Source of the DNA: a virus
IMG/VR virus record: IMGVR_UViG_3300025407_000978
Location: 1 to 56,716 of that record
Length of the DNA: 56,716 nucleotides
Reading direction: 5' to 3' (one strand)
Within the stretch, counting starts at the first letter, position 1; each line of letters opens with the position of its first letter. This document shows, one piece after another, positions 1 to 56,716 of this stretch. The notes below the pieces were generated by a model that was not told the origin of the DNA, ran no database searches, and was given only the letters and a program-made list of their open reading frames with translations. A program made the position numbers and the translations under genes.

Positions 1-665
1 TAAATGTTATCAATAACTTTAACACGGTTTAATTGTGTACATGCAGTATCACGATGCGATTTTACTGTTCCTTTAATTTTCATTTTATCGCCAATTTTGG
101 CTGCTTTAGAATAACTAAAAAACACAGTTTTATTATCATCTGTAATAGCGGTAATATAATACCTATTATAATTACGTGAGTATATACTTCTAACTACCTC
201 AATGCCTAATGTTACTCTATCACCTATTTTTCCAATATGTTCAATTGTAGCATTAAGTAATTTTATTTCAGCATTATCACGCTGTTTAGATGCTATATAA
301 CATTTTGGTAATGACGCAATTACACTAACTTGTAAATGCCCTTCTATTTTTTCAAGACTAGCACATTCAATTGCTGTTCTATCAAAATCACTTACATATT
401 TGTCACCTAATATTTTAAAAGTAAGTCCTTTATAATATTGTCGCACAAGTTTACCTTGTGTGCGATCCTCATCGGTAATTTTATCAACGTTTTCGCTAAG
501 TAAACGAACCAAAGTTGTGCGATTAGAATAACTGACAACTTCGCCTTTATCGTCAAAGACTGTATCTTTTTGATACGCGCCATTAATACGAAACGCAGCA
601 CAGGCGGCAGCAAATACATCATCAGTAGGAAAATTAATATGTACACCGTTTTTAACTTGCGACAT
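1..665 (-). CDS. Conserved phage protein with OB-fold-like C-terminus, 3' end outside window
   Basis: An open frame runs from an ATG at 665 to the left edge without a stop, giving at least 221 residues; it continues beyond base 1. The N-terminus reads MSQVKNGVHINFPTDD. The last 70 visible residues alternate beta-strand-like segments and end in a stretch (KIKGTVKSHRDTACTQLNRV) that resembles the last strands of OB-fold nucleic-acid-binding domains in phage proteins. It lies 11 bases after the preceding small gene on the same strand. Seen: the frame and composition. Inferred: the OB fold. No catalytic motif was found. A competing frame at 407-673 is a shadow. Confidence 0.7.
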   Translation of the reverse strand, partial: MSQVKNGVHINFPTDDVFAAACAAFRINGAYQKDTVFDDKGEVVSYSNRTTLVRLLSENVDKITDEDRTQGKLVRQYYKGLTFKILGDKYVSDFDRTAIECASLEKIEGHLQVSVIASLPKCYIASKQRDNAEIKLLNATIEHIGKIGDRVTLGIEVVRSIYSRNYNRYYITAITDDNKTVFFSYSKAAKIGDKMKIKGTVKSHRDTACTQLNRVKVIDNI

Positions 666-676
666 AACAACATCCT

Positions 677-883
677 TTAGTGACTGGACACTTGTGTGAT
701 TTGTTTATGGTCGAGAATAACAGTATCGCGGATTGCCCCGTAAACGTTTATGGGCTTATCTAATTTAACGTGATGATGAATGTCACCACCATAAGCAACA
801 CGACTTAACGTTACTTTGCCACGTACAAAAATTTCACTTAAGTAATGACCGCTGACGATCAAGCCTTCTAAGTCCCAATTCAT
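677..883 (-). CDS. Small hypothetical phage protein (68 aa)
   Basis: A 68-residue frame with an ATG at 883 and a clear ribosome site (TTAGGAGC) seven bases upstream. It is rich in beta-branched residues and has a His cluster (GGDIHHHVKLDKP), without a signal peptide or membrane segment. It is the first gene after a sigma70-like promoter at 916-943 and is followed after 11 bases by the gene running off the left edge, so the two are likely co-transcribed early. No family recognised. Confidence 0.6.
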   Translation of the reverse strand: MNWDLEGLIVSGHYLSEIFVRGKVTLSRVAYGGDIHHHVKLDKPINVYGAIRDTVILDHKQITQVSSH

Positions 884-903
884 ATTGTGCTCCTAATCTC
901 TAC

Positions 904-925
904 TCTGTATATATTATTATACAGA
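904..925. repeat. Perfect 8-bp-arm inverted repeat over the -10 box
   Basis: TCTGTATA and TATACAGA flank a six-base spacer. The dyad covers the -10 and the expected start of the promoter at 916-943, the position of a repressor operator. It could be a chance product of AT-rich sequence. It lacks a T-run, so it is unlikely to be a terminator. Confidence 0.4.
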
Positions 926-943
926 ATTGTATCCAAAAAGCAA
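916..943 (-). promoter_or_regulatory. Sigma70-like early promoter for the 883 gene
   Basis: On the minus strand TTGCTT (938-943) and TATAAT (916-921) are separated by 16 bases. A start near 909 would give a roughly 25-base leader carrying the AGGAG site. The -10 lies inside the inverted repeat at 904-925. Confidence 0.55.
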
Positions 944-978
944 GAACTAAATTTCCAACAAAATCAATGACTTACAGT

Positions 979-2454
979 TTACCGCATAAACCATTGCTTT
1001 ACAATACCTTCAGCAGGCTTATTTCTGATACTTCTGCCTATTGCGGGAAACGTAGGCCCGTTCATTGACATAAAATCGTCTGAAAAATATCCATCTATTT
1101 GTACAATTGATCCTGTAGGAAGAGTAGCCGAATTAATTGTTTCCAACATTGCTTCTATAATGATTGCTTGCTCATTAAATGCAGGAGTAGTATTTAACTC
1201 AATGCAAGTGTTTGAACCAGTTGGGCTGGTTGTACCCATTGGGAATGTTACCCCACCAATGGTATTTTCACACATGTATTCTTCCATGTAACCTGGTTGA
1301 GATAGATAATTTTTACGTGATTGTACGTCTCCATATATTATAAGTGGCTTGTTATATTTTGCCGATAAATCAGTCCAATTGGAAACCATATATGCAGTTG
1401 CGTAATCTTGTTTAACCGTATCAACTGTTAAATTGCTATCTGTACTTGCAGGATTACTTATCCAATATGGATAATTTGCATATGCCATAACATAATCAAT
1501 TTTGGATAAAATATAAGCAGAATTGTCTAACAAGCTATTATCTACAACAAACTTTTTACCAGTGTATACTGATGATACGGATTTAATTATATTTTCGTAT
1601 GCAGTAACAAATTGTTGAATTGATTGCGTGCTACCATCACCTTTATCACTATACAAACATGGACAATCCATTTGCCAAATATCAACATTAAGTGATTGCA
1701 TTGTATTGGCTTGATTTACCATATAAGTTTGTAAAGAATTTAGCCAATAACTATAATTCTGTGTATTACCTGCAGGTGTTGAAATGTTTTGCCCGTTAGA
1801 ATTAACACAGCATAAAATTGCATTTGTAACTTGGACTTTAATTCCTGCCGCGTGTGCAATGTTAACCTCGCTTGCAAATTCAGAATCACTTAATGAGTTT
1901 TTAGTATCAGGTGTAAAAGTATAACTTCCATCATTATTTTGAATTGCATTGTAATAACGTGCAATTTGAACTACATCAACACCTAATGATTTTAATCTTG
2001 TAACTGTTCGGCTAAATTCTGTTACATTGTCTGGTGTTGGACAGGAAGTTGTTATCGATGTATTACTTGTATATGTTGTTTTTGGTGTAATATCGTTTAC
2101 AACAATTGATCTAAGTAAATTCTTATTTAATGAATTGCCGGTTACATATGGTAAAGTTTGAGGTCCATTCCAACTTAGCGGATAAGTTACTACACTATTA
2201 TCAATATCGCAAAATGCATTTGCATCAACTAATGTAACAGTGTTTTGATAACTTGAGGGATAACTTATTTGTGAAACATCTGTGGGTACTGATACAGTAG
2301 GCACAGTAGTAGACACCATATTGTTTGTGCTAGTAGCTACAGTAGTGGTAGTTGAGGTTACTCCCTGTTTACTAACAGGAGTTGTGGTATTATTACTGCC
2401 ACCGCCCCCGCATCCTACTAGAACGGTTAACCCAAAAATAACTAGCTTTTTCAT
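979..2454 (-). CDS. Secreted lipoprotein with a glycoside-hydrolase-like TIM-barrel domain
   Basis: 491 residues. A signal peptide ends in a lipobox (LVGC, Cys15), followed by a glycine patch and a Thr/Val/Ser-rich linker to about residue 65, then a folded domain. Segments such as LKSLGVDVVQIARYY, HAAGIKVQVTNAI and NVDIWQMDCP look like successive beta/alpha units of a TIM barrel, as in glycosidases that track carbohydrate; a Cys-rich CPCL element and the ending RNKPAEGIVKQWF are distinctive. Predicted place: outer membrane or periplasmic face of a Gram-negative host. It has its own sigma70-type promoter at 2484-2512, so it may be an early moron that changes the infected cell surface. A role in superinfection exclusion or glycan trimming is inference; the catalytic acids were not assigned. 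Confidence 0.65.
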   Translation of the reverse strand: MKKLVIFGLTVLVGCGGGGSNNTTTPVSKQGVTSTTTTVATSTNNMVSTTVPTVSVPTDVSQISYPSSYQNTVTLVDANAFCDIDNSVVTYPLSWNGPQTLPYVTGNSLNKNLLRSIVVNDITPKTTYTSNTSITTSCPTPDNVTEFSRTVTRLKSLGVDVVQIARYYNAIQNNDGSYTFTPDTKNSLSDSEFASEVNIAHAAGIKVQVTNAILCCVNSNGQNISTPAGNTQNYSYWLNSLQTYMVNQANTMQSLNVDIWQMDCPCLYSDKGDGSTQSIQQFVTAYENIIKSVSSVYTGKKFVVDNSLLDNSAYILSKIDYVMAYANYPYWISNPASTDSNLTVDTVKQDYATAYMVSNWTDLSAKYNKPLIIYGDVQSRKNYLSQPGYMEEYMCENTIGGVTFPMGTTSPTGSNTCIELNTTPAFNEQAIIIEAMLETINSATLPTGSIVQIDGYFSDDFMSMNGPTFPAIGRSIRNKPAEGIVKQWFMR

Positions 2455-2483
2455 AAAAACCCAAAATAACCAAATAGATTTCT

Positions 2484-2512
2484 ATTATATGCTACTATTA
2501 TCAATAAATCAA
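2484..2512 (-). promoter_or_regulatory. Sigma70-like promoter for the lipoprotein gene
   Basis: TTGATT (2507-2512) and TATAAT (2484-2489) on the minus strand are 17 bases apart. Expected start near 2477, about 23 bases before the lipoprotein ATG. The -35 touches the stop codon of the upstream zinc-finger gene. Confidence 0.65.
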
Positions 2513-2725
2513 CTAACTATGGAACTTTACTTGTGGTAACTTTGTGTCGTCAATTGCTTGGTTTATGATATTAACACAAACTGCCACACATTCATTACAA
2601 ATGGCAATGCCCTTTTCATTTGTTACCAAACGAAAAACTTCGCTTTGTGGTTTACTACAAAAATCACAGTTTACTTCAGTTGTTTGAATTTGTTGTGATT
2701 GTTCATTTTGGGTTACGTCAGTCAT
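2513..2725 (-). CDS. Free-standing ClpX-type C4 zinc-finger protein
   Basis: 70 residues. The core is a CDFC ... CNEC pair with 19 residues between, followed by VAVCVNIINQAI, which matches the N-terminal zinc-binding domain of ClpX (pattern CSFCGK..EV..LI......ICDECV.LC..II). In ClpX this domain dimerises and binds adaptors such as SspB and some substrates. Here it stands alone, with a short polar N-terminus and a short tail and no AAA+ domain. The start overlaps the stop of the previous gene (TAATG) behind a GGAAGAGG site. Family match is from motif spacing; a role as ClpXP decoy or adaptor is inference. Confidence 0.75.
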   Translation of the reverse strand: MTDVTQNEQSQQIQTTEVNCDFCSKPQSEVFRLVTNEKGIAICNECVAVCVNIINQAIDDTKLPQVKFHS

Positions 2726-2862
2726 TATCGTCCTCTTCCTGTTTTACGAACTGTTGGTTTGCCAAATCCTTTACTAGGTTTTGGACCTTTACCTTGTTTA
2801 AAATTGTTTGGGTTAAATCCCGTCTTCTGTGTTGGAATACCCTTGTTCTTTTTGTCTGTCAT
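2725..2862 (-). CDS. Small, highly basic protein (45 aa)
   Basis: A 45-residue frame starting at an ATG at 2862 with a good ribosome site (CAGGAGC) eight bases upstream and ending in TAATG overlap with the zinc-finger gene. The sequence is dominated by Lys, Arg, Gly, Pro and Asn (GKGPKPSKGFGKP, ending RKTGRGR), so it is probably disordered and may bind nucleic acid. Its 5' end overlaps the upstream gene by 50 bases in another frame. Function unknown; translation signals make it likely real. Confidence 0.6.
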   Translation of the reverse strand: MTDKKNKGIPTQKTGFNPNNFKQGKGPKPSKGFGKPTVRKTGRGR

Positions 2863-3274
2863 AGATTTGCTCCTGTGATATCAAATAATCTATTAATGTG
2901 CCGCCATATAACCCTATCATCATGGCAACCTTGCCATCATATACTGTTACTTTTTGATCACCAATATGATATGGGCAGCGCAAAAAACGTCCACAACTTA
3001 AAGTAAATTTATTAATCCAATAATCGTCTAAATATTTTGTATTTAATAAAGTATTGACATCTCTATCAAAAATTGGATAACTATAACTTTCAATACACGC
3101 AATGTCAAAATATCTTTTCCCCTCAAGTGTTAATCGTAGACTATTACCCTGACGTCCAGTTTCAAACCAACTGAATACCATTTTATCTATTGTTTTGGGT
3201 GGCCGTTGATCGCTTGGCAGTTGATCAAATATTGCTGCTACTAATTGATGTTTTAAAGTATTCTGGTTACTCAT
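2813..3274 (-). CDS. Conserved hypothetical phage protein (153 aa)
   Basis: Starts at ATG 3274, overlapping the stop of the preceding gene by 8 bases. Soluble, mixed alpha/beta, with an aromatic-rich middle (YSYPIFDRDVNTLL) and a CGRFLRCPYHIG segment near residues 94-104; no signal peptide or membrane span. The style is typical of conserved unknowns in T4-like marine phages. No function assigned. Confidence 0.6.
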   Translation of the reverse strand: MSNQNTLKHQLVAAIFDQLPSDQRPPKTIDKMVFSWFETGRQGNSLRLTLEGKRYFDIACIESYSYPIFDRDVNTLLNTKYLDDYWINKFTLSCGRFLRCPYHIGDQKVTVYDGKVAMMIGLYGGTLIDYLISQEQIYDRQKEQGYSNTEDGI

Positions 3275-3560
3275 CAGGGTATACGCGCCTACCTGTCGTT
3301 AAGAAAACGACTGAAAACTTATCTGTCTTAAATAGCGCGTTAAGTTTTCTACATAGGTTTCTAGCATGACCTGGATTGCTAAAACTAGTCTTTTTATATT
3401 TTGGCGCATTATCATTGTTAAGATAATGACTACTTTTTAAATTAATAGGCTGATCGTCATAATACACAGACCAAATACCGCTGGCTTCAACGATCTGTTC
3501 AGTCTTATATGTATTTTTATCTACATACTCTAATATGACTTTTGGCTGAGTTCTGCTCAC
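3267..3560 (-). CDS. Hypothetical protein (97 aa), GTG start
   Basis: The frame opens with GTG at 3560, overlapping the upstream TGA by four bases (GTGA), a typical coupled start. The product is basic with a conserved-looking core (SNPGHARNLCRKLNALF) that suggests a short amphipathic helix. It ends 8 bases inside the next gene. No family recognised. Confidence 0.55.
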   Translation of the reverse strand: MSRTQPKVILEYVDKNTYKTEQIVEASGIWSVYYDDQPINLKSSHYLNNDNAPKYKKTSFSNPGHARNLCRKLNALFKTDKFSVVFLTTGRRVYPDE

Positions 3561-3754
3561 TTAAACGTACCGCCTTTAATTTCAACCTGTAAAACCTTGT
3601 CATCTATATTGTTTTTTAAATTATGTAAGTCAATTAATATTGACATAATTTCATCACGCAATCCCCTAGCATCAGTCATAGGCATTACTAAATCTTTTGT
3701 TCGTTTGCTTTCTAGTAATGAGACTTTATCCATGAAATTTTTAACGTGAATCAT
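3557..3754 (-). CDS. Small helical hypothetical protein (65 aa)
   Basis: ATG at 3754, overlapping the upstream stop by 4 bases (ATGA). Mostly alpha-helical by composition (DKVSLLESKRTKDL and LRDEIMSILIDLHNL). It resembles short conserved proteins found in T4-like cyanophages, but I cannot attach a function. The TATAAATA-like string just upstream lies inside the previous coding region. Confidence 0.55.
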   Translation of the reverse strand: MIHVKNFMDKVSLLESKRTKDLVMPMTDARGLRDEIMSILIDLHNLKNNIDDKVLQVEIKGGTFK

Positions 3755-4206
3755 TGTGTATTTATATGTGCCAAGGCTTCAATTTCAGTTTTATAGGGTC
3801 CTTTATAAGGATATCGTTGAATAAAAATGTATTTTGGACAGAATTGTACCTCTTTTACACCATTTTGTTCCACTACAAAGTATCCTGCAGCCTGCAAACA
3901 TTTACTTTTTTCTTCGGTTGTGAACAAATGTAACTTACGTTTGATATCAAATACTGAATTATAGACTTTTTCTGGAGTAGGATACTCTGGGTAGGGCATT
4001 TCTACTTTACTATTATTAGTTTTAATTGGTTCAAAACGAATTTTTACTTTTTCTTTAATTTCTTCAGTATTGTTAAATTGTAAAAAATTGTCATTTAACT
4101 TTACTTCATAACCTGCATTATTGGCAGTTACATTGCCTACTTTCTTTTCACCGTCGGTAACTACCCAATACTGATCTTTAATAATTGGTTTTGCTACAAG
4201 TATCAT
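3751..4206 (-). CDS. Conserved hypothetical phage protein (151 aa)
   Basis: I chose the ATG at 4206, because it overlaps the upstream TGA (ATGA) and has GGAG seven bases before it, over an in-frame codon four residues earlier. The N-terminal 60 residues read as a small beta domain (DQYWVVTDGEKKVGN); the C-terminal half has an FCPKYIFIQRYPYKGPYKT motif. No signal peptide. Function unknown. Confidence 0.6.
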   Translation of the reverse strand: MILVAKPIIKDQYWVVTDGEKKVGNVTANNAGYEVKLNDNFLQFNNTEEIKEKVKIRFEPIKTNNSKVEMPYPEYPTPEKVYNSVFDIKRKLHLFTTEEKSKCLQAAGYFVVEQNGVKEVQFCPKYIFIQRYPYKGPYKTEIEALAHINTQ

Positions 4207-4760
4207 TGTGTACTCCAACTAACTCCAAAAAACATACGCATATAATTATGCTCTAATGTGTGTTTAATTTTGTTTATCCAATGTTCTTCATCACGTGAAT
4301 AAACAATCAATCTATTGGGTTTAGGTAATACTTCTGCGCTATTAACACAAAACTCACCGCCCCAATCATCTTCCCAATAATTGTGAGTGTATAAAAAAGT
4401 TGATAGACTTTTTTCAGGTGTACTGTTACGCACAATACCATCAAAATGTTTTCCAACTAAATGATTTTTATCGCCATATTGATACCAAACACTATATGCC
4501 ATTGGATCAACATAACCTAAAGTCAATAATGTCTCACGCATTTTTTCTATTGCAGGAACAATCTCAATACCTAGCAAAACTTTACTTTCAGTATAATCGT
4601 GATCATTGCTAGACGTTCTAATTCTAACTGCTTGATTTTCAGAAGGAAAATTTGTATGTCCTATATCCTGACGTAACCCGTGTTTATAACGCTTAAGCAT
4701 TTTTTGATTAAGCGGGACAAATTGAGTACCTAGTAAAAAATCGTCAAAATAACTAATCAT
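4203..4760 (-). CDS. 2-oxoglutarate/Fe(II)-dependent oxygenase
   Basis: 185 residues, the length of a minimal prolyl-4-hydroxylase-like oxygenase. The iron-binding HxD is His105-Phe-Asp107 (GKHFDG). The distal His is probably His160 (EEHWINKI) and the co-substrate Arg is Arg175 ahead of FFGVSW. The segment WEDDWGGEF before a PNRLIVY strand is typical of the family. Such enzymes hydroxylate protein side chains, nucleobases or small molecules with 2-oxoglutarate and O2. Substrate unknown; four oxygenase-like genes occur in this window. Confidence 0.8.
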   Translation of the reverse strand: MISYFDDFLLGTQFVPLNQKMLKRYKHGLRQDIGHTNFPSENQAVRIRTSSNDHDYTESKVLLGIEIVPAIEKMRETLLTLGYVDPMAYSVWYQYGDKNHLVGKHFDGIVRNSTPEKSLSTFLYTHNYWEDDWGGEFCVNSAEVLPKPNRLIVYSRDEEHWINKIKHTLEHNYMRMFFGVSWSTQ

Positions 4761-4763
4761 ACA

Positions 4764-5072
4764 CTAAATTTTCTTTAAATATTTGAATAAATCATTTTTA
4801 TTTTTTGGAGTCCAGTATTTACCCTTAGGTCCACATTTATCTTTTTCTCCTATAAATCTTTCTGCTCGTTCGTTATAACACTTTTCATAGTTTCTATTAG
4901 GTTTTTCAACAACTGTGCCAACTACAGGGCTATGTGTAACAACAGGGGTAGCATTAGTTCTTGTACATACATATTCAAAATCTTCATCTTTAGCAAAAAA
5001 TAGTATGTTGCCAAACTTAGTCATAAAAGGAATTTTGCCGTACTTACAATCTTTACAAAAATATTTACTCAT
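4764..5072 (-). CDS. Small cysteine-containing hypothetical protein (102 aa)
   Basis: ATG at 5072, overlapping the exonuclease stop by 8 bases. It has an N-terminal CKDC pair at residues 6-9 and Cys at about 36, 65 and 80, so it may bind a metal, though spacing fits no zinc finger I know. The C-terminus is Lys-rich (NKNDLFKYLKKI). Likely translated together with the oxygenase downstream. Confidence 0.55.
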   Translation of the reverse strand: MSKYFCKDCKYGKIPFMTKFGNILFFAKDEDFEYVCTRTNATPVVTHSPVVGTVVEKPNRNYEKCYNERAERFIGEKDKCGPKGKYWTPKNKNDLFKYLKKI

Positions 5073-6066
5073 GTAATATACCTATATATGGAGAGTTTAA
5101 CCATTTAGCAAACGTATCTGATTGTTCGCTAATTTTGTTTAATTCGTACTTGCCACAGAATCGCATAAAATGTACACCCACTTGAGGTACTGTGGTTGTG
5201 CGTACATCATTCTTAATTGTTTCATCAAACAACACCTTAAACTCGTCAGGTTGTGCGGTTAAATCAATTAACACACGATTACGTTCATAATCATCACGCA
5301 CACGATGCTCAACACCATCGTGATCAGACCAACGCTGTAGCATCATATTGTTCCAATTGAAACCTTGCTTATGACGATCAGCATATGCCTCAATCAATCC
5401 AATTTTGTTTTTGCTACCTTTAGTACGTACACCTGGATATGCACTAAACACGTTGTCAGTGCTGTCACCGCGCATACACTTTTCAAATAGTAAAAATTGT
5501 GGGTCACCTAATAGTTTTGGCTCTTTTGTTTTCTTGTCAACAATGAGTCGTCCTTTCTCATCGTGATAGCCTTCAAGTGTAATATATTGATTGCTTACGC
5601 CATTATATTGTGTAACACGCTCATTAATCAATTGTACATAGTCAGTATCGCTACTGATAATAACATGTTCATCATCTGGGTGTAATGCGATAAAACGCGC
5701 AATCATATCGTCAGCCTCACCATTAGGATGACGCAACACACTAGTATTAGTTTTCTCACGCAAGTAATTGGTAAACATTTCATATGTTTCCCAAAACATC
5801 TTGTTTTCTTCAATCTCACTTTCAGTCATAGCACTTTCGTCAAGTTTACGATTAGCCTTGTAGGGCTTATAGTAATCTTTACGCCAGCTACGACCCTCAA
5901 GACAGAACACAACATGGTCAATGCCAAATCGTTTTACTGCTTGATTGACACTACTTAGTGTAAGATGTAATGCCATTCCAACCTTTTCCCATGTTTCAGT
6001 ATTGCGACTGGCAATATGTCGGGCACGGAAGAATGTATTTGCTGTATCAATTAATGCGTATTTCAT
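5065..6066 (-). CDS. rnh: 5'-3' exonuclease / RNase H (FLAP family, T4 rnh-like)
   Basis: 333 residues, near T4 RNase H (about 305). It removes RNA primers and flaps from lagging-strand fragments. Metal-binding acidic positions of the PIN-like fold are visible: Asp7 (LIDTANTFFRA), the EADDMIARF helix, SSDTDYVQL, and GDSTDNV followed by the helix-hairpin-helix-like PGVRTKG. A helical arch with basic residues (RKDYYKPYKANRK) lies near residues 62-75. Preceded by a sigma70-like promoter at 6078-6104, consistent with early expression. Confidence 0.9.
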   Translation of the reverse strand: MKYALIDTANTFFRARHIASRNTETWEKVGMALHLTLSSVNQAVKRFGIDHVVFCLEGRSWRKDYYKPYKANRKLDESAMTESEIEENKMFWETYEMFTNYLREKTNTSVLRHPNGEADDMIARFIALHPDDEHVIISSDTDYVQLINERVTQYNGVSNQYITLEGYHDEKGRLIVDKKTKEPKLLGDPQFLLFEKCMRGDSTDNVFSAYPGVRTKGSKNKIGLIEAYADRHKQGFNWNNMMLQRWSDHDGVEHRVRDDYERNRVLIDLTAQPDEFKVLFDETIKNDVRTTTVPQVGVHFMRFCGKYELNKISEQSDTFAKWLNSPYIGILHE

Positions 6067-6077
6067 AATATGTGTAT

Positions 6078-6104
6078 ATTATACTAAATTTTGGGCAATG
6101 TCAA
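6078..6104 (-). promoter_or_regulatory. Sigma70-like promoter for the exonuclease gene
   Basis: TTGACA (6099-6104) and TATAAT (6078-6083) on the minus strand with a short 15-base spacer. Both hexamers are consensus; the short spacing is the weak point. The -35 lies in the last codons of the upstream gene. Confidence 0.55.
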
Positions 6105-6541
6105 ACTATTTTTTGTAAAAAATAATCAGGTTTTTCTTTGATATCGGTAAAATATTTACTGGGTTGATAGGGCAAGTGTTTTGATTTTACCCTATAAATT
6201 TCATTATATTCACTGGCAACCATTCTTTCTTCAATAACATTGATCATTTCTTGTAAATTATTAAGTTCACTATTTGGGTCAATCCATTCTAATTTTTTGT
6301 TAATCAGAACCAATAATTCACTACGATATTCATTTTTAAACCAACGTTCTAATGCTCTAATTTGTGATTGTTTACCGTAGTATAAATGACAGAACTTTTG
6401 TATTGATGCAGAAGGATAGCAATATCCTTTGGTCAATCTACGTTCTAAGTTATTGGTAATACCAAATCCTTTGATATTATTATGCCACAACTCAATTAGA
6501 TAAAACCAAGAACACTCACCAGGTAATATTATTTTGGACAT
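6101..6541 (-). CDS. GIY-YIG-like nuclease domain protein
   Basis: About 146 residues. The N-terminal segment WFYLIELWHNN followed by KGFGITNNLERRL fits a degenerate GIY-YIG fold (usual YIG replaced by FGI), with Arg in NNLERRL and Glu in RALERWFKNEY at the positions of the catalytic Arg and Glu. The second ATG (6541) is preferred because AAGG lies nine bases upstream; the first is at 6547. It overlaps the ParB-like gene by 26 bases. It may be a resident nuclease rather than a homing element, since it does not disrupt anything visible. Confidence 0.6.
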   Translation of the reverse strand: MSKIILPGECSWFYLIELWHNNIKGFGITNNLERRLTKGYCYPSASIQKFCHLYYGKQSQIRALERWFKNEYRSELLVLINKKLEWIDPNSELNNLQEMINVIEERMVASEYNEIYRVKSKHLPYQPSKYFTDIKEKPDYFLQKIV

Positions 6542-7691
6542 ATTCATCTACCTTATTTTTAATTTCGTCAGGTAAATAATCGTAAATATCCTTGTTATTA
6601 TGAACATAGTTATAAGCATGACTAGTTACTTGACAATTACCATTTAATTTTAAATAAATCTTTTGCATAATAGCTAAAAAGCAATCATCTGTAGGATTGG
6701 GAATTTTTTTAGCTAATGGATTACATGCTCTGAACCATTTTTCATGTGTATTAACTACTACAATGCGAGCACCAGCAAGGTCAGTGAAAAAATCAAAAAC
6801 AATTGCATTTAAATGGTCTGAAAGTTTGTTTAATTGTTTTTTAGTCCAACCAATACTTTTACCATAACTAATCATATTGCCATAAAAACCATAAGCAGCA
6901 TCATCAAGATGCGTGCCATGCCAATGTGCTTTATGTCGTTCTAATGCAAATTCTACTTGATAATAATCGTATTTGTACAATGCTTGCACTGAACTAATAG
7001 TACCGGCTTTACCTTTATAAACACTTTGTGGGCTAACAGGAATAGCCTCGTATTTTTCACAAAGGTCTTGTAGCACAACATTCTCCTCAAACATTTTTCC
7101 ATAATGAGTGGGATATTGTCGAGCAAGGCCTACTTTAGTTTTATGTTGGTCAAAGCTAGTCCATTTCTTTTGACCTAAACCGTTACGTGACAATGCACTA
7201 TATGCAGGCAAACCTGCACTTGCATTTGGAATCGTATATGATGCATACTTCGCTTTTAACCAATTTTTAGGGTCAACTTCTTTGATAAGACCATGTTTAC
7301 AAAACAACGCAAAATTACAAATACCGTGCATTGTGTCAAAATTAAAAAGGTCACCTTTAACATCGGCAAGAAAAACAGGACTTGTCAGTGATGGATTAAA
7401 AACGGTTATAATCTTTGCGATATGATCTAATAGTAAATCACGCTGTGCGATCTCGTCAAACAATACATCACCAATTGTCACGTATCCAGATTTACCAAAA
7501 TCATTAATACTAAATTGCACATTCTGTGCCTTAAGATTATTGATGGCATCCATAATTTGTTTATTTTGTTCAGCCAAATCAATAAGACTGGTTATCTTTT
7601 TTGGTTTTCGCTGTTTAAGATTCTTGTTATCTACTGCATTGTAGATTTTAGAAATATTTACTGCTTGACCTTTAGGAATTTTTAATTTCAT
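6516..7691 (-). CDS. ParB/sulfiredoxin-fold-like protein
   Basis: 391 residues. Residues 70-125 read VTIGDVLFDEIAQRDLLL ... FNPSLTSPVF ... LFNFDTMHG, matching the layout of ParB-type domains (target strand, QRxL helix, conserved Pro strand, then DGxHR). The DGxHR is changed to FDTMHG, so catalysis is doubtful. The rest is soluble and His/Trp-rich without a known domain. It is the first gene after the best promoter in the window (7736-7764), with AAGG before the ATG. A role as an early DNA-binding protein is inference. Confidence 0.55.
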   Translation of the reverse strand: MKLKIPKGQAVNISKIYNAVDNKNLKQRKPKKITSLIDLAEQNKQIMDAINNLKAQNVQFSINDFGKSGYVTIGDVLFDEIAQRDLLLDHIAKIITVFNPSLTSPVFLADVKGDLFNFDTMHGICNFALFCKHGLIKEVDPKNWLKAKYASYTIPNASAGLPAYSALSRNGLGQKKWTSFDQHKTKVGLARQYPTHYGKMFEENVVLQDLCEKYEAIPVSPQSVYKGKAGTISSVQALYKYDYYQVEFALERHKAHWHGTHLDDAAYGFYGNMISYGKSIGWTKKQLNKLSDHLNAIVFDFFTDLAGARIVVVNTHEKWFRACNPLAKKIPNPTDDCFLAIMQKIYLKLNGNCQVTSHAYNYVHNNKDIYDYLPDEIKNKVDEYVQNNITW

Positions 7692-7735
7692 ACTTTGCCT
7701 TGCCGAATATACGGCTTTTGTTAAAAACTACGTAT

Positions 7736-7764
7736 ATTATAACTAACTAAAAAATAAATGTCAA
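7736..7764 (-). promoter_or_regulatory. Perfect-consensus sigma70 promoter
   Basis: TTGACA (7759-7764), 17-base spacer, TATAAT (7736-7741) on the minus strand. Expected start about 7729, giving a leader of some 38 bases before the ParB-like gene; the leader holds a short GCCG...CGGC hairpin and then the AAGG ribosome site. Confidence 0.85.
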
Positions 7765-7791
7765 GTTTTTAAACCAGCGTAAGTTATTGAT

Positions 7792-8232
7792 TTAACTGAC
7801 TTCTGAGCGTCCGTTTCCAATATCTCTACTTCTTATAACTCGCATGTCACTGATCATATCCCGATTTGAGGGGTCGGCTTGATCTTGTTCATAAATTTCT
7901 AATGCAATATTACGGCATACAGTTTGGAACCAGCGATCTACGATCTCTGCGTCTGTATCAGTCTGTTTAATCTTATACCCTTGTTTGACTAAATTAACTA
8001 CAAACTTGTCATTCCAATCTAGTTCAAAACTACCATTTCCCAAATCGTCAGGACTGACTTCTACTTTTAAAATGGCAATATAAGGTTCACCCTGTTGTGT
8101 AGCCTTTTCCTTTTCACTTAATGTAACCTCTTTTTGCTTTTTTGGCTGTTTAGGCTTTTTGGGCTTTTCAGCTACAGGTTCAGGCTTAGGCGGCTCTGGT
8201 TTCTTGAATAAATTTTTGATTTTGTTTAACAT
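7792..8232 (-). CDS. Conserved T4-like phage protein with Lys/Pro-rich N-terminus
   Basis: 146 residues. Residues 1-45 are a Lys/Pro-rich, probably disordered arm (KKPEPPKPEP repeats). The folded part has GSFELDWNDKF and VDRWFQTVCRNIALEIYEQ, which I associate with a protein conserved in T4-like cyanophages of unknown role. ATG at 8232 with AAGGA nine bases upstream. Confidence 0.6.
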   Translation of the reverse strand: MLNKIKNLFKKPEPPKPEPVAEKPKKPKQPKKQKEVTLSEKEKATQQGEPYIAILKVEVSPDDLGNGSFELDWNDKFVVNLVKQGYKIKQTDTDAEIVDRWFQTVCRNIALEIYEQDQADPSNRDMISDMRVIRSRDIGNGRSEVS

Positions 8233-8292
8233 TTACATAATCCTTGTATAACTTATTATGCATGATAGTTTATAATATATCAATACATTTGG

Positions 8293-8300
8293 TATAAATA
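8293..8300 (+). promoter_or_regulatory. T4-like late promoter box
   Basis: TATAAATA on the plus strand, ahead of the GIY-YIG gene at 8362. Expected start about 8306, on the G of the leader ORF's ATG. Confidence 0.55.
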
Positions 8301-8303
8301 AAA

Positions 8304-8414
8304 ATGAGGGTCGCGGAACTGCAAATACCCAACTACTCTAATGCTAAGAGGAGCTATCAGCATGACTATTTATACGCATTATTTGTACTGGATTCATTTA
8401 CCAGAGCATACTGA
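8304..8414 (+). other. Possible 36-aa leader ORF or truncated gene start
   Basis: An ATG three bases after the late box opens a 36-codon frame beginning MRVAELQIPNYSNAK. It overlaps the start of the GIY-YIG gene in another frame. The MR-start after a late box resembles the packaged-protein genes of this phage, so it may be the decapitated start of a late gene displaced by the endonuclease. It has no ribosome site of its own; it may be untranslated. Confidence 0.25.
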
Positions 8415-9009
8415 TTATACCAAAGAAGGATACATCGGCGTAACAAATAATCCAATCCGACGACTTAATGAGCACCGAAATGCTTCAAAGAACCGTAATG
8501 ACAAAAATCCTTATTTCGGTAGAATTCTCAACAAATATAAAGACACCGTGATTCAAACTATATTAATAAGTGATACTGAAGAAAATTGCTATAAGCAAGA
8601 AGAACTTCTGCGACCGAAAAAAAATATAGGTTGGAATGCTAATAAGGGAGGAAATAAACCTCCCTCTAAATTAGGGTGGAAACCTAATGAGGCGACACTC
8701 AAAAAAAGATCAGCATCTTTAAAGAGAATCCCGAGAAATGAAATTTGGAAGAAAAACTTATCAGAAGCCAAACAAGGTGCTAAAAACGGTATGTATGGAA
8801 AGAAAATACCATGCAGTGAGACTAGAGCCCTAAGCATTTCTCAATCTAGAAAAACCACACTAGATAAGTATCGTTTAATGTCTCAAGAAGAATTTTCAAT
8901 TTGGGTAAAGTCTCAAAACCTACATAGAAAAGACGGTGCCGTAAATTCTAACGTGACTAGAGCAATACTAGCCAGAAGCGAAAATCCCAAAGATTATTAT
9001 AAAAATTAG
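8362..9009 (+). CDS. GIY-YIG homing endonuclease with NUMOD3-like motif
   Basis: 215 residues from the ATG at 8362, preferred because AGAGGAG lies about nine bases upstream. The N-terminal YLYWIHLPEH ... KEGYIGVTNNPIRRLNEH is a GIY-YIG nuclease core with Arg in the RRLNEH helix and Glu in CYKQEELL. The middle has NGMYGKKIP, a NUMOD3 DNA-binding element, preceded by Lys-rich linkers. Typical of free-standing T4-type seg endonucleases. It is alone on the plus strand, ends with a 4-base tail-to-tail overlap with uvdE, and sits behind a late box. Confidence 0.85.
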   Translation: MTIYTHYLYWIHLPEHTDYTKEGYIGVTNNPIRRLNEHRNASKNRNDKNPYFGRILNKYKDTVIQTILISDTEENCYKQEELLRPKKNIGWNANKGGNKPPSKLGWKPNEATLKKRSASLKRIPRNEIWKKNLSEAKQGAKNGMYGKKIPCSETRALSISQSRKTTLDKYRLMSQEEFSIWVKSQNLHRKDGAVNSNVTRAILARSENPKDYYKN

Positions 9010-10031
9010 TCCTGAAGGGTTTTCCAGTACTGGTGCAATCTAAAACTAGCCAAATTTTTGGCTTTTGCTTCAACCATAACGTCGGCCCACTGCCAATGTC
9101 CATATGCCCAGTCATTTACTGCATCGTTCCACATATAATCGGAGTGTGCTCGCATCTTTTGCTTGTTTAAGCCTTGTTCTAGCAAGAGTTGATGATTGGG
9201 CAACGTTTTTGTAGAATGAGTTGATAGATATTCTTCGCGACTTACGCTGTAGTGAATGACAGGACGCACACCACGCCAGCTATCAACGATACGCTTAATA
9301 CGATCATCATTCGGTTCAATATACTCGCCGGTCATTACATAGTGATGGTGTATATCCAAAACCAAAGCACAATCATTGACCAGCTCTAAACTAGCATCTA
9401 GTCCCCATGACATCTCTTCATTTTCGATTGTGATAGCGTTACGTGCCTCGGGGCTTAGTCGTTTGTACGCATCACGAATACCTTGTGGACCTTTGCGACC
9501 ACTGATATGTACGTTGATTTTGATGTCCTGAAATGTTTTACCATAGCCCATCCAACGTGCCATGTCAACGTGCATTTCAAATTCTTCAATACTTTTGTCT
9601 ACAACCTCAGGGCGATCACTAGCTAACACAACGAATTGGTCAGGATGAAAGCTAAGACGTACATCATTGGCACGTGCAGTTTCACCAATTGGTGCCATCC
9701 AATGTTCAAGTAGATTTTGAATATATGGGGTTTTCCAAAAGTCACGGTAGTCTTCATGTGTGTAAAAACTAAACATATCGCTGGTAAGACGAACCATACG
9801 TAGTTCAGGAGGCAAAGTTGATATCCTTTTAACAAGATTATGTGTATTCATAATATTGTTTTTTGCAACATCAATGATTTTTTGCTCTACAACATCACGT
9901 TTGTTACGCTTTGCCCATGCCAAAGTAGTACCACCTGTATTGAATCCTTCAATACTGGCAATCTCGCCCTTTTTGTTGATTTCAGCTAGTTTACAAGCGA
10001 AACCAATACGTTTTACATTTTGATTGTGCAT
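9006..10031 (-). CDS. uvdE: UV damage endonuclease UvdE
   Basis: 341 residues, a usual length. UvdE nicks 5' of pyrimidine dimers and other lesions with divalent metals in a TIM barrel. Family signatures seen: N-terminal RIGFACKL, VRLSFHPDQFVVLAS, the metal-site ITIENEE and LVLDIHHH, and VIHYSVS. Likely protects sunlight-exposed phage DNA or repairs it on entry. The start at 10031 lies only about two bases after the expected start of the promoter at 10040-10068 and has no ribosome site, so the mRNA may be leaderless. Confidence 0.93.
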   Translation of the reverse strand: MHNQNVKRIGFACKLAEINKKGEIASIEGFNTGGTTLAWAKRNKRDVVEQKIIDVAKNNIMNTHNLVKRISTLPPELRMVRLTSDMFSFYTHEDYRDFWKTPYIQNLLEHWMAPIGETARANDVRLSFHPDQFVVLASDRPEVVDKSIEEFEMHVDMARWMGYGKTFQDIKINVHISGRKGPQGIRDAYKRLSPEARNAITIENEEMSWGLDASLELVNDCALVLDIHHHYVMTGEYIEPNDDRIKRIVDSWRGVRPVIHYSVSREEYLSTHSTKTLPNHQLLLEQGLNKQKMRAHSDYMWNDAVNDWAYGHWQWADVMVEAKAKNLASFRLHQYWKTLQD

Positions 10032-10034
10032 AAT

Positions 10035-10042
10035 GATAAATA
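10035..10042 (+). promoter_or_regulatory. Late promoter box for the Gp88-like gene
   Basis: GATAAATA on the plus strand, about 43 bases before the GTG start at 10085. It interlocks with the -10 of the opposing uvdE promoter, so early leftward and late rightward transcription start from the same 30 bases. Confidence 0.6.
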
Positions 10043-10068
10043 ATACAATAGTTACATATTAAAGTCAA
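10040..10068 (-). promoter_or_regulatory. Sigma70-like promoter for uvdE
   Basis: TTGACT (10063-10068), 17-base spacer, TATTAT (10040-10045) on the minus strand. Expected start about 10033. Confidence 0.65.
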
Positions 10069-10084
10069 GTTATAAGGAATAATC

Positions 10085-11299
10085 GTGGACATTCGTAATA
10101 TTTTACAACTTTTAAATGAAAATAGCAAGCCTCATATTTTAAGCCCAAATCTTGAGGTAATGAGCCTACGCCAGTTTTTGGATAGTGAACATCAAGATAT
10201 TGATGAGTCATTATTTAACGAAGAAAGCCCTAGCTTTTTGGGAGCAAAAACTGAAGAATTAAGTGACGAACAGTTAAAAGCATATCTTGACAGAATTTTA
10301 GGTAAAAAGAAAGAAAAATCAGACAAATATAACTTGCCCTATATACACAGCGGCAATGTCCCAATCGTAGACGAAAATGGTAAAGAATACGATTTAGATA
10401 AACTACGCGACCAAATTAAAGAACGCCCAAAAAAGATTTTAAAACAAAACGAAAAGATGCAACATAGCGATGGTACATCTACTATATACTTCAACGTTGG
10501 GTTACCTGCACTACGTGGTCTAGCAGTAAATGAAAATAATGGTGACTTTATTGTTGTTAATACTTGCCCACAAGCTGGTCAATGTAAATTATATTGTTAT
10601 GCTATGAAAGGTGGCTATGTACAATGGAAAAATAGTAGCATGGCACAAACACGTTTATTAAACTTTTTAGTCAATGACCCTGATGGTTTTATGCGTGAGT
10701 TAGATAAAGAAATTACCGAAGCAGAAAAGAAATACAACAAAAAGAAGACTAAAGTGGCAATACGTTGGCATGACGCTGGTGACTTCTTTAGCCCAGAATA
10801 TTTGAACAGTGCTTATAGTTTGGCTAAGAAACATCCAAACACAGATTTCTATGCTTATACAAAAATTGCCAGTGTTGCTCATTCGGCAAAACCTGAAAAC
10901 TTTAAAATCAATTTTAGTATGGGCAGTCAGCCAAGTCAAGAAAAACAAATTGACTACAGCCAAACAAAAAATAGCAGAGTTGTACCAAAAGAATTGTTTA
11001 GCGATTTAGTTTATCATCACAAAACACCAACCGGTAAAACAGATAAAAAAGGTAAAGAAGTATTTGATAGTGAATTGCGCTATAAAGACAAACAAAGTAT
11101 TAAAGCATTAAAAGATCGTATTGCCGCAAAATACAGTATGGATCCTAAAACAATACTTACATACGATGAAATGATGAAAACACCTGAGAAAAAAATAACT
11201 GATCCTAAAAAGATGTACAATGTTATTGTTAAACCAGGTGAAGGTGATGACAGCGCAAATCGCGGCGATGTGTTAAGTACATTATTATTGATTCACTAA
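10085..11299 (+). CDS. Gp88-family protein with LxE-type N-terminal tag
   Basis: 404 residues, GTG start behind AAGGAAT. The core has the features of the phage Gp88 family: NTCPQAGQCKLYCYAMKGG (clustered Cys), then IRWHDAGDFFSPEYL and FYAYTKIAS. The biochemical role of that family is not established to my knowledge; the Cys cluster suggests metal or Fe-S binding. The first twelve residues (MDIRNILQLLNE) end in an L-x-E site like those cleaved by T4 prohead protease, so it may be packaged. The late box at 10035 supports late expression; it is followed after one base by the next plus-strand gene. Confidence 0.75.
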   Translation: MDIRNILQLLNENSKPHILSPNLEVMSLRQFLDSEHQDIDESLFNEESPSFLGAKTEELSDEQLKAYLDRILGKKKEKSDKYNLPYIHSGNVPIVDENGKEYDLDKLRDQIKERPKKILKQNEKMQHSDGTSTIYFNVGLPALRGLAVNENNGDFIVVNTCPQAGQCKLYCYAMKGGYVQWKNSSMAQTRLLNFLVNDPDGFMRELDKEITEAEKKYNKKKTKVAIRWHDAGDFFSPEYLNSAYSLAKKHPNTDFYAYTKIASVAHSAKPENFKINFSMGSQPSQEKQIDYSQTKNSRVVPKELFSDLVYHHKTPTGKTDKKGKEVFDSELRYKDKQSIKALKDRIAAKYSMDPKTILTYDEMMKTPEKKITDPKKMYNVIVKPGEGDDSANRGDVLSTLLLIH

Positions 11300-11300
11300 A

Positions 11301-11831
11301 ATGCGTATAGATGATGTATTGCCTACACCTAAACTGTACAAACTAGACGGTACATTACAATTACACATCGCCAAAGAAGGCAATAATCCACAAGTAAGTG
11401 AAGCCTTTCTAAAGCCAAGCATGCCAGGAATATTTTGGACTAGTACTGCTAAACAAAACAAAGATGGCAATTATAGCAGTGAGTGGAGTGATTGGTGTAA
11501 AGTTGAAATGCCTGAATGGTTTAATAATAAAGGTTTACTATTTCAAGTTATGCCAGGCGCAAGAGTATTACAAATGAATAATGATAATGAAGCCATAGAA
11601 ATATCTAAGTATTTCAATCATGGCGAACCAAAAAGTCGTTGGTGGCAGCACAGTGATGTTGATTGGTCACGCAACTTTCCATGGAAGAAGGTAGCAGAAA
11701 AATTTGATGGACTACATCATATACCAGGCAATCGTATTACTAACATATACACTGGTGCTTATGATGTTGAAAGCACAGTTTGGTTCAACAGATCACATTT
11801 AAAATTTTTAGGTAATGTAAACGTTACTTAA
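11301..11831 (+). CDS. Conserved phage protein, possibly ADP-ribosyltransferase-like
   Basis: 176 residues directly after the Gp88-like gene. Segments of note: PGIFWTSTA, SDWCKVEMPEWF, KFDGLHHIPGN and DVESTVWFNRSHLKFLG. The order, an early aromatic WTST strand, a middle helix ending in a DG[IL]H-type strand, and a late VESTVWF strand, recalls small ADP-ribosyltransferase-like folds seen in phages, but I cannot confirm the catalytic triad. Co-transcribed with the Gp88-like gene; 8-base tail overlap with the epimerase. Confidence 0.5.
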   Translation: MRIDDVLPTPKLYKLDGTLQLHIAKEGNNPQVSEAFLKPSMPGIFWTSTAKQNKDGNYSSEWSDWCKVEMPEWFNNKGLLFQVMPGARVLQMNNDNEAIEISKYFNHGEPKSRWWQHSDVDWSRNFPWKKVAEKFDGLHHIPGNRITNIYTGAYDVESTVWFNRSHLKFLGNVNVT

Positions 11832-12660
11832 CACGTAGCAAATCGTCTAAACTATATAAGTTTACCATGTATTTGCTAACATCTTTTAATACACTTTCAG
11901 CAACGTCGCCATTACGTCTTGGACCATAGTTTAGTTTAATATTAAGGTTGTTAGTTGTCACAAAACGATCAAACATTTCTTTTACACTTATACCAATGCC
12001 ATGTCCTAAACTTTCAATACTATTACTTGGGTTATCGATACTATTCATTATAGAATGACAAATTTCCATGACATGTACATAATCACGCAAACATGTACCA
12101 TCTATAGTATTGTAATCATTTCCAAAAATTGTAAACTCGCCCGTTTTAGTAGAATTTAATAGATTGTAAAATAATCCATCTGGATTTGTAGGAGGATATC
12201 CATATGTACCTGTTACATTAAAAAATCTAAAAATAGTATAGTTTATTGGATTGTGAACAGTACAATATTCTTGTACAGTATATTCTGCCATACGTTTGCT
12301 TAATCCATATGGATTAGTTGGATCACTGGCACAACCTGTACTTGCAAATATAAAATGTTTAGTTGGAATTTTATTAATTACATTCATTGTACCATTGGTA
12401 TTTGTAATATAATAGATTATAGGTTTTTGTACACTTTCGTTTACACTTACCAATGCTGCTAAATGTATAACAGCATCATATGGATCAAGTTGGCCCGGTA
12501 TAGTAAAAAGTTGATTAATATCAACTTTGTAAAATTTATTTAATTGCACTTTTGGTTCAACAACGTCTAATCCATGCACATTATAATTATTGTCAACTAA
12601 TAACTTACATAAATGACTACCAATATATCCTGAACAACCTGTTACTAATACTGTTTTCAT
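11824..12660 (-). CDS. NAD-dependent sugar epimerase/dehydratase (GalE-like)
   Basis: 278 residues from the ATG at 12660. An extended short-chain dehydrogenase: TGCSGYIGSHL is the GxxGxxG NAD site, STGCASDP supplies the Ser, and NPYGLSKRMAEY holds the YxxxK catalytic pair; FRFFNVTGTYG and NTIDGTCLRDYVHV are typical of UDP-glucose 4-epimerase-type enzymes. At 278 residues it is shorter than GalE (about 338), missing part of the C-terminal substrate domain. One base after the glycosyltransferase; likely supplies its nucleotide sugar. Confidence 0.85.
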   Translation of the reverse strand: MKTVLVTGCSGYIGSHLCKLLVDNNYNVHGLDVVEPKVQLNKFYKVDINQLFTIPGQLDPYDAVIHLAALVSVNESVQKPIIYYITNTNGTMNVINKIPTKHFIFASTGCASDPTNPYGLSKRMAEYTVQEYCTVHNPINYTIFRFFNVTGTYGYPPTNPDGLFYNLLNSTKTGEFTIFGNDYNTIDGTCLRDYVHVMEICHSIMNSIDNPSNSIESLGHGIGISVKEMFDRFVTTNNLNIKLNYGPRRNGDVAESVLKDVSKYMVNLYSLDDLLRVK

Positions 12661-12661
12661 A

Positions 12662-13999
12662 TTACCACTCAAATAATGATTCTTGTTCTTTAGGTTTAAA
12701 TAATGGATCTTTACTTAAATACGTGTTATCATCTGTGTACAATACATTAATAAACTTATACCTATTAGATAATACACTTTCAAAATCTTCTCTAGCTAAA
12801 TGTGTTCTGTTTAAATCTTTGATATAATCTCTATACAAAACTGTTTCGTGTGAATTAATTTTGGCAGTATTAGTATTGCTACGTTTGCCAACAAAGTTAT
12901 CTAAAAAGTTAACCCAAGCTATTGAAACAGATTCATCTAATTGTTTTACATATTCAAGGGCAGTATTATCAACAGTAGTATTATATAATGATTTAATTAA
13001 TTCACCCGCTTCCGCCAATGATGTTTTAGTATAATACTTATTATCAAAATTATCAGACCAATCTTGATTATCTAATACTACACATGGCATATGCCCCAGA
13101 CATTCTAAAAATGCAAATGGATAGTTTTCACGTAAACTAGGCATAAAAAACACACTACAGCTTTTTATAAAGTCTACTTTTTCTTGACCTGTAATACCTA
13201 TTTTAATTATATAATCGGTAATGCCTTGTTTTTCAAATGCTTTTTCAAACTTATTAGCGCCATTGCTATTAGTCATTACCCTACAAGGTAATCCACAATC
13301 TTTCATAGCACGAATATATGCTTCGGGATTTTTGCCTTCTTCCCAACGACCAATGAACAATACACCTTCTTTGTGTCCTGTACTGTGTTCTAAAAGACCG
13401 CGTTCGCTCATGGGCATTGGTAACAACACACAGTTTTTAGCGCCATGCTTAGTTAATTCATCAATATTTTTTTGACTTTGTGTGCCAATAATAATATCAT
13501 TAAATTCCATATGTTTGTTATAGAAATTATGATAACTATTTAAAAACACATCATTTCCCTGACTTTCACGAAAAATCATACTATGTAAATGTGTATAGAA
13601 CACAACGGGAATATATTGATTGATAGTCATAGCATATGCCGCAGTCATTGCCTCCTGTGTATTACATACAATCATATCATAAATGTTTTCTTCAAAAGCC
13701 TCTAATAACGCTTTGCGAAAATTTATAATCTTTTCAAAGTTAATAGTGTCACTAAATGCAAATGTAGCAGTATGGTCATTATAACGTAATGGTTCACTGG
13801 GATAAATGATATTACCCCCTGAAGATTCAATTACCTTATTAAAATTGCCAGTTGGTGATTTATCTAAAATAATATCTACCTTCCAATTTAAGCGACCGCA
13901 CATTTCTGTAAAACTTTTACAAAAACTACCAATGCCACCATGAGGTATAAAGTGCTGGTCACTAATCATAAATGCAATTCGTTTGTCGTATGTTTTCAT
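12662..13999 (-). CDS. GT-B glycosyltransferase (family 4-like)
   Basis: 445 residues. The N-terminal Rossmann half begins with IAFMISDQHF and a HGGIGSF loop; the C-terminal half has VLFIGRWEEGKNP and the nucleotide-sugar site MPSLRENYPFAFLE, a close match to the Ex7E region of GT4 enzymes. The last 100 residues are a helical extension. Probably adds sugar to virion proteins, host surface or DNA. In operon with the epimerase. Confidence 0.8.
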   Translation of the reverse strand: MKTYDKRIAFMISDQHFIPHGGIGSFCKSFTEMCGRLNWKVDIILDKSPTGNFNKVIESSGGNIIYPSEPLRYNDHTATFAFSDTINFEKIINFRKALLEAFEENIYDMIVCNTQEAMTAAYAMTINQYIPVVFYTHLHSMIFRESQGNDVFLNSYHNFYNKHMEFNDIIIGTQSQKNIDELTKHGAKNCVLLPMPMSERGLLEHSTGHKEGVLFIGRWEEGKNPEAYIRAMKDCGLPCRVMTNSNGANKFEKAFEKQGITDYIIKIGITGQEKVDFIKSCSVFFMPSLRENYPFAFLECLGHMPCVVLDNQDWSDNFDNKYYTKTSLAEAGELIKSLYNTTVDNTALEYVKQLDESVSIAWVNFLDNFVGKRSNTNTAKINSHETVLYRDYIKDLNRTHLAREDFESVLSNRYKFINVLYTDDNTYLSKDPLFKPKEQESLFEW

Positions 14000-14088
14000 A
14001 TTAATTAACTATATACCCAAATCTCTTTCTAATACTATTTTTGCATTTCTGTTTTGTATTTTCAATTACAGTAATATCGTATACTATT

Positions 14089-14934
14089 TTATGTACCCCA
14101 AGCGTTGCGGAAAAGAGGTACCTGAAGTCTATCACTATAACGCCAACCACGTTTCATGGCTGCTAGTGCTACATTCTTAGCGTTTAAGTTATAAACACTT
14201 TCAACACCACCAACAGGCATTAGATATACATGACCTTTGAAACCTGCGTCACGATACTGTTTAACTGCTCGTTCTGCATCAACAATATCTTCTTCTGTTG
14301 CTACAACAAACTTAAGATATGCTGTACCTACTCTTTCATAATCACGTACAACCTCAGGTTTAATCGCATCATTCCAACTCTCACCACTTGCTGGGAGTTT
14401 AGCACTAACACTGAATGTAACTTCTCTAGATTTAAAGTTACCATTAAACTGCCACATACGCAAGTAATGATAGAAGTCACTGGATAATTTTTGAGTTCCG
14501 TTAGTTTCAAAAGTAATTTCTTTTAATCCTGACATACTAGGATGATTAAGCAATTCTGGATATGCTCGTTGCCAACCTAATAATGGTTCTCCACCTGTAA
14601 TAACTAAGTGTTCGTCACGCCATTCTTTGTGCGGAAGTAACTCCGTAATCTGTTGTACAATGTTATCAGTAGTGAGCATAGGACTAAGATGCTTAAAACG
14701 AACGTCCCAGCTAGCATAGCTATCACAACCTGTACTAACCAAAGGAAGGGATTTGTAGTCTGTATATTGACTGGGATTAATGTTCTCAGCCTCTGCACTT
14801 AATTCTCCTCTAGGCATACCAAATCCGGCACACTTAAAGTTACAGCCGAATGTTCTTAGGAAGATACTGGGCACACCCATATATCCGCCTTCACCCTGAA
14901 TACTATAAAATAATTCTGCTACTTTTATACTCAT
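14089..14934 (-). CDS. queE: 7-carboxy-7-deazaguanine synthase QueE (radical SAM), with insertion
   Basis: 281 residues. QueE turns 6-carboxytetrahydropterin into 7-carboxy-7-deazaguanine (CDG). Seen: N-terminal FYSIQGEGGYMGVPS (substrate loop), ITGGEPLLGWQ (SAM-binding GGE) and FETNGT. The cluster Cys motif is unusual: Cys31-x3-Cys35, then about 34 residues before the third candidate Cys70 (STGCDSYASWD), instead of the usual Cx3Cx2C. The GCDSYASW stretch corresponds to WCDTxY in ordinary QueE, so the insertion lies between the second and third Cys. Directly behind a consensus sigma70 promoter. Works with QueD and FolE in this window. Confidence 0.9.
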   Translation of the reverse strand: MSIKVAELFYSIQGEGGYMGVPSIFLRTFGCNFKCAGFGMPRGELSAEAENINPSQYTDYKSLPLVSTGCDSYASWDVRFKHLSPMLTTDNIVQQITELLPHKEWRDEHLVITGGEPLLGWQRAYPELLNHPSMSGLKEITFETNGTQKLSSDFYHYLRMWQFNGNFKSREVTFSVSAKLPASGESWNDAIKPEVVRDYERVGTAYLKFVVATEEDIVDAERAVKQYRDAGFKGHVYLMPVGGVESVYNLNAKNVALAAMKRGWRYSDRLQVPLFRNAWGT

Positions 14935-14940
14935 TTTTGT

Positions 14941-14969
14941 ATTATATCTTTTTTATTTGGGCTTGTCAA
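14941..14969 (-). promoter_or_regulatory. Perfect-consensus sigma70 promoter for queE
   Basis: TTGACA (14964-14969), 17-base spacer, TATAAT (14941-14946) on the minus strand. It lies across the 3' end of the upstream gene (stop at 14953), so queE is uncoupled from that operon. The expected start, about 14934, is the first base of the queE ATG, so the message would be leaderless. Confidence 0.8.
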
Positions 14970-15633
14970 TCTTTTTGATTTCCTTAAGTTTTTCTATCCA
15001 TAACTTATGGTATTCCCGTATCATAGGTTCATTAAAATTTAGTAAATTAAGTTTATCATATAATAATTTTATTTCTGAAACGGTGTGATCGCTGTTAAAA
15101 TAAATATCATTATCAAAATAATGTATTATATTATTCTTAGGTAATACTTCAATATCACCAAATTCACTGCTATCTCTGTCGTATCTCCATTTAATAAAGT
15201 TATTAGAATTAAAAAATAATATTATTTTTGCATTTCTCCACAATTGTATAATTTTTGATGCGTAAATATTATCATGTGCTACAATAAAAAACTTTAAATC
15301 TAATTGGCTAAGTAAAAAAATTTCAGGATTAAAGTCAAAATTTTTACATTCTTCCACTGAAGAATAAGTTATATAAGATTTACGATCTATTCCAAATAAC
15401 TGAACACACCCCAATCCTAAATCGTTCCAATGTTTTTTGACGTTGCTTAACTGGGTTTTTAAAAAGTTAAATTTTTCTTCAACTGTGAACTTACCCTTAA
15501 GTTGTTTTTTAACTAAAAGCCCAGACTGAAATACAGATTGGTCATTTAATCCTAAACAATTTACTAAAAATTTTCCCCCGGCTTCTTGAGGATAACATAC
15601 CATAACTAAATTTTCAGTATCAAAGTTCATCAT
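14953..15633 (-). CDS. P-loop/sulfotransferase-like phage protein
   Basis: 226 residues, ATG overlapping the FeoA stop (ATGA). The N-terminal strand and loop VMVCYPQEAGGKFLVNCL looks like the degenerate P-loop of the sulfotransferase-like proteins abundant in marine phages; several relatives occur at 21549-22259 and 37925-40470. The C-terminal YHKLWIEKLKEIKK is helical. Substrate unknown. Confidence 0.5.
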   Translation of the reverse strand: MMNFDTENLVMVCYPQEAGGKFLVNCLGLNDQSVFQSGLLVKKQLKGKFTVEEKFNFLKTQLSNVKKHWNDLGLGCVQLFGIDRKSYITYSSVEECKNFDFNPEIFLLSQLDLKFFIVAHDNIYASKIIQLWRNAKIILFFNSNNFIKWRYDRDSSEFGDIEVLPKNNIIHYFDNDIYFNSDHTVSEIKLLYDKLNLLNFNEPMIREYHKLWIEKLKEIKKIDKPK

Positions 15634-15848
15634 TGGAGTAATTCTACATATATTTGTTCTGCTTCTATTTGCCGTAATGCAAAAGTGTCATCACTAATCC
15701 TTACTGCAATTGGTCCCCCAAATGGGGCTTTAGAAACAATTCTAATCTTTGCATTTGCAACAAATCCTAAATACTGCAAATGCGTATTAGTATTACTTAT
15801 TATGATTGCTTGCGCATTAACTGGTAATTTATTGAGCGTTAATTCCAT
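15630..15848 (-). CDS. FeoA-like SH3 domain protein
   Basis: 72 residues, exactly a single FeoA domain. The pattern LQYLGFVANAKIRIVSKAPF, then GGPIAVRI, then FALRQIEAEQIYVEL matches LxxLGxxxGxxxxVxxxAPLGDPIxxR...LxLRxxxAxxIxVE of FeoA. In bacteria FeoA is a small cytoplasmic partner of the ferrous iron transporter FeoB; related domains end DtxR-type regulators. No FeoB is present here. ATG at 15848 inside the methyltransferase 3' end, behind GGTGG. A regulatory role on host Feo is inference. Confidence 0.8.
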   Translation of the reverse strand: MELTLNKLPVNAQAIIISNTNTHLQYLGFVANAKIRIVSKAPFGGPIAVRISDDTFALRQIEAEQIYVELLQ

Positions 15849-16446
15849 TTAACCACCATATTAGTTGCTGTTTTGAATACTTTTTATTAATTACTTTGTT
15901 ACCTACTAAAGGTATTATTATTTGTTCGATTTCTGGAAAAAATTTAATCCAATCATGTCCGCAGTATATACCATTATCTTCTAATAATGGAAGCCATGTA
16001 TTTAAGCAAAATGTAGTTGCTTTTAAATCGTGATTACTACATTCAAGCACACACGTAAACTTTTTATCTTTTAATTCTATATGTGTGTTGGCTTCAAATA
16101 AATCACAACGAATTAAATTTATTTCTTTATACTTTTCACAATTTGATTTAGCAATATCAAAAAAATCTTTTGAAATATTAGGTTCTGAAAATAGGTCTAT
16201 ACTGTAAATTGTATATGACTTATTGTGCAACCTAAAAAGTTCAGCTAGAAATACAGTTGATCTGCCAAACATAGTGCCTATCTCAAACATTGTTCCTACA
16301 CTAGGTAGCATTTTAACAATATCGTTTAGTGCTAAAAATATACCATAATCACAGTGCCCGTTAATAGTGTTTTTATAAAAGATATTATTAAGATTGGGTT
16401 CTTCATTAATACGATTAACCCAGTCACTATTTGATTTTAGCTCCAT
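15829..16446 (-). CDS. Class I SAM-dependent methyltransferase
   Basis: About 205 residues from the ATG at 16446 (an upstream in-frame ATG at 16476 is possible). MFEIGTMFGRSTVFLAELF is motif I of the Methyltransf_24 type (E/D-x-G-x-x-x-G-x-S), IYSIDLF is the acidic strand, INLIRCDLFEA follows, and NGIYCGHDW is typical of small-molecule or sugar O-methyltransferases. The substrate may be a surface sugar. Overlaps feoA by 20 bases. Confidence 0.75.
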   Translation of the reverse strand: MELKSNSDWVNRINEEPNLNNIFYKNTINGHCDYGIFLALNDIVKMLPSVGTMFEIGTMFGRSTVFLAELFRLHNKSYTIYSIDLFSEPNISKDFFDIAKSNCEKYKEINLIRCDLFEANTHIELKDKKFTCVLECSNHDLKATTFCLNTWLPLLEDNGIYCGHDWIKFFPEIEQIIIPLVGNKVINKKYSKQQLIWWLNGINAQ

Positions 16447-16628
16447 AATAATACCGCTAATGTAGACAAAGGGCATTCTTCATGAATACATATCCCATCT
16501 ATAGTTAATATACCATTTTCATCAGTAGAAGTATAAATCCATTTATCTCCGCAGGTACCAAAATTATCAGTCATCCAACGAAACATTTCTACTTTGTCAC
16601 GTACATTTTTTAGTTTGATGTTTACCAC
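16437..16628 (-). CDS. Small conserved phage protein (about 63 aa)
   Basis: The frame MFRWMTDNFGTCGDKW is reminiscent of small phage proteins with an aromatic helix and a terminal aliphatic strand (LAVLLW). No ATG at the expected spot; a GTG at 16628 overlapping the TAA of the phosphoribosyltransferase gene is the most economical start, though another GTG (16655) or a later ATG is possible. Function unknown. Confidence 0.5.
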   Translation of the reverse strand: MVNIKLKNVRDKVEMFRWMTDNFGTCGDKWIYTSTDENGILTIDGICIHEECPLSTLAVLLWS

Positions 16629-17116
16629 CAATTTTCCCAGGGAAACACACACCACTGTGGATCACTGACTTTGTTGATATCAAGCCCACTGTAATCTACA
16701 TCAAAGTTACAGGCTTCATTGTGTATACATACAGCAAACTTAACGTTATTGTGCCAAATTTTATCCCATTGTTCTGTATTATTTGGAAAACAACCACTTT
16801 GCCAATCTGTTTTAATAAAGTTAAATGAACTTCCTGTGTCGCAAATATCGTCAACAATTAATATGTTTTTGCCGTTGAAAGCATCTTCAGCCATCCACAA
16901 GTTGCTTTCGCTTTCTTCTTCATCACGCAAACTAACTTTTAATGTGTTCATGGGAATGTTCAAGTAGTGGCTAATCTGCACAGCAGGGATTAAGCCACCA
17001 CGTGTTAACCCAACAACATAGTCAGGTCTAAAGTTATCACTATGTATACCACGAATAATATTGTGTACATAATTATTGATATCTGTTGTTTTGTAATAAA
17101 CTTTAGACTGACTCAT
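16622..17116 (-). CDS. Phosphoribosyltransferase
   Basis: 164 residues. PRPP-binding motif ILIVDDICDTGSSF near residue 90, with DYVVGLTRGGLIPAVQIS as the beta/loop that binds pyrophosphate, as in type I purine PRTases. It would join a base to PRPP. In this neighbourhood (QueD, FolE, QueE) it could feed purine or deazapurine metabolism, but that link is inference. One base after queD. Confidence 0.8.
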   Translation of the reverse strand: MSQSKVYYKTTDINNYVHNIIRGIHSDNFRPDYVVGLTRGGLIPAVQISHYLNIPMNTLKVSLRDEEESESNLWMAEDAFNGKNILIVDDICDTGSSFNFIKTDWQSGCFPNNTEQWDKIWHNNVKFAVCIHNEACNFDVDYSGLDINKVSDPQWCVFPWENWW

Positions 17117-17117
17117 A

Positions 17118-17543
17118 TTAGTTGACCTCTACATTTACACTACACTTACGTGTTTCTTCAATTTTAACTTTAACAAGTGTTACACCTGTGCCTTTCAACA
17201 TCATTGGGCCAACTGTATTGATTAAATAATCGCCCATGTTTTCTGCTGTTGGATTAAAGTCTACAACTACTGTACCTTCTGGGTCTAACTCTTTAAGAGT
17301 GTTTGACCATGGATCTTGACTCCATACTAAAAACTTGTGATCCCAGTTGTCTTCTAACCATACACAAAGTTTTTCTTTAATCACACTAAAGTCCATAACT
17401 CGACCAATATTGTCTAATGATGGAGCCTCCACTGTAAAATGAACTCTATAGTTATGCCCATGTAAATGCGCACACTTACTTTCATGTTGATAGACTCTGT
17501 GTCCTGTACTGAAATCGTGATATCTTTCTGCTTGTATTATCAT
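17118..17543 (-). CDS. queD: 6-carboxy-5,6,7,8-tetrahydropterin synthase QueD
   Basis: 141 residues, typical length. Converts dihydroneopterin triphosphate to 6-carboxytetrahydropterin. Zinc ligands His15, His28 and His30 (FSTGHRV, LHGHNY), catalytic Cys24 (SKCAHLHGH), DHKFL, NPTAENM and EETRKCSV are all present. ATGA overlap with the Smr gene. Second step of the CDG pathway after FolE. Confidence 0.93.
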   Translation of the reverse strand: MIIQAERYHDFSTGHRVYQHESKCAHLHGHNYRVHFTVEAPSLDNIGRVMDFSVIKEKLCVWLEDNWDHKFLVWSQDPWSNTLKELDPEGTVVVDFNPTAENMGDYLINTVGPMMLKGTGVTLVKVKIEETRKCSVNVEVN

Positions 17544-17797
17544 AAATTAATTACCTTTATTACTCCATATTGAAACATTGTCGTCTGACAGTTAATTCTT
17601 TTAATTACACTGTTTACTAATTCTATCATTTTATTAGAATTTCCGCAAATGATTGTTAGTGGTAGTTTACCCTGATTCATGTAAATAAAATTCTCTACTA
17701 ACCTATCTACATTTTCATGTTTTACACCATGTAAATCTAGTTGTGTTATTGTGTTAGAATTTCCCACATTTCTTTTTTCTTTAAATCTTCTAGCCAT
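17540..17797 (-). CDS. Smr-domain protein
   Basis: 85 residues. LDLHGVKHENVDRLVENFI gives the LDLHG signature, and LTIICGNSNKMIELVNSVI the strand-loop-helix that carries GxGxH in most Smr domains; here it is GNSNK, so catalysis is uncertain. Smr domains nick DNA or RNA; small versions are common in T4-like phages. ATG at 17797 follows a purine-rich GGAAGAAGAAG. Confidence 0.75.
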   Translation of the reverse strand: MARRFKEKRNVGNSNTITQLDLHGVKHENVDRLVENFIYMNQGKLPLTIICGNSNKMIELVNSVIKRINCQTTMFQYGVIKVINL

Positions 17798-17979
17798 TCT
17801 TCTTCTTCCGCAAACGTTGGTAATTGTTTTAACATATCACCCAGTTGTTTGTGTATCATATACATTTCTTGTTTAAGTGTCCATTGTGTAAACCCATCAT
17901 TATATGGGCTTTGAACTTCAATGTATAATTTGGTTAATGTACTTTCTAAATAACTCGTGTCTGGTTTGCGGTATCCCAT
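17746..17979 (-). CDS. Small helical conserved phage protein (77 aa)
   Basis: Start at ATG 17979 (MGYRKPDTSYLES), with AAGGA nine bases before; an 18-residue upstream in-frame extension belongs to another gene's region. All-helical, acidic C-terminal half (TFAEEEEWLEDLKKKE). Overlaps the Smr gene by 52 bases. Function unknown. Confidence 0.6.
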   Translation of the reverse strand: MGYRKPDTSYLESTLTKLYIEVQSPYNDGFTQWTLKQEMYMIHKQLGDMLKQLPTFAEEEEWLEDLKKKEMWEILTQ

Positions 17980-17980
17980 G

Positions 17981-18106
17981 TTAATCCTTACAATTACAAT
18001 TGCGGCCTTGATTGCAATCACATGTGCAATCACTCTTAGGTAATAGTCTTGCTACTCTGATAAAGGCAGCTATTACAATTATCAATACAATGATATTACC
18101 TATCAT
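17981..18106 (-). CDS. 41-aa membrane peptide with Cys-rich tail
   Basis: An ORF of 41 codons between folE and the next gene. One membrane helix (NIIVLIIVIAAFI) then a tail with five Cys in alternation (CTCDCNQGRNCNC). The CNQGRxC motif recurs in tiny membrane proteins of phages and plasmids, and the tail could bind a metal. Its stop is one base from the next start region, with AAGGA shared. Function unknown. Confidence 0.55.
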   Translation of the reverse strand: MIGNIIVLIIVIAAFIRVARLLPKSDCTCDCNQGRNCNCKD

Positions 18107-18126
18107 TCTTTCGTACTCAACATCGC

Positions 18127-18810
18127 TTAACCTAGGTCGGTTAAAGAAACCATCCGCATAAATTCTGCTCTTGCGGCTGGGTCAGTTTTGAATCCCCCAC
18201 CCAAGCGACTAGTCACAGTAGAGCTACCTGTATCTTCTACACCTCTGCTACGAACACAATAGTGTCTAGCATTGATTACTACCGCAACATCTTCAGTCTC
18301 CAGTATAAATTGGAGAGTGTGGAAGATTTGTTCGGTGAGTCGCTCTTGGATTTGAGGGCGCTTACTGAAATACTCAACAATACGGTTAATTTTTGATAAT
18401 CCGAGGACTTTTTGTTTGGGAACATATGCTACTGTTGCAAGACCATCGATGATTACAAAGTGATGTTCACAGTTGCTTTGCACACTAACATTACGCTCTA
18501 CAACCATTTCGTTGTAATTCATTTTGTTATCTACAGTTGTACACTTTGGAAATGCATCGTAGTCGAGGCCCCAAAATACTTCTCCGACATACATTTTAGC
18601 AACACGCTTAGGTGTATCTATTAAACTGTCGTCGGAAAGGTCTAGCCCTAATGCTTCCATAATATCCCTAAACTTGCGTTCAATGATTTCAACTTTATCG
18701 GTGCGACTCAACCCATTATCTACAGTAGGAGTTTCTACTCCCATCTTAACTAGATATTCATGCACCTGGCGACCTAATTCAGGATCACACTTGTTCTTAT
18801 TGAAGCTCAT
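18127..18810 (-). CDS. folE: GTP cyclohydrolase I FolE
   Basis: 227 residues. Opens GTP to dihydroneopterin triphosphate, the entry step for deazaguanine synthesis. Zinc ligands Cys114, His117 and Cys185 (SNCEHH; ARHYCVRSRG), GLSKINRIV and RPQIQERLT are the family blocks; a phage copy with queD and queE supplies the pathway independently of host folate control. Its start overlaps the GIY-YIG gene by 14 bases. Confidence 0.95.
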   Translation of the reverse strand: MSFNKNKCDPELGRQVHEYLVKMGVETPTVDNGLSRTDKVEIIERKFRDIMEALGLDLSDDSLIDTPKRVAKMYVGEVFWGLDYDAFPKCTTVDNKMNYNEMVVERNVSVQSNCEHHFVIIDGLATVAYVPKQKVLGLSKINRIVEYFSKRPQIQERLTEQIFHTLQFILETEDVAVVINARHYCVRSRGVEDTGSSTVTSRLGGGFKTDPAARAEFMRMVSLTDLG

Positions 18811-19477
18811 CTTTATTCATCCTTTTTAAATGTTGTGTTAAATTACCTAAGTCAAATTCTCTTTTACAACAAAGACAACAACCTCTATACAATGAGAATC
18901 TTTGGCCATTTTTGTTTATTTTAGCACTATTGCTCATCTTTTGTCTAGTCTTTTGGGACTTTGGTTTTTTACTTGCGTTACCTATTTTCTCTTTGGTTTC
19001 TTGGCTGTGCGTTAGTCCTAAGGCAAACTTGTTACCTTTAATTTTTTCAGATTGAGCCAATCTACCAGCGTCAGTTTCTTTAGTTTTTCCTAAATTGCGT
19101 AGTCGCAATCGTTCTTTGTGTTCAGCTTTGCGTTCAGGTGAATAATTGTTGATCGTTTCTCTGCGTTTGGCATAGGCTTCCGGGCCTAGATTTCCACCTA
19201 TGCCACCTACAGCTATGTTGTATCCTTGGTTTCTACTATCGTATCTAATAATAGTAGGTTCTTCTAACTCGCTGATATACTTTCTATCTTCTGATTCTTC
19301 AAGTAATTCTATGCTAAAGTTTTCTGAACCATACTTATTGATAGCGTATTGAATAGGATATTTTGGATTTCGTGAATGACTTATGTGTAAAGTTAGTCGT
19401 TCTTCTAAGGTTTGTTTTGTAATTCCAATGTAGGTTTTACCATTAACCGCATTGGTGATTTTGTATAATTTATACAT
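18797..19477 (-). CDS. GIY-YIG homing endonuclease next to folE
   Basis: 226 residues from ATG 19477, with GGAG six bases upstream (the frame opens earlier with TTG). MYKLYKITNAVNGKTYIGIT is a textbook GIY-YIG start; ERLTLHISHS and the Glu in ISELEEPTII complete the nuclease. NUMOD-like Lys-rich repeats (KEKIGNASKK, RQKMSNSAK) and a terminal CxxC...H element (CCLCCKREFDLGNLTQHLK) bind DNA. Two late boxes with stem-loops lie upstream. Confidence 0.88.
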   Translation of the reverse strand: MYKLYKITNAVNGKTYIGITKQTLEERLTLHISHSRNPKYPIQYAINKYGSENFSIELLEESEDRKYISELEEPTIIRYDSRNQGYNIAVGGIGGNLGPEAYAKRRETINNYSPERKAEHKERLRLRNLGKTKETDAGRLAQSEKIKGNKFALGLTHSQETKEKIGNASKKPKSQKTRQKMSNSAKINKNGQRFSLYRGCCLCCKREFDLGNLTQHLKRMNKDELQ

Positions 19478-19527
19478 TTCTCTCTCCAAAGCATCTATCG
19501 TTAATGCTCAACGGAAGTATTCACTTC

Positions 19528-19555
19528 AATATTGCTACCGCTGTGTAGCAATATT
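19528..19555 (-). repeat. 11-bp-arm inverted repeat at a late promoter start
   Basis: AATATTGCTAC and GTAGCAATATT flank six bases. The outer end overlaps the late box at 19555-19562. The predicted +1 is 19549, so the RNA would open directly with GCTAC...GTAGC. Confidence 0.65.
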
Positions 19556-19562
19556 ATTTATC
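19555..19562 (-). promoter_or_regulatory. Late promoter box upstream of GIY-YIG/folE
   Basis: GATAAATA on the minus strand, 78 bases before the endonuclease ATG. Followed at the expected start by the stem-loop at 19528-19555. Confidence 0.55.
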
Positions 19563-19590
19563 ATTGGTTACGCAGATGTCAATTGTTTTT

Positions 19591-19620
19591 TGTAACCTTT
19601 GTGTTACAGATGTATTTATT
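19591..19620 (-). promoter_or_regulatory. Second late box with stem-loop at +1
   Basis: AATAAATA at 19613-19620 on the minus strand. Six bases after its end (19607) begins GTAAC, six-base loop, GTTAC (to 19592). Tandem with the box at 19555. Confidence 0.5.
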
Positions 19621-19637
19621 GTTTTCATGTAATGCTA

Positions 19638-20381
19638 TTATAAATTATTTACAAAAGGTACCAATACCTTTTTGGCAAACTCAATATGATGTTCTACAGT
19701 GGGATGTAAATCTTTATCTGCAAACGGTATTCTTGATTGAAAACACCAAGTTTGATAGTTTTTTATTTTTAAAAATGTTGACCTATCTAATAAATCATAT
19801 AAATGTTGCGTATTAATATTAGGAACTTCAGATAAAACATTATCTGAATATTTGCCCATAAAATATTTAATGTTGTGCATTTTTAAAAACCATTGAGTTC
19901 TTAAAATATGTTCAAGTGTTAATATTTCATCATTCATATCGTCTTGGAAATACTTATAATAAATTTCTGTAAAAGTATTATCAAAACCTACATGAACCGG
20001 GAACCAATTTTTATCTGCACCCTCAATAAATCTATTACTTAAAAGTGGTATAGAACCATCTGGCGATTTAAAATTTCCAACGTTCCAATTATAATTTTTA
20101 GACTTTTCAATATTTACATTATTAGTATCGACATTTGATCTGAAAAAATCTAATCTACTTTTTCCACTCCATATAATCCCTACTAATAATTCTTCTGGTT
20201 TATAACTTTTTAGTGCCTCGGTGACACCATAAATTATACTTCTACTAATTCTACCGTTACCTGTTGCCAACAACCCATAATTTTTTACATCACAATTTAA
20301 CTCTTGCGACAACTGATAGGGCCAACTGTTGCTCCCATCAGTAAAACTACAACCTGAGGCAATTAGTAGTTTATAACTCAT
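19638..20381 (-). CDS. SGNH/GDSL-like hydrolase
   Basis: 247 residues. Block I is ASGCSFTDGSN with Ser as likely nucleophile; ATGNGRISRS supplies the Gly and Asn of blocks II and III; the DLHPTVEHH near the C-terminus supplies the Asp-x-x-His pair. GCSFT-type SGNH proteins are common in marine phage surface-modification clusters and may act on acylated sugars. Start overlaps the glycosyltransferase stop (TAATG). Confidence 0.7.
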   Translation of the reverse strand: MSYKLLIASGCSFTDGSNSWPYQLSQELNCDVKNYGLLATGNGRISRSIIYGVTEALKSYKPEELLVGIIWSGKSRLDFFRSNVDTNNVNIEKSKNYNWNVGNFKSPDGSIPLLSNRFIEGADKNWFPVHVGFDNTFTEIYYKYFQDDMNDEILTLEHILRTQWFLKMHNIKYFMGKYSDNVLSEVPNINTQHLYDLLDRSTFLKIKNYQTWCFQSRIPFADKDLHPTVEHHIEFAKKVLVPFVNNL

Positions 20382-21556
20382 TAGTACTTGTTTTCTCTGG
20401 TATGTTTTCGGTAATCAGTACTCATACGCAAATATTGATCACCATTGCCTTCTAAGATATCACAAATGCGATCAATAGTTTTATCGGTATAATCACTGAT
20501 CTTGCCAATACTCTTGTGTGGGTTGAATAATAACGTTTCTAATTTATTCATAGCGTCATCAATAGACCACGGTATATACATACGTTCGTGATCATTTGCA
20601 AAAGTTTCTGGAAAGCTGCGATATGCAGGATATAATACATTACAACCTAAACTATCAGCCTCACTAACAGTATTGCTTACCCAGTCTTGTAATGCACAAT
20701 TAAACAATACCCTAGTATCATTTAACAATTCATAATACGTATTTTTATCTAAATCTTCGTATATTTTAAGTTTACCTTCATCAGATAAGCGTTTTGTGCG
20801 TGCCATATAGCTGTCATTATTGCTACGTAGTTTAGAGCCACTGAACAACGCAAATTCTACAGTGTTGCCATGTTTTTTGTGCCAGGCTTCAATTAAGTCC
20901 ATATAAAAGTCTGGTTGCTTTTCTTGATCCCAACGTGCCGAAAATGCAACACGCTTTTTGCGATCATAAAAATACTTAATATTGTTGTTTACTCTACCCT
21001 GTACTTCTTTTTTACCAAATGCCAAGCCACTGATATTATAGATTGGTGCTTGCCAACCTGCAATCTTCATGTGCGCAACCATTTCTTCATTACTAGCTAA
21101 CACGCCATCTACAAATGAATCGACCATCTTTTCGAAATGCCCCATCCATTTACTCATGCCCCATACATGTACAAAATCATCTGGATCAATACTTTGTGCT
21201 AAACAACGAACAAAAACTTTTGGACAATATTCAGCAGGTAACTGATTCATAATATATGGAAGACTTTCAATTCCGGGCTGAAACATATCTTCAAAATAAA
21301 CAACATCTTGATTGTTTACCTCCCCCGCTTTCATCATACGAATTAAATTCATTAATTGACTCATGCCGAAATATGTACGACCATGCGCATCTAATACTTG
21401 ACCAGTAACAATAGCTTGATCATTACTTAATGTATCGCCGGGTACTACTACATAATCTATACCCCTACGATCAAATACATCAGTGTTCCACTGTTGTAAT
21501 TGAAGTGTATATCTTGCCTTATAAGGTTCTAACCCCATATAAAATAGTTTACGCAT
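20381..21556 (-). CDS. GT-B glycosyltransferase
   Basis: 391 residues from ATG 21556, with GGAG six bases before. Two Rossmann-like halves; the second begins RVAFSARWDQEKQPDFYMDL and has ALQDWVSNTVSEADSLGCNVLYP, the equivalent of the Ex7E nucleotide-sugar site. N-terminal YKARYTLQLQQW is usual in phage GT4-like enzymes. Partner of the SGNH and P-loop genes around it. Confidence 0.7.
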   Translation of the reverse strand: MRKLFYMGLEPYKARYTLQLQQWNTDVFDRRGIDYVVVPGDTLSNDQAIVTGQVLDAHGRTYFGMSQLMNLIRMMKAGEVNNQDVVYFEDMFQPGIESLPYIMNQLPAEYCPKVFVRCLAQSIDPDDFVHVWGMSKWMGHFEKMVDSFVDGVLASNEEMVAHMKIAGWQAPIYNISGLAFGKKEVQGRVNNNIKYFYDRKKRVAFSARWDQEKQPDFYMDLIEAWHKKHGNTVEFALFSGSKLRSNNDSYMARTKRLSDEGKLKIYEDLDKNTYYELLNDTRVLFNCALQDWVSNTVSEADSLGCNVLYPAYRSFPETFANDHERMYIPWSIDDAMNKLETLLFNPHKSIGKISDYTDKTIDRICDILEGNGDQYLRMSTDYRKHTRENKY

Positions 21557-22259
21557 TTGTTTCTCCATATAGTTCTTTTAAAAGATGTATCATACTTTCC
21601 CATTGTTCTTTAGTGGAACTGTTAAATCCATTAACAGGTCTTGGTGCTTCCAACCAGGGAAATTCCATTGGTTTCATTATTTGTAAAAAGTTTTTAACTT
21701 TTTCTTCTGCTTTGATATGTAGATTGTACCAAAGTTGATGAATTTCATTTGCCTCTTTGTATACATTTGTAATGTTAAGAAAATCACAAATTTCATCATA
21801 TAAGATTTTATCTAACATAGGTTTGTATATATCTTTAAAATTAATGTATAATACTTTTTCAGAATCTTTGATTGATGAATTTGTTTGGTTAATTTCTGAT
21901 GTTTCTTGTAAAAACATTTCTTTTGTCAATCCATTTAATAATGGATTGAGTTTTGCATACATTTTTAAACAGTCGTTTGGTTCTGCATTAATTACTAAAA
22001 ATTTAGAAGATTTATTAGGAATTAATTTTAAATTATGATGAACTTGTATTATATTATTCAATAAGTATCTATGAATTGATTCATATCTAATCCAATTAAA
22101 ACAATTTCTATCTTTCCTATATACATTTAGTTTAATAAAAATAGTTTTTTCAGTCAAATTATTAGGCATAATTGACATTGAATCATACTCCGTTGATAAT
22201 AGTAATAACCATCTAAGATGATTCATACCACTACCAAGCGGAGCTATGATTGTATGCAT
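21549..22259 (-). CDS. P-loop/sulfotransferase-like phage protein
   Basis: 236 residues. It starts MHTIIAPLGSGMNHLRWLL, a Walker-A-like loop of the kind in sulfotransferase-related phage proteins; NEIHQLWYNLHIKAEEK near the end is a helix shared with the other members at 14953 and 39832. It overlaps the glycosyltransferase start by 8 bases. Substrate unknown. Confidence 0.5.
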   Translation of the reverse strand: MHTIIAPLGSGMNHLRWLLLLSTEYDSMSIMPNNLTEKTIFIKLNVYRKDRNCFNWIRYESIHRYLLNNIIQVHHNLKLIPNKSSKFLVINAEPNDCLKMYAKLNPLLNGLTKEMFLQETSEINQTNSSIKDSEKVLYINFKDIYKPMLDKILYDEICDFLNITNVYKEANEIHQLWYNLHIKAEEKVKNFLQIMKPMEFPWLEAPRPVNGFNSSTKEQWESMIHLLKELYGETNA

Positions 22260-22260
22260 A

Positions 22261-22473
22261 TTAATTTTGCGATTTTAAATTTTCTGCCCACATATCACGT
22301 ACTGGTTTACCAGCAAGTAATTTGCTATACTGTCGCCAGACATAGCTACGATCCTTATAAAGATCCGCTTCGTCAAAACGATATCCATATTCTTTGCAGA
22401 ACGCTAGATAATTTTCCAAGTCTTGGAAAATTTGTTTGACACGGGGATTTACTTTATGATCATTTCTCGACAT
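22261..22473 (-). CDS. Small conserved T4-like phage protein (70 aa)
   Basis: Starts at ATG 22473 (MSRNDHKVNPRVK), with AAGGAAG five bases upstream. FDEADLYKDRSYVWRQYSKLL and GKPVRDMW are conserved features I associate with short cyanophage proteins of unknown role. One base before the P-loop gene. Confidence 0.6.
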   Translation of the reverse strand: MSRNDHKVNPRVKQIFQDLENYLAFCKEYGYRFDEADLYKDRSYVWRQYSKLLAGKPVRDMWAENLKSQN

Positions 22474-22483
22474 TTTTTCTTCC

Positions 22484-22702
22484 TTAAATAACAATTGATT
22501 GTGATGGATAAGTTAAATTATATTGAATTGTTGCACCGTTTTCATTATCTTCGGATACACTAATTTCGATACTTCTACTGGGATACTGACTACAATGTAT
22601 ATAGTCGTATCTATTTCTCAGTGTGAAATGATAAGTAATGATATGAGCAAACCATTCACAACTAAAAAATTCGTTAACGATGCTATTAACAAGTTTAATC
22701 AT
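22484..22702 (-). pseudogene. 3' remnant of the gene at 23365-23784
   Basis: A 72-codon frame whose last part (YPSRSIEISVSEDNENGATI) closely parallels the C-terminus of the intact gene at 23365-23784 (YPNRDVQIEVSEDGENG). An SCE motif also matches. The N-terminal region is missing and replaced by plus-strand endonuclease sequence. Best read as the old 3' end displaced when the endonuclease inserted; it may be a separate short gene, but its ATG lies inside the endonuclease and lacks a clear ribosome site. Confidence 0.6.
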
Positions 22703-23428
22703 AAATTTAATTATAGCAAAGTTTCATATGTAAATGCAAACACTTTGGTTACCATAATATGTCCTGATCACGGAGAATTTAAAATTAGTCCATGGAAATT
22801 TTTGAATAGTAAGCACGGATGTAAAGCGTGTGCTGTTAAAGTGATGGCTTCTAAACAAAAAGAACTTACTAAGAAAAAACTTGAAGAACTTAAAAAAATC
22901 AATGACGCACTGTATGAGTACCCCGAATGTCATTTCAATGGCATTAAAGATAAAATTCCAGTGCAATGTAAAAAGCATGGTATTTTTCATGTTACTGTTG
23001 ATCATCATTTACACGGCGTTGGTTGTAAAAAATGTGCTGACGAACGCAAGACCGGTGGGTATAATTTACAATGGTTTGATGCCGATACTAATAGGAAGTC
23101 ATTGCCGGGTATATTATACATAATTGAAGTTTATAATGATTCTGAACGATTTATTAAAATTGGAATTACAAAAAATTCTGTAAGTAAACGATATAATAAC
23201 TCGCCCTTCAAAAAATACCAATATAAAATAATTTACCAATTCTACGACTCATTGTACCGGTGCTTTTTGAAAGAAGAAGAAATCAAGCGTTTATTTAAAG
23301 AATATCTATATTCTCCTAAACATAAATTTCATCACACTGAGAGTTTTACTCTCGGTGCGTTACCTCAAATTTTAGAGTTATATGAAATTACGCAACCATT
23401 CTCCCCATCTTCGCTAACTTCAATCTGA
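22643..23428 (+). CDS. GIY-YIG endonuclease with two CxxHGxF zinc-finger repeats
   Basis: 261 residues from ATG 22643 (22628 possible). Two zinc-finger-like repeats, CPDHGEFKISPWKFL...GCKAC (residues about 36-62) and CKKHGIFHVTVDHHL...GCKKC, precede a GIY-YIG-type nuclease: GILYIIEVYND, FIKIGITKNSVSKRY, Glu in FLKEEEIKRLF. Alone on the plus strand between two copies of one gene's 3' end. Three such endonucleases now occupy this window, all close to T4-like genes. Confidence 0.75.
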   Translation: MSKPFTTKKFVNDAINKFNHKFNYSKVSYVNANTLVTIICPDHGEFKISPWKFLNSKHGCKACAVKVMASKQKELTKKKLEELKKINDALYEYPECHFNGIKDKIPVQCKKHGIFHVTVDHHLHGVGCKKCADERKTGGYNLQWFDADTNRKSLPGILYIIEVYNDSERFIKIGITKNSVSKRYNNSPFKKYQYKIIYQFYDSLYRCFLKEEEIKRLFKEYLYSPKHKFHHTESFTLGALPQILELYEITQPFSPSSLTSI

Positions 23429-23784
23429 ACATCTCGGTTTGGATATTTTATCGCAATCATACCGTATAAGTCGTCTGCTATCATCTCGCAACTTTTGTAA
23501 TCCAATTCTAGTGTGGTTGCTGAATAAAGATTCAACAGCCACCTTTTAAACTGAATAAACTCAATATCCCTATCGTTGTGAAATACTTCTATCGCCACTT
23601 TAAAGTGAAAAATGTGACGATGTGGGTTCGCTAAAAAACTAACGTCTGTTAGATTTGGGTCTGTAGCAGCAGCTGGATAACAATGAATGCCTTCACGCTG
23701 AAAAGTTACCCATATAAGTCGTTTTGCACGATTCATAATACGATTTCTTTTTTCTGCCAATGCTTGTGTTAATTGATCTTCCAT
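23365..23784 (-). CDS. Conserved phage protein (139 aa), intact copy
   Basis: WVTFQREGIHCYPAAATD, FLANPHRHIFHFKVAIEV and FHNDRDIEFIQFKRWL are striking conserved-looking blocks rich in His and Trp, giving it the look of a small enzyme or PTPS-like fold, but I cannot assign it. Its last 21 codons overlap the 3' end of the plus-strand endonuclease, so its C-terminus was probably supplied by the invader. Confidence 0.6.
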   Translation of the reverse strand: MEDQLTQALAEKRNRIMNRAKRLIWVTFQREGIHCYPAAATDPNLTDVSFLANPHRHIFHFKVAIEVFHNDRDIEFIQFKRWLLNLYSATTLELDYKSCEMIADDLYGMIAIKYPNRDVQIEVSEDGENGCVISYNSKI

Positions 23785-23978
23785 TACTCATCTCCATAGC
23801 CAACACGTTCATAATTTTCTTCAAATTGTAAACGGTTGTATTGTTTAATTTGCGACATAACCATATCTAATTCATTTCGTAAATTAGTTAACTGATGAGG
23901 TTGTTCAGTTAAACTAATTTCTTTACTAAGAATTCTTTTTTGCTTTTCTAAAGATTCAATTAATTTTATATAATTCAT
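23784..23978 (-). CDS. Small coiled-coil phage protein (64 aa)
   Basis: All helical with heptad character (LIESLEKQKRILSKEI and LRNELDMVMSQIKQY). Starts at ATG 23978, one base after the transglycosylase gene, and ends overlapping the next start by one base. Similar short proteins occur in T4-like cyanophages. Function unknown. Confidence 0.6.
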   Translation of the reverse strand: MNYIKLIESLEKQKRILSKEISLTEQPHQLTNLRNELDMVMSQIKQYNRLQFEENYERVGYGDE

Positions 23979-25538
23979 TTATTCTCCGATCGTTATTAAA
24001 TCTAGATTTGGTTTTAATTTGGTTTTTACTTTTTTCTCAGGTTTATGTTTAACCGAGTCAATATTTTCAAAGTGTTTACGAAATTGAGTATTGCTATTAA
24101 CAGTTTTTTTGCCTGAAAATCCCTGACTCCCAGACTGAATTTGTTGCCAATAAGAACTATAACTATCAATCATGTCTAAACTTTTCTGTCTATCGTTTAA
24201 TGAAAAAATCTTATCTACGAGTTCGCCAAACTTGATATCCTGAACATCATGCAATAACATTTCAGGTACAACACCTTTCTCATATTGACGATTGGCTTCT
24301 TGTACAGCAATCATATGCTGATATACGTTGTGCGCTTGTAATAATGTATAACTCAATGTATCCCAACTTGTTTTTGTTTCTTTACCATGTTGACCAAGAA
24401 ACCCATGACCTCTATAACACAAATCTTTAATCAATAGTTTATCAGTCACTGGACTATCTGTAAAGATTTTGTGGATACCGTCATCCAGTACTGCGTCACT
24501 AAACTTGCGATTATCGGTTGCATAGTTTTTGTTTTCGGCAGTTTTTTCCATACTATATGACCATTTCTTGCCATATTCAATGTTGTTGTTAAAGTATGCA
24601 AGACCTTTAGCTGCACTAAAGAATGGGCTAGCACAGTCAAAAGTAATTTGTAATTTTGGATTGTGATACTTGCGAATAGCACGTTGTATATCGGTAAAGA
24701 TTACAGCATATTCTAAAATGCTCGTACCCAAACAGTGAATAAGATCATGCTTACCTTCTTGCAATAATCCATCGTGTATAATGCCAACTAAACGCTTTAA
24801 TGTAAGATGAATATCGATTTTATTCTGACCACCAAACGCCCAGCCATTAAAATGATTTTTTGGATAGATGTTTGGGTCACAATATTTCTTCATTTCATTG
24901 TACCACTCATCACTTTGTTCATGATCCAAACCTTGCAATACATTTAAGAACTTACATTCACCATTACGATTATTAATAAAATATTCGTTGTTAATGTGTG
25001 TAGCAGTAATAGCTTGTTCGATAGTTTGTATACCATGTAATGAATTACCGTCTTTGTCTTTCATTCCATAAGTTTGCAATGATTGACTGGGAATGTCAAG
25101 ACACATACCATAATCCATGTATGTGTCCATCCATTTCAAAACAGCTTTGCGTTTAGCCATAGCACGTGGGCAGTTAGGATCTTTCCAATCAGCAGGCCAT
25201 TGACCTTTTAATATCTGAAAGCCACCACTATCCCCCAACATAAAAGTATTTTTTTCACGTTTGCGAATAATACTTTCACCATGATCATCAACTGTCGTAT
25301 CTAAGTTAGCATGACCTGCACTATATAGACCCCACTTATAATAGAACAATCCTTCTTTACTATTAAGAAAGTTTAACTTTTCTACGTCGCCGTTAAATTT
25401 CTGAGGTATACGTTCAGGGGGAAAATAATTTTCTCCTTCACGTTGTCTTCCCAAGCCACTAATATAAAAACTACTAACAGCGGGTAAGAACAATGCCCAT
25501 TCAGAACTTTGGCTCAGTGTGAGGTCTACTTGTTTCAT
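23979..25538 (-). CDS. DpdA-like tRNA-guanine transglycosylase family protein
   Basis: 519 residues. TGT signatures: DSGGFQILKG near residue 103 (base recognition, Asp), FNGWAFGGQ (the GGL loop), and ITFDCASPFFSAAKG, equivalent to FDCVMPTRNARNG with the nucleophilic Asp. The zinc-binding CxCx2C of tRNA-modifying TGT is not visible, as in DpdA proteins that swap guanine for deazaguanine in DNA. With FolE, QueD and QueE it suggests phage DNA carries a 7-deazaguanine. N-terminal SSFYISGLGRQREGENYFP and a 100-residue basic tail are extra. Substrate (DNA versus tRNA) is inferred from context. Confidence 0.8.
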   Translation of the reverse strand: MKQVDLTLSQSSEWALFLPAVSSFYISGLGRQREGENYFPPERIPQKFNGDVEKLNFLNSKEGLFYYKWGLYSAGHANLDTTVDDHGESIIRKREKNTFMLGDSGGFQILKGQWPADWKDPNCPRAMAKRKAVLKWMDTYMDYGMCLDIPSQSLQTYGMKDKDGNSLHGIQTIEQAITATHINNEYFINNRNGECKFLNVLQGLDHEQSDEWYNEMKKYCDPNIYPKNHFNGWAFGGQNKIDIHLTLKRLVGIIHDGLLQEGKHDLIHCLGTSILEYAVIFTDIQRAIRKYHNPKLQITFDCASPFFSAAKGLAYFNNNIEYGKKWSYSMEKTAENKNYATDNRKFSDAVLDDGIHKIFTDSPVTDKLLIKDLCYRGHGFLGQHGKETKTSWDTLSYTLLQAHNVYQHMIAVQEANRQYEKGVVPEMLLHDVQDIKFGELVDKIFSLNDRQKSLDMIDSYSSYWQQIQSGSQGFSGKKTVNSNTQFRKHFENIDSVKHKPEKKVKTKLKPNLDLITIGE

Positions 25539-25879
25539 TGCGTTAATTTTTTAACCATTTTTATTTTTTGTTTAGCAATTTCAATAGTATCTACTAAGTC
25601 TTTAATTGTAGGATTGGTTTCTGCTAATCTTTTTAACTCAACTTCTTCATTCATTTTCTTTTCTGCCCAGTTTAAAACTTTTGAAGTACGTTCGTCAAGA
25701 TCAATGTTTACATAATTAGGCATTGAGTGCCAATAACTACCTGCATCAATTTCAAAACACATACTGGAGTTATTCCAACGCACTGCTCCTTTAGCAAAAG
25801 GGGTACTTGGTGTACCAGAATATCCTATAGTTTCTTTACTACCACCTTCTGTAATTTTAAAAAGATTGACAGTTATCAT
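25535..25879 (-). CDS. Conserved phage protein downstream of the clamp (114 aa)
   Basis: Start at ATG 25879, two bases after the clamp stop; an upstream codon in the clamp gene was rejected. N-terminal beta-rich half (ITVNLFKITEGG, GAVRWNNSSMCFEID) and helical C-terminal half (DTIEIAKQKIKMVKKL). No signal peptide. Its location between clamp and transglycosylase is shared context only. Confidence 0.6.
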   Translation of the reverse strand: MITVNLFKITEGGSKETIGYSGTPSTPFAKGAVRWNNSSMCFEIDAGSYWHSMPNYVNIDLDERTSKVLNWAEKKMNEEVELKRLAETNPTIKDLVDTIEIAKQKIKMVKKLTQ

Positions 25880-25880
25880 A

Positions 25881-26606
25881 TTACTTTTGTAGTGCCGGGA
25901 ATAAAAATTGATAAGTTGCAATACCGCTATCTAATGTGATTTCTGCAACACCCTGATCGCTAAAGCGAACTTTTTTATTGTCTCCTGACAATTCAACAAT
26001 AGATGTAAAAGCTTTTACTGGATAACTCCAAGCTTTAGTTAATTTACCTGAATTAGAAGTGAATACAAAGTCACCTGAGTGGTTAGCAGGATCGCCAAAA
26101 TAGAAACGAATATCATTACCGTCGCTTTTGACAGTAAAGGTTTCTTGTGTTGAAATAGCTTGCGCCTGACGTTTTAATCGTGCAATAGCATCTATTGTTG
26201 GTTCAAACTCAACAGCCCATGTAGCACCCTTAAATGTTACTGGTTTAACGCGATCTTCTACAGTAGCTTTAGCCATTAAACGATAATCGTTTTTATAATC
26301 ACCTGATTTTGTTTCAAAATGAATATTAGTTGGCTCACCGTCGCTGTTCTTTTCTACAGTAATGATAGCACTTTCATTATAATCTGTTTCGTTTGACAAA
26401 ATAGTTTTTAATGTGCTTAAGCTAGGCATACCAAATGTGCCAATAAATTCACTAACAGGAGTGTTAAATGTACCATTAATGATTACAGTTCGGTCATCAG
26501 CTAACGCAAGCATTTTAGTTTCTTTGCCGGTACCAATGATTTTAAGTAATTCAATAACGCCCAAGCCGTTAGTGTGTTTAATCAATTCTAATAAATTATC
26601 TTTCAT
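25881..26606 (-). CDS. 45: Sliding clamp (T4 gp45-like)
   Basis: 241 residues (T4 gp45 is 228). Trimeric processivity ring for the polymerase, and in T4 the activator of late transcription. Seen: N-terminal LLELIKHTNGLGVIELLKI, the repeated two-domain layout, SGKLTKAWSYPVKAF and the ending TYQFLFPALQK. AAGGA lies six bases before the ATG; the promoter is at 26650-26678. Its presence fits the late boxes in this phage. Confidence 0.9.
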   Translation of the reverse strand: MKDNLLELIKHTNGLGVIELLKIIGTGKETKMLALADDRTVIINGTFNTPVSEFIGTFGMPSLSTLKTILSNETDYNESAIITVEKNSDGEPTNIHFETKSGDYKNDYRLMAKATVEDRVKPVTFKGATWAVEFEPTIDAIARLKRQAQAISTQETFTVKSDGNDIRFYFGDPANHSGDFVFTSNSGKLTKAWSYPVKAFTSIVELSGDNKKVRFSDQGVAEITLDSGIATYQFLFPALQK

Positions 26607-26649
26607 GTTTTTCCTTTGTTGTTAAAATATTTAGGCATTTATATTGTGT

Positions 26650-26678
26650 ATTATAGTGGAATAAATTAAGAAAATCAA
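26650..26678 (-). promoter_or_regulatory. Sigma70-like promoter for the clamp gene
   Basis: TTGATT (26673-26678), 17-base spacer, TATAAT (26650-26655) on the minus strand, in the 80-base gap after the polymerase gene. Confidence 0.65.
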
Positions 26679-26686
26679 GTACTTGT

Positions 26687-29401
26687 TTAACCAAATGAAA
26701 ATAATGTATCAAATGTGCTATTTGTATCTGTAGAACTTTTTAAATCCCAATTCAATACGCCAAGTAAGTTGTCAATTTTTTTATCGACTAGTGTGTTTTC
26801 CATTTCTAAATCATCAAATGGCAATTCAATAAACCATTTAGGCAATCTTAATTCATCTACTGGATACGCAATACTTGTAAAGTTTAATGGGTTGTTGCGT
26901 AGTTTACAAACAACTACCTTCATACCATCAACAATCTTCATACTATAATTGTCCCCATTTACTCTACGCAGATAGTTCCAATTCAATGCTCCGCGAACAT
27001 GTCCCGGCATGTTTGCTTTTCCTGTACTGCTATTGGCTTCTTTTTCGCCATACATAGTAAGATTGTTTACAGACTTTGGACTACCCTTTGTCCAACTATC
27101 TTGTTGACTAAGCATGTTTTTAAAGTCTTTGATTTTTTCAATTACTTGTTCTTTATTACTACCAGCCAATACACTTTCAAGTACATCCATTAAGAACTCT
27201 TGAACATACTTTGGAGTATCTGCTCGTTTAAGATCAAGACCCATTGCTTTGATATTACCACGTTTACCGTTTACATCTAATCTTTTGCCTTCTTTATCAA
27301 AGATATTGATAGCATAGCGTTTCTTTGTAATGAATAAACTACGATCACCAATTAGTTCGCGTCCTGCTTTGATGATTTCTCCGTTCTTTCTTGGCGCATG
27401 GAATGCTCGTTCCATGAAGCTGGGAAAAGTAGCGTTGGTCTGTTCAGCAATGCTATCATAAAGTTGGATAACATTTTCTTTAGTCCACTCCAATTCACCA
27501 TTATCTATTTGCTCCTTAAGTATTGTATATGCGCTAAAGTAACAGCTATCAGTATCACCATAAACAATAGCTTGACCTTCGTGATTGTATTCGCCTGTTG
27601 CAATTTCATTTATAGTACTCATCATATGTCTAACAATCTGACGACCACTTAATGTTACGCTTTGACCAATACGTTTGTCATAAAAACGACAGTGTTCATT
27701 CAACAATGCTCCATAAGCACTGTTCAATAAAATTTTACGAACCAATTGACGTTTATCCCAATACGCACGTTCTTCGGGTGTAGTAGACTCTTTAAGTTTC
27801 TTTTGCATGACTTTACGATCACTATACCATCGTGATAATAGTCCGGGAATTACGCCTTCATTGTCATATCTAAAAATTGTACCGTTAGCACTTAGAATAT
27901 ATGGTTTATGACTATCAAATATCAACTTCCATACTTCTGCCGCGCTTTTTGTTTCAGTGCGTCCATCTGCATAATCAATTGTGAGTTCTGTGCCCCGTTC
28001 TTGATTCATAACGCTAGTATATTCTAGTGCACCAAATGTTCCTTCCCATAGTTTACTGCCAGTTTCAATATCGCTTTCGTCTTCTTTATATCGTGCTTTT
28101 TTGCTGGCTAATTCACGACCCTTATCAAGCATATATTGATCAGATAATATTGGTCTTAGTTGACCAACAATTGTTTCTGGAGCCATGTTTAATGCTCGAA
28201 TCACACTGGGATACAGACTGTTAATATCAACTGCGCCTACCCATTCATGTATGCCACGTTTAGGATTGGCGACAAACGCACCAGCTGCTGGACTTGTTTC
28301 TGTTTTATTTTCGTCACGCTTTTTCTTATCTGGAATTACAAGCCCACGCTCGTGTGCCTCGTTCATAATAGCCATTTCAATCATTGCTACAGAACCCATA
28401 ACAGTTGGCAACAATACAGTATTTTCATGTGCTAGTTGATTTGCCAATTCTAAGAACTGTAGTTTCTTGTCAATCTTAACAAGCAACATTGTATCCTGAC
28501 GATTGTATTCTAAGAATCTTTTGAAGTCTTTATTGTAAAGTTGGTCAAGTGTACCTTCATATTGAGTTTTGTTTTCACCAACTTCCATTTCACCAATAAA
28601 GTCTAGTTTATAACTATGGCGACTTTCATAGTTGTACTTCTTATACAACTGTAGATAGTCCATGTGTATACGACCAACCAAATCATAAGTTGTTTCAACT
28701 TTACCAAATCGTTCATATTCACGTGCTTTTGGAAGCTGACCAAGCAAACAGAATTTGCGTGTGTCATCTTTGCTCATTACACGTGTTACACGATTGACAA
28801 GATAGGGAATATCGTAACCTTCTGAGTTCCAACCACTGAGTACGTCTGCGTCTTCGATTAGTTTGAAGAATGCCTCAAACATTTCAATTTCACTGCGAAA
28901 CATTATACAATTATCAAATTCATCGATAATATCCTGTGCAGTGTCATCACTCATACTCTTTGGTGGTATGCATAATGTTACAAGTTGATCTAACCAAGTC
29001 AAATACAAACTAATTGCTGTGACTTTATTAAATGGATCGTTAGTTGGGCTAAAGCCTTTTTCTGGATCAAAATCTACTTCAATATCGAAAAATACTGTGT
29101 GTAGTTTTGGCGCATCAACTTTTAGATAGTGTTCGCTAAGACAGCGAAACACTACGTTTACATCGCTTTCAAATATCTTTTTATTGCCATGTATACGTCT
29201 TTCTTTTTCAAATTCAGCTTTTTTACGACTGCTGAATCTACTGACAGGATCTCCATACATACTACGATACTTGCCTTTTGGATCGGCATAGTACAATACA
29301 TAGTTAGCAGGATACTCGTTGTAAGTTCGCTTGCCGTCTTTACGTTCTACAACAAATATCCTATCAGTTTGTCTATCGTGTAATGCGTCAATGTAAGACA
29401 T
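26687..29401 (-). CDS. 43: DNA polymerase, family B (T4 gp43-like)
   Basis: 904 residues (T4 gp43 is 898). 3'-5' exonuclease: FFDIEVDFDP near residue 113, LSGWNSEGYDIPYL, and YNRQDTMLLV. Polymerase: VDINSLYPSVIRALN near 395, VRKILLNSAYGALLNEH and YGDTDSCYF near 615. All catalytic Asp are present, so it should be an active proofreading replicase. The C-terminus FDTLFSFG carries the clamp-binding tail as in T4 (F-x-x-L-F). Immediately downstream of dsbA. Confidence 0.97.
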   Translation of the reverse strand: MSYIDALHDRQTDRIFVVERKDGKRTYNEYPANYVLYYADPKGKYRSMYGDPVSRFSSRKKAEFEKERRIHGNKKIFESDVNVVFRCLSEHYLKVDAPKLHTVFFDIEVDFDPEKGFSPTNDPFNKVTAISLYLTWLDQLVTLCIPPKSMSDDTAQDIIDEFDNCIMFRSEIEMFEAFFKLIEDADVLSGWNSEGYDIPYLVNRVTRVMSKDDTRKFCLLGQLPKAREYERFGKVETTYDLVGRIHMDYLQLYKKYNYESRHSYKLDFIGEMEVGENKTQYEGTLDQLYNKDFKRFLEYNRQDTMLLVKIDKKLQFLELANQLAHENTVLLPTVMGSVAMIEMAIMNEAHERGLVIPDKKKRDENKTETSPAAGAFVANPKRGIHEWVGAVDINSLYPSVIRALNMAPETIVGQLRPILSDQYMLDKGRELASKKARYKEDESDIETGSKLWEGTFGALEYTSVMNQERGTELTIDYADGRTETKSAAEVWKLIFDSHKPYILSANGTIFRYDNEGVIPGLLSRWYSDRKVMQKKLKESTTPEERAYWDKRQLVRKILLNSAYGALLNEHCRFYDKRIGQSVTLSGRQIVRHMMSTINEIATGEYNHEGQAIVYGDTDSCYFSAYTILKEQIDNGELEWTKENVIQLYDSIAEQTNATFPSFMERAFHAPRKNGEIIKAGRELIGDRSLFITKKRYAINIFDKEGKRLDVNGKRGNIKAMGLDLKRADTPKYVQEFLMDVLESVLAGSNKEQVIEKIKDFKNMLSQQDSWTKGSPKSVNNLTMYGEKEANSSTGKANMPGHVRGALNWNYLRRVNGDNYSMKIVDGMKVVVCKLRNNPLNFTSIAYPVDELRLPKWFIELPFDDLEMENTLVDKKIDNLLGVLNWDLKSSTDTNSTFDTLFSFG

Positions 29402-29661
29402 TAAACAGTTTTACCTACTGTTTCCAAAATAGTATTCAATTCTTCGTTTTCTTTGTTAGTTTCGCCCAATTTCATCTTATGAGCAACTTTGATAGCTTTC
29501 TTAAGTACACTTGCTTTGATTTCTAATTCTTCAGCAACAGCTTTGATTGTGTCGTTAAGCCCGCCACTTAGTGTTTCAACTTCGTGCATTACAGCCAAAC
29601 CTTCATTAATCAATTGTGTCAACTTAATTTTGGCTTCATTATTAAAACTTCGTTCAGTCAT
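29401..29661 (-). CDS. dsbA: DsbA-like dsDNA-binding late-transcription protein
   Basis: 86 residues, all helical. IKLTQLINEGLAVMHEVETL and KASVLKKAIKVAHKMKL are conserved in the small DsbA protein of T4-like phages, which binds dsDNA near late promoters. Start at ATG 29661 with AAGGAG six bases upstream; ends one base inside the polymerase start. Promoter at 29686-29713. Confidence 0.75.
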   Translation of the reverse strand: MTERSFNNEAKIKLTQLINEGLAVMHEVETLSGGLNDTIKAVAEELEIKASVLKKAIKVAHKMKLGETNKENEELNTILETVGKTV

Positions 29662-29685
29662 TGTATCTCCTTGAATGTATTAATT

Positions 29686-29713
29686 ATTATATAGAGTTAT
29701 GCATAAAAGTCAA
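29686..29713 (-). promoter_or_regulatory. Sigma70-like promoter for dsbA-polymerase
   Basis: TTGACT (29708-29713), 16-base spacer, TATAAT (29686-29691) on the minus strand. Confidence 0.7.
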
Positions 29714-29789
29714 ACATTTTGTGTAATTAAATCCCCAAACCCCATAAAATTAAAAAAATCTTAATATTAATCGTGTTAAATATTGTTGT

Positions 29790-30443
29790 ATGCGAAAACC
29801 TAAAAAACCTAAAATATCAGTATTTTTACACCATCCCTATTGTTCAGCACATTGTGCTGTAAGCATACACGAGGCACTTTGGAAAAAATACAATGTTGAA
29901 CTTTTTCAATTAAAAGATTTATATAAACCCAAAACACTACGTGGTACTAAAATAATTTTATTTCCAGGTGGTGCGGGTGATAGTCAAAAGTTTCAAAGAG
30001 ATATAGTACCACATAAAGAACCAATACTTGAATACATGGACAAACGTGGCAAGTATCTTGGTATATGTATGGGGGCATACTGGGCTGGTTCATTATATTT
30101 TGATTTACTTAAAAATTTAGATGCTGTGCAGTACATTAAAAGACCACGTGCTGATGTGCGTAGAAGTCATGGCACAACTGCTGAAGTAGATTGGTTAGGA
30201 CAAACTACCAAAATGTATTTCTACGATGGCTGTGCTATTGTTGGTAACGGGCGTAGTAATGTTATTGCTACATATAAAAATGGTGACACCATGGCATGTA
30301 TTCAAAATCGAGTTGGTGTTATAGGTTGTCACCCTGAAAGTCTACGCAGTTGGTATCAAAAGCCTTTCATCGATCCCTTTTGGCATCGTGGGCATCATCA
30401 CAAATTATTATTAAACTTTACTGATATGTTAATGGAAGTTTAA
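29790..30443 (+). CDS. Class I glutamine amidotransferase-like (BPL_N type)
   Basis: 217 residues. FPGGAGDSQKF, GICMGAYWAGSLYF with nucleophilic Cys in the elbow, and IGCHPESL with the catalytic His-Pro-Glu give an intact triad of the class I amidotransferase fold. The GGAGD and MGAYWAG pattern fits the biotin-protein-ligase N-terminal-like family, of unknown reaction. Plus strand, divergent from dsbA, without a strong ribosome site. Confidence 0.7.
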   Translation: MRKPKKPKISVFLHHPYCSAHCAVSIHEALWKKYNVELFQLKDLYKPKTLRGTKIILFPGGAGDSQKFQRDIVPHKEPILEYMDKRGKYLGICMGAYWAGSLYFDLLKNLDAVQYIKRPRADVRRSHGTTAEVDWLGQTTKMYFYDGCAIVGNGRSNVIATYKNGDTMACIQNRVGVIGCHPESLRSWYQKPFIDPFWHRGHHHKLLLNFTDMLMEV

Positions 30444-30493
30444 TTATTATGTAGGAATTGTATTGTTTGGCGATTGTATTCATGAATTCTACA

Positions 30494-31477
30494 CTACGCA
30501 TCTATAGTTCCCTGTGAAGGTTCTGAAGTTGGTGCTACACTGTTGTAACTCAATGGAAAAGCATTTGCCAATTTTTTTATTTCATCGGTCGCATTATACC
30601 CGTCTCTAACTAAAGGGCTACCGTCCAGTGTTTTAGTTTCACTACTAGCATTTTTAATTAAATCTGCTTTTTGCGCTATAGCATCAGTAATTTGTTTTAA
30701 TAATCCTGGATTAATTTTAGCAAAAGTTTCATCGCTACTTTCATAATCTTGGACAGCATCTTTAATTTGTCTTGTAGCAGCGTGTAATTGCCATTTTTGA
30801 AATTTGTTGCCGCCATTTGATTTATCAAATACATCAATCATCATACCTTGCGTTGCGTATCTGTGAAACCATGTGCTATCACTTGACCCAGTACAAAATC
30901 TAGCAGTAACACCCGCAGCATTGTTGAAAAAATAACAAGCACCATAGTTTAAAGGTATCGATACCCAATATCTGTCATCGTCAATTAATACTATTTCTTT
31001 TTTATTTTTCTTTGCGGCGTTAATGCGTTCTTCATCTTTTAATCTAGATATTTCAGCATTATAGTACTGCATTCTGTTAATTAATTGTCGTATGGTTTTA
31101 TATTGATTTAAATCAGTGTCGGTACTTTTTAATAATTTTCTTTTTAATAATGCGTTATAAGCACCTAACATGTCCACGCCTTCACCTGACAAATCTTCCC
31201 AGTTTAGCGCATTATTGGCATACAGTCTCATTAACCAATCGTCAAATTTGCCCGGGCCACTTAAATCTCCATACATTGAATCTCTTAAACGACTGTCAAT
31301 TAAATCGCTTAATGCTTTTACAACATTATCGTCACTTGGATTTCTGCCTAACTTTACCAATACTTCCTTTGGAAAAGATCTGTCGTGATGTACAGCTAAC
31401 GCTATCATTTTTTTAAGTTTAGGGTCGTTTATTTTTTTATAAACATTTGCTTCTTTAATAATATGTGCTATTTTCAT
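30494..31477 (-). CDS. Probable packaged phage protein with LxE-like N-terminal tag
   Basis: 327 residues. The start MKIAHIIKEANVYKK has an I-x-E site at residues 7-9. The middle has a distinctive block, YWVSIPLNYGACYFF ... RFCTGSSDSTWFHRY, with conserved-looking Cys and aromatic residues. The last 40 residues are low-complexity. Overlaps the gene before it by four bases. No known domain; late expression from the upstream late box is likely. Confidence 0.6.
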   Translation of the reverse strand: MKIAHIIKEANVYKKINDPKLKKMIALAVHHDRSFPKEVLVKLGRNPSDDNVVKALSDLIDSRLRDSMYGDLSGPGKFDDWLMRLYANNALNWEDLSGEGVDMLGAYNALLKRKLLKSTDTDLNQYKTIRQLINRMQYYNAEISRLKDEERINAAKKNKKEIVLIDDDRYWVSIPLNYGACYFFNNAAGVTARFCTGSSDSTWFHRYATQGMMIDVFDKSNGGNKFQKWQLHAATRQIKDAVQDYESSDETFAKINPGLLKQITDAIAQKADLIKNASSETKTLDGSPLVRDGYNATDEIKKLANAFPLSYNSVAPTSEPSQGTIDA

Positions 31478-32343
31478 GTTGCTACCAATTCGCGTTTTAA
31501 ATAGTATAATATCGTTGACAATTTTTTAAAATCACCATTCATAACATCATTTAATATGTTTTCTTTTTGTTGACTGTATAATTCATTTGGATGGTACATT
31601 AATACAGTTAACGTTACTGCTCTATTTAAAGCATCTCTTAAAACGTCCCACATGTTACTACCACGATCAGTACTAAATCTATTGGTTTTCAAATCTGTGT
31701 ATAACATATGTAATTGATCTAGTCTTTGAATTTTATCTTTCATTAAATCATACGCATCATTTTTTAACATATTCATAGCAACGCCACGAACATCTGCTAT
31801 AGACTTTTCAACTGTTTTTAATAATACAGGTTGAAATTTTTTTGCTAGGTGGCGAATATCATAATCTTTATCTTTATTTATATTTTTTTTCACGGTAGAC
31901 ACTGGTAATACAATACGATATGCTTGTTTAATTTTGCCAACGTGTTCTTTAATAAGGCTTCCAGTGTCTTTTAAATTACCTACGTATGATGCATGATGTT
32001 CGCCAGACTGTGTATTATAAGTTTGTACATTATATCCACCTTGATTTTTCAACTCCATAACAGCAGCACCTACTTCACAAGCAAATATTAACATAACTTT
32101 TGAATTGCGGCTATATAGATCGCGCTCAATGTTTGTTAGTTCTAGTTGATTTTTGTTTATACTTTTTATTGGGACTTGTTTAATATCATGTGGATCGTGG
32201 CTTATTTTATATTTTTTGTGTAAGATTTTTACTAACTCATTAACACCTGGCGCATCTATGCCTTTGAAATAATTCAATACAGCACTGGCTTCGGTGAGAT
32301 AATTTAATAAATGCCCAAATTGTACGGTGTCTTCTACTAACAT
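31474..32343 (-). CDS. Probable packaged phage protein with LxE N-terminal tag
   Basis: 289 residues, largely helical. The N-terminus MLVEDTVQFGHLLNYLTEASA has an L-T-E site at residues 16-18, similar to T4 prohead-protease sites. Charged and basic patches (STVKKNINKDKDYD, RFSTDRGSNMWDVL) suggest contact with DNA. The ATG follows a GATAAATA late box by seven bases. Function unknown. Confidence 0.55.
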   Translation of the reverse strand: MLVEDTVQFGHLLNYLTEASAVLNYFKGIDAPGVNELVKILHKKYKISHDPHDIKQVPIKSINKNQLELTNIERDLYSRNSKVMLIFACEVGAAVMELKNQGGYNVQTYNTQSGEHHASYVGNLKDTGSLIKEHVGKIKQAYRIVLPVSTVKKNINKDKDYDIRHLAKKFQPVLLKTVEKSIADVRGVAMNMLKNDAYDLMKDKIQRLDQLHMLYTDLKTNRFSTDRGSNMWDVLRDALNRAVTLTVLMYHPNELYSQQKENILNDVMNGDFKKLSTILYYLKRELVAT

Positions 32344-32350
32344 AATCTAG

Positions 32351-32358
32351 TATTTATC
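32351..32358 (-). promoter_or_regulatory. Late box abutting the 32343 start
   Basis: GATAAATA followed by CTAGATT then ATG. A start six bases after the box would leave a two-base leader, so the mRNA would be nearly leaderless. Confidence 0.5.
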
Positions 32359-32385
32359 CCATTTAATTATATAAGCAAGTTTCCG

Positions 32386-32393
32386 TATAAATA
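32386..32393 (+). promoter_or_regulatory. Late promoter box for the GT-A gene
   Basis: Perfect T4 late consensus TATAAATA(G) on the plus strand, 30 bases before the ATG at 32424. Confidence 0.7.
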
Positions 32394-32423
32394 GAGTTTC
32401 ATTGTCGTCAAAAAGAGTAACTT

Positions 32424-33338
32424 ATGGATTCTATCAACGAAAAACTATACGTCATTACATGTATCTTTAACCCTGAAAATTACCAATCAAGGTATAAATT
32501 ATATCATAATTTTGAAGAATATCTTAAAAAATTTGATAATGTTGAATTATATACTGTAGAATTAGCCATTGGTGATCAAGATTTTGCTGTAACCTCAGAA
32601 AATTGCCCCAGGCATATACAATTAAGAACTAATGAAGTATTGTGGTATAAAGAAAATCTACTTAATATAGGAATTAAGCAACTACCAAATGACGCTAAGT
32701 ATATAGCTTGGATTGATGCAGACATTGACTTTGTTGAAGAAAACTGGGTAGAAAAAACTATTATAGCGTTGAATAAACATCCTGTGGTGCAAATGTTTAA
32801 AAAAGCAAACGATCTTGGTCCTGATAATGAAATTATCAGTACTGCTAAAGGATTTGTATATAAATGGATTACTGGAGATTTTACCGAGCAAAATAGAGGT
32901 CGTTCTGGACTTGCCTGGGCAGCAACTCGTGAAGCATTAGATAATTTAGGATTATTGATTGACTGGGGAGTAGTTGGTTCAGGAGATTGGTTTATGGTGT
33001 TTGCTTTAACTGATCAACTTACTGCTGAAAATATGAAGAAAAAAACCGGTGGTTACTCAGGAGATGCATTAAAAATATGGGCTGATAAATGCAAAGTTCA
33101 TATTAAGAAAAACGTAGGTTATGTAAACCTAACACTTAATCATTTTTGGCATGGTAAGAAAAGTAATCGTGGGTATAACTGGCGTTGGAAAATATTAAGC
33201 GAAAACAAGTTTAATCCATTAACTGACTTAGACTATGATGAACAAGGTTTAATTAAATTAAGAGTAGAAAAACCACAGTTACTTGAAGATATCAAAAACT
33301 ATTTTCATTCTCGCAATGAAGATGATACTGAAACGTAA
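32424..33338 (+). CDS. GT-A-like glycosyltransferase
   Basis: 304 residues. N-terminal KLYVITCIFNPENYQSRY begins a nucleotide-binding strand, AWIDADIDFVEENW supplies a DxD metal/sugar-nucleotide site near residue 96, GVVGSGDWFMVFAL is a probable acceptor loop, and NHFWHGKKSNRGYNWRW a probable product-release motif, as in many phage GT2-like enzymes. Alone on the plus strand behind a late box, so likely modifies virion or late surface structures. Confidence 0.7.
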   Translation: MDSINEKLYVITCIFNPENYQSRYKLYHNFEEYLKKFDNVELYTVELAIGDQDFAVTSENCPRHIQLRTNEVLWYKENLLNIGIKQLPNDAKYIAWIDADIDFVEENWVEKTIIALNKHPVVQMFKKANDLGPDNEIISTAKGFVYKWITGDFTEQNRGRSGLAWAATREALDNLGLLIDWGVVGSGDWFMVFALTDQLTAENMKKKTGGYSGDALKIWADKCKVHIKKNVGYVNLTLNHFWHGKKSNRGYNWRWKILSENKFNPLTDLDYDEQGLIKLRVEKPQLLEDIKNYFHSRNEDDTET

Positions 33339-33746
33339 TTATTGAAAGATTTTATGGTGTTTTTCACCATATATCTTAATGTATTTCCCAGCTAACATGT
33401 CAGCCATAGCCTCAATAGGGCTACCTGGATAACTATCACCGGGTTTAATCATGCCTATTTCGTCTTGTCTCCAATGTACTAATTCATGGAATACTGTTCT
33501 AAGTATATCTACTAAGTTTCTATTCTTAGCATATACCCAAACTTTATTATCTCCATGTACATGTCGACCGGTATGATGATTATCTTGTGCGTCTTTGGTG
33601 TCATAGCTTAAATCAATACCGGGCATTTTTTGAATGTGCAAACGTCTGCCCGCCCATTGTGCAAATTTTTCTACTTCTTGTCGCAAATATGCATCAGCTT
33701 GGTTTTTATCGTCTGCTAATGTGTGCATGAATTCTTGTGTACGCAT
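33339..33746 (-). CDS. Zinc metallopeptidase with capsid-targeting-like N-terminus
   Basis: 135 residues. FHELVHWRQDEIG contains HExxH (His87-Glu88-x-x-His91), and IEAMADMLAG the downstream Glu112, so the zinc site of a small gluzincin is complete. The first nine residues (MRTQEFMHT) resemble the T4 CTS (MKTYQEFIAE), though the expected Glu is missing. The ATG follows a GATAAATA box by four bases. The substrate could be a host protein met after injection (inference). Confidence 0.7.
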   Translation of the reverse strand: MRTQEFMHTLADDKNQADAYLRQEVEKFAQWAGRRLHIQKMPGIDLSYDTKDAQDNHHTGRHVHGDNKVWVYAKNRNLVDILRTVFHELVHWRQDEIGMIKPGDSYPGSPIEAMADMLAGKYIKIYGEKHHKIFQ

Positions 33747-33750
33747 CTAG

Positions 33751-33758
33751 TATTTATC
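33751..33758 (-). promoter_or_regulatory. Late-like box abutting the 33746 start
   Basis: GATAAATACTAG directly before ATG; same string as at 32351. The predicted +1 falls in the start codon, so either the first ATG is not used from this promoter or the motif has another role. Confidence 0.4.
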
Positions 33759-33763
33759 TTGGT

Positions 33764-34918
33764 TTATTGTATCTTTGGATAAAAATAGCTGTTGTTATTA
33801 TGATACAGGTATTCATCATAGTTAGCTTTAGACTTTAAAGTGCTAAAATTATGTTCTACTATAGGAATTATAAATTCTTGAAAATCTAACCAATCTTTGT
33901 CGGTAAACTTACATAATCTTTCCAATTCATCAACTATAGCCTCTATTCTTTGTACATCATTTTCTATATTATCATAACTTTCATTTATCCATGGGCTAAA
34001 AGTTTTATATCCTATTTCTTTTAATCTTTTGAGCATGTGAGGGGGTCCTGCTAAAATAAATGGATGTTTTGCTTTTACAGCTTTCCAAGTTTTTTCTGTA
34101 AAGTACATAGACCTAACATGCCATCCATCGAATTCCCATAACTTTTCAAATGCCATATCTTTAAAAAATACTGTTTCTGATACCAAACTTATATAGCTGT
34201 CATTATACAGTTTTAAATCATGTATAGTATGCCCATGATTGATACCTTTATGAGTTAATGTCATTGGAAACAACTCTATGTTTTTTGTAATAATTGTTTC
34301 AATTTTATTAAATTCTTTATTACATTTACTAATTAACGGAAGTCTTTTTAATATGTCTGGTGCTGTACTTTGCATAGACATATAAAAATTATCTTGTAAG
34401 TTGCGCAAAAGTATTTCTCCAATTAACCATAATCTATGTGGTCTAGACATACCGTTAAAAAACAAAAAGTTTTTCTTTTTAGTTTTGGTACTTAAATTTT
34501 GTACTGTAACAAAATTTGTATCAAACATTAATTCGTTGGCTGCGTTAGATTCAAATGTGTTGTTAAACAATAAATTTGGTATGGCAACGTAATTATTTTT
34601 CTTACACCATTCAATGTAAGAATTTATATTATCAATAACTGGTTCTGCTGAAACTAATAAAAACGTTTTGTTTATATCAAAATTATATCTATCTAATAAT
34701 ATTCTTATCACCTTTTCTATGTTGTATATACAAGGATAATAAAATGCTTCGCCCAACATGCTAAAAAGAACCCCTACTTTTTCTTCTGTTACAGAATGTA
34801 ATATAGTTTCGGCTAAAGCATCACAATTTAAAGAATCTTTTTTTAATAAATTAAAATTTATAAAAAAATATTTCTCTAATTCTTTTTTTCTTATTTTGGT
34901 ATAATTTAAATTATTCAT
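33764..34918 (-). CDS. Glycosyltransferase-like paralogue A
   Basis: 384 residues, third of three tandem paralogues. Shared blocks: FLFFNGMSRPHRLWLIGEI, YNDSYISLVSETVFF, FTEKTWKAVKAKHPF, LKEIGYKTFSPWINESYD, and a common C-terminal PIVEHNF. The ET...EKT...PF and GYKTF signature fits GT-B-type glycosyltransferases related to family 10, but is my inference. Start overlaps the previous stop by 8 bases. About 45% visually similar to its neighbours. Confidence 0.5.
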   Translation of the reverse strand: MNNLNYTKIRKKELEKYFFINFNLLKKDSLNCDALAETILHSVTEEKVGVLFSMLGEAFYYPCIYNIEKVIRILLDRYNFDINKTFLLVSAEPVIDNINSYIEWCKKNNYVAIPNLLFNNTFESNAANELMFDTNFVTVQNLSTKTKKKNFLFFNGMSRPHRLWLIGEILLRNLQDNFYMSMQSTAPDILKRLPLISKCNKEFNKIETIITKNIELFPMTLTHKGINHGHTIHDLKLYNDSYISLVSETVFFKDMAFEKLWEFDGWHVRSMYFTEKTWKAVKAKHPFILAGPPHMLKRLKEIGYKTFSPWINESYDNIENDVQRIEAIVDELERLCKFTDKDWLDFQEFIIPIVEHNFSTLKSKANYDEYLYHNNNSYFYPKIQ

Positions 34919-36089
34919 TTTTAAATAATATATATTCAGCAGTTGTTTTGGTAGCTAAAGTGTTAAAATTATGCTCTATAATAGGAATGGCAAATTCTTG
35001 AAAAGATAACCATTCTTGATCAGTAAAGTTACACAATCTATGTAGTTCAGCTATAATAGCTTCTAATCTTTGTATATCATCATCAATTTCATCATAACTT
35101 TCATTTATAAATGGGCTAAATGTTTTGTACCCTAACTCTTTTAAACGTTTTAATGTGTTTGGCGCCCCTGCTATAATAAAAGGATGTTTTGCTTTAATTG
35201 GTCTCCATGTTTTTTCTGTAATAAAAAGTGATCTTACATTATTACCTTCATTATGTATATTTACATGTTTAAAAAATACCGTTTCTGCTACAAGACTTAT
35301 ATAACTGTCATTGTATAATTTTAAGTCACTAACATTATGTCGATGCTCATTTTTATTATTGGGGCTGACTACTAACGGAAACATATCTATATTTTCTTTT
35401 ATGATAGATTCAATTTTATCAAATTTGTTTGTATTATAATGTTTTTTAAACTGTTGGTTAATTTCATTAATTAATTCTGAGACTATGTTACTATCTTGTT
35501 GTAAAGAAATGTAAAATTTATCTTGTAAGTTATGTAAAAATATTTCTCCAATTAACCACATTCTATGAGGTCTTACTACCCCGTTAAAAAACAAAAAATT
35601 CTTTTTCTTAAGTTTTGGAGTTAAACTTTTTAATGTTAAAAAAGTATGATCATACAATATTTCATTGGCTGCTTGATGTTGAAATATACTTACGTAAATT
35701 AAATGTTTTATGGGAAATAAATTATTTTTACTACATATATCATTATAAATTTGTATTTCTTCCTCAATTGGTTCAGATGATGTTAGTAAATACAATTTGT
35801 TTGTATCAAAATTATATTTGTCTATTAAGATTTTAATAACCTTTTCCAAATGTTTTAAATACACAACAAAAAAACCTTCACCCTGACAACTAAAAATAAC
35901 TCCTAATTTCCCTTCTATAGATTGAAATATAATATCTGCTAAACTTTCATAATAAGTGTGCTGTTTTGACAATTTTAAATTTTCATTTTTAAACATTGTT
36001 TGTATTCTAGGCAGCATAAACCTACCCTGTGTGAGTATCACATATGATTGTTCTAATTCTTCAAACGTATAAGAAAATTGTTTATACAT
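34911..36089 (-). CDS. Glycosyltransferase-like paralogue B
   Basis: 392 residues from ATG 36089, which overlaps the stop of paralogue C by 8 bases, exactly like the other junctions; an in-frame codon at 36131 was rejected. Full N-terminus (MYKQFSYTFEELEQSYVILT) and all blocks of the family (GVVRPHRMWLIGEIF, VAETVFFKHV, ITEKTWRPIKAKHPF, ELGYKTFSPFINESYD). The most complete copy; serves as reference for the truncated paralogue C. Confidence 0.5.
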   Translation of the reverse strand: MYKQFSYTFEELEQSYVILTQGRFMLPRIQTMFKNENLKLSKQHTYYESLADIIFQSIEGKLGVIFSCQGEGFFVVYLKHLEKVIKILIDKYNFDTNKLYLLTSSEPIEEEIQIYNDICSKNNLFPIKHLIYVSIFQHQAANEILYDHTFLTLKSLTPKLKKKNFLFFNGVVRPHRMWLIGEIFLHNLQDKFYISLQQDSNIVSELINEINQQFKKHYNTNKFDKIESIIKENIDMFPLVVSPNNKNEHRHNVSDLKLYNDSYISLVAETVFFKHVNIHNEGNNVRSLFITEKTWRPIKAKHPFIIAGAPNTLKRLKELGYKTFSPFINESYDEIDDDIQRLEAIIAELHRLCNFTDQEWLSFQEFAIPIIEHNFNTLATKTTAEYILFKNE

Positions 36090-37182
36090 GATAGATATGA
36101 TACTCTGCATTGGTTTTTGTTGATAAAACATTAAAATTATGTTCTATAATAGGAATAGAAAACTCTTGAAATTCTAACCATTCTTTTTCAGTAAAATTAC
36201 ATAGCCTACTTATTTCATTTGTTATGGCTTCTATTCTTAAAAAATCATCTTCTATTGTGTCATAACTTTCATCAATAAAGAGACTAAAAGTTTTATATCC
36301 CATTTTTCTTAACCTTTCCAATACGTATGGGGAGCCAGCTATAATAAAAGGATGTTTTGCTTTGATTGGTTTAAATGTCTTTTCTGTTAAAAACATTGAT
36401 CTTATATTGCCCCCTTCTATGTCATTATTAACAGTTATTTTAGAAAAAAATGTAGTTTCAGCTACCAAACTTATATAGCTATTATTATAAAGTTGTAAAT
36501 CTTGTGGGGTGTGAATATGTAATACCCCATTATGTGTCAACGTCATAGGAAAAAGATTAATATTTTGTTTTAATATATCTGCGATTTTAAGAAACCTATT
36601 GTTATTACCAATTTGATTAATTTGATTGTTTATTATATCAAGTTTGTTATATATAACTTTATTGTTATCTTGCATAGATATGTAAAATTTATCCTGCAAA
36701 TTACGTAAAAAGATTTCCCCTATTAACCATAATCTATGCGGTCTTGATTCACCATTAAAAAACAAAAAGCTTTTCTTTTTAGTTTTGGGTTTTAAGTTTT
36801 TAATTGTTAAAAAGTTAAATTTGTTGATTTCGTTACCTGCATAGTATTGAAACCAACTAACATAGATAATGTTTGGTATAAAAAACCAATCTTTCTCTTT
36901 ACAGTATTGACGATACAACTCTATGTCTTGTGATACTGGTTCTGAACTTGATATATAAAAAATTTTATTCTTATCAAAATTGTATTTTTCAAACAAAATT
37001 TTGATTACTTTGTTTATTATATTTAAAAAAGAAATGTAGAATCCTTCACCCTCACAATAAAAAGCTACTCCTAATTTACCATCATTAACTGATTGATTAA
37101 TTGTTTTTGCAATATCTTCGTAAAAACTATTATTAGTTACTACGTGTGGTAATGTGGCTTTAAATGTATCTGTTAATAACAT
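36082..37182 (-). CDS. Glycosyltransferase-like paralogue C, 5' end frameshifted
   Basis: 366 residues from ATG 37182; all downstream blocks are intact (GESRPHRLWLIGEIF, LVAETTFF, LTEKTFKPIKAKHPF, MGYKTFSLFIDESYD). Homology to paralogue B continues upstream of this ATG in the same frame (YVVLTQNVFEPAML) as far as an A7 tract at 37223-37229, beyond which it moves to another frame starting at 37267. The true gene is probably 36082-37267 with a one-base frameshift. Confidence 0.55.
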   Translation of the reverse strand: MLLTDTFKATLPHVVTNNSFYEDIAKTINQSVNDGKLGVAFYCEGEGFYISFLNIINKVIKILFEKYNFDKNKIFYISSSEPVSQDIELYRQYCKEKDWFFIPNIIYVSWFQYYAGNEINKFNFLTIKNLKPKTKKKSFLFFNGESRPHRLWLIGEIFLRNLQDKFYISMQDNNKVIYNKLDIINNQINQIGNNNRFLKIADILKQNINLFPMTLTHNGVLHIHTPQDLQLYNNSYISLVAETTFFSKITVNNDIEGGNIRSMFLTEKTFKPIKAKHPFIIAGSPYVLERLRKMGYKTFSLFIDESYDTIEDDFLRIEAITNEISRLCNFTEKEWLEFQEFSIPIIEHNFNVLSTKTNAEYHIYHV

Positions 37183-37189
37183 TGCAGGT

Positions 37190-37267
37190 TCAAATACGTT
37201 TTGAGTTAAAACTACATAAGAGTTTTTTTAATTCATCTAATGAATGTGTAGAAATGTATTCAAACAT
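37190..37267 (-). pseudogene. Out-of-frame N-terminal fragment of paralogue C
   Basis: ATG 37267 opens MFEYISTHSLDELKK, aligned with MYKQFSYTFEELEQ of paralogue B, and overlaps the upstream stop by 8 bases as in the sister genes. It runs to a stop at 37190. Removing one A from the seven at 37223-37229 joins it to the main frame. Confidence 0.6.
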
Positions 37268-37928
37268 GATAACTATCTACCAACCCTAATTTATTTAAAA
37301 ATACATTAGTTTGGGAAGTTTTAACTCCAGTTAATTGAAATGTAACTCTAGGATGTTGTCCAGCATTTGCGGTACAGTGGGGTACGTTCTGCCAGTCAAA
37401 TGTGGTAACATCTCCTGCATTCCATTTAGTAAAGTTATATGTTCCATAACTCCAAAACTGCCCCATTTGCCAGTCTGTTAATTGAATCATAATACGCATG
37501 ACACTACTGGGGTTTTCAGGACACCATTTTTCTAATTTGTCAATATGTAAGTTCCAAACTTGTCCTGGCAACTGTACATGTATACGATTCATACAATCTT
37601 GTAGTGCAAACAAATCACTGATTTTTTGTAAAGTATCGTCTAATTCCCAACACAAATTAGTGATAACCATATCAGTATCAACGCCAATTCGTTCTAAATC
37701 ATAATGTTCTTCTTTTAAATCTACACTTGGAATACTGTTTTCTTTTGCCTTATATCCACGTGTAGCCCAAGTTGCAGGTTTACTGTTTTCAACAGCAGTT
37801 TTTACAATATTACTAAAGTCACAATTAATTTTACCTAATCGAATAACTCTATCATATGCAGGATCAAACTTTATTGGATTAAAGTGATACTTGCTTTTAG
37901 CTACTGTTTTATCCCAACTTGATTTCAT
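37260..37928 (-). CDS. 2OG-Fe(II) oxygenase-like protein
   Basis: 222 residues. VWNLHIDKLEKW gives HxD, and VPHCTANAGQHPRVTFQLTG the distal His and the Arg of a double-stranded beta-helix oxygenase, in the style of aspartyl/asparaginyl hydroxylases. GQFWSYGTYNFTKWNAGDVTTFDW fits the barrel strands. Overlaps the P-loop gene upstream by four bases; likely modifies a sugar or peptide in the surface cluster. Confidence 0.7.
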   Translation of the reverse strand: MKSSWDKTVAKSKYHFNPIKFDPAYDRVIRLGKINCDFSNIVKTAVENSKPATWATRGYKAKENSIPSVDLKEEHYDLERIGVDTDMVITNLCWELDDTLQKISDLFALQDCMNRIHVQLPGQVWNLHIDKLEKWCPENPSSVMRIMIQLTDWQMGQFWSYGTYNFTKWNAGDVTTFDWQNVPHCTANAGQHPRVTFQLTGVKTSQTNVFLNKLGLVDSYHV

Positions 37929-38548
37929 ATAATCGCTACTTTAATATCAGCACTTGCATAATGTTGATAATACTTTTCATCTGGTATTTCAATATTAAGA
38001 TTATCTGCTAATTCAACATTTGTGCGAGGATAAATGCCAGGATACTTATTCCATACGTTAAGTATACCATCATTCTGATCATTAATTAGCTTACTCATTT
38101 GACGTAGGTTATTATAGTAACTAACATAACTAGGATATGTAATATCAAAGTGCCCGCAACGAACCCACCATCCCAAACAACTATCGTTATTACGATATAC
38201 TAATACTATAGGGCATTCGGGCCAATTCTTACGTAAATAGTCTATGTTTTCTTTGTAGCTAAAGATATGACTTTTAATAATACGAACGCCCTTGCCTGAG
38301 AACGGTTTATTAAATATTTTCTCCGCATCTTCTTTTGGATAATAAGTTAGGTATTCTGGTAATTCAAATTCCATGCCAGGATCAAAGTATGCACCTAGAT
38401 GCATTAAATCTAGTTTTCCTGATGCATCGTGATAATATGTTCGTTCATCACTATAATCACTACGATCAATGCTATTACTATAATAGATATTTTTAACTAC
38501 ACTAGACCATTTGCTGCCCGGCGCGCCTGCTACAAAAATATATTTCAT
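37925..38548 (-). CDS. Sulfotransferase-like P-loop protein
   Basis: 207 residues. N-terminal IFVAGAPGSKWSSVVKNIY is a P-loop, RIIKSHIFS a 5'-PSB-like strand, and PIVLVYRNNDSCLGWWVRCG the 3'-phosphate-binding Arg-Ser-type motif of PAPS sulfotransferases. The best sulfotransferase candidate of the set in this window. Member of a tightly overlapping operon (37260-41707). Confidence 0.6.
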   Translation of the reverse strand: MKYIFVAGAPGSKWSSVVKNIYYSNSIDRSDYSDERTYYHDASGKLDLMHLGAYFDPGMEFELPEYLTYYPKEDAEKIFNKPFSGKGVRIIKSHIFSYKENIDYLRKNWPECPIVLVYRNNDSCLGWWVRCGHFDITYPSYVSYYNNLRQMSKLINDQNDGILNVWNKYPGIYPRTNVELADNLNIEIPDEKYYQHYASADIKVAII

Positions 38549-39201
38549 TCTAATCCCCTGTCTTTTTTAGGTTTAAGTCCCTTCCAAACGTGTTCATCCA
38601 ACCAGTATTCTTCTACATACTGTACATATTTAGAGTTAGCATCCTTGTCCATATTAATAAATCTCATTAATGTTTGTTTTTCATAATCTATAGGAAATTT
38701 TAATATTTTACTTAACCATTTTAGATAGTGTTTTTTATGTAAAAAGAATGCTTCGTGATCTATAAAGTTTACAGAAAAATTACTATCTATCAATCTTTTA
38801 TAATATTGTAATGCGGTATTGATTGTTATTTCTTTTCTTACACGCTGTTGTTGTAGTTTGTTAATATTTTGATCTCTGACGATAATACCTATAGATACTT
38901 GAAAGCCTAATTTTTCTGCTTCAATTGCAAATTCTAATATTTTGGGTACTTGTTTAACACCATCATATACAAATGGCACGCTTACATTTGCTACCCAATG
39001 TTTATATGCTGAAAAGTCAAATTCATTTAATTGTTCAGGATATACCCAATACTTAGCAAACGTTTCTTGGTCACTTGGTATCCAATATTCGTGTTGTAAT
39101 TCTTTCCAACCACCTACATCTTTGTGTAGACCAAACAATCTACTAAACAAATGATTGCCTGATCCTTGTGGACCTGTAATAATTAATAATTTCTTTTTCA
39201 T
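38545..39201 (-). CDS. P-loop sulfotransferase-like paralogue 1
   Basis: 218 residues. LLIITGPQGSGNHLFSRLFG is a strong P-loop; GGWKELQHEYW, FAKYWVYPEQL and IGIIVRDQNINKLQQQR are shared with the next gene. VRDQNINKLQQ could bind the 3'-phosphate. Overlap of four bases at both ends (ATGA type). Confidence 0.55.
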   Translation of the reverse strand: MKKKLLIITGPQGSGNHLFSRLFGLHKDVGGWKELQHEYWIPSDQETFAKYWVYPEQLNEFDFSAYKHWVANVSVPFVYDGVKQVPKILEFAIEAEKLGFQVSIGIIVRDQNINKLQQQRVRKEITINTALQYYKRLIDSNFSVNFIDHEAFFLHKKHYLKWLSKILKFPIDYEKQTLMRFINMDKDANSKYVQYVEEYWLDEHVWKGLKPKKDRGLE

Positions 39202-39839
39202 GGTTTCTTTGTAAATACCTTACCTGTTTTATTACCTTCATCTAATTCATTATACTCTACGTTATGTATATATTTCTTATTAGGATCGTCAGCTAATATC
39301 TCATCTATTTTTTCGCTTTGCCAATCAACAGGAATATTAGTGTTTAAACTTCTAATATAATGATGTTTGTACAAATATAACAATTCATATGATAGATATA
39401 AAGGAACTAGATTTAATCTATTAAACTGTTCGTAAAATAATGACATAGTAGATTGAGTTCTAATTCTTGTTTGTTGATAGTGTAATATAGTTTGATCTCT
39501 ACCAGTAACAGCAACTTGAACAGCTAACCCACAGTTTCTAGCCGCTTTTATAAATTTCATAAGATCAGGATTCCAAACTGGATTAACTTCTGATCCTATA
39601 ATACCCAAAGGACAACTTATACTTGTAAAATAATAATCACTTTGATTCCAATCAAAGTCTTTTAATGATTCAGGATTTCTCCAATACTTAGCAAATGGTT
39701 CTTTGAATCTATGAGGTTCCCAATAATTTTCTAACAATGATTTCCATCCAAACACTTCTGGATGTAATGAAAATATTTTAGACCATAGATGATTACCTGC
39801 CCCTTGCGGACCAGTCAATATCAACATTCTTTTAGTCAT
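39198..39839 (-). CDS. P-loop sulfotransferase-like paralogue 2
   Basis: 213 residues, tandem duplicate of the gene at 38545: MLILTGPQGAGNHLWSKIF, FGWKSLLENYWEP, FAKYWRNPESL and VAVTGRDQTILHYQQTR align block by block. The pair has diverged strongly, which suggests separate substrates. Overlaps the next gene by 8 bases. Confidence 0.55.
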   Translation of the reverse strand: MTKRMLILTGPQGAGNHLWSKIFSLHPEVFGWKSLLENYWEPHRFKEPFAKYWRNPESLKDFDWNQSDYYFTSISCPLGIIGSEVNPVWNPDLMKFIKAARNCGLAVQVAVTGRDQTILHYQQTRIRTQSTMSLFYEQFNRLNLVPLYLSYELLYLYKHHYIRSLNTNIPVDWQSEKIDEILADDPNKKYIHNVEYNELDEGNKTGKVFTKKP

Positions 39840-40470
39840 TATTTTCCTCTCTTTGTTTTCTGAGTAAATTAAACTTAACTCTTTGATCCTCAGTTAAATT
39901 TTCAAAATCTGTTTTTAATGGTTTAACTCTTATGTCATACCATGATTGATATAATATTTTAGCTGCGTCTAATTGCAACGGCAATCCCATTAAATCATTT
40001 ACTCTTTTATATTCATCTTCCCAAGTATCATTATTAAAAAATAAATCTATTGATATAGGTTCAGGATTAAGAGTTTTTCTAATTTCTTTTTCTAATTTAA
40101 TTTCACCCTGACGTAAATGAGGATATCCATTCCATCTTTGTTTAGTAGAAATTAACCAATAATTAGCAAAGTCACTATATGATAAATTGACTATATAAAA
40201 ACTTGTATCTAGAGGATATTTGAATTCAAATGGATGAATTCTTTCTACACTTGTCTGACGGAAAAATGTATAATGCAAGTTTCTATTATGTTTGTGCCAA
40301 GCAGCCCAATCTGTAAATTTTTTTGTGTTGTTAAAGTTATAATATTTTAGTCTTAAATTAACATCATTTGTGTTAACCATATATGAAGCAACACTTGGAT
40401 CTAACGAAAATAAGTAGGCTAGAAAACTACCAGCATACCCTGGTTGATAGATAATTTGAATTTGTTTCAT
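39832..40470 (-). CDS. Sulfotransferase-like phage protein
   Basis: 212 residues. QIIYQPGYAGSFLAYLFSLD is a degenerate P-loop (no GK[ST]), and YQSWYDIRVKPLKTDF a C-terminal helix shared with the protein at 21549. Other blocks: FYIVNLSYSDFANYW. Sits in the same operon. Substrate unknown. Confidence 0.5.
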   Translation of the reverse strand: MKQIQIIYQPGYAGSFLAYLFSLDPSVASYMVNTNDVNLRLKYYNFNNTKKFTDWAAWHKHNRNLHYTFFRQTSVERIHPFEFKYPLDTSFYIVNLSYSDFANYWLISTKQRWNGYPHLRQGEIKLEKEIRKTLNPEPISIDLFFNNDTWEDEYKRVNDLMGLPLQLDAAKILYQSWYDIRVKPLKTDFENLTEDQRVKFNLLRKQREENND

Positions 40471-41009
40471 AATAGCGTTATTAATTCTTCAGGTAATATA
40501 GGTTTTTCCATACGTTCAGGATGCCACATAAGTCCAAACACACTACGTTTACGATGTCTAAATGCTTCTATGCTACCATCACTTGCTGTAGCTAATGACA
40601 ATAAATCACTTCCTAGTTTAGATATACTCGTATTATGATAACTATTTACTTCATAATCAACACCCTGCATGTTTATTTTATGAGTGGTATCTAAATGGTT
40701 ATCTATAAGTTCGCAAACCCCGTCTTCTAAATCATTTAATAATAAAGCACCGTGACAAATACCTAATATTGGAATATTTTTAATATAGCATTCTGTAATA
40801 AGTCTGGTTTCTACTATTCTACGTACAGGGTTATCATCTCCCCCTGTTACAATTAACAACTGTATGTTGTCTAAATTGAATTTGTGATCTAAGGAATTTG
40901 GAACATAAAAAAGCGTATGATTTTTTAGTAGGCTGTACCAGCCCTGTTCTAAACTATCATACGCTCTATTCTTATGAACAAGTGTGCGTTGTGTCAGCGC
41001 AATGTTCAT
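40467..41009 (-). CDS. Class I glutamine amidotransferase (peptidase C26-like)
   Basis: 180 residues from ATG 41009, overlapping the ferritin-like stop (TAATG). LLIVTGGDDNPVRR, ILGICHGALLLN with nucleophilic Cys, and FGLMWHPERMEKP with His-Pro-Glu make an intact catalytic triad of the gamma-glutamyl hydrolase/C26 type. NSYHNTSISKLG is a typical substrate loop. Similar enzymes in bacteria act in carbohydrate-nucleotide clusters; role here unknown. Confidence 0.75.
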   Translation of the reverse strand: MNIALTQRTLVHKNRAYDSLEQGWYSLLKNHTLFYVPNSLDHKFNLDNIQLLIVTGGDDNPVRRIVETRLITECYIKNIPILGICHGALLLNDLEDGVCELIDNHLDTTHKINMQGVDYEVNSYHNTSISKLGSDLLSLATASDGSIEAFRHRKRSVFGLMWHPERMEKPILPEELITLL

Positions 41010-41707
41010 TACCAACCATAAGCAGCGGTTACTAATTCCTTAGCAGCTGGAACTTCCATTGTGTTCTTGCAGCTAATGTCAAATAAGTCTTTACGCATAT
41101 CAGCAACTAATTTAGCAATACGTGATTGTGTTGCTTCATCATTTGCCAATTCTGCTAACTTACGTGCACCGATTTTGCTGTGGAAGCCTTCGTCACGTGC
41201 GATCATCGCATAGCGTGTGCTGATGAAACTATCAGCAATACATTCTGCCATTTGATTCCAAACAGCTTCTGCACGACCTTCAGCAACTAATTGATAAGCG
41301 GCTAATGCTGCTGCATCTGTTTCTGCTTCGTACTTAGCAAGAAGACCTGCACCTTTTGCTGTTGGCTTTGCAGCTTCAGCATTGATCGCGGCTTCAACGT
41401 CTAATTCTGATCCAGTGATGTGTTCAATTACTTCTTTAACTAAGCGGAAGTGAACTGCTTCATCATAAGCTTGTTTGCTTAATAATTGCAATTCTTCTGG
41501 ATTTGTGTTGGCTGGAAGAGCAGCTACTTGAGCAGCAATTTCAACCATGTTCATACGTTCATTGACCATACGACCAACAAAGTGTTCAACTAATGCTTCT
41601 TGCGAAGGATTGCTATCAAAGTATGCTTTAACGTTGATCTTTGAGGCTTCAAAGAGTGCTTCGTTATCAGCTACGATTTTAGCAACAAATTCTTTACCTG
41701 TTAACAT
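41009..41707 (-). CDS. Ferritin-like di-iron protein
   Basis: 232 residues, helical. Two ExxH-type ligand pairs, YDEAVHFRLV and ARDEGFHSKIG, with Glu in VNERMNMVE and GRAEAVWNQM as the remaining ligands, fit a four-helix di-iron bundle. Reaction unknown; oxygenase, oxidase or iron storage are possible. The codon use is visibly richer in G and C (many GCA/GCT, GAA, CGT) than its neighbours, with a strong AGGAG and a late promoter, so it may be a highly expressed or recently acquired gene. Confidence 0.65.
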   Translation of the reverse strand: MLTGKEFVAKIVADNEALFEASKINVKAYFDSNPSQEALVEHFVGRMVNERMNMVEIAAQVAALPANTNPEELQLLSKQAYDEAVHFRLVKEVIEHITGSELDVEAAINAEAAKPTAKGAGLLAKYEAETDAAALAAYQLVAEGRAEAVWNQMAECIADSFISTRYAMIARDEGFHSKIGARKLAELANDEATQSRIAKLVADMRKDLFDISCKNTMEVPAAKELVTAAYGW

Positions 41708-41725
41708 GTAAAATCTCCTGTGTTT

Positions 41726-41733
41726 TATTTATA
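41726..41733 (-). promoter_or_regulatory. Late promoter box close to the ferritin-like gene
   Basis: TATAAATA on the minus strand, expected start 41720, 13 bases before the ATG with AGGAG in the leader. Confidence 0.65.
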
Positions 41734-41747
41734 ACTAGTTATTGTCA

Positions 41748-41773
41748 GTGATAAGTAATTTTATACTTATCAC
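41748..41773 (-). repeat. 10-bp-arm stem-loop at the start of a late transcript
   Basis: GTGATAAGTA and TACTTATCAC flank six bases. The first base of the stem on the minus strand, 41773, is six bases after the late box at 41779-41786, its expected +1. No T-run follows on either strand, so not a terminator. It also lies between divergent genes and might be an operator. Confidence 0.65.
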
Positions 41774-41778
41774 AATAT

Positions 41779-41786
41779 TATTTATC
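41779..41786 (-). promoter_or_regulatory. Distal late box for the ferritin-like gene
   Basis: GATAAATA on the minus strand, followed at the predicted +1 by the stem-loop at 41748-41773. Tandem with the box at 41726. Confidence 0.55.
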
Positions 41787-41804
41787 AAAACGGGCAAATT
41801 TAAA

Positions 41805-42539
41805 ATGAACACTAAAATTTTTCAATTATTAACCAAAAATTTACAAAATAGCTTTAATTTACCTAAATATGCTACTATTTTAATTAATAAAGATACTGTG
41901 GTAAATCAGTTACCCTGGACCCCTGCTAGATTTAAAAAGTTTAAAAACATTATTAATAATACTTTAGATTTAAATTGTGAATTTGTTGGCACAGTAGAAC
42001 AGATTGTCAATGAATTGGATATCAAGTACACAGGTAGATTTTTTAGCGAGATATGGAAACCACAAACTGAAACATATCTATATACAGGTTGGAACTTAGT
42101 AGAAGAAATAAACAGATTAAACCCTTCAAAAGTTTTAGATGTAGGCTGCGGTTATAATCAGTTTAAAGATCGCATTAATAACCTAATAGGTATAGATCCT
42201 TATAATAACTGTGCTGATTATCAAGTAGATATATTAGAATTTTCATCTGTGCCTGAATCTTTTGATGTTATTATTGCTTTAGGATCTATTAATTTTAATA
42301 GTAAAGAAGATATTGATCAGCGTATAAATGCGTGTGTTAAATTATTAAAAACCAAAGGTAAAATGTATTTTAGAGTTAATCCTGGAATTCAACATAATAA
42401 AGGACCTTGGGTAGATGTATTTAAATGGTCATTTGAAACAGCGCATGAGTTTGCTATGAAGTATAACCTATCATTAGATACCTTTAAAAAAGATAGTAAT
42501 GATAGATTATACTTTGTATATACCAAAGTATCAGCTTAA
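41805..42539 (+). CDS. SAM-dependent methyltransferase
   Basis: 244 residues from ATG 41805; an upstream TTG-started extension was rejected because it lies in the stem-loop. SKVLDVGCGYNQFKDRI is motif I, LIGIDPYNNCADYQVDIL the acidic strand, and SFDVIIALGSINF the motif-III/IV strand. Helical N-terminal region of 100 residues. Substrate unknown. Convergent with the lipase gene (4-base overlap). Confidence 0.75.
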   Translation: MNTKIFQLLTKNLQNSFNLPKYATILINKDTVVNQLPWTPARFKKFKNIINNTLDLNCEFVGTVEQIVNELDIKYTGRFFSEIWKPQTETYLYTGWNLVEEINRLNPSKVLDVGCGYNQFKDRINNLIGIDPYNNCADYQVDILEFSSVPESFDVIIALGSINFNSKEDIDQRINACVKLLKTKGKMYFRVNPGIQHNKGPWVDVFKWSFETAHEFAMKYNLSLDTFKKDSNDRLYFVYTKVSA

Positions 42540-43300
42540 TCAATACTTTGATTTGTATCTCTAATATTTTTTAATTTAGTAATGTAACCATCCATCATAT
42601 GATCCTCTAGGCTATCAGCAAACTTGCCTTTTAACCATGAATGATAGTGATTACGCCATTTATCTTTGAAACGTTGCCATTTGGTTACAGGTCGAATGTT
42701 GCCATAATAGTTAATATAGCACAGTTGACCATGATGATGATAACCTAATTCTGGGGGTGGAACATGTGTAATAATGTCGTTACAGTTCACAAAACGTAGA
42801 TGAGGTGTTTTAATTGCACTTACATATGCTTTGTTTCCTAAACGTGGTTGACCAAATGATACTAATTGTTTAACTGTATAATTATGATCTTCTAATATAC
42901 GTGTGCAGTATAAACTCATAGCTGCACCTAAACTGTGACCTGTAATATAAATGTCTTTTCTACTAGCATTGTTTTTATCTAAAAATTCTAAAACGGTCGG
43001 CATTAAATGTGTTGCGTATTTTTTGAAACCATCGTGTACAAAACCATTGTCATCGTGTACAGGTAATGCATTTGCATCGGCTGCTAAATCGCTAATATGT
43101 GTAGGAACTGTGCCTCTAAATGTTATAACAATTTCAGCATCACTGCTACCTAGATGTCCGTGAGCACCTTCGTTGCTCATAAATTGATATGTTTCAAATC
43201 CATATGATTCAAACTCTTGACTGCAATCGTCATTATATGCATCACTGGCAAATCTTGCCATTGTCAATGCTAAATCTTGTATAGACAAATCTTTTAACAT
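42536..43300 (-). CDS. Class 3 lipase
   Basis: 254 residues from ATG 43300, after AAGGAAAC. IVITFRGT is the oxyanion-hole strand, ITGHSLGAAMSLYCTR contains the GHSLG nucleophile elbow, CNDIITHVPP supplies the Asp, and the His of EDHMMDGY completes the triad. No signal peptide is visible, so it likely acts in the cytoplasm, or leaves through lysis. Last gene of the curli-like operon, 11 bases after the cyclase stop. It may hydrolyse membrane lipids. Confidence 0.85.
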   Translation of the reverse strand: MLKDLSIQDLALTMARFASDAYNDDCSQEFESYGFETYQFMSNEGAHGHLGSSDAEIVITFRGTVPTHISDLAADANALPVHDDNGFVHDGFKKYATHLMPTVLEFLDKNNASRKDIYITGHSLGAAMSLYCTRILEDHNYTVKQLVSFGQPRLGNKAYVSAIKTPHLRFVNCNDIITHVPPPELGYHHHGQLCYINYYGNIRPVTKWQRFKDKWRNHYHSWLKGKFADSLEDHMMDGYITKLKNIRDTNQSID

Positions 43301-43311
43301 ATTGTTTCCTT

Positions 43312-45363
43312 TTATTTTGATGTTGCTCTGAATACACCGTCCCAATTATCTGGGACATTACCTTCCATACGCTCAAGCATTAATTCATAATACTTGTGCA
43401 TTTCGCCTTTCCAGCCCTTAGCTAGTAAGCCATCATTTTTTATACCATTGATATAAAACTTGGCACTCTTCCAATCACCTTTGCGATATGCTTTTAAGAA
43501 TTTTTCATGTTGTGACATTGCTGTAGCATCGTCAAATGGGGCAACTGTGTAAATTTTTACAGGTTCGGTTTTACCTTTTACAGCAATTAAATCTAATTCA
43601 ATAACTGTAAATTCATCAGATACTAATTCTGCTGTTCTTGGTCCGAGGATGATTTTGACTCCATAGGGCTTTGACTGTCCTTCCAATCTACTAGCGAGAT
43701 TGACACCGTCCCCGAGACATGTGTAGTCGAAACGTTGCGTGCTACCCATGTTACCAACAACCACTGTATCGGTATTAATGCCAAGACCCATACCAAAAGC
43801 AGGCACTCCTTCTTTACTAATTTCTTCATTAAATTTCTCCAAGTCTTTTAACATTGCTAGACCTGTGCGCAATGCGTTTTTAGCGTGGTCTGCATCATCA
43901 AGTGGAGCGTTCCAAAATGCCATCTGCGCATCGCCGATGTACTTGTCAAGAGTTCCGTTGTTCTCTAAAATCTTGGCAGTCATTGCTGTCATATAACGAT
44001 TCATGATCTTTGTTAGACCTTGAACGTCTTTACCATAATGTTCGCTGATAGTTGTGAAGCCGCGAACATCAGTAAACATAATTGACAGTTCTCTTGATTC
44101 GCCGCCAAGTGCTAACAACTCTGGATTCTTTTGTAACTTCTCAACCATTGCTGGCGACAAGTAAGTGCCGAACTGTTTCTTTATTTGTTGCTTCTGCAAA
44201 AATTCTGAGACAAACTTGACACCATAGGCATGGAGTGACACAAGGATGATAGCTCCGATGGGGAAAGTGATATCAAATAGTAAAAGATGATTAGTAAAAG
44301 CCCAGTGGCTAGCATACGCAATACCACAAACGATAGCAACAACCGATCCCAAACCGACATATACATACCTCGTTAATAGTAATAATACTATACCTAACAC
44401 CAATATAGCAAGTAATTCGGCGCCGTCAGCATAATCTGGGCGACTAATCACAACACCATTCATCATAGTGTTTAATAAATGTGCTTGTAGATAATGTGGA
44501 TACACTGCGCCAATACTTGTTGGTACTGGGTTACTAATGCCCGCAGCAGTTGGGCCCACAATTACTACACCGCCATTAAAATCTTTTGGCAAATGTGACA
44601 AACTACTAATATTAAAACTTTGACTGTAATCTACCCAAACACGACCCAAATTATCTGTTGTAATAGGACCATATTGAGGTATGCGCATTTTTTCAACGCC
44701 AAGTTCATTGAGTTTAATTTGTGTTGTAGTGTCACCACTTGCTACACGCAATATTTCCATAACAAGACTTGGATATAAGTTACCATCTACACTTGTAATA
44801 AGTGGCATTCTGCGTGTAACACCGTCAACTTCTGACAATGTATTAACTGTACCAATGCCCACAGCATTTTGTTCAAGTACAGGTATGTTAGCAATAATGC
44901 CTGGGTACTTTACAATGCGATCTTGAAAGTCACTGTTGATTACAGCAGTACCAGGTTTTCTTGGAATATTTTTAGTTTTATCACTTGGCACGTTTACTAG
45001 TACAACAGGATGTTGATACATAGCACTTGCTAAAGCACTGTCGCCATTTAATCTATCAGGTTCACTAAACATAATGTCTAATACTACTAGACCTGCGTTT
45101 CTAGCATATAACTCGTTTACGATTTTGGCATATTCAGTTCGTGGCAATGGCCATTGTCCATACTTGTTAAGTGCTTCTTCGTCAATGTTTACGATAGTAA
45201 TAGGACTATCAATTAACGCACTGGGTTCTTTGTTGGCAATAAGCGTATCAAAGTAACGCAAACGTATGCTTTCTACAAAATGTGTATCGATTACTCGTAC
45301 AGTTAGTACAAGTGCTAATGTGAGTAAGGCAGTCCAAGGACTGAGTAGTATTTTCTTTAACAT
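43312..45363 (-). CDS. CHASE2-transmembrane-class III nucleotide cyclase
   Basis: 683 residues. An N-terminal membrane helix (WTALLTLALVLTVRVID), a CHASE2 sensor to about residue 310 (ITIVNIDEEALNKYGQWPLP and LVVLDIMFSEPD are characteristic), three membrane helices at about 318-395, then a cyclase domain: SIMFTDVRGF with the first metal Asp near 421, DKYIGDAQMAFWNAP with Lys and the second Asp near 479, and FDYTCLGDGVNLASRLEG with the adenine-region and transition-state Asn/Arg near 552. All key residues for adenylate cyclase are in place. CHASE2 faces the periplasm, where FecR and curlin proteins of the same operon would be. AAGG precedes the ATG. Confidence 0.92.
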   Translation of the reverse strand: MLKKILLSPWTALLTLALVLTVRVIDTHFVESIRLRYFDTLIANKEPSALIDSPITIVNIDEEALNKYGQWPLPRTEYAKIVNELYARNAGLVVLDIMFSEPDRLNGDSALASAMYQHPVVLVNVPSDKTKNIPRKPGTAVINSDFQDRIVKYPGIIANIPVLEQNAVGIGTVNTLSEVDGVTRRMPLITSVDGNLYPSLVMEILRVASGDTTTQIKLNELGVEKMRIPQYGPITTDNLGRVWVDYSQSFNISSLSHLPKDFNGGVVIVGPTAAGISNPVPTSIGAVYPHYLQAHLLNTMMNGVVISRPDYADGAELLAILVLGIVLLLLTRYVYVGLGSVVAIVCGIAYASHWAFTNHLLLFDITFPIGAIILVSLHAYGVKFVSEFLQKQQIKKQFGTYLSPAMVEKLQKNPELLALGGESRELSIMFTDVRGFTTISEHYGKDVQGLTKIMNRYMTAMTAKILENNGTLDKYIGDAQMAFWNAPLDDADHAKNALRTGLAMLKDLEKFNEEISKEGVPAFGMGLGINTDTVVVGNMGSTQRFDYTCLGDGVNLASRLEGQSKPYGVKIILGPRTAELVSDEFTVIELDLIAVKGKTEPVKIYTVAPFDDATAMSQHEKFLKAYRKGDWKSAKFYINGIKNDGLLAKGWKGEMHKYYELMLERMEGNVPDNWDGVFRATSK

Positions 45364-45373
45364 GATCGCAGCC

Positions 45374-45946
45374 TTAATGTCTAATATAACTATAACTACC
45401 GCAAATAAGGCAACTTATAGTCATGCTGCCACTGTTACTTACTGTAGGATTGTCCTGTATTACAGTAACTGTTGCACCGCTGCTTCCATTGAGTGTTAGA
45501 CTAAAACTTTTATCTGCTCCTGAATTTCCACTCTGTGTAACATTAACTGTATTAGCACTATTTAGCGTTCCTGCTGTAGTTGACAGTATGAAGGTGTTGT
45601 TACTTGCTCCTGATTGAGTGACACTAATGCCATTGGCATCACCGACAACGCCATTGATTTTTGCTACATTATTGCCTGAGCCACCTTGTATAACATTAAA
45701 TGTATTGTTAATACCACTTTGTAAATCTATGCCAGCAATCAATGATCCAGTACCATTTTGTGTGACAGTAAACGAATTGCCGTCAACCGGGCTCATAAAG
45801 CCAGCAGTGATTTTGATATAGTCACCGCTATATTCTTGACTGACATTATATGTGTTATTGTCACCAACCTGATTGATATAGATGTTTGGGTTATTCTGAG
45901 CAAAACAAGTTAATGGAAACAATAATAGTAATAGTAAGTATTTCAT
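45374..45946 (-). CDS. Secreted curlin-repeat protein 2
   Basis: 190 residues. Signal peptide with cleavage near residue 17 (TCFA). About six curlin-type repeats with the Q-x-G spacing: YINQVGDNNTYNV, FTVTQNGTG, FNVIQGGSGNN, ISVTQSGASNN, VNVTQSGNSG and VTVIQD. In CsgA/CsgB such repeats stack as beta-strands into amyloid fibres. A Cys pair near the end (CLICG) is unusual. Likely exported through CsgG of this operon. Confidence 0.75.
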   Translation of the reverse strand: MKYLLLLLLFPLTCFAQNNPNIYINQVGDNNTYNVSQEYSGDYIKITAGFMSPVDGNSFTVTQNGTGSLIAGIDLQSGINNTFNVIQGGSGNNVAKINGVVGDANGISVTQSGASNNTFILSTTAGTLNSANTVNVTQSGNSGADKSFSLTLNGSSGATVTVIQDNPTVSNSGSMTISCLICGSYSYIRH

Positions 45947-47076
45947 TAGTTTTGCCTCAATATAATTGTACTACTTTTGCCGTCATTGACACGGTTCTTA
46001 ATAGTCACGCCATTTTCAATCATTGTTATTGTAACACGATCTTGCGTTGTGGTAGTAACACTTTGGACATCGCTGCCGTCATCACGACTTAATGTTACAT
46101 TTATTGGGGTGACTAATTTAGTCACATTACTACTTGGGAACCAATCTGGCAATAATTGATTTTCTGGATTTAACATATTAGATAATAATGCTGCTGCGTC
46201 CATACGTAACTGCTCACTTAATATATGAAAGATATCATCTAAAAAGTTTTGCTGTAACAATGAAATAGCCAATGGATCATCACCCAATGGATTATAATTT
46301 GCTAGTTCATTTTTTAAGAAATCTTGTTTAAGATAATCAATATCTAACATGTCACCATTTTGTCTAATTACATTGGTGTCTTTGCTAACTTCCTGTTGTT
46401 TGAATTCTTTGGGTGGGCTAACGATCAATAAGTTATTAATCTGATTAGGATTCAAATTAAGTACAACAGGTTTACTGGGAGCAAGTTGTCTACTAACAAC
46501 TTTTGTACCCATAAAGGGTTTATCTAATGTAACGCTACCTGCGTCATTATAAACATCAATAACACCTGTCTTACAATCGGTTTCTACATTAATATAGTTT
46601 GCAGGACAACTTGGCAATAGTATAATACTACTCTCGCCAAACTCATCTACAACTGCGCTGAAATCTGTACCACGAACTGCCACAGTGGCTGCGGGTGTGT
46701 TAATGTTCACACTGTTAGGATTGTTATGTGCTATAGCGCCACTAGCATAGCGTACTGTGCCAGCAGCAAACTTTAATCCTAGTTTGTTGGGAGTTTTACC
46801 TTTGGGATCATAAACAAAATCATCAATAACAAGTTTGCTATTTTCATTGACTTGTACTTTAGTATCATCAACAAATGTAATATCGGCAATACCTAATGTT
46901 GTTTTAATAGTATCATTCATTTCAACACCAGTGCCCTTAACACCCGGCAATGTGTTTTTATCTCTTACAATTTGTGGAACTGTTTTAATTTGATTTGTAA
47001 TACTACCCACACTACCATAGATGTGGGGTGAGAATATCAATAATAATAACCCCAACCCCACATATCTTTTAGTCAT
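45946..47076 (-). CDS. Periplasmic FecR-domain protein
   Basis: 376 residues. A signal peptide (LGLLLLIFSPHIYG) then a FecR domain: VKGTGVEMNDTIKT, ADITFVDDTKVQVNENSKL and VAVRGTDFSAVVDEFGES, the hallmark blocks of periplasmic FecR proteins. The C-terminal 180 residues (TTTTQDRVTITMIENGV) are beta-rich. In bacteria FecR proteins are often linked to CHASE2 sensors; here the partner gene is two genes away in the operon. Possibly an anchor or signal input (inference). Confidence 0.85.
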   Translation of the reverse strand: MTKRYVGLGLLLLIFSPHIYGSVGSITNQIKTVPQIVRDKNTLPGVKGTGVEMNDTIKTTLGIADITFVDDTKVQVNENSKLVIDDFVYDPKGKTPNKLGLKFAAGTVRYASGAIAHNNPNSVNINTPAATVAVRGTDFSAVVDEFGESSIILLPSCPANYINVETDCKTGVIDVYNDAGSVTLDKPFMGTKVVSRQLAPSKPVVLNLNPNQINNLLIVSPPKEFKQQEVSKDTNVIRQNGDMLDIDYLKQDFLKNELANYNPLGDDPLAISLLQQNFLDDIFHILSEQLRMDAAALLSNMLNPENQLLPDWFPSSNVTKLVTPINVTLSRDDGSDVQSVTTTTQDRVTITMIENGVTIKNRVNDGKSSTIILRQN

Positions 47077-47084
47077 TATAACCT

Positions 47085-47942
47085 CTAGTGTGTATTTGAA
47101 CTAATGGTAAATGTATTACCGTTGCCTGTACTGTGTAAGTTTATAGTACTATTAAAACTAGTACCTAACTGTGTAATGTTTGCGATGTTACTACTACCAG
47201 TTAAACTAATTACAAAGGTATGCCCACCTGAGCCTGTGCCACCTTCTTGATCTAATGTTACCTCGTTGCTTGCGCCTACAATTGTAATACTTGCTGATCC
47301 ATTGTTGTCAGTAGTTGCGCTGGTTGTGCCACTAAGATTTACCGCAGTAAGACCTATAGCACTTCCGCCTATACCTTGATTGACAACCACACTATTATTA
47401 CCACCACCTGAGATGTCAATATTTTGTGTTATATTGCTACCATTGATAGTAGATATCACACTGTTATATGAACCACCTGCAGTTGTAATTGTACTGCTGT
47501 TCTGACTACCAAGCATAAAGAATTTCAACCCTGAATAATTACCTGTTAATGTAGCAGATAAGTTATTGCTTTCGCTTTGACCAGTACCGTCGCCGTTACT
47601 GTCAATAATCGCATTGCCATTATTACCTGTTAAACTATAGGTGTAATTATTACCATTGCTAACTCCATTTGCTGTAGTTGTAGCAATACCCATGCTTAAT
47701 GTATTACCTGTACCAACTTGGTTTATTGTAACATTATTGTTGTCGCCATTAATAATCGCAGGATTGGTACTACCATTACCTGCTCCTGGCAACCCTTGTA
47801 AAATATTACCCGCACCATCTTGCGTTACACTTACAGTAGCATTACTACCAGTTTGACTGATATAGATACTATTGTCACCTGCAACTGCTGTAACAGTTAT
47901 TAATAATCCTAAAACTAAGGCAATTAATTTACTGAACTTCAT
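47085..47942 (-). CDS. Secreted curlin-repeat protein 1
   Basis: 285 residues. Signal peptide cleaved near Ala21 (TAVA). Repeats: YISQTGSNATVSVTQDGAGN, VTINQVGTGNTL, VVVNQGIGGS, VTLDQEGGTGS and ITQLGTSFNSTINL, with N- and G-rich links, fitting a curlin-like beta-helical amyloid subunit longer than CsgA (about 150). One base before csgG and directly followed by FecR. Confidence 0.8.
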   Translation of the reverse strand: MKFSKLIALVLGLLITVTAVAGDNSIYISQTGSNATVSVTQDGAGNILQGLPGAGNGSTNPAIINGDNNNVTINQVGTGNTLSMGIATTTANGVSNGNNYTYSLTGNNGNAIIDSNGDGTGQSESNNLSATLTGNYSGLKFFMLGSQNSSTITTAGGSYNSVISTINGSNITQNIDISGGGNNSVVVNQGIGGSAIGLTAVNLSGTTSATTDNNGSASITIVGASNEVTLDQEGGTGSGGHTFVISLTGSSNIANITQLGTSFNSTINLHSTGNGNTFTISSNTH

Positions 47943-47943
47943 T

Positions 47944-48807
47944 TTATTTTTCCTCAGACACTTTATTATTATTATTGGTTGTGTCTACATGTTTATCCCA
48001 CCAAGATTCTTCTGGGGGTGGCATTGGATATTTGAAATCCCAAACCCCTTTATGTTCACCCTCTTTTATCAACTCTACAACAGCAGCCTCGATTGCGGTC
48101 TTAACTGCTAATGTACCTGGCTCGTTTATTGTCAAGCCAGTTTCCAACTCAAACGACTGTGTTCCCTCTCTGAAGAATCTTAAGACAGCAACACTATCTG
48201 CCGTTGAGTATATTGTCTTAGTAACTGTAACTGCTACTAAGACTTTACCTGTAGCAACACTTACTGCTCTGAGACTAATAACTACTATGTCCTTACTGTA
48301 CTGTGTACTAGGACCAATGCCTAACCAACGATATGCGTAGCCACCACTTACTGTGCTGCTATCATATCCTACAATACCACCTTCTAATATTATTCCTGCG
48401 AATAGCATTGGCGGCAATTGTTGAGCATCTTTACCTTCATAAGCATCACGCATTTGTTTAATAATGGTGCGCTCTTTAATTAAGTCATCAACATTTGTTC
48501 TTTCTACAACATCGAACCATTGACCTTTGCCTACATTTTGTAATGCTTGTATTAAGAATGGTTCTGCACCTTGTGTAACAGCACTGCTAAAACTAGCATA
48601 TGTGCCACTGTTTCTGCGTTGACCTGTTAAATCTGTAAATTTATAAACGCTTACTATAACTTTAGGACTTGCTGGAGGAGGTATAATATCAAACTCACGC
48701 TGCAACCTATTAGGAGCGACAGTAGGCAATTCCTCTTTAAACATTTTCTGTTGTAACGCACATCCAGTTAATGATAGCGTTAGTAATAATATTAATAACT
48801 TTTTCAT
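47944..48807 (-). CDS. csgG: Curli secretion channel CsgG
   Basis: 287 residues, near E. coli CsgG (277). Lipobox LTGC with Cys16. Signature blocks: VSVYKFTDLTGQRRNSG, FSSAVTQGAEPFLIQAL, WFDVVERTNVDDLIKERTII, LLFAGIILEGGIVGYDSST, and RWLGIGPSTQY. CsgG assembles a nine-fold outer-membrane pore that releases curli subunits. All signature regions are conserved, so a pore should form. Overlaps csgF by four bases. Confidence 0.95.
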   Translation of the reverse strand: MKKLLILLLTLSLTGCALQQKMFKEELPTVAPNRLQREFDIIPPPASPKVIVSVYKFTDLTGQRRNSGTYASFSSAVTQGAEPFLIQALQNVGKGQWFDVVERTNVDDLIKERTIIKQMRDAYEGKDAQQLPPMLFAGIILEGGIVGYDSSTVSGGYAYRWLGIGPSTQYSKDIVVISLRAVSVATGKVLVAVTVTKTIYSTADSVAVLRFFREGTQSFELETGLTINEPGTLAVKTAIEAAVVELIKEGEHKGVWDFKYPMPPPEESWWDKHVDTTNNNNKVSEEK

Positions 48808-49280
48808 GGACCTGTTCCACTTCCTGTTATATTAAATGTGCCTAATGGTACAGTAATTGTTGTTGTGTTGCCTAAACTATCAGTAATTGTTAATACAATA
48901 TTTCCACCAGTGTTTTGCCAAAAAATTGTATTACCTTGGAAAGCAAATGTGCCACTTGTTGCACTGCCACCTGCAAACATAGCAGTGGCTAAGTTTTGAC
49001 TAACTTGTGCTAGTATTCTACTTTCTAAGTTGGCTAAGAATTCGTTTAATGGTGTGTTTTTAGCATCGTTGATGGCTTGTTGTTGAGCAGCCAATAATGC
49101 TTGTTGTATTGCTTGTTGGCGTGTGTATTCTTCGTTCTCAATTGTTAGAACATAGGTGCCGTAATTCTGCCCATTAAAACTCGGACTTTTAAATTGAAAG
49201 TCTGGCAGTGGCGCACTGTTACTTCTTGTCACTACCCCCAGTAGTAGCAGGAACACTAGTGCTTGTGTTAGTTTTCTCAT
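48804..49280 (-). CDS. csgF: Curli assembly factor CsgF
   Basis: 158 residues (E. coli CsgF is 138). Signal peptide ends at about Ala23; the mature start PLPDFQFKSPSFNGQNYG is like the E. coli TFQFRNPNFGGN that plugs into the CsgG pore. NLESRILAQVSQNL and the terminal VLTITDSLGNTTTITVPL complete the family pattern. CsgF binds CsgG and helps nucleate subunits at the surface. Immediately upstream of csgG. Confidence 0.88.
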   Translation of the reverse strand: MRKLTQALVFLLLLGVVTRSNSAPLPDFQFKSPSFNGQNYGTYVLTIENEEYTRQQAIQQALLAAQQQAINDAKNTPLNEFLANLESRILAQVSQNLATAMFAGGSATSGTFAFQGNTIFWQNTGGNIVLTITDSLGNTTTITVPLGTFNITGSGTGP

Positions 49281-49365
49281 CTTTCTTTTCCTTGTTCTTT
49301 TCGCTGCTCCACTCTAATTCAAGCAAGAGCACTTTTAAGACTTCTAGTTTTAATTTCATGTTCAT
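49219..49365 (-). CDS. 48-aa ORF overlapping csgF
   Basis: ATG at 49365 overlaps the stop of the membrane-protein gene (ATGA). The product MNMKLKLEVLKVLLLELEWSS then a Lys/Glu/Ser/Thr-rich tail runs into csgF in another frame (62-base overlap). One short amphipathic helix. It may serve only as a translational coupler to csgF. Confidence 0.35.
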   Translation of the reverse strand: MNMKLKLEVLKVLLLELEWSSEKNKEKKDEKTNTSTSVPATTGGSDKK

Positions 49366-49673
49366 TTACTATCAACCTTAACTTTTTCTTTACCACCTTT
49401 ACCCTGCGCTTTGTTTCTCAATTCTTGTGCGTCACGCAGTATAATAGTAGTATCTAACTTTTGTTGTAGTCTAATAATATCATTATCCAACATTCTAATT
49501 CTGTCAATCAAAGCGATTAGTGTAATGTTACTTTCTTTAAGCACATTCTCAATGTGATTAGTAATATAGTTCCATATAAACCATACTAAGTAAAGCAACA
49601 TAACACTTGATACAATAGGAAAGCCATATTGACTTATTAAATCACCTATTTTTGCTAATGCTTGTGCTTCCAT
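49362..49673 (-). CDS. Holin-like single-span membrane protein
   Basis: 103 residues. IGDLISQYGFPIVSSVMLLYLVWFIW is a membrane helix preceded by an amphipathic start; IDRIRMLDNDIIRLQQKLD is a coiled coil; Lys-rich tail. GFPI before the span recalls YvrJ/BhlA-type holin-like proteins. It is a distant duplicate of the protein at 49846-50127. Location beside csgF/csgG invites a role in pore or lysis control; unproven. Confidence 0.5.
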   Translation of the reverse strand: MEAQALAKIGDLISQYGFPIVSSVMLLYLVWFIWNYITNHIENVLKESNITLIALIDRIRMLDNDIIRLQQKLDTTIILRDAQELRNKAQGKGGKEKVKVDSK

Positions 49674-49862
49674 TTACCACGTCACTTTAATCAAATTAAC
49701 TATTCCATCTACAATCTTGACAACGAATTGCTCATCTTCTTTGACATTAAGTTCTTCTGCTGTTAACTTCTTGTCAAATACTATGTTGTGCCCTTCGGTC
49801 AAGGAAAACTTTCCTTTGAATACAGTATCTTCCGATTCCATAGATTTAGTCTCGTCTTGCAT
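49674..49862 (-). CDS. Small hypothetical protein between the membrane proteins
   Basis: About 62 residues from ATG 49862; earlier in-frame starts (49874, 49895) are possible. Beta-rich core FKGKFSLTEGHNIVFDKKL then VVKIVDGIVNLIKVTW. The start overlaps the upstream membrane-protein gene by 17 bases. No signal peptide. Function unknown. Confidence 0.5.
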   Translation of the reverse strand: MQDETKSMESEDTVFKGKFSLTEGHNIVFDKKLTAEELNVKEDEQFVVKIVDGIVNLIKVTW

Positions 49863-50127
49863 CGACCTTACCATCTGCTCTAGCGATGCGATCAATGTCT
49901 GGTTTAAGTCCTAACAAATTGCTGATAGTCATATCAACACGAATTACATCATTATTCATGGTTTTAACACGATTGTCTAATGCTGTAATTATACCCTTTA
50001 ACCCCATAACCTTGTCACTTACCCCTTTAAGTATGTACTTTACACTTAAAAAGATAAAGAATCCACTAAGCATGGCACTTGCGATTGGAAACCCTACTTT
50101 ACCTATTAAATCAAAAATAGCCTGCAT
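49846..50127 (-). CDS. Holin-like single-span membrane protein (first gene of operon)
   Basis: 93 residues. IGKVGFPIASAMLSGFFIFLSVKYIL is a membrane span like its paralogue at 49362, then GLKGIITALDNRVKTMNNDVIR, a coiled coil shared with it. First gene after the late-like box and stem-loop at 50145-50180. Two paralogous holin-like genes 170 bases apart heading a curli operon is an odd arrangement. Confidence 0.5.
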   Translation of the reverse strand: MQAIFDLIGKVGFPIASAMLSGFFIFLSVKYILKGVSDKVMGLKGIITALDNRVKTMNNDVIRVDMTISNLLGLKPDIDRIARADGKVDARRD

Positions 50128-50144
50128 TTAACACCTATATAAAA

Positions 50145-50167
50145 GTAAACCTCATATAGAGGTCTAC
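50145..50167 (-). repeat. Stem-loop at the 5' end of the curli operon transcript
   Basis: GTAGACCTC and GAGGTTTAC (one G-T pair) flank TATAT. It begins at 50167, six bases after the late-like box, so it would be the very 5' end of the mRNA. A TTACTTTTATAT stretch follows, so it might also work as a weak terminator for the gene at 50209. Confidence 0.55.
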
Positions 50168-50172
50168 TGATA

Positions 50173-50180
50173 TATTTAGC
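50173..50180 (-). promoter_or_regulatory. Late-like promoter box for the curli operon
   Basis: GCTAAATA on the minus strand, one mismatch from NATAAATA, in a setting like the better box at 50594 (both have AGTAG shortly after). Expected start 50167. Confidence 0.5.
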
Positions 50181-50208
50181 GTTTTTGGGTCGTTTTAATG
50201 TGACGATA

Positions 50209-50577
50209 TTATCTATCGTAGATGCTAGGCTCACTAAGAGGGCTAAATTTTTGAGATAATGCTTTTTTAAAGCCTTCTAAACTAGCAACAGCCATGTCTT
50301 GCATGACTTCACGATCAGCTGGTTTTAATGTTAAGTAACGTTCTACGAACTTTTTGCTGATTTCGTGTGGAATTTTATGTTTTGTGCCGTCTTTAAACTT
50401 AACAGGATAATCACCGTCAACGTCTAAAGCTTTGCGTAACTGCATTAAAATATGCGGAACTTTATCCTCATCTGGATCATTAGGTAAGTCGTCTTGATCT
50501 TCCCAATCATCGTGTTTAGCCTTTTTTACGGGGCTTTTTTTATGTTTCTTTTCGATTAAAAATTCATTACTTCTCAT
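50209..50577 (-). CDS. Probable packaged protein with capsid-targeting N-terminus
   Basis: 122 residues. The N-terminus MRSNEFLIE, followed by Lys-rich KKHKKSP, looks like a T4 capsid-targeting sequence cut after Glu9. The rest is charged with an acidic stretch (DLPNDPDEDK) and a helical C-terminus. GATAAATA late box and AGAGGAAA ribosome site upstream. Function unknown; likely an internal protein. Confidence 0.65.
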   Translation of the reverse strand: MRSNEFLIEKKHKKSPVKKAKHDDWEDQDDLPNDPDEDKVPHILMQLRKALDVDGDYPVKFKDGTKHKIPHEISKKFVERYLTLKPADREVMQDMAVASLEGFKKALSQKFSPLSEPSIYDR

Positions 50578-50593
50578 AACATTTCCTCTACTA

Positions 50594-50601
50594 TATTTAT
50601 C
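50594..50601 (-). promoter_or_regulatory. Late promoter box for the 50577 gene
   Basis: GATAAATA on the minus strand; expected start 50588, 11 bases before the ATG with GAGG in between. Confidence 0.7.
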
Positions 50602-50643
50602 ACATTACAAAGGTTATTAGTATAGCACATTTTAAATTTTATG

Positions 50644-51249
50644 TCAATTTTTTATACATTTTTTTGCCCAATTTGAAAAAAAACATTCACGTTCTATTGG
50701 ACAGCCAGGTAATAAATTGTCCAAACAATGCCCAAAATAACTATCATGTATAACCAATGAATTTGAAATACAAGGCAGTTTAAACCCACTATGTTGTTCG
50801 TCAATACTAACTCTTAAAGACCCATCAAATTTGTTGGTATATTCTTGATCCCAGTTATTATGTGTATAAAATATGCCTACATAAAGTTCATTATTTTTAT
50901 ATTTTATTGTTGGTAAGCGATGTTTATGCCAGGGGAATCCATGTCTTTGATTATTTTTTTGCGCTCCAACCTGCACTAATTCTATGTCAGTATTTTCAAT
51001 TTCACTTATAATTTTGTTGATTGTTTTAAGAAGTGTTACAAATGCTGAACCAATATTAAATTCCCAGTTATCTAATTCTGTATAGTTAGGAATATCAAAA
51101 CATCTAATTACAGGATTAATATTGTGTTCCCCTGGACATAACCACAAATTACTTTTTTGTTGTTGTATATTATTAAAGGCCAAATCATCTAATACATCAA
51201 ATACTTGATATACGTTATGATTATCTATTGTATAGGTTTTTATGTTCAT
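50644..51249 (-). CDS. 2OG-oxygenase-like protein with altered metal motif
   Basis: 201 residues. HGFPWHKHRLP, LYVGIFYTHNNWDQEYTNKFDGSL and SLVIHDSYFGHCLDNLLPG with a later Arg are laid out as in 2OG oxygenases, but the HxD position reads HKH, so iron binding is uncertain. Tandem with another oxygenase-like gene upstream (one-base overlap, TAATG). Confidence 0.55.
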   Translation of the reverse strand: MNIKTYTIDNHNVYQVFDVLDDLAFNNIQQQKSNLWLCPGEHNINPVIRCFDIPNYTELDNWEFNIGSAFVTLLKTINKIISEIENTDIELVQVGAQKNNQRHGFPWHKHRLPTIKYKNNELYVGIFYTHNNWDQEYTNKFDGSLRVSIDEQHSGFKLPCISNSLVIHDSYFGHCLDNLLPGCPIERECFFSNWAKKCIKN

Positions 51250-51845
51250 TATTCGTCATACCATAGTAATGTTAAAATATCACGATTATCCATAGTATTT
51301 ACGTTAGGATGAAAAAATTCATGCCCAAACATTTGATTATGTCCTACAATTGTTTTTGGTTTTAACTGTGCTACAAACCCCAATCCCCAATGCCCGGGAC
51401 TATCTGGATATATACTTACTGTAAAAGTATCGCTTTGATTTTCAGGTAATTCTGGACCCAACATAAAAACACACAACAATCTTTTATTATCAGGTATATT
51501 GTCTTCGTGGTAATCTTTATGCCAGGCCATTGATTCAGGATTACGATAAAACCTAATACCGTGCAATCTAGGATTACTAGCACCCTCAATTATTAATTTT
51601 TGTTTGGTTAACTTAAACAATTCAATAAAATGAATATTAAAAATACTAGCAAGATCATCTAACTCAGACACATAGGTACGTACCCAACCCTCTGAGCCTT
51701 CGTTTTTAAAATCTACATTTTTATTAGAATCTACTATTATATTATTTCTAGTTACGTATGATTCTTTTGTTTGCATTAATGCTGAAAACAAATCTTCTGA
51801 TAAAAAGTTATTTTGTAAAAAACATTTATAGTCTTTTATGTTCAT
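51249..51845 (-). CDS. 2OG-Fe(II) oxygenase-like protein
   Basis: 198 residues. SMAWHKDYHED gives HxD, FGHEFFHPNVNTMDNRDILTLLW the distal His and Arg. LHGIRFYRNPE precedes HxD as usual in prolyl-hydroxylase-like folds. The start overlaps the methyltransferase stop by four bases. Substrate unknown, but two tandem oxygenases plus a methyltransferase suggest stepwise modification of one target. Confidence 0.65.
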   Translation of the reverse strand: MNIKDYKCFLQNNFLSEDLFSALMQTKESYVTRNNIIVDSNKNVDFKNEGSEGWVRTYVSELDDLASIFNIHFIELFKLTKQKLIIEGASNPRLHGIRFYRNPESMAWHKDYHEDNIPDNKRLLCVFMLGPELPENQSDTFTVSIYPDSPGHWGLGFVAQLKPKTIVGHNQMFGHEFFHPNVNTMDNRDILTLLWYDE

Positions 51846-52783
51846 TTAAAACCAATTTTCATATATCGTTGATATTTGACTTCGGGATCTTCTAATGAAA
51901 TTTTGTTTAGATATACTACTTTGCGTAATGGAAACAACTCATCAAATTCTTCTAACGTTGAAGTTCTAGTTGGAACGTCTTCTACGTTATTACGACCTTG
52001 CATAGCTACTAGTACATTGTTAGGTACAGCATCTAACCAATCCGTATCCATGTCATTAGTAGAACAATTAATTACTGTTGCTGGTTTTTCATAAACTACA
52101 TCTTTGGCATCTTGATGTAATAATATTACTCTTCCCTCATCATATAAAGGTTGTAATAATTTTTCACTAGCGTTTAATAGTTTTTCATCAGTTTCTACTA
52201 ATACTAAATCATCAAATTTTATGCCAGCTTGTTGTAAGAATATCCCAATATTGCCATACCAACTACCTAATGCATAAATTCTGCCTGCTGATTTACCTTT
52301 TAATAACTTAGCTAACTTTTGACACAACCACATTTTACTGTCTACCAAATCAACTGTAAAACTTCCCTCTAATGTGTCAGGGCTTTGTTCTTGAATAGAT
52401 TGTTCTGTGATATATTTGTGGGGTAGAAATTTTAATTGTCTACGCACACCTTTTATATTATCTTTTATTTCTCGCCATTTTTCTCTAGTGATTTGATCTT
52501 CGTATTCTTTACCTTGTAGAAAACCTGAAGAAACTTTTAATTGTAATGCTAAGAATTCTTTTTTTTGTTTTATAAGTTTTTCTAATTCAGCTTTTAATCT
52601 AGGTTCTATATCTTCTCTATTTGGGTTGATCATTACTGCAGGACGAGGGTCATCAAGTTGTGCTGTTGTGTAATATCCTGCCGGGCTTTTAACTACCTTA
52701 TGTCCAAGTTTATCTGCTGCTTTTTTTGCAAAGTAAAAAGCTGAATATGTTTTAACTTCGGAAATAAATTCAAATGGTTTCAT
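51842..52783 (-). CDS. Methyltransferase-fold protein with capsid-targeting N-terminus
   Basis: 313 residues. MKPFEFISE at the start fits the T4 capsid-targeting pattern with cleavage after Glu9. Residues 1-130 are helical and basic; then GRIYALGSWYGNIGIFLQQ is a SAM motif I variant, LVLVETDEKLLNASEKLL the acidic strand, and ATVINCSTNDMDTDWLDAVP a motif-IV-like strand. A packaged methyltransferase acting early in the host is an attractive inference. Confidence 0.65.
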   Translation of the reverse strand: MKPFEFISEVKTYSAFYFAKKAADKLGHKVVKSPAGYYTTAQLDDPRPAVMINPNREDIEPRLKAELEKLIKQKKEFLALQLKVSSGFLQGKEYEDQITREKWREIKDNIKGVRRQLKFLPHKYITEQSIQEQSPDTLEGSFTVDLVDSKMWLCQKLAKLLKGKSAGRIYALGSWYGNIGIFLQQAGIKFDDLVLVETDEKLLNASEKLLQPLYDEGRVILLHQDAKDVVYEKPATVINCSTNDMDTDWLDAVPNNVLVAMQGRNNVEDVPTRTSTLEEFDELFPLRKVVYLNKISLEDPEVKYQRYMKIGFK

Positions 52784-53271
52784 ATATGCACAGGTTTATT
52801 CATTACAACATACTGATCTCGTTTATCGTATGGCATACGCATTAGAAATTCCATAGCTTCATCATAGTCACTAAAAGTTGCTATAACTTGTTTTGTATGT
52901 TTATGTCTTACTAGATAATTAGCTGCTTCCCAAATCTCTTCAGTTCCGCGATTTTTGTTCCAAAACCGTTTACCCGCGTGTGTTAGCCCTTGACTTTTCT
53001 TAATTGTATAACCTTTATTTTTCATAAAATTATACATTTTATTTGCGATACCTTGTCCTCGATAGGGTTTTTTAACATGTGTGTAGTATGAAAAGATTTT
53101 TTTAGGACCACTGACTTTCCAATCAACATGTCCTAATTCTATGTTGCCTGTTTTGTCGTAAGCTGTTAATTTAATTTCATTATTTGTGCCACTACCTAGG
53201 CTGAGCATTAACCCATCATAATATTCTTTATGTGGTTCAGTGTCTTCAATTAAAAATTCGTTCGCTCTCAT
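52780..53271 (-). CDS. GNAT acetyltransferase with capsid-targeting N-terminus
   Basis: 163 residues. MRANEFLIE is the clearest capsid-targeting-like start in the window. The GNAT core has HVKKPYRGQGIANKMYNFMK, the acetyl-CoA loop (Q/RxxGxG/A), ending near residue 105. The C-terminal 50 residues (WEAANYLVRHKHTKQVIATF) form a separate small domain. Likely acetylates a host or phage protein after injection; inference. Confidence 0.75.
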   Translation of the reverse strand: MRANEFLIEDTEPHKEYYDGLMLSLGSGTNNEIKLTAYDKTGNIELGHVDWKVSGPKKIFSYYTHVKKPYRGQGIANKMYNFMKNKGYTIKKSQGLTHAGKRFWNKNRGTEEIWEAANYLVRHKHTKQVIATFSDYDEAMEFLMRMPYDKRDQYVVMNKPVHI

Positions 53272-53516
53272 CGTTTTTTAACCCTACCACGAAACCCAGC
53301 TGGCATACTCATAATCGTCAATTGTAGCCCATACAGGGTCTTTTCTTTAGTATTTCTGCCAAAGGCTAAATCCATGTATTCTTTACTGCCTACCTTAATA
53401 CCACGATCTTTTATTATCTGAGCAATATTAGGACGTTGTTTATCTTTAATATCGCTGATTTTATCTACACCAGCAATACGTTTCCACTTTTCAAGTTCCT
53501 TTTCCCAATCTTCCAT
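53268..53516 (-). CDS. Small basic hypothetical protein (82 aa)
   Basis: ATG 53516 overlapping the nuclease stop by one base. Helical N-terminus (WEKELEKWKRIAGVD), then a basic end FRGRVKKR. NIAQIIKDRGIKVGSKEYMDLAFG looks like a helix-turn-helix-sized unit, but no DNA-binding family is evident. Four-base overlap with the GNAT gene. Confidence 0.55.
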   Translation of the reverse strand: MEDWEKELEKWKRIAGVDKISDIKDKQRPNIAQIIKDRGIKVGSKEYMDLAFGRNTKEKTLYGLQLTIMSMPAGFRGRVKKR

Positions 53517-54346
53517 TAGTCGTCCTTAGCATTAGCACCGCACTTAGCTTTTTTAGCATTAGTTAGTTTGCCGTAGTCAATAGGCCATTCTTTACCAACA
53601 GCTAATTCTTTACCGTTTTTAGGTAACATAATCATCATGCCACTGTCAGTCATAATGTCTTTAACTGGTTTACGAAACTTAGTTAAGTCATTGCCTAAGT
53701 TAGGATATGGATCAACATGTGGAAATTCCCAACCTGCGTATTCACCAGTTTTATTATTGAATATAACTTTGAAAAATGCGTGTGGAACAACTACACCACT
53801 GCCAATCTTTTTGTCATTGCTATCATAGATAGCACCACTGATTGCTGTATATTCTGTGTTGCCTTGTACTACCCAACCACGAAAACTTGTTTCTAATAAT
53901 TTCCATATACCGCGATTCAAGCTACCTGCTTGCGGTGTCATGTTAGTCATTAAGAAACTTTCATATTCAATTTGTTGGTCCCAGCTTTGATCGCCGTCTG
54001 GTGCCATATGACCTTTGTCATAACCTGTTTTTGCGTAGTCATTTGGTGTTGCGCCATTTTTAATACTGTTATCACTTGTAAATGCGTTACTACGTTCAAC
54101 ACAACCTAATGCGTGATCAGGTGTTAGTGTCCATTCTACGTATTCTGGAATTTTACTACTTGCGTCATAACCAACTAGATATGCTTGACGGCAAATCTGT
54201 GTCAACTGTGTTTTACTAATAGGTGCGCCATAAACTGCATGTACACTACATTGTGACACTGGCAATGGATCACGTTGTGTCCATGCATTACTGCTTGTGC
54301 AATAACCTAATAGTAACAAAGCTCCGATAATGTATAATTTTTTCAT
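53516..54346 (-). CDS. Secreted DNA/RNA non-specific endonuclease
   Basis: 276 residues with a signal peptide (cleavage near Ala21). The active site YDKGHMAPDGDQSW is the DRGH motif with Arg replaced by Lys, and NMTPQAGSLNRGIWKLLE supplies the metal-binding Asn and conserved Glu. SSKIPEYVEWTLTPDHA is the typical N-terminal strand. Acts in the periplasm or outside the cell; could degrade incoming or host-released DNA. Cys residues at 33 and 52 may form a disulfide. Confidence 0.88.
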   Translation of the reverse strand: MKKLYIIGALLLLGYCTSSNAWTQRDPLPVSQCSVHAVYGAPISKTQLTQICRQAYLVGYDASSKIPEYVEWTLTPDHALGCVERSNAFTSDNSIKNGATPNDYAKTGYDKGHMAPDGDQSWDQQIEYESFLMTNMTPQAGSLNRGIWKLLETSFRGWVVQGNTEYTAISGAIYDSNDKKIGSGVVVPHAFFKVIFNNKTGEYAGWEFPHVDPYPNLGNDLTKFRKPVKDIMTDSGMMIMLPKNGKELAVGKEWPIDYGKLTNAKKAKCGANAKDD

Positions 54347-54347
54347 A

Positions 54348-54788
54348 TTATTCTCTTTCTGTTTTTAATGTTGCTTCTAACATCCAACTAAGTTTTGTGT
54401 ATAAGTCTTGAAGTTCAGCCATATAATTAGCAATACCCTGTGCATTAGCTTCGGTAGCAACATCAAAAATTTCAGTAACTAAACCTGTCATTATTTTGCT
54501 ATCTGCTAATAATTCTCTTAACATTAATTCAGCACGAGGAATCATTGGTTGTTCTTTAATAACACTTAACTCTAACATTCTAGCCAATGTTTCTGGTGTG
54601 TATACATCTAATGTTCTGATGTATTCAGCAACAACATCTATTGTTTCATAAATGTTTTCATAAGTCTTTAATAAAAACTTATGATATTGTGGGAAATTAC
54701 TTCCCTCAATATTCCAATGGAAGCCATGTGTTTTTGTGTATAAAACAAATGTGCTACCTAATAATACTTTTAATTGTTCTGCTAACAT
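54348..54788 (-). CDS. dps: Dps-like ferritin
   Basis: 146 residues. LYTKTHGFHWNIEGSNFPQYHKFL and IYETIDVVAEYIRTLD hold the His, Asp and Glu ligands of the Dps ferroxidase at the dimer interface; helix 4 is DLYTKLSWMLEATL. No basic N-terminal DNA-binding tail. Would oxidise and store iron with H2O2 and protect DNA. AAGG lies upstream. Confidence 0.85.
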   Translation of the reverse strand: MLAEQLKVLLGSTFVLYTKTHGFHWNIEGSNFPQYHKFLLKTYENIYETIDVVAEYIRTLDVYTPETLARMLELSVIKEQPMIPRAELMLRELLADSKIMTGLVTEIFDVATEANAQGIANYMAELQDLYTKLSWMLEATLKTERE

Positions 54789-54792
54789 ATTC

Positions 54793-54933
54793 TTACCTTT
54801 TATTAATCATATCGCTTGCTTTGTGCTGCCAAATATTTGGAAATATACCATGCACTATTAATACTACTGCTATTTGCCACGCTCTTAATAAATGCTTTAC
54901 ATAATTCATATTTACATCTTTTAAGTGTGACAT
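54793..54933 (-). CDS. DUF6356-like small membrane peptide (46 aa)
   Basis: 46 codons from ATG 54933 with TAGGAG eight bases before. Pattern NYVKHLLRAWQIAVVLIVHGIFPNIW ... ASDMINKR matches the short DUF6356 protein of proteobacteria (sYl.H...A....l.Ha..P......S..i). One membrane helix. Function unknown. Between dps and the large zinc-ribbon gene. Confidence 0.55.
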   Translation of the reverse strand: MSHLKDVNMNYVKHLLRAWQIAVVLIVHGIFPNIWQHKASDMINKR

Positions 54934-54943
54934 TTATAATCTC

Positions 54944-56716
54944 CTAGTATGTCATTGCTGTTATTCTTCTAGGACCTTTGCTTTTAAAAGGTCCATATTC
55001 TTCTTCGTATGTTCCCCTTGGCATTCCACCGCCACCAACACCCGCGCTACCGCCGCCCATGCCAGTGCTATTAGTTTCTTCTAATGATGCCATACCAACG
55101 CCAACTAAGAAACTTGCCAATACATATTTGATTGCTGATTTCCAGTCTTTTTTATTAACTATGCTTACCATTGTTGGTATAACAGTGTTTAATATACCTT
55201 GCAATAATACATTTGTTTCACGTGGACTTAAATCATGTCCACTAGCAAAGCCAAGTATTTTGCCTGCAAGTATAGCCCTTACTGCTGTGATAACTCCACC
55301 TTGAATCATTGGGTTTTCACGTGCTTTGTTTAATACAGATATTACTTTCTTTTTAATTCTAGCATCAGTAGCTTGACCGATTAATTCTTGTGCTTTACTA
55401 TCAAAATCTTTTACAGGTTTTGCACTAGTGCCGTTAAGTGTGTTTTTATAAAAGTCAACAATTGTATCAGTTAATTTGTCTGTGTTTATTGCTGATTCTT
55501 TATCTTCTGTAACAATTTCTTTTTTAACTTCTATTTTTACATTAGGATTCTTTTCTTGCATGTAATCCAATAATGATTTTAATTCAGTTATATCATTTAT
55601 ACCAAAATACATTACAGGTTTATTGTTAGCATAAACTACACGATATTCTTTTTTCTGTGTTTGTGGATTATATAAACCTATTGTACGTGCTTCTTCTACT
55701 TCTACACTTGATTTTATTTTAACGTCAGCCTTAGGATTTGCTTTTTTGTAATCTTTTACTAACTCTTGCATAGCATCAAGATTCTTCATAGTAATTTTTG
55801 GTTTACCATCGATCATTAAAGTATAATAAGGAACATTTGGATCAAACTTTTCAGTTTGAATACCTTTCATAATTGCACTTTCTTTATAACCAGCTGGAAC
55901 GGCTTTATAATTTACAGCGTTATCAAAACTATCCATTTCTTTTAAACCAGCTGGTTTAGCTTTGAACAAACGATATGATTGTCCTGCTGCACCACCTTGT
56001 CCGCCGCCTGCATATGAAGTATCTTCGTTTTTTGGCTTTTTGCCAGCTTTTTTCATAGCGATAGCAATAGCTGCTTGTTGTGCTGGATTTGCTGCCTCAT
56101 GTGTATTCATTTTTTCTGATTCAATATAATCAACCATATCTTCAAATGGTTCAGTTGCTGCTTTAAAGAAAGCATTTTCTAAGTCATAAACAGATTGTTT
56201 AGCATCTGTTAAATGATAGTCTAAGTCAACACCTGCACTTTTAGCAATTTGATCAACTTGTCCTAAGACATTAATCAAATCACCTTCATAATTTTTTACA
56301 GCTTTTGCTGTTTGTAGGGCTTTTTGTTGTGCCGCTTTTACTTTAGCTATTTGATTTGGGTCAACAGCTTCATCCATAACACTTTCGCTTTTATTGCCCC
56401 AGTTACTAGCACCAGCTTTGCGGCACTTAACTAATGCACCACTTGCATATGCACTGGGCCATACTTTATAACGGCGCTTGACTTTGTAATAGCAGGCATC
56501 TTTCTTTTCGTTAATCATATCTTCACTGACTAACTCACCACCACAATGTGGACATTTTTCTTCCGCCACACCTTCTGATGCTCTAATAGCATGACCACGT
56601 TGATCAACTTTTACTAATTTTCCACCTATGCGTTCGGCGTGAGCCTTGGCTTCTTCGCCTTGATGTAATTTATATGGAGTATTGAATTCATTCTTTTTAG
56701 GAGACTGTACAGACCA
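54944..56716 (-). CDS. Large zinc-ribbon phage protein, 5' end outside window
   Basis: The frame is open from the right edge to the stop at 54944 (at least 590 residues); a GTG at 56569 is probably internal, since 49 upstream codons are coding-like (KLHQGEEAKAHAERIGGKLV). Features: CPHCGGEL zinc pair, then YYKVKRRYKVWPSAYASGAL and VKCRKAGASNWG, a domain repeated in T4-like phages, a Gln/Ala-rich helical region, two related beta units around YYTLMIDGKPKITMKNL and YRVVYANNKPVMYFG, a helical domain near 400-500 with hydrophobic segments, and a Gly-rich end. Probably a virion or injected protein. Confidence 0.6.
   Translation of the reverse strand, partial: WSVQSPKKNEFNTPYKLHQGEEAKAHAERIGGKLVKVDQRGHAIRASEGVAEEKCPHCGGELVSEDMINEKKDACYYKVKRRYKVWPSAYASGALVKCRKAGASNWGNKSESVMDEAVDPNQIAKVKAAQQKALQTAKAVKNYEGDLINVLGQVDQIAKSAGVDLDYHLTDAKQSVYDLENAFFKAATEPFEDMVDYIESEKMNTHEAANPAQQAAIAIAMKKAGKKPKNEDTSYAGGGQGGAAGQSYRLFKAKPAGLKEMDSFDNAVNYKAVPAGYKESAIMKGIQTEKFDPNVPYYTLMIDGKPKITMKNLDAMQELVKDYKKANPKADVKIKSSVEVEEARTIGLYNPQTQKKEYRVVYANNKPVMYFGINDITELKSLLDYMQEKNPNVKIEVKKEIVTEDKESAINTDKLTDTIVDFYKNTLNGTSAKPVKDFDSKAQELIGQATDARIKKKVISVLNKARENPMIQGGVITAVRAILAGKILGFASGHDLSPRETNVLLQGILNTVIPTMVSIVNKKDWKSAIKYVLASFLVGVGMASLEETNSTGMGGGSAGVGGGGMPRGTYEEEYGPFKSKGPRRITAMTY

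Follow-up and report, generated by a model that had tools for sequence, protein, structure and literature searches.

Why would a phage encode the zinc finger of ClpX as a protein of its own? The question is raised by a small gene in the window, the whole 56,716-nucleotide stretch of viral DNA analysed here. The original prediction, made from the letters of this DNA, held that its product consists almost only of the C4 finger of ClpX, lacks the AAA+ ring, and corresponds to the part of ClpX on which adaptors dock. The last element is well founded in the literature, the zinc-binding domain (ZBD) of ClpX being a documented docking site for adaptors and substrates (PMC7804408).

A solo ClpX finger and its conservation

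The open reading frame spans exactly 2513-2725 on the minus strand, starts with ATG and encodes a 70-residue protein, P0001, whose translation is MTDVTQNEQSQQIQTTEVNCDFCSKPQSEVFRLVTNEKGIAICNECVAVCVNIINQAIDDTKLPQVKFHS.

2513-2725, minus strand: solo ClpX zinc-binding-domain protein P0001, 70 residues (PF06689, 47.4 bits; AlphaFold2 core within 0.5-0.8 Å of 2ds5/2ds8)
2558-2671, minus strand: C4 finger core, ligands Cys20, Cys23, Cys43 and Cys46; Phe22/Ile53 correspond to Phe16/Ile46 of E. coli ClpX, and Val49 stands for Leu42

A profile search with the Pfam model zf-C4_ClpX matched residues 19-56 (38 residues; E 1.8e-12) at a score well above the curated cut-off of 27 bits, bearing out the proposed identity. 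Outside the finger lie a variable N-terminus of 15-18 residues and a C-terminal tail of 13 residues, so 'almost only finger' was an apt description. The frame ends at its stop at 2513 without an AAA+ module (Walker A/B, IGF loop), and the NCBIfam clpX model scored 29 bits, below its threshold of 371, in agreement with the predicted lack of a ring. Pfam and PDB sequence searches did not find an SspB fold in P0001, the ClpX finger being the sole domain present. The best PDB matches by sequence were all ClpX N-domains (1ovx, 2ds5 and full ClpX chains). An AlphaFold2 model, built from 15 solo fingers, has a core at pLDDT > 90 (residues about 20-50) that superposes on the ZBD crystals 2ds5/2ds6/2ds8 at 0.5-0.8 Å over 39-41 residues; for 2ds8, the E. 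coli ZBD-XB complex, the fit is 0.5 Å over 41 residues. The small size of the domain kept Foldseek E-values against ClpX modest (about 0.004-0.03), and ClpX stood clearly ahead of RING and GATA fingers. A DNA-binding role was rejected, as the GATA and RING matches were far weaker than those to ClpX. A role as a defence gene was likewise set aside: PADLOC returned no match for P0001 and weak, chance-level matches for the solo variants.

Identical copies of P0001 occur in four other IMG/VR contigs (L001-L004), but because their DNA is 99.8-100% identical they offer no independent test of coding. Two more distant forms are informative. The finger of L016/L017 is 68% identical to P0001 in aligned protein (59% by tblastn) and 63% in DNA, so the protein is conserved over the DNA; that of L207, in the same slot, is 50% identical (44% by tblastn). 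In the alignment the zinc ligands C20, C23, C43 and C46 are invariant across these three divergent variants. The gene is a conserved coding gene and more than a chance frame, and the variants appear to be under purifying selection. The ATG of P0001 overlaps the stop of the gene upstream (ATGA at 2725), an overlap also found in L207, and the two genes are adjacent in L016; from this arrangement P0001 appears to be translationally coupled to its neighbour.

A variable slot in a jumbo-phage genome

The DNA polymerase encoded at 26687-29401 is 43-50% identical to those of jumbo phages Phosso, Atu_ph07, CBB, 121Q and GAP32, and gene order in the window follows that of freshwater jumbo-phage contigs, the longest of them 335 kb, whose DNA polymerase is about 80% identical. 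The window is probably a fragment of a larger virus genome. The surroundings of the finger comprise the following features.

2813-6066, minus strand: collinear block of 153-, 97-, 65- and 155-residue hypothetical proteins and a 5'-3' exonuclease (5065-6066); conserved, and fixes the position of the slot
2725-2862, minus strand: basic protein of 45 residues directly upstream of the finger, whose stop overlaps the finger's ATG
979-2454, minus strand: GH113-like lipoprotein, the gene after the finger; variable cargo, with other genes there in L207

The order exonuclease-155-65-97-153-45 residues is conserved among relatives and the slot after it is variable; collinear phages without the finger also have a homologue of the 45-residue protein ahead of the slot. 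Among 36 contigs with both the block and the downstream DNA ligase, a solo finger was present in three (L013, L204, L207) and absent from 33, some of which are near-duplicates. The L207 finger is only 44% identical (tblastn) in a contig whose nuclease and ligase are 98-100% identical, and a hypervariable arms-race locus was considered on this account. It was rejected, and no specific diversification is claimed for the finger, because neighbouring genes of the block are mosaic too (57-69%).

Several other genes of the window merit mention. The GH113-like glycoside hydrolase encoded at 979-2454 carries a Thr/Ser-rich linker and a signal of the lipoprotein type. Further genes, all on the minus strand, encode a 2OG-Fe(II) oxygenase (4203-4760), a UvdE UV-damage endonuclease (9006-10031) and a Dps/ferritin-like protein (54348-54788). 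A radical SAM gene (14089-14934, minus; QueE-like by eye) and a PTPS/QueD-like gene (17118-17543, minus) suggest, by their similarities, deazapurine modification of DNA or tRNA. A curli-like secretion cassette (45374-49280, minus) encodes CsgG, CsgF, two curlin-repeat proteins and a FecR-domain protein, and beside it lies a gene for a CHASE2-adenylate/guanylate cyclase (43312-45363, minus). The curli and cyclase genes are 96-100% identical in the relative G004, against 93% for its DNA polymerase and 60-90% for several flanking genes, a pattern that suggests recent spread of cassette and cyclase.

Retained pocket, altered helix and added tail

Like the ClpX N-terminal ZBD (1ovx, 2ds5, 2ds8), P0001 has four cysteines, a predicted treble-clef fold and the Phe16/Ile46 pocket; it differs in having no AAA+ module, in the replacement of Leu42, Tyr34 and charged helix residues, and in its extra tail. 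In E. coli ClpX (numbered with the initiator Met left out of the count), Phe16 and Ile46 form a hydrophobic adaptor side pocket that serves trigger factor and overlaps the site for lambda O; binding of SspB and RssB has been reported for the same region (PMC7804408). The solo variants retain Phe and Ile/Val at these positions. Leu42, by contrast, is nearly invariant in ClpX (24/24 sequences from Pseudomonadota, 26/27 from the lineage and 60/62 from other phages) and has given way to V, E or Q in the solo variants; the position is relaxed in other phage solos too. A basic residue of ClpX is replaced by Phe31 and an acidic one by Ala/Ser48. The loss of Leu42 and the changes at charged helix positions may affect homo- or hetero-dimerisation.

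The tail is the second departure from ClpX.

2516-2551, minus strand: C-terminal tail ID-x-x-K-[LI]-P-x-[LV]-[KR]-..-H, found in the three solo variants and not in ClpX; resembles the SspB XB tail RPALRVVK

The SspB C-terminus RPALRVVK was confirmed in 8et3_Y. This XB peptide docks on the dimeric ZBD of ClpX, and free XB alone activates ClpX (PMC12373786). With its P-x-L-[KR]-like C-terminal peptide P0001 may resemble SspB, whose substrate-binding fold it lacks. An end-anchored P-x-[LV]-[KR], a short pattern picked after being seen, occurs in 3/3 solo variants; the broader P-x-[LIVM]-[KR], also chosen after the fact, ends 2 of the 608 C-termini in the window and its relatives. The tail is predicted by AlphaFold2 to be disordered. 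Because the pattern is post hoc and the three variants are related, the likeness to XB is a lead and no test. The loss of Leu42 together with the gain of a conserved tail indicates that the solo variants are not simple domain copies.

The changes at Leu42 and in the helix give weight to the main rival of the view, developed below, that P0001 acts on ClpX: the treble-clef finger might have been co-opted for another partner, protein or nucleic acid, in a role apart from ClpX. Treble-clef fingers are versatile, the helix surface has changed along with Leu42, and the neighbouring genes encode hypothetical proteins or act in DNA metabolism. The kept adaptor-pocket residues and the XB-like tail speak against such a role, as do the best structure and sequence matches, which are all to ClpX with RING and GATA far behind, and we regard it as doubtful.

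Relationship to bacterial and phage ClpX

Identity of the solo cores is 40-48% to E. coli ClpX, against a mean of 28-34% to the ClpX of their own lineage. Profile scores were 35-41 bits for Pseudomonadota ClpX, fetched with the Pfam model, against 29-38 bits for lineage ClpX; this preference is smaller than that obtained with a bacterial set fetched by solo-derived patterns, which is biased. The finger thus seems nearer to bacterial than to lineage ClpX, by a modest preference. A mixed set of other-phage ClpX reached 42-55 bits, above both, but patterns derived from the solos had been used to collect this set as well, so these scores do not fix the origin of the finger.

The preference argues against P0001 being a truncated copy of a phage clpX gene. 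Such a decaying fragment would account for the shared domain family, and clpX does lie near the slot in relatives, but its position differs, the finger is less like lineage than bacterial ClpX, and it is conserved as a protein with its own tail and start. Truncation was ruled out on position, similarity and conservation, and a decaying fragment has next to no credence.

The same comparison bears on the idea that P0001 is a decoy for host ClpXP, as the original prediction suggested, or a sponge for its adaptors. A free finger would pair with host ClpX N-domains or soak up adaptors, and adaptor-dependent degradation of phage proteins would be lowered. The greater nearness of the core to bacterial ClpX is in keeping with this, and there is a precedent in mycobacterial ClpC2, a partial homologue of ClpC proposed to be a molecular sponge (PMC10030653). 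Against it, the lineage commonly has its own ClpXP, the Leu42 equivalent is lost, and the ClpX compared is that of E. coli and other Pseudomonadota, which may not be the host's. Moreover, removal of HsdR by ClpXP can help phages (PMC12707154), so inhibition would not be the sole benefit. We consider a host decoy rather unlikely.

ClpXP encoded by the lineage

A gene for full ClpX (about 400 residues) was found in 36 lineage contigs, most often 3-9 kb beyond the DNA ligase; a few of these copies run off the end of their contig. Of the complete copies, 34/34 have the GYVG pore loop together with Walker A and Walker B, and 30/34 a recognisable IGF loop for ClpP docking. ClpP was found in 11/12 larger records checked, the exception (G031, 230 kb) also lacking ClpX; records with the ClpX/ClpP pair are G016, G018, G024 and G029 (sources of L177-L188), and also G097 and G099. 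The lineage clpX is adjoined by a DnaK-like gene and by a small gene that by eye resembles one for ribosomal protein S21. The window ends before this locus would be reached. Contig L204, 99.9% identical to the window, continues beyond window base 1 as far as the ligase, after which clpX could follow; L206 ends 3 kb beyond the ligase, the furthest that any contig of the window's population goes.

Given a lineage that usually has full ClpX, with ClpP in nearly all larger records, phage ClpX may be the partner of P0001. If it regulates the phage's own ClpXP, or serves it as an additional N-domain, the finger would widen or switch substrate choice during infection. This is favoured by the regular position of clpX past the ligase and by the sister contig L204 that reaches that ligase. 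However, a solo finger and ClpX were not seen together in any record. In each of G016 (335 kb), G097 (349 kb) and G099 (364 kb), all large records, the one ClpX finger lies within ClpX, and there is no solo finger. Neither clpX nor clpP was found in the 27 kb after the ligase in the close relative L209/G056 (ligase 78%). Lineage ClpX also has a ZBD of its own, to which the solo finger is not particularly similar, and we regard this role as unlikely.

Solo fingers in other phages and related systems

Phages that are not related to one another, and phage-plasmids, also carry solo ClpX fingers, for which NCBI uses the product name 'ClpX C4-type zinc finger protein'. P0001 matches PHROG families phrog_6797 (E 1.7e-8), phrog_5259 and phrog_12435, mostly without known function; no paper on proteins named 'ClpX C4-type zinc finger' came up in a full-text search of the literature. 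In bacterial chromosomes, with contig-end fragments set aside, a solo finger was found in 1/150 Pseudomonadota, as a short open frame of 134 residues, and in 0/41 Bacteroidota. P0001 thus appears to join a known kind of phage protein without functional study. The solo fingers of phages and prophages (P88, D6/P1-like, PdC23, Alize) resemble it in being short, in having zf-C4_ClpX as the only recognisable domain and in lying in early or accessory gene regions; they are 29-49% identical to it, and many have a 40-80-residue N-terminal helical extension, whereas P0001 is minimal, with a conserved P-x-[LV]-[KR] motif in its tail. A different architecture occurs in a 172-kb record (L021, 4198-4908; contig shared with L285), where a 236-residue phage protein joins an N-terminal ClpX finger to an uncharacterised C-terminal part.

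Phage G reportedly has ClpX and ClpP genes, a jumbo-phage Clp example that is full-length and not an isolated finger. Atu_ph07, which by DNA polymerase belongs to the same broad jumbo group as the window, encodes ClpX, ClpA and ClpS (PMC6102473), likewise pointing to phage control of Clp proteolysis, but through full-length enzymes or ClpS. Mycobacterial ClpC2, like P0001, is a motor-less partial homologue of a Clp unfoldase and a proposed sponge; unlike P0001 it consists of an unrelated domain, is a host gene and binds antibiotic (PMC10030653).

A proposed trans-acting ligand of ClpX

Domain identity, predicted fold, kept pocket residues, XB-like tail and a Clp-rich lineage together support the reading of P0001 as a trans-acting ligand of ClpX N-domains that would occupy, or compete for, adaptor docking. 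Near-absence from bacterial chromosomes and recurrence in unrelated phages were also counted for it. Against it stand the changes at Leu42 and the charged helix positions, the shortness, after-the-fact choice and predicted disorder of the tail, the 33 collinear contigs without a solo finger, and the ClpXP-bearing relatives, which do not need one. We judge the chances of this reading to be evenly balanced. A ClpX N-domain detached from its motor would have been retained as a separate protein acting in trans; it would bind the N-domains of the ClpX ring, or else the peptides by which adaptors dock on ClpX, and would alter which substrates reach ClpXP, either by competing with SspB/RssB-type adaptors or by tethering something to the ring. 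Binding to ClpX, its effect, whether block or redirection, and the partner, host or phage, are what we infer from these comparisons. Lambda O, a phage replication protein, is a ClpXP substrate, which provides a motive for blocking ClpXP. Degradation of HsdR by ClpXP, which can help phages, provides a motive for using it (PMC12707154). A host-ClpXP decoy, a regulator of phage ClpXP and an adaptor are all compatible with a trans-acting ligand, and because the first two are special cases of it, the confidences given to them overlap.

It is also conceivable, if very improbable, that a ZBD-plus-XB protein switches in trans between host and phage ClpXP. Its tail would dock on ClpX N-domains as SspB does and its own finger would capture adaptor tails, so that degradation would be re-routed where the cell holds two ClpXP machines.

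Significance

P0001 appears ordinary in kind, since solo ClpX fingers are widespread in phages without known function; what is new is its framing by the lineage's ClpXP and by the conserved tail, and its function is putative. With three diverged variants in one slot of a mostly ClpXP-bearing lineage, the question becomes testable with small soluble proteins. Restriction enzymes (HsdR), stress regulators and proteins of phage replication are all under the control of ClpXP, and a natural protein consisting of the domain on which its adaptors dock would offer a compact way to steer the choice of substrates.
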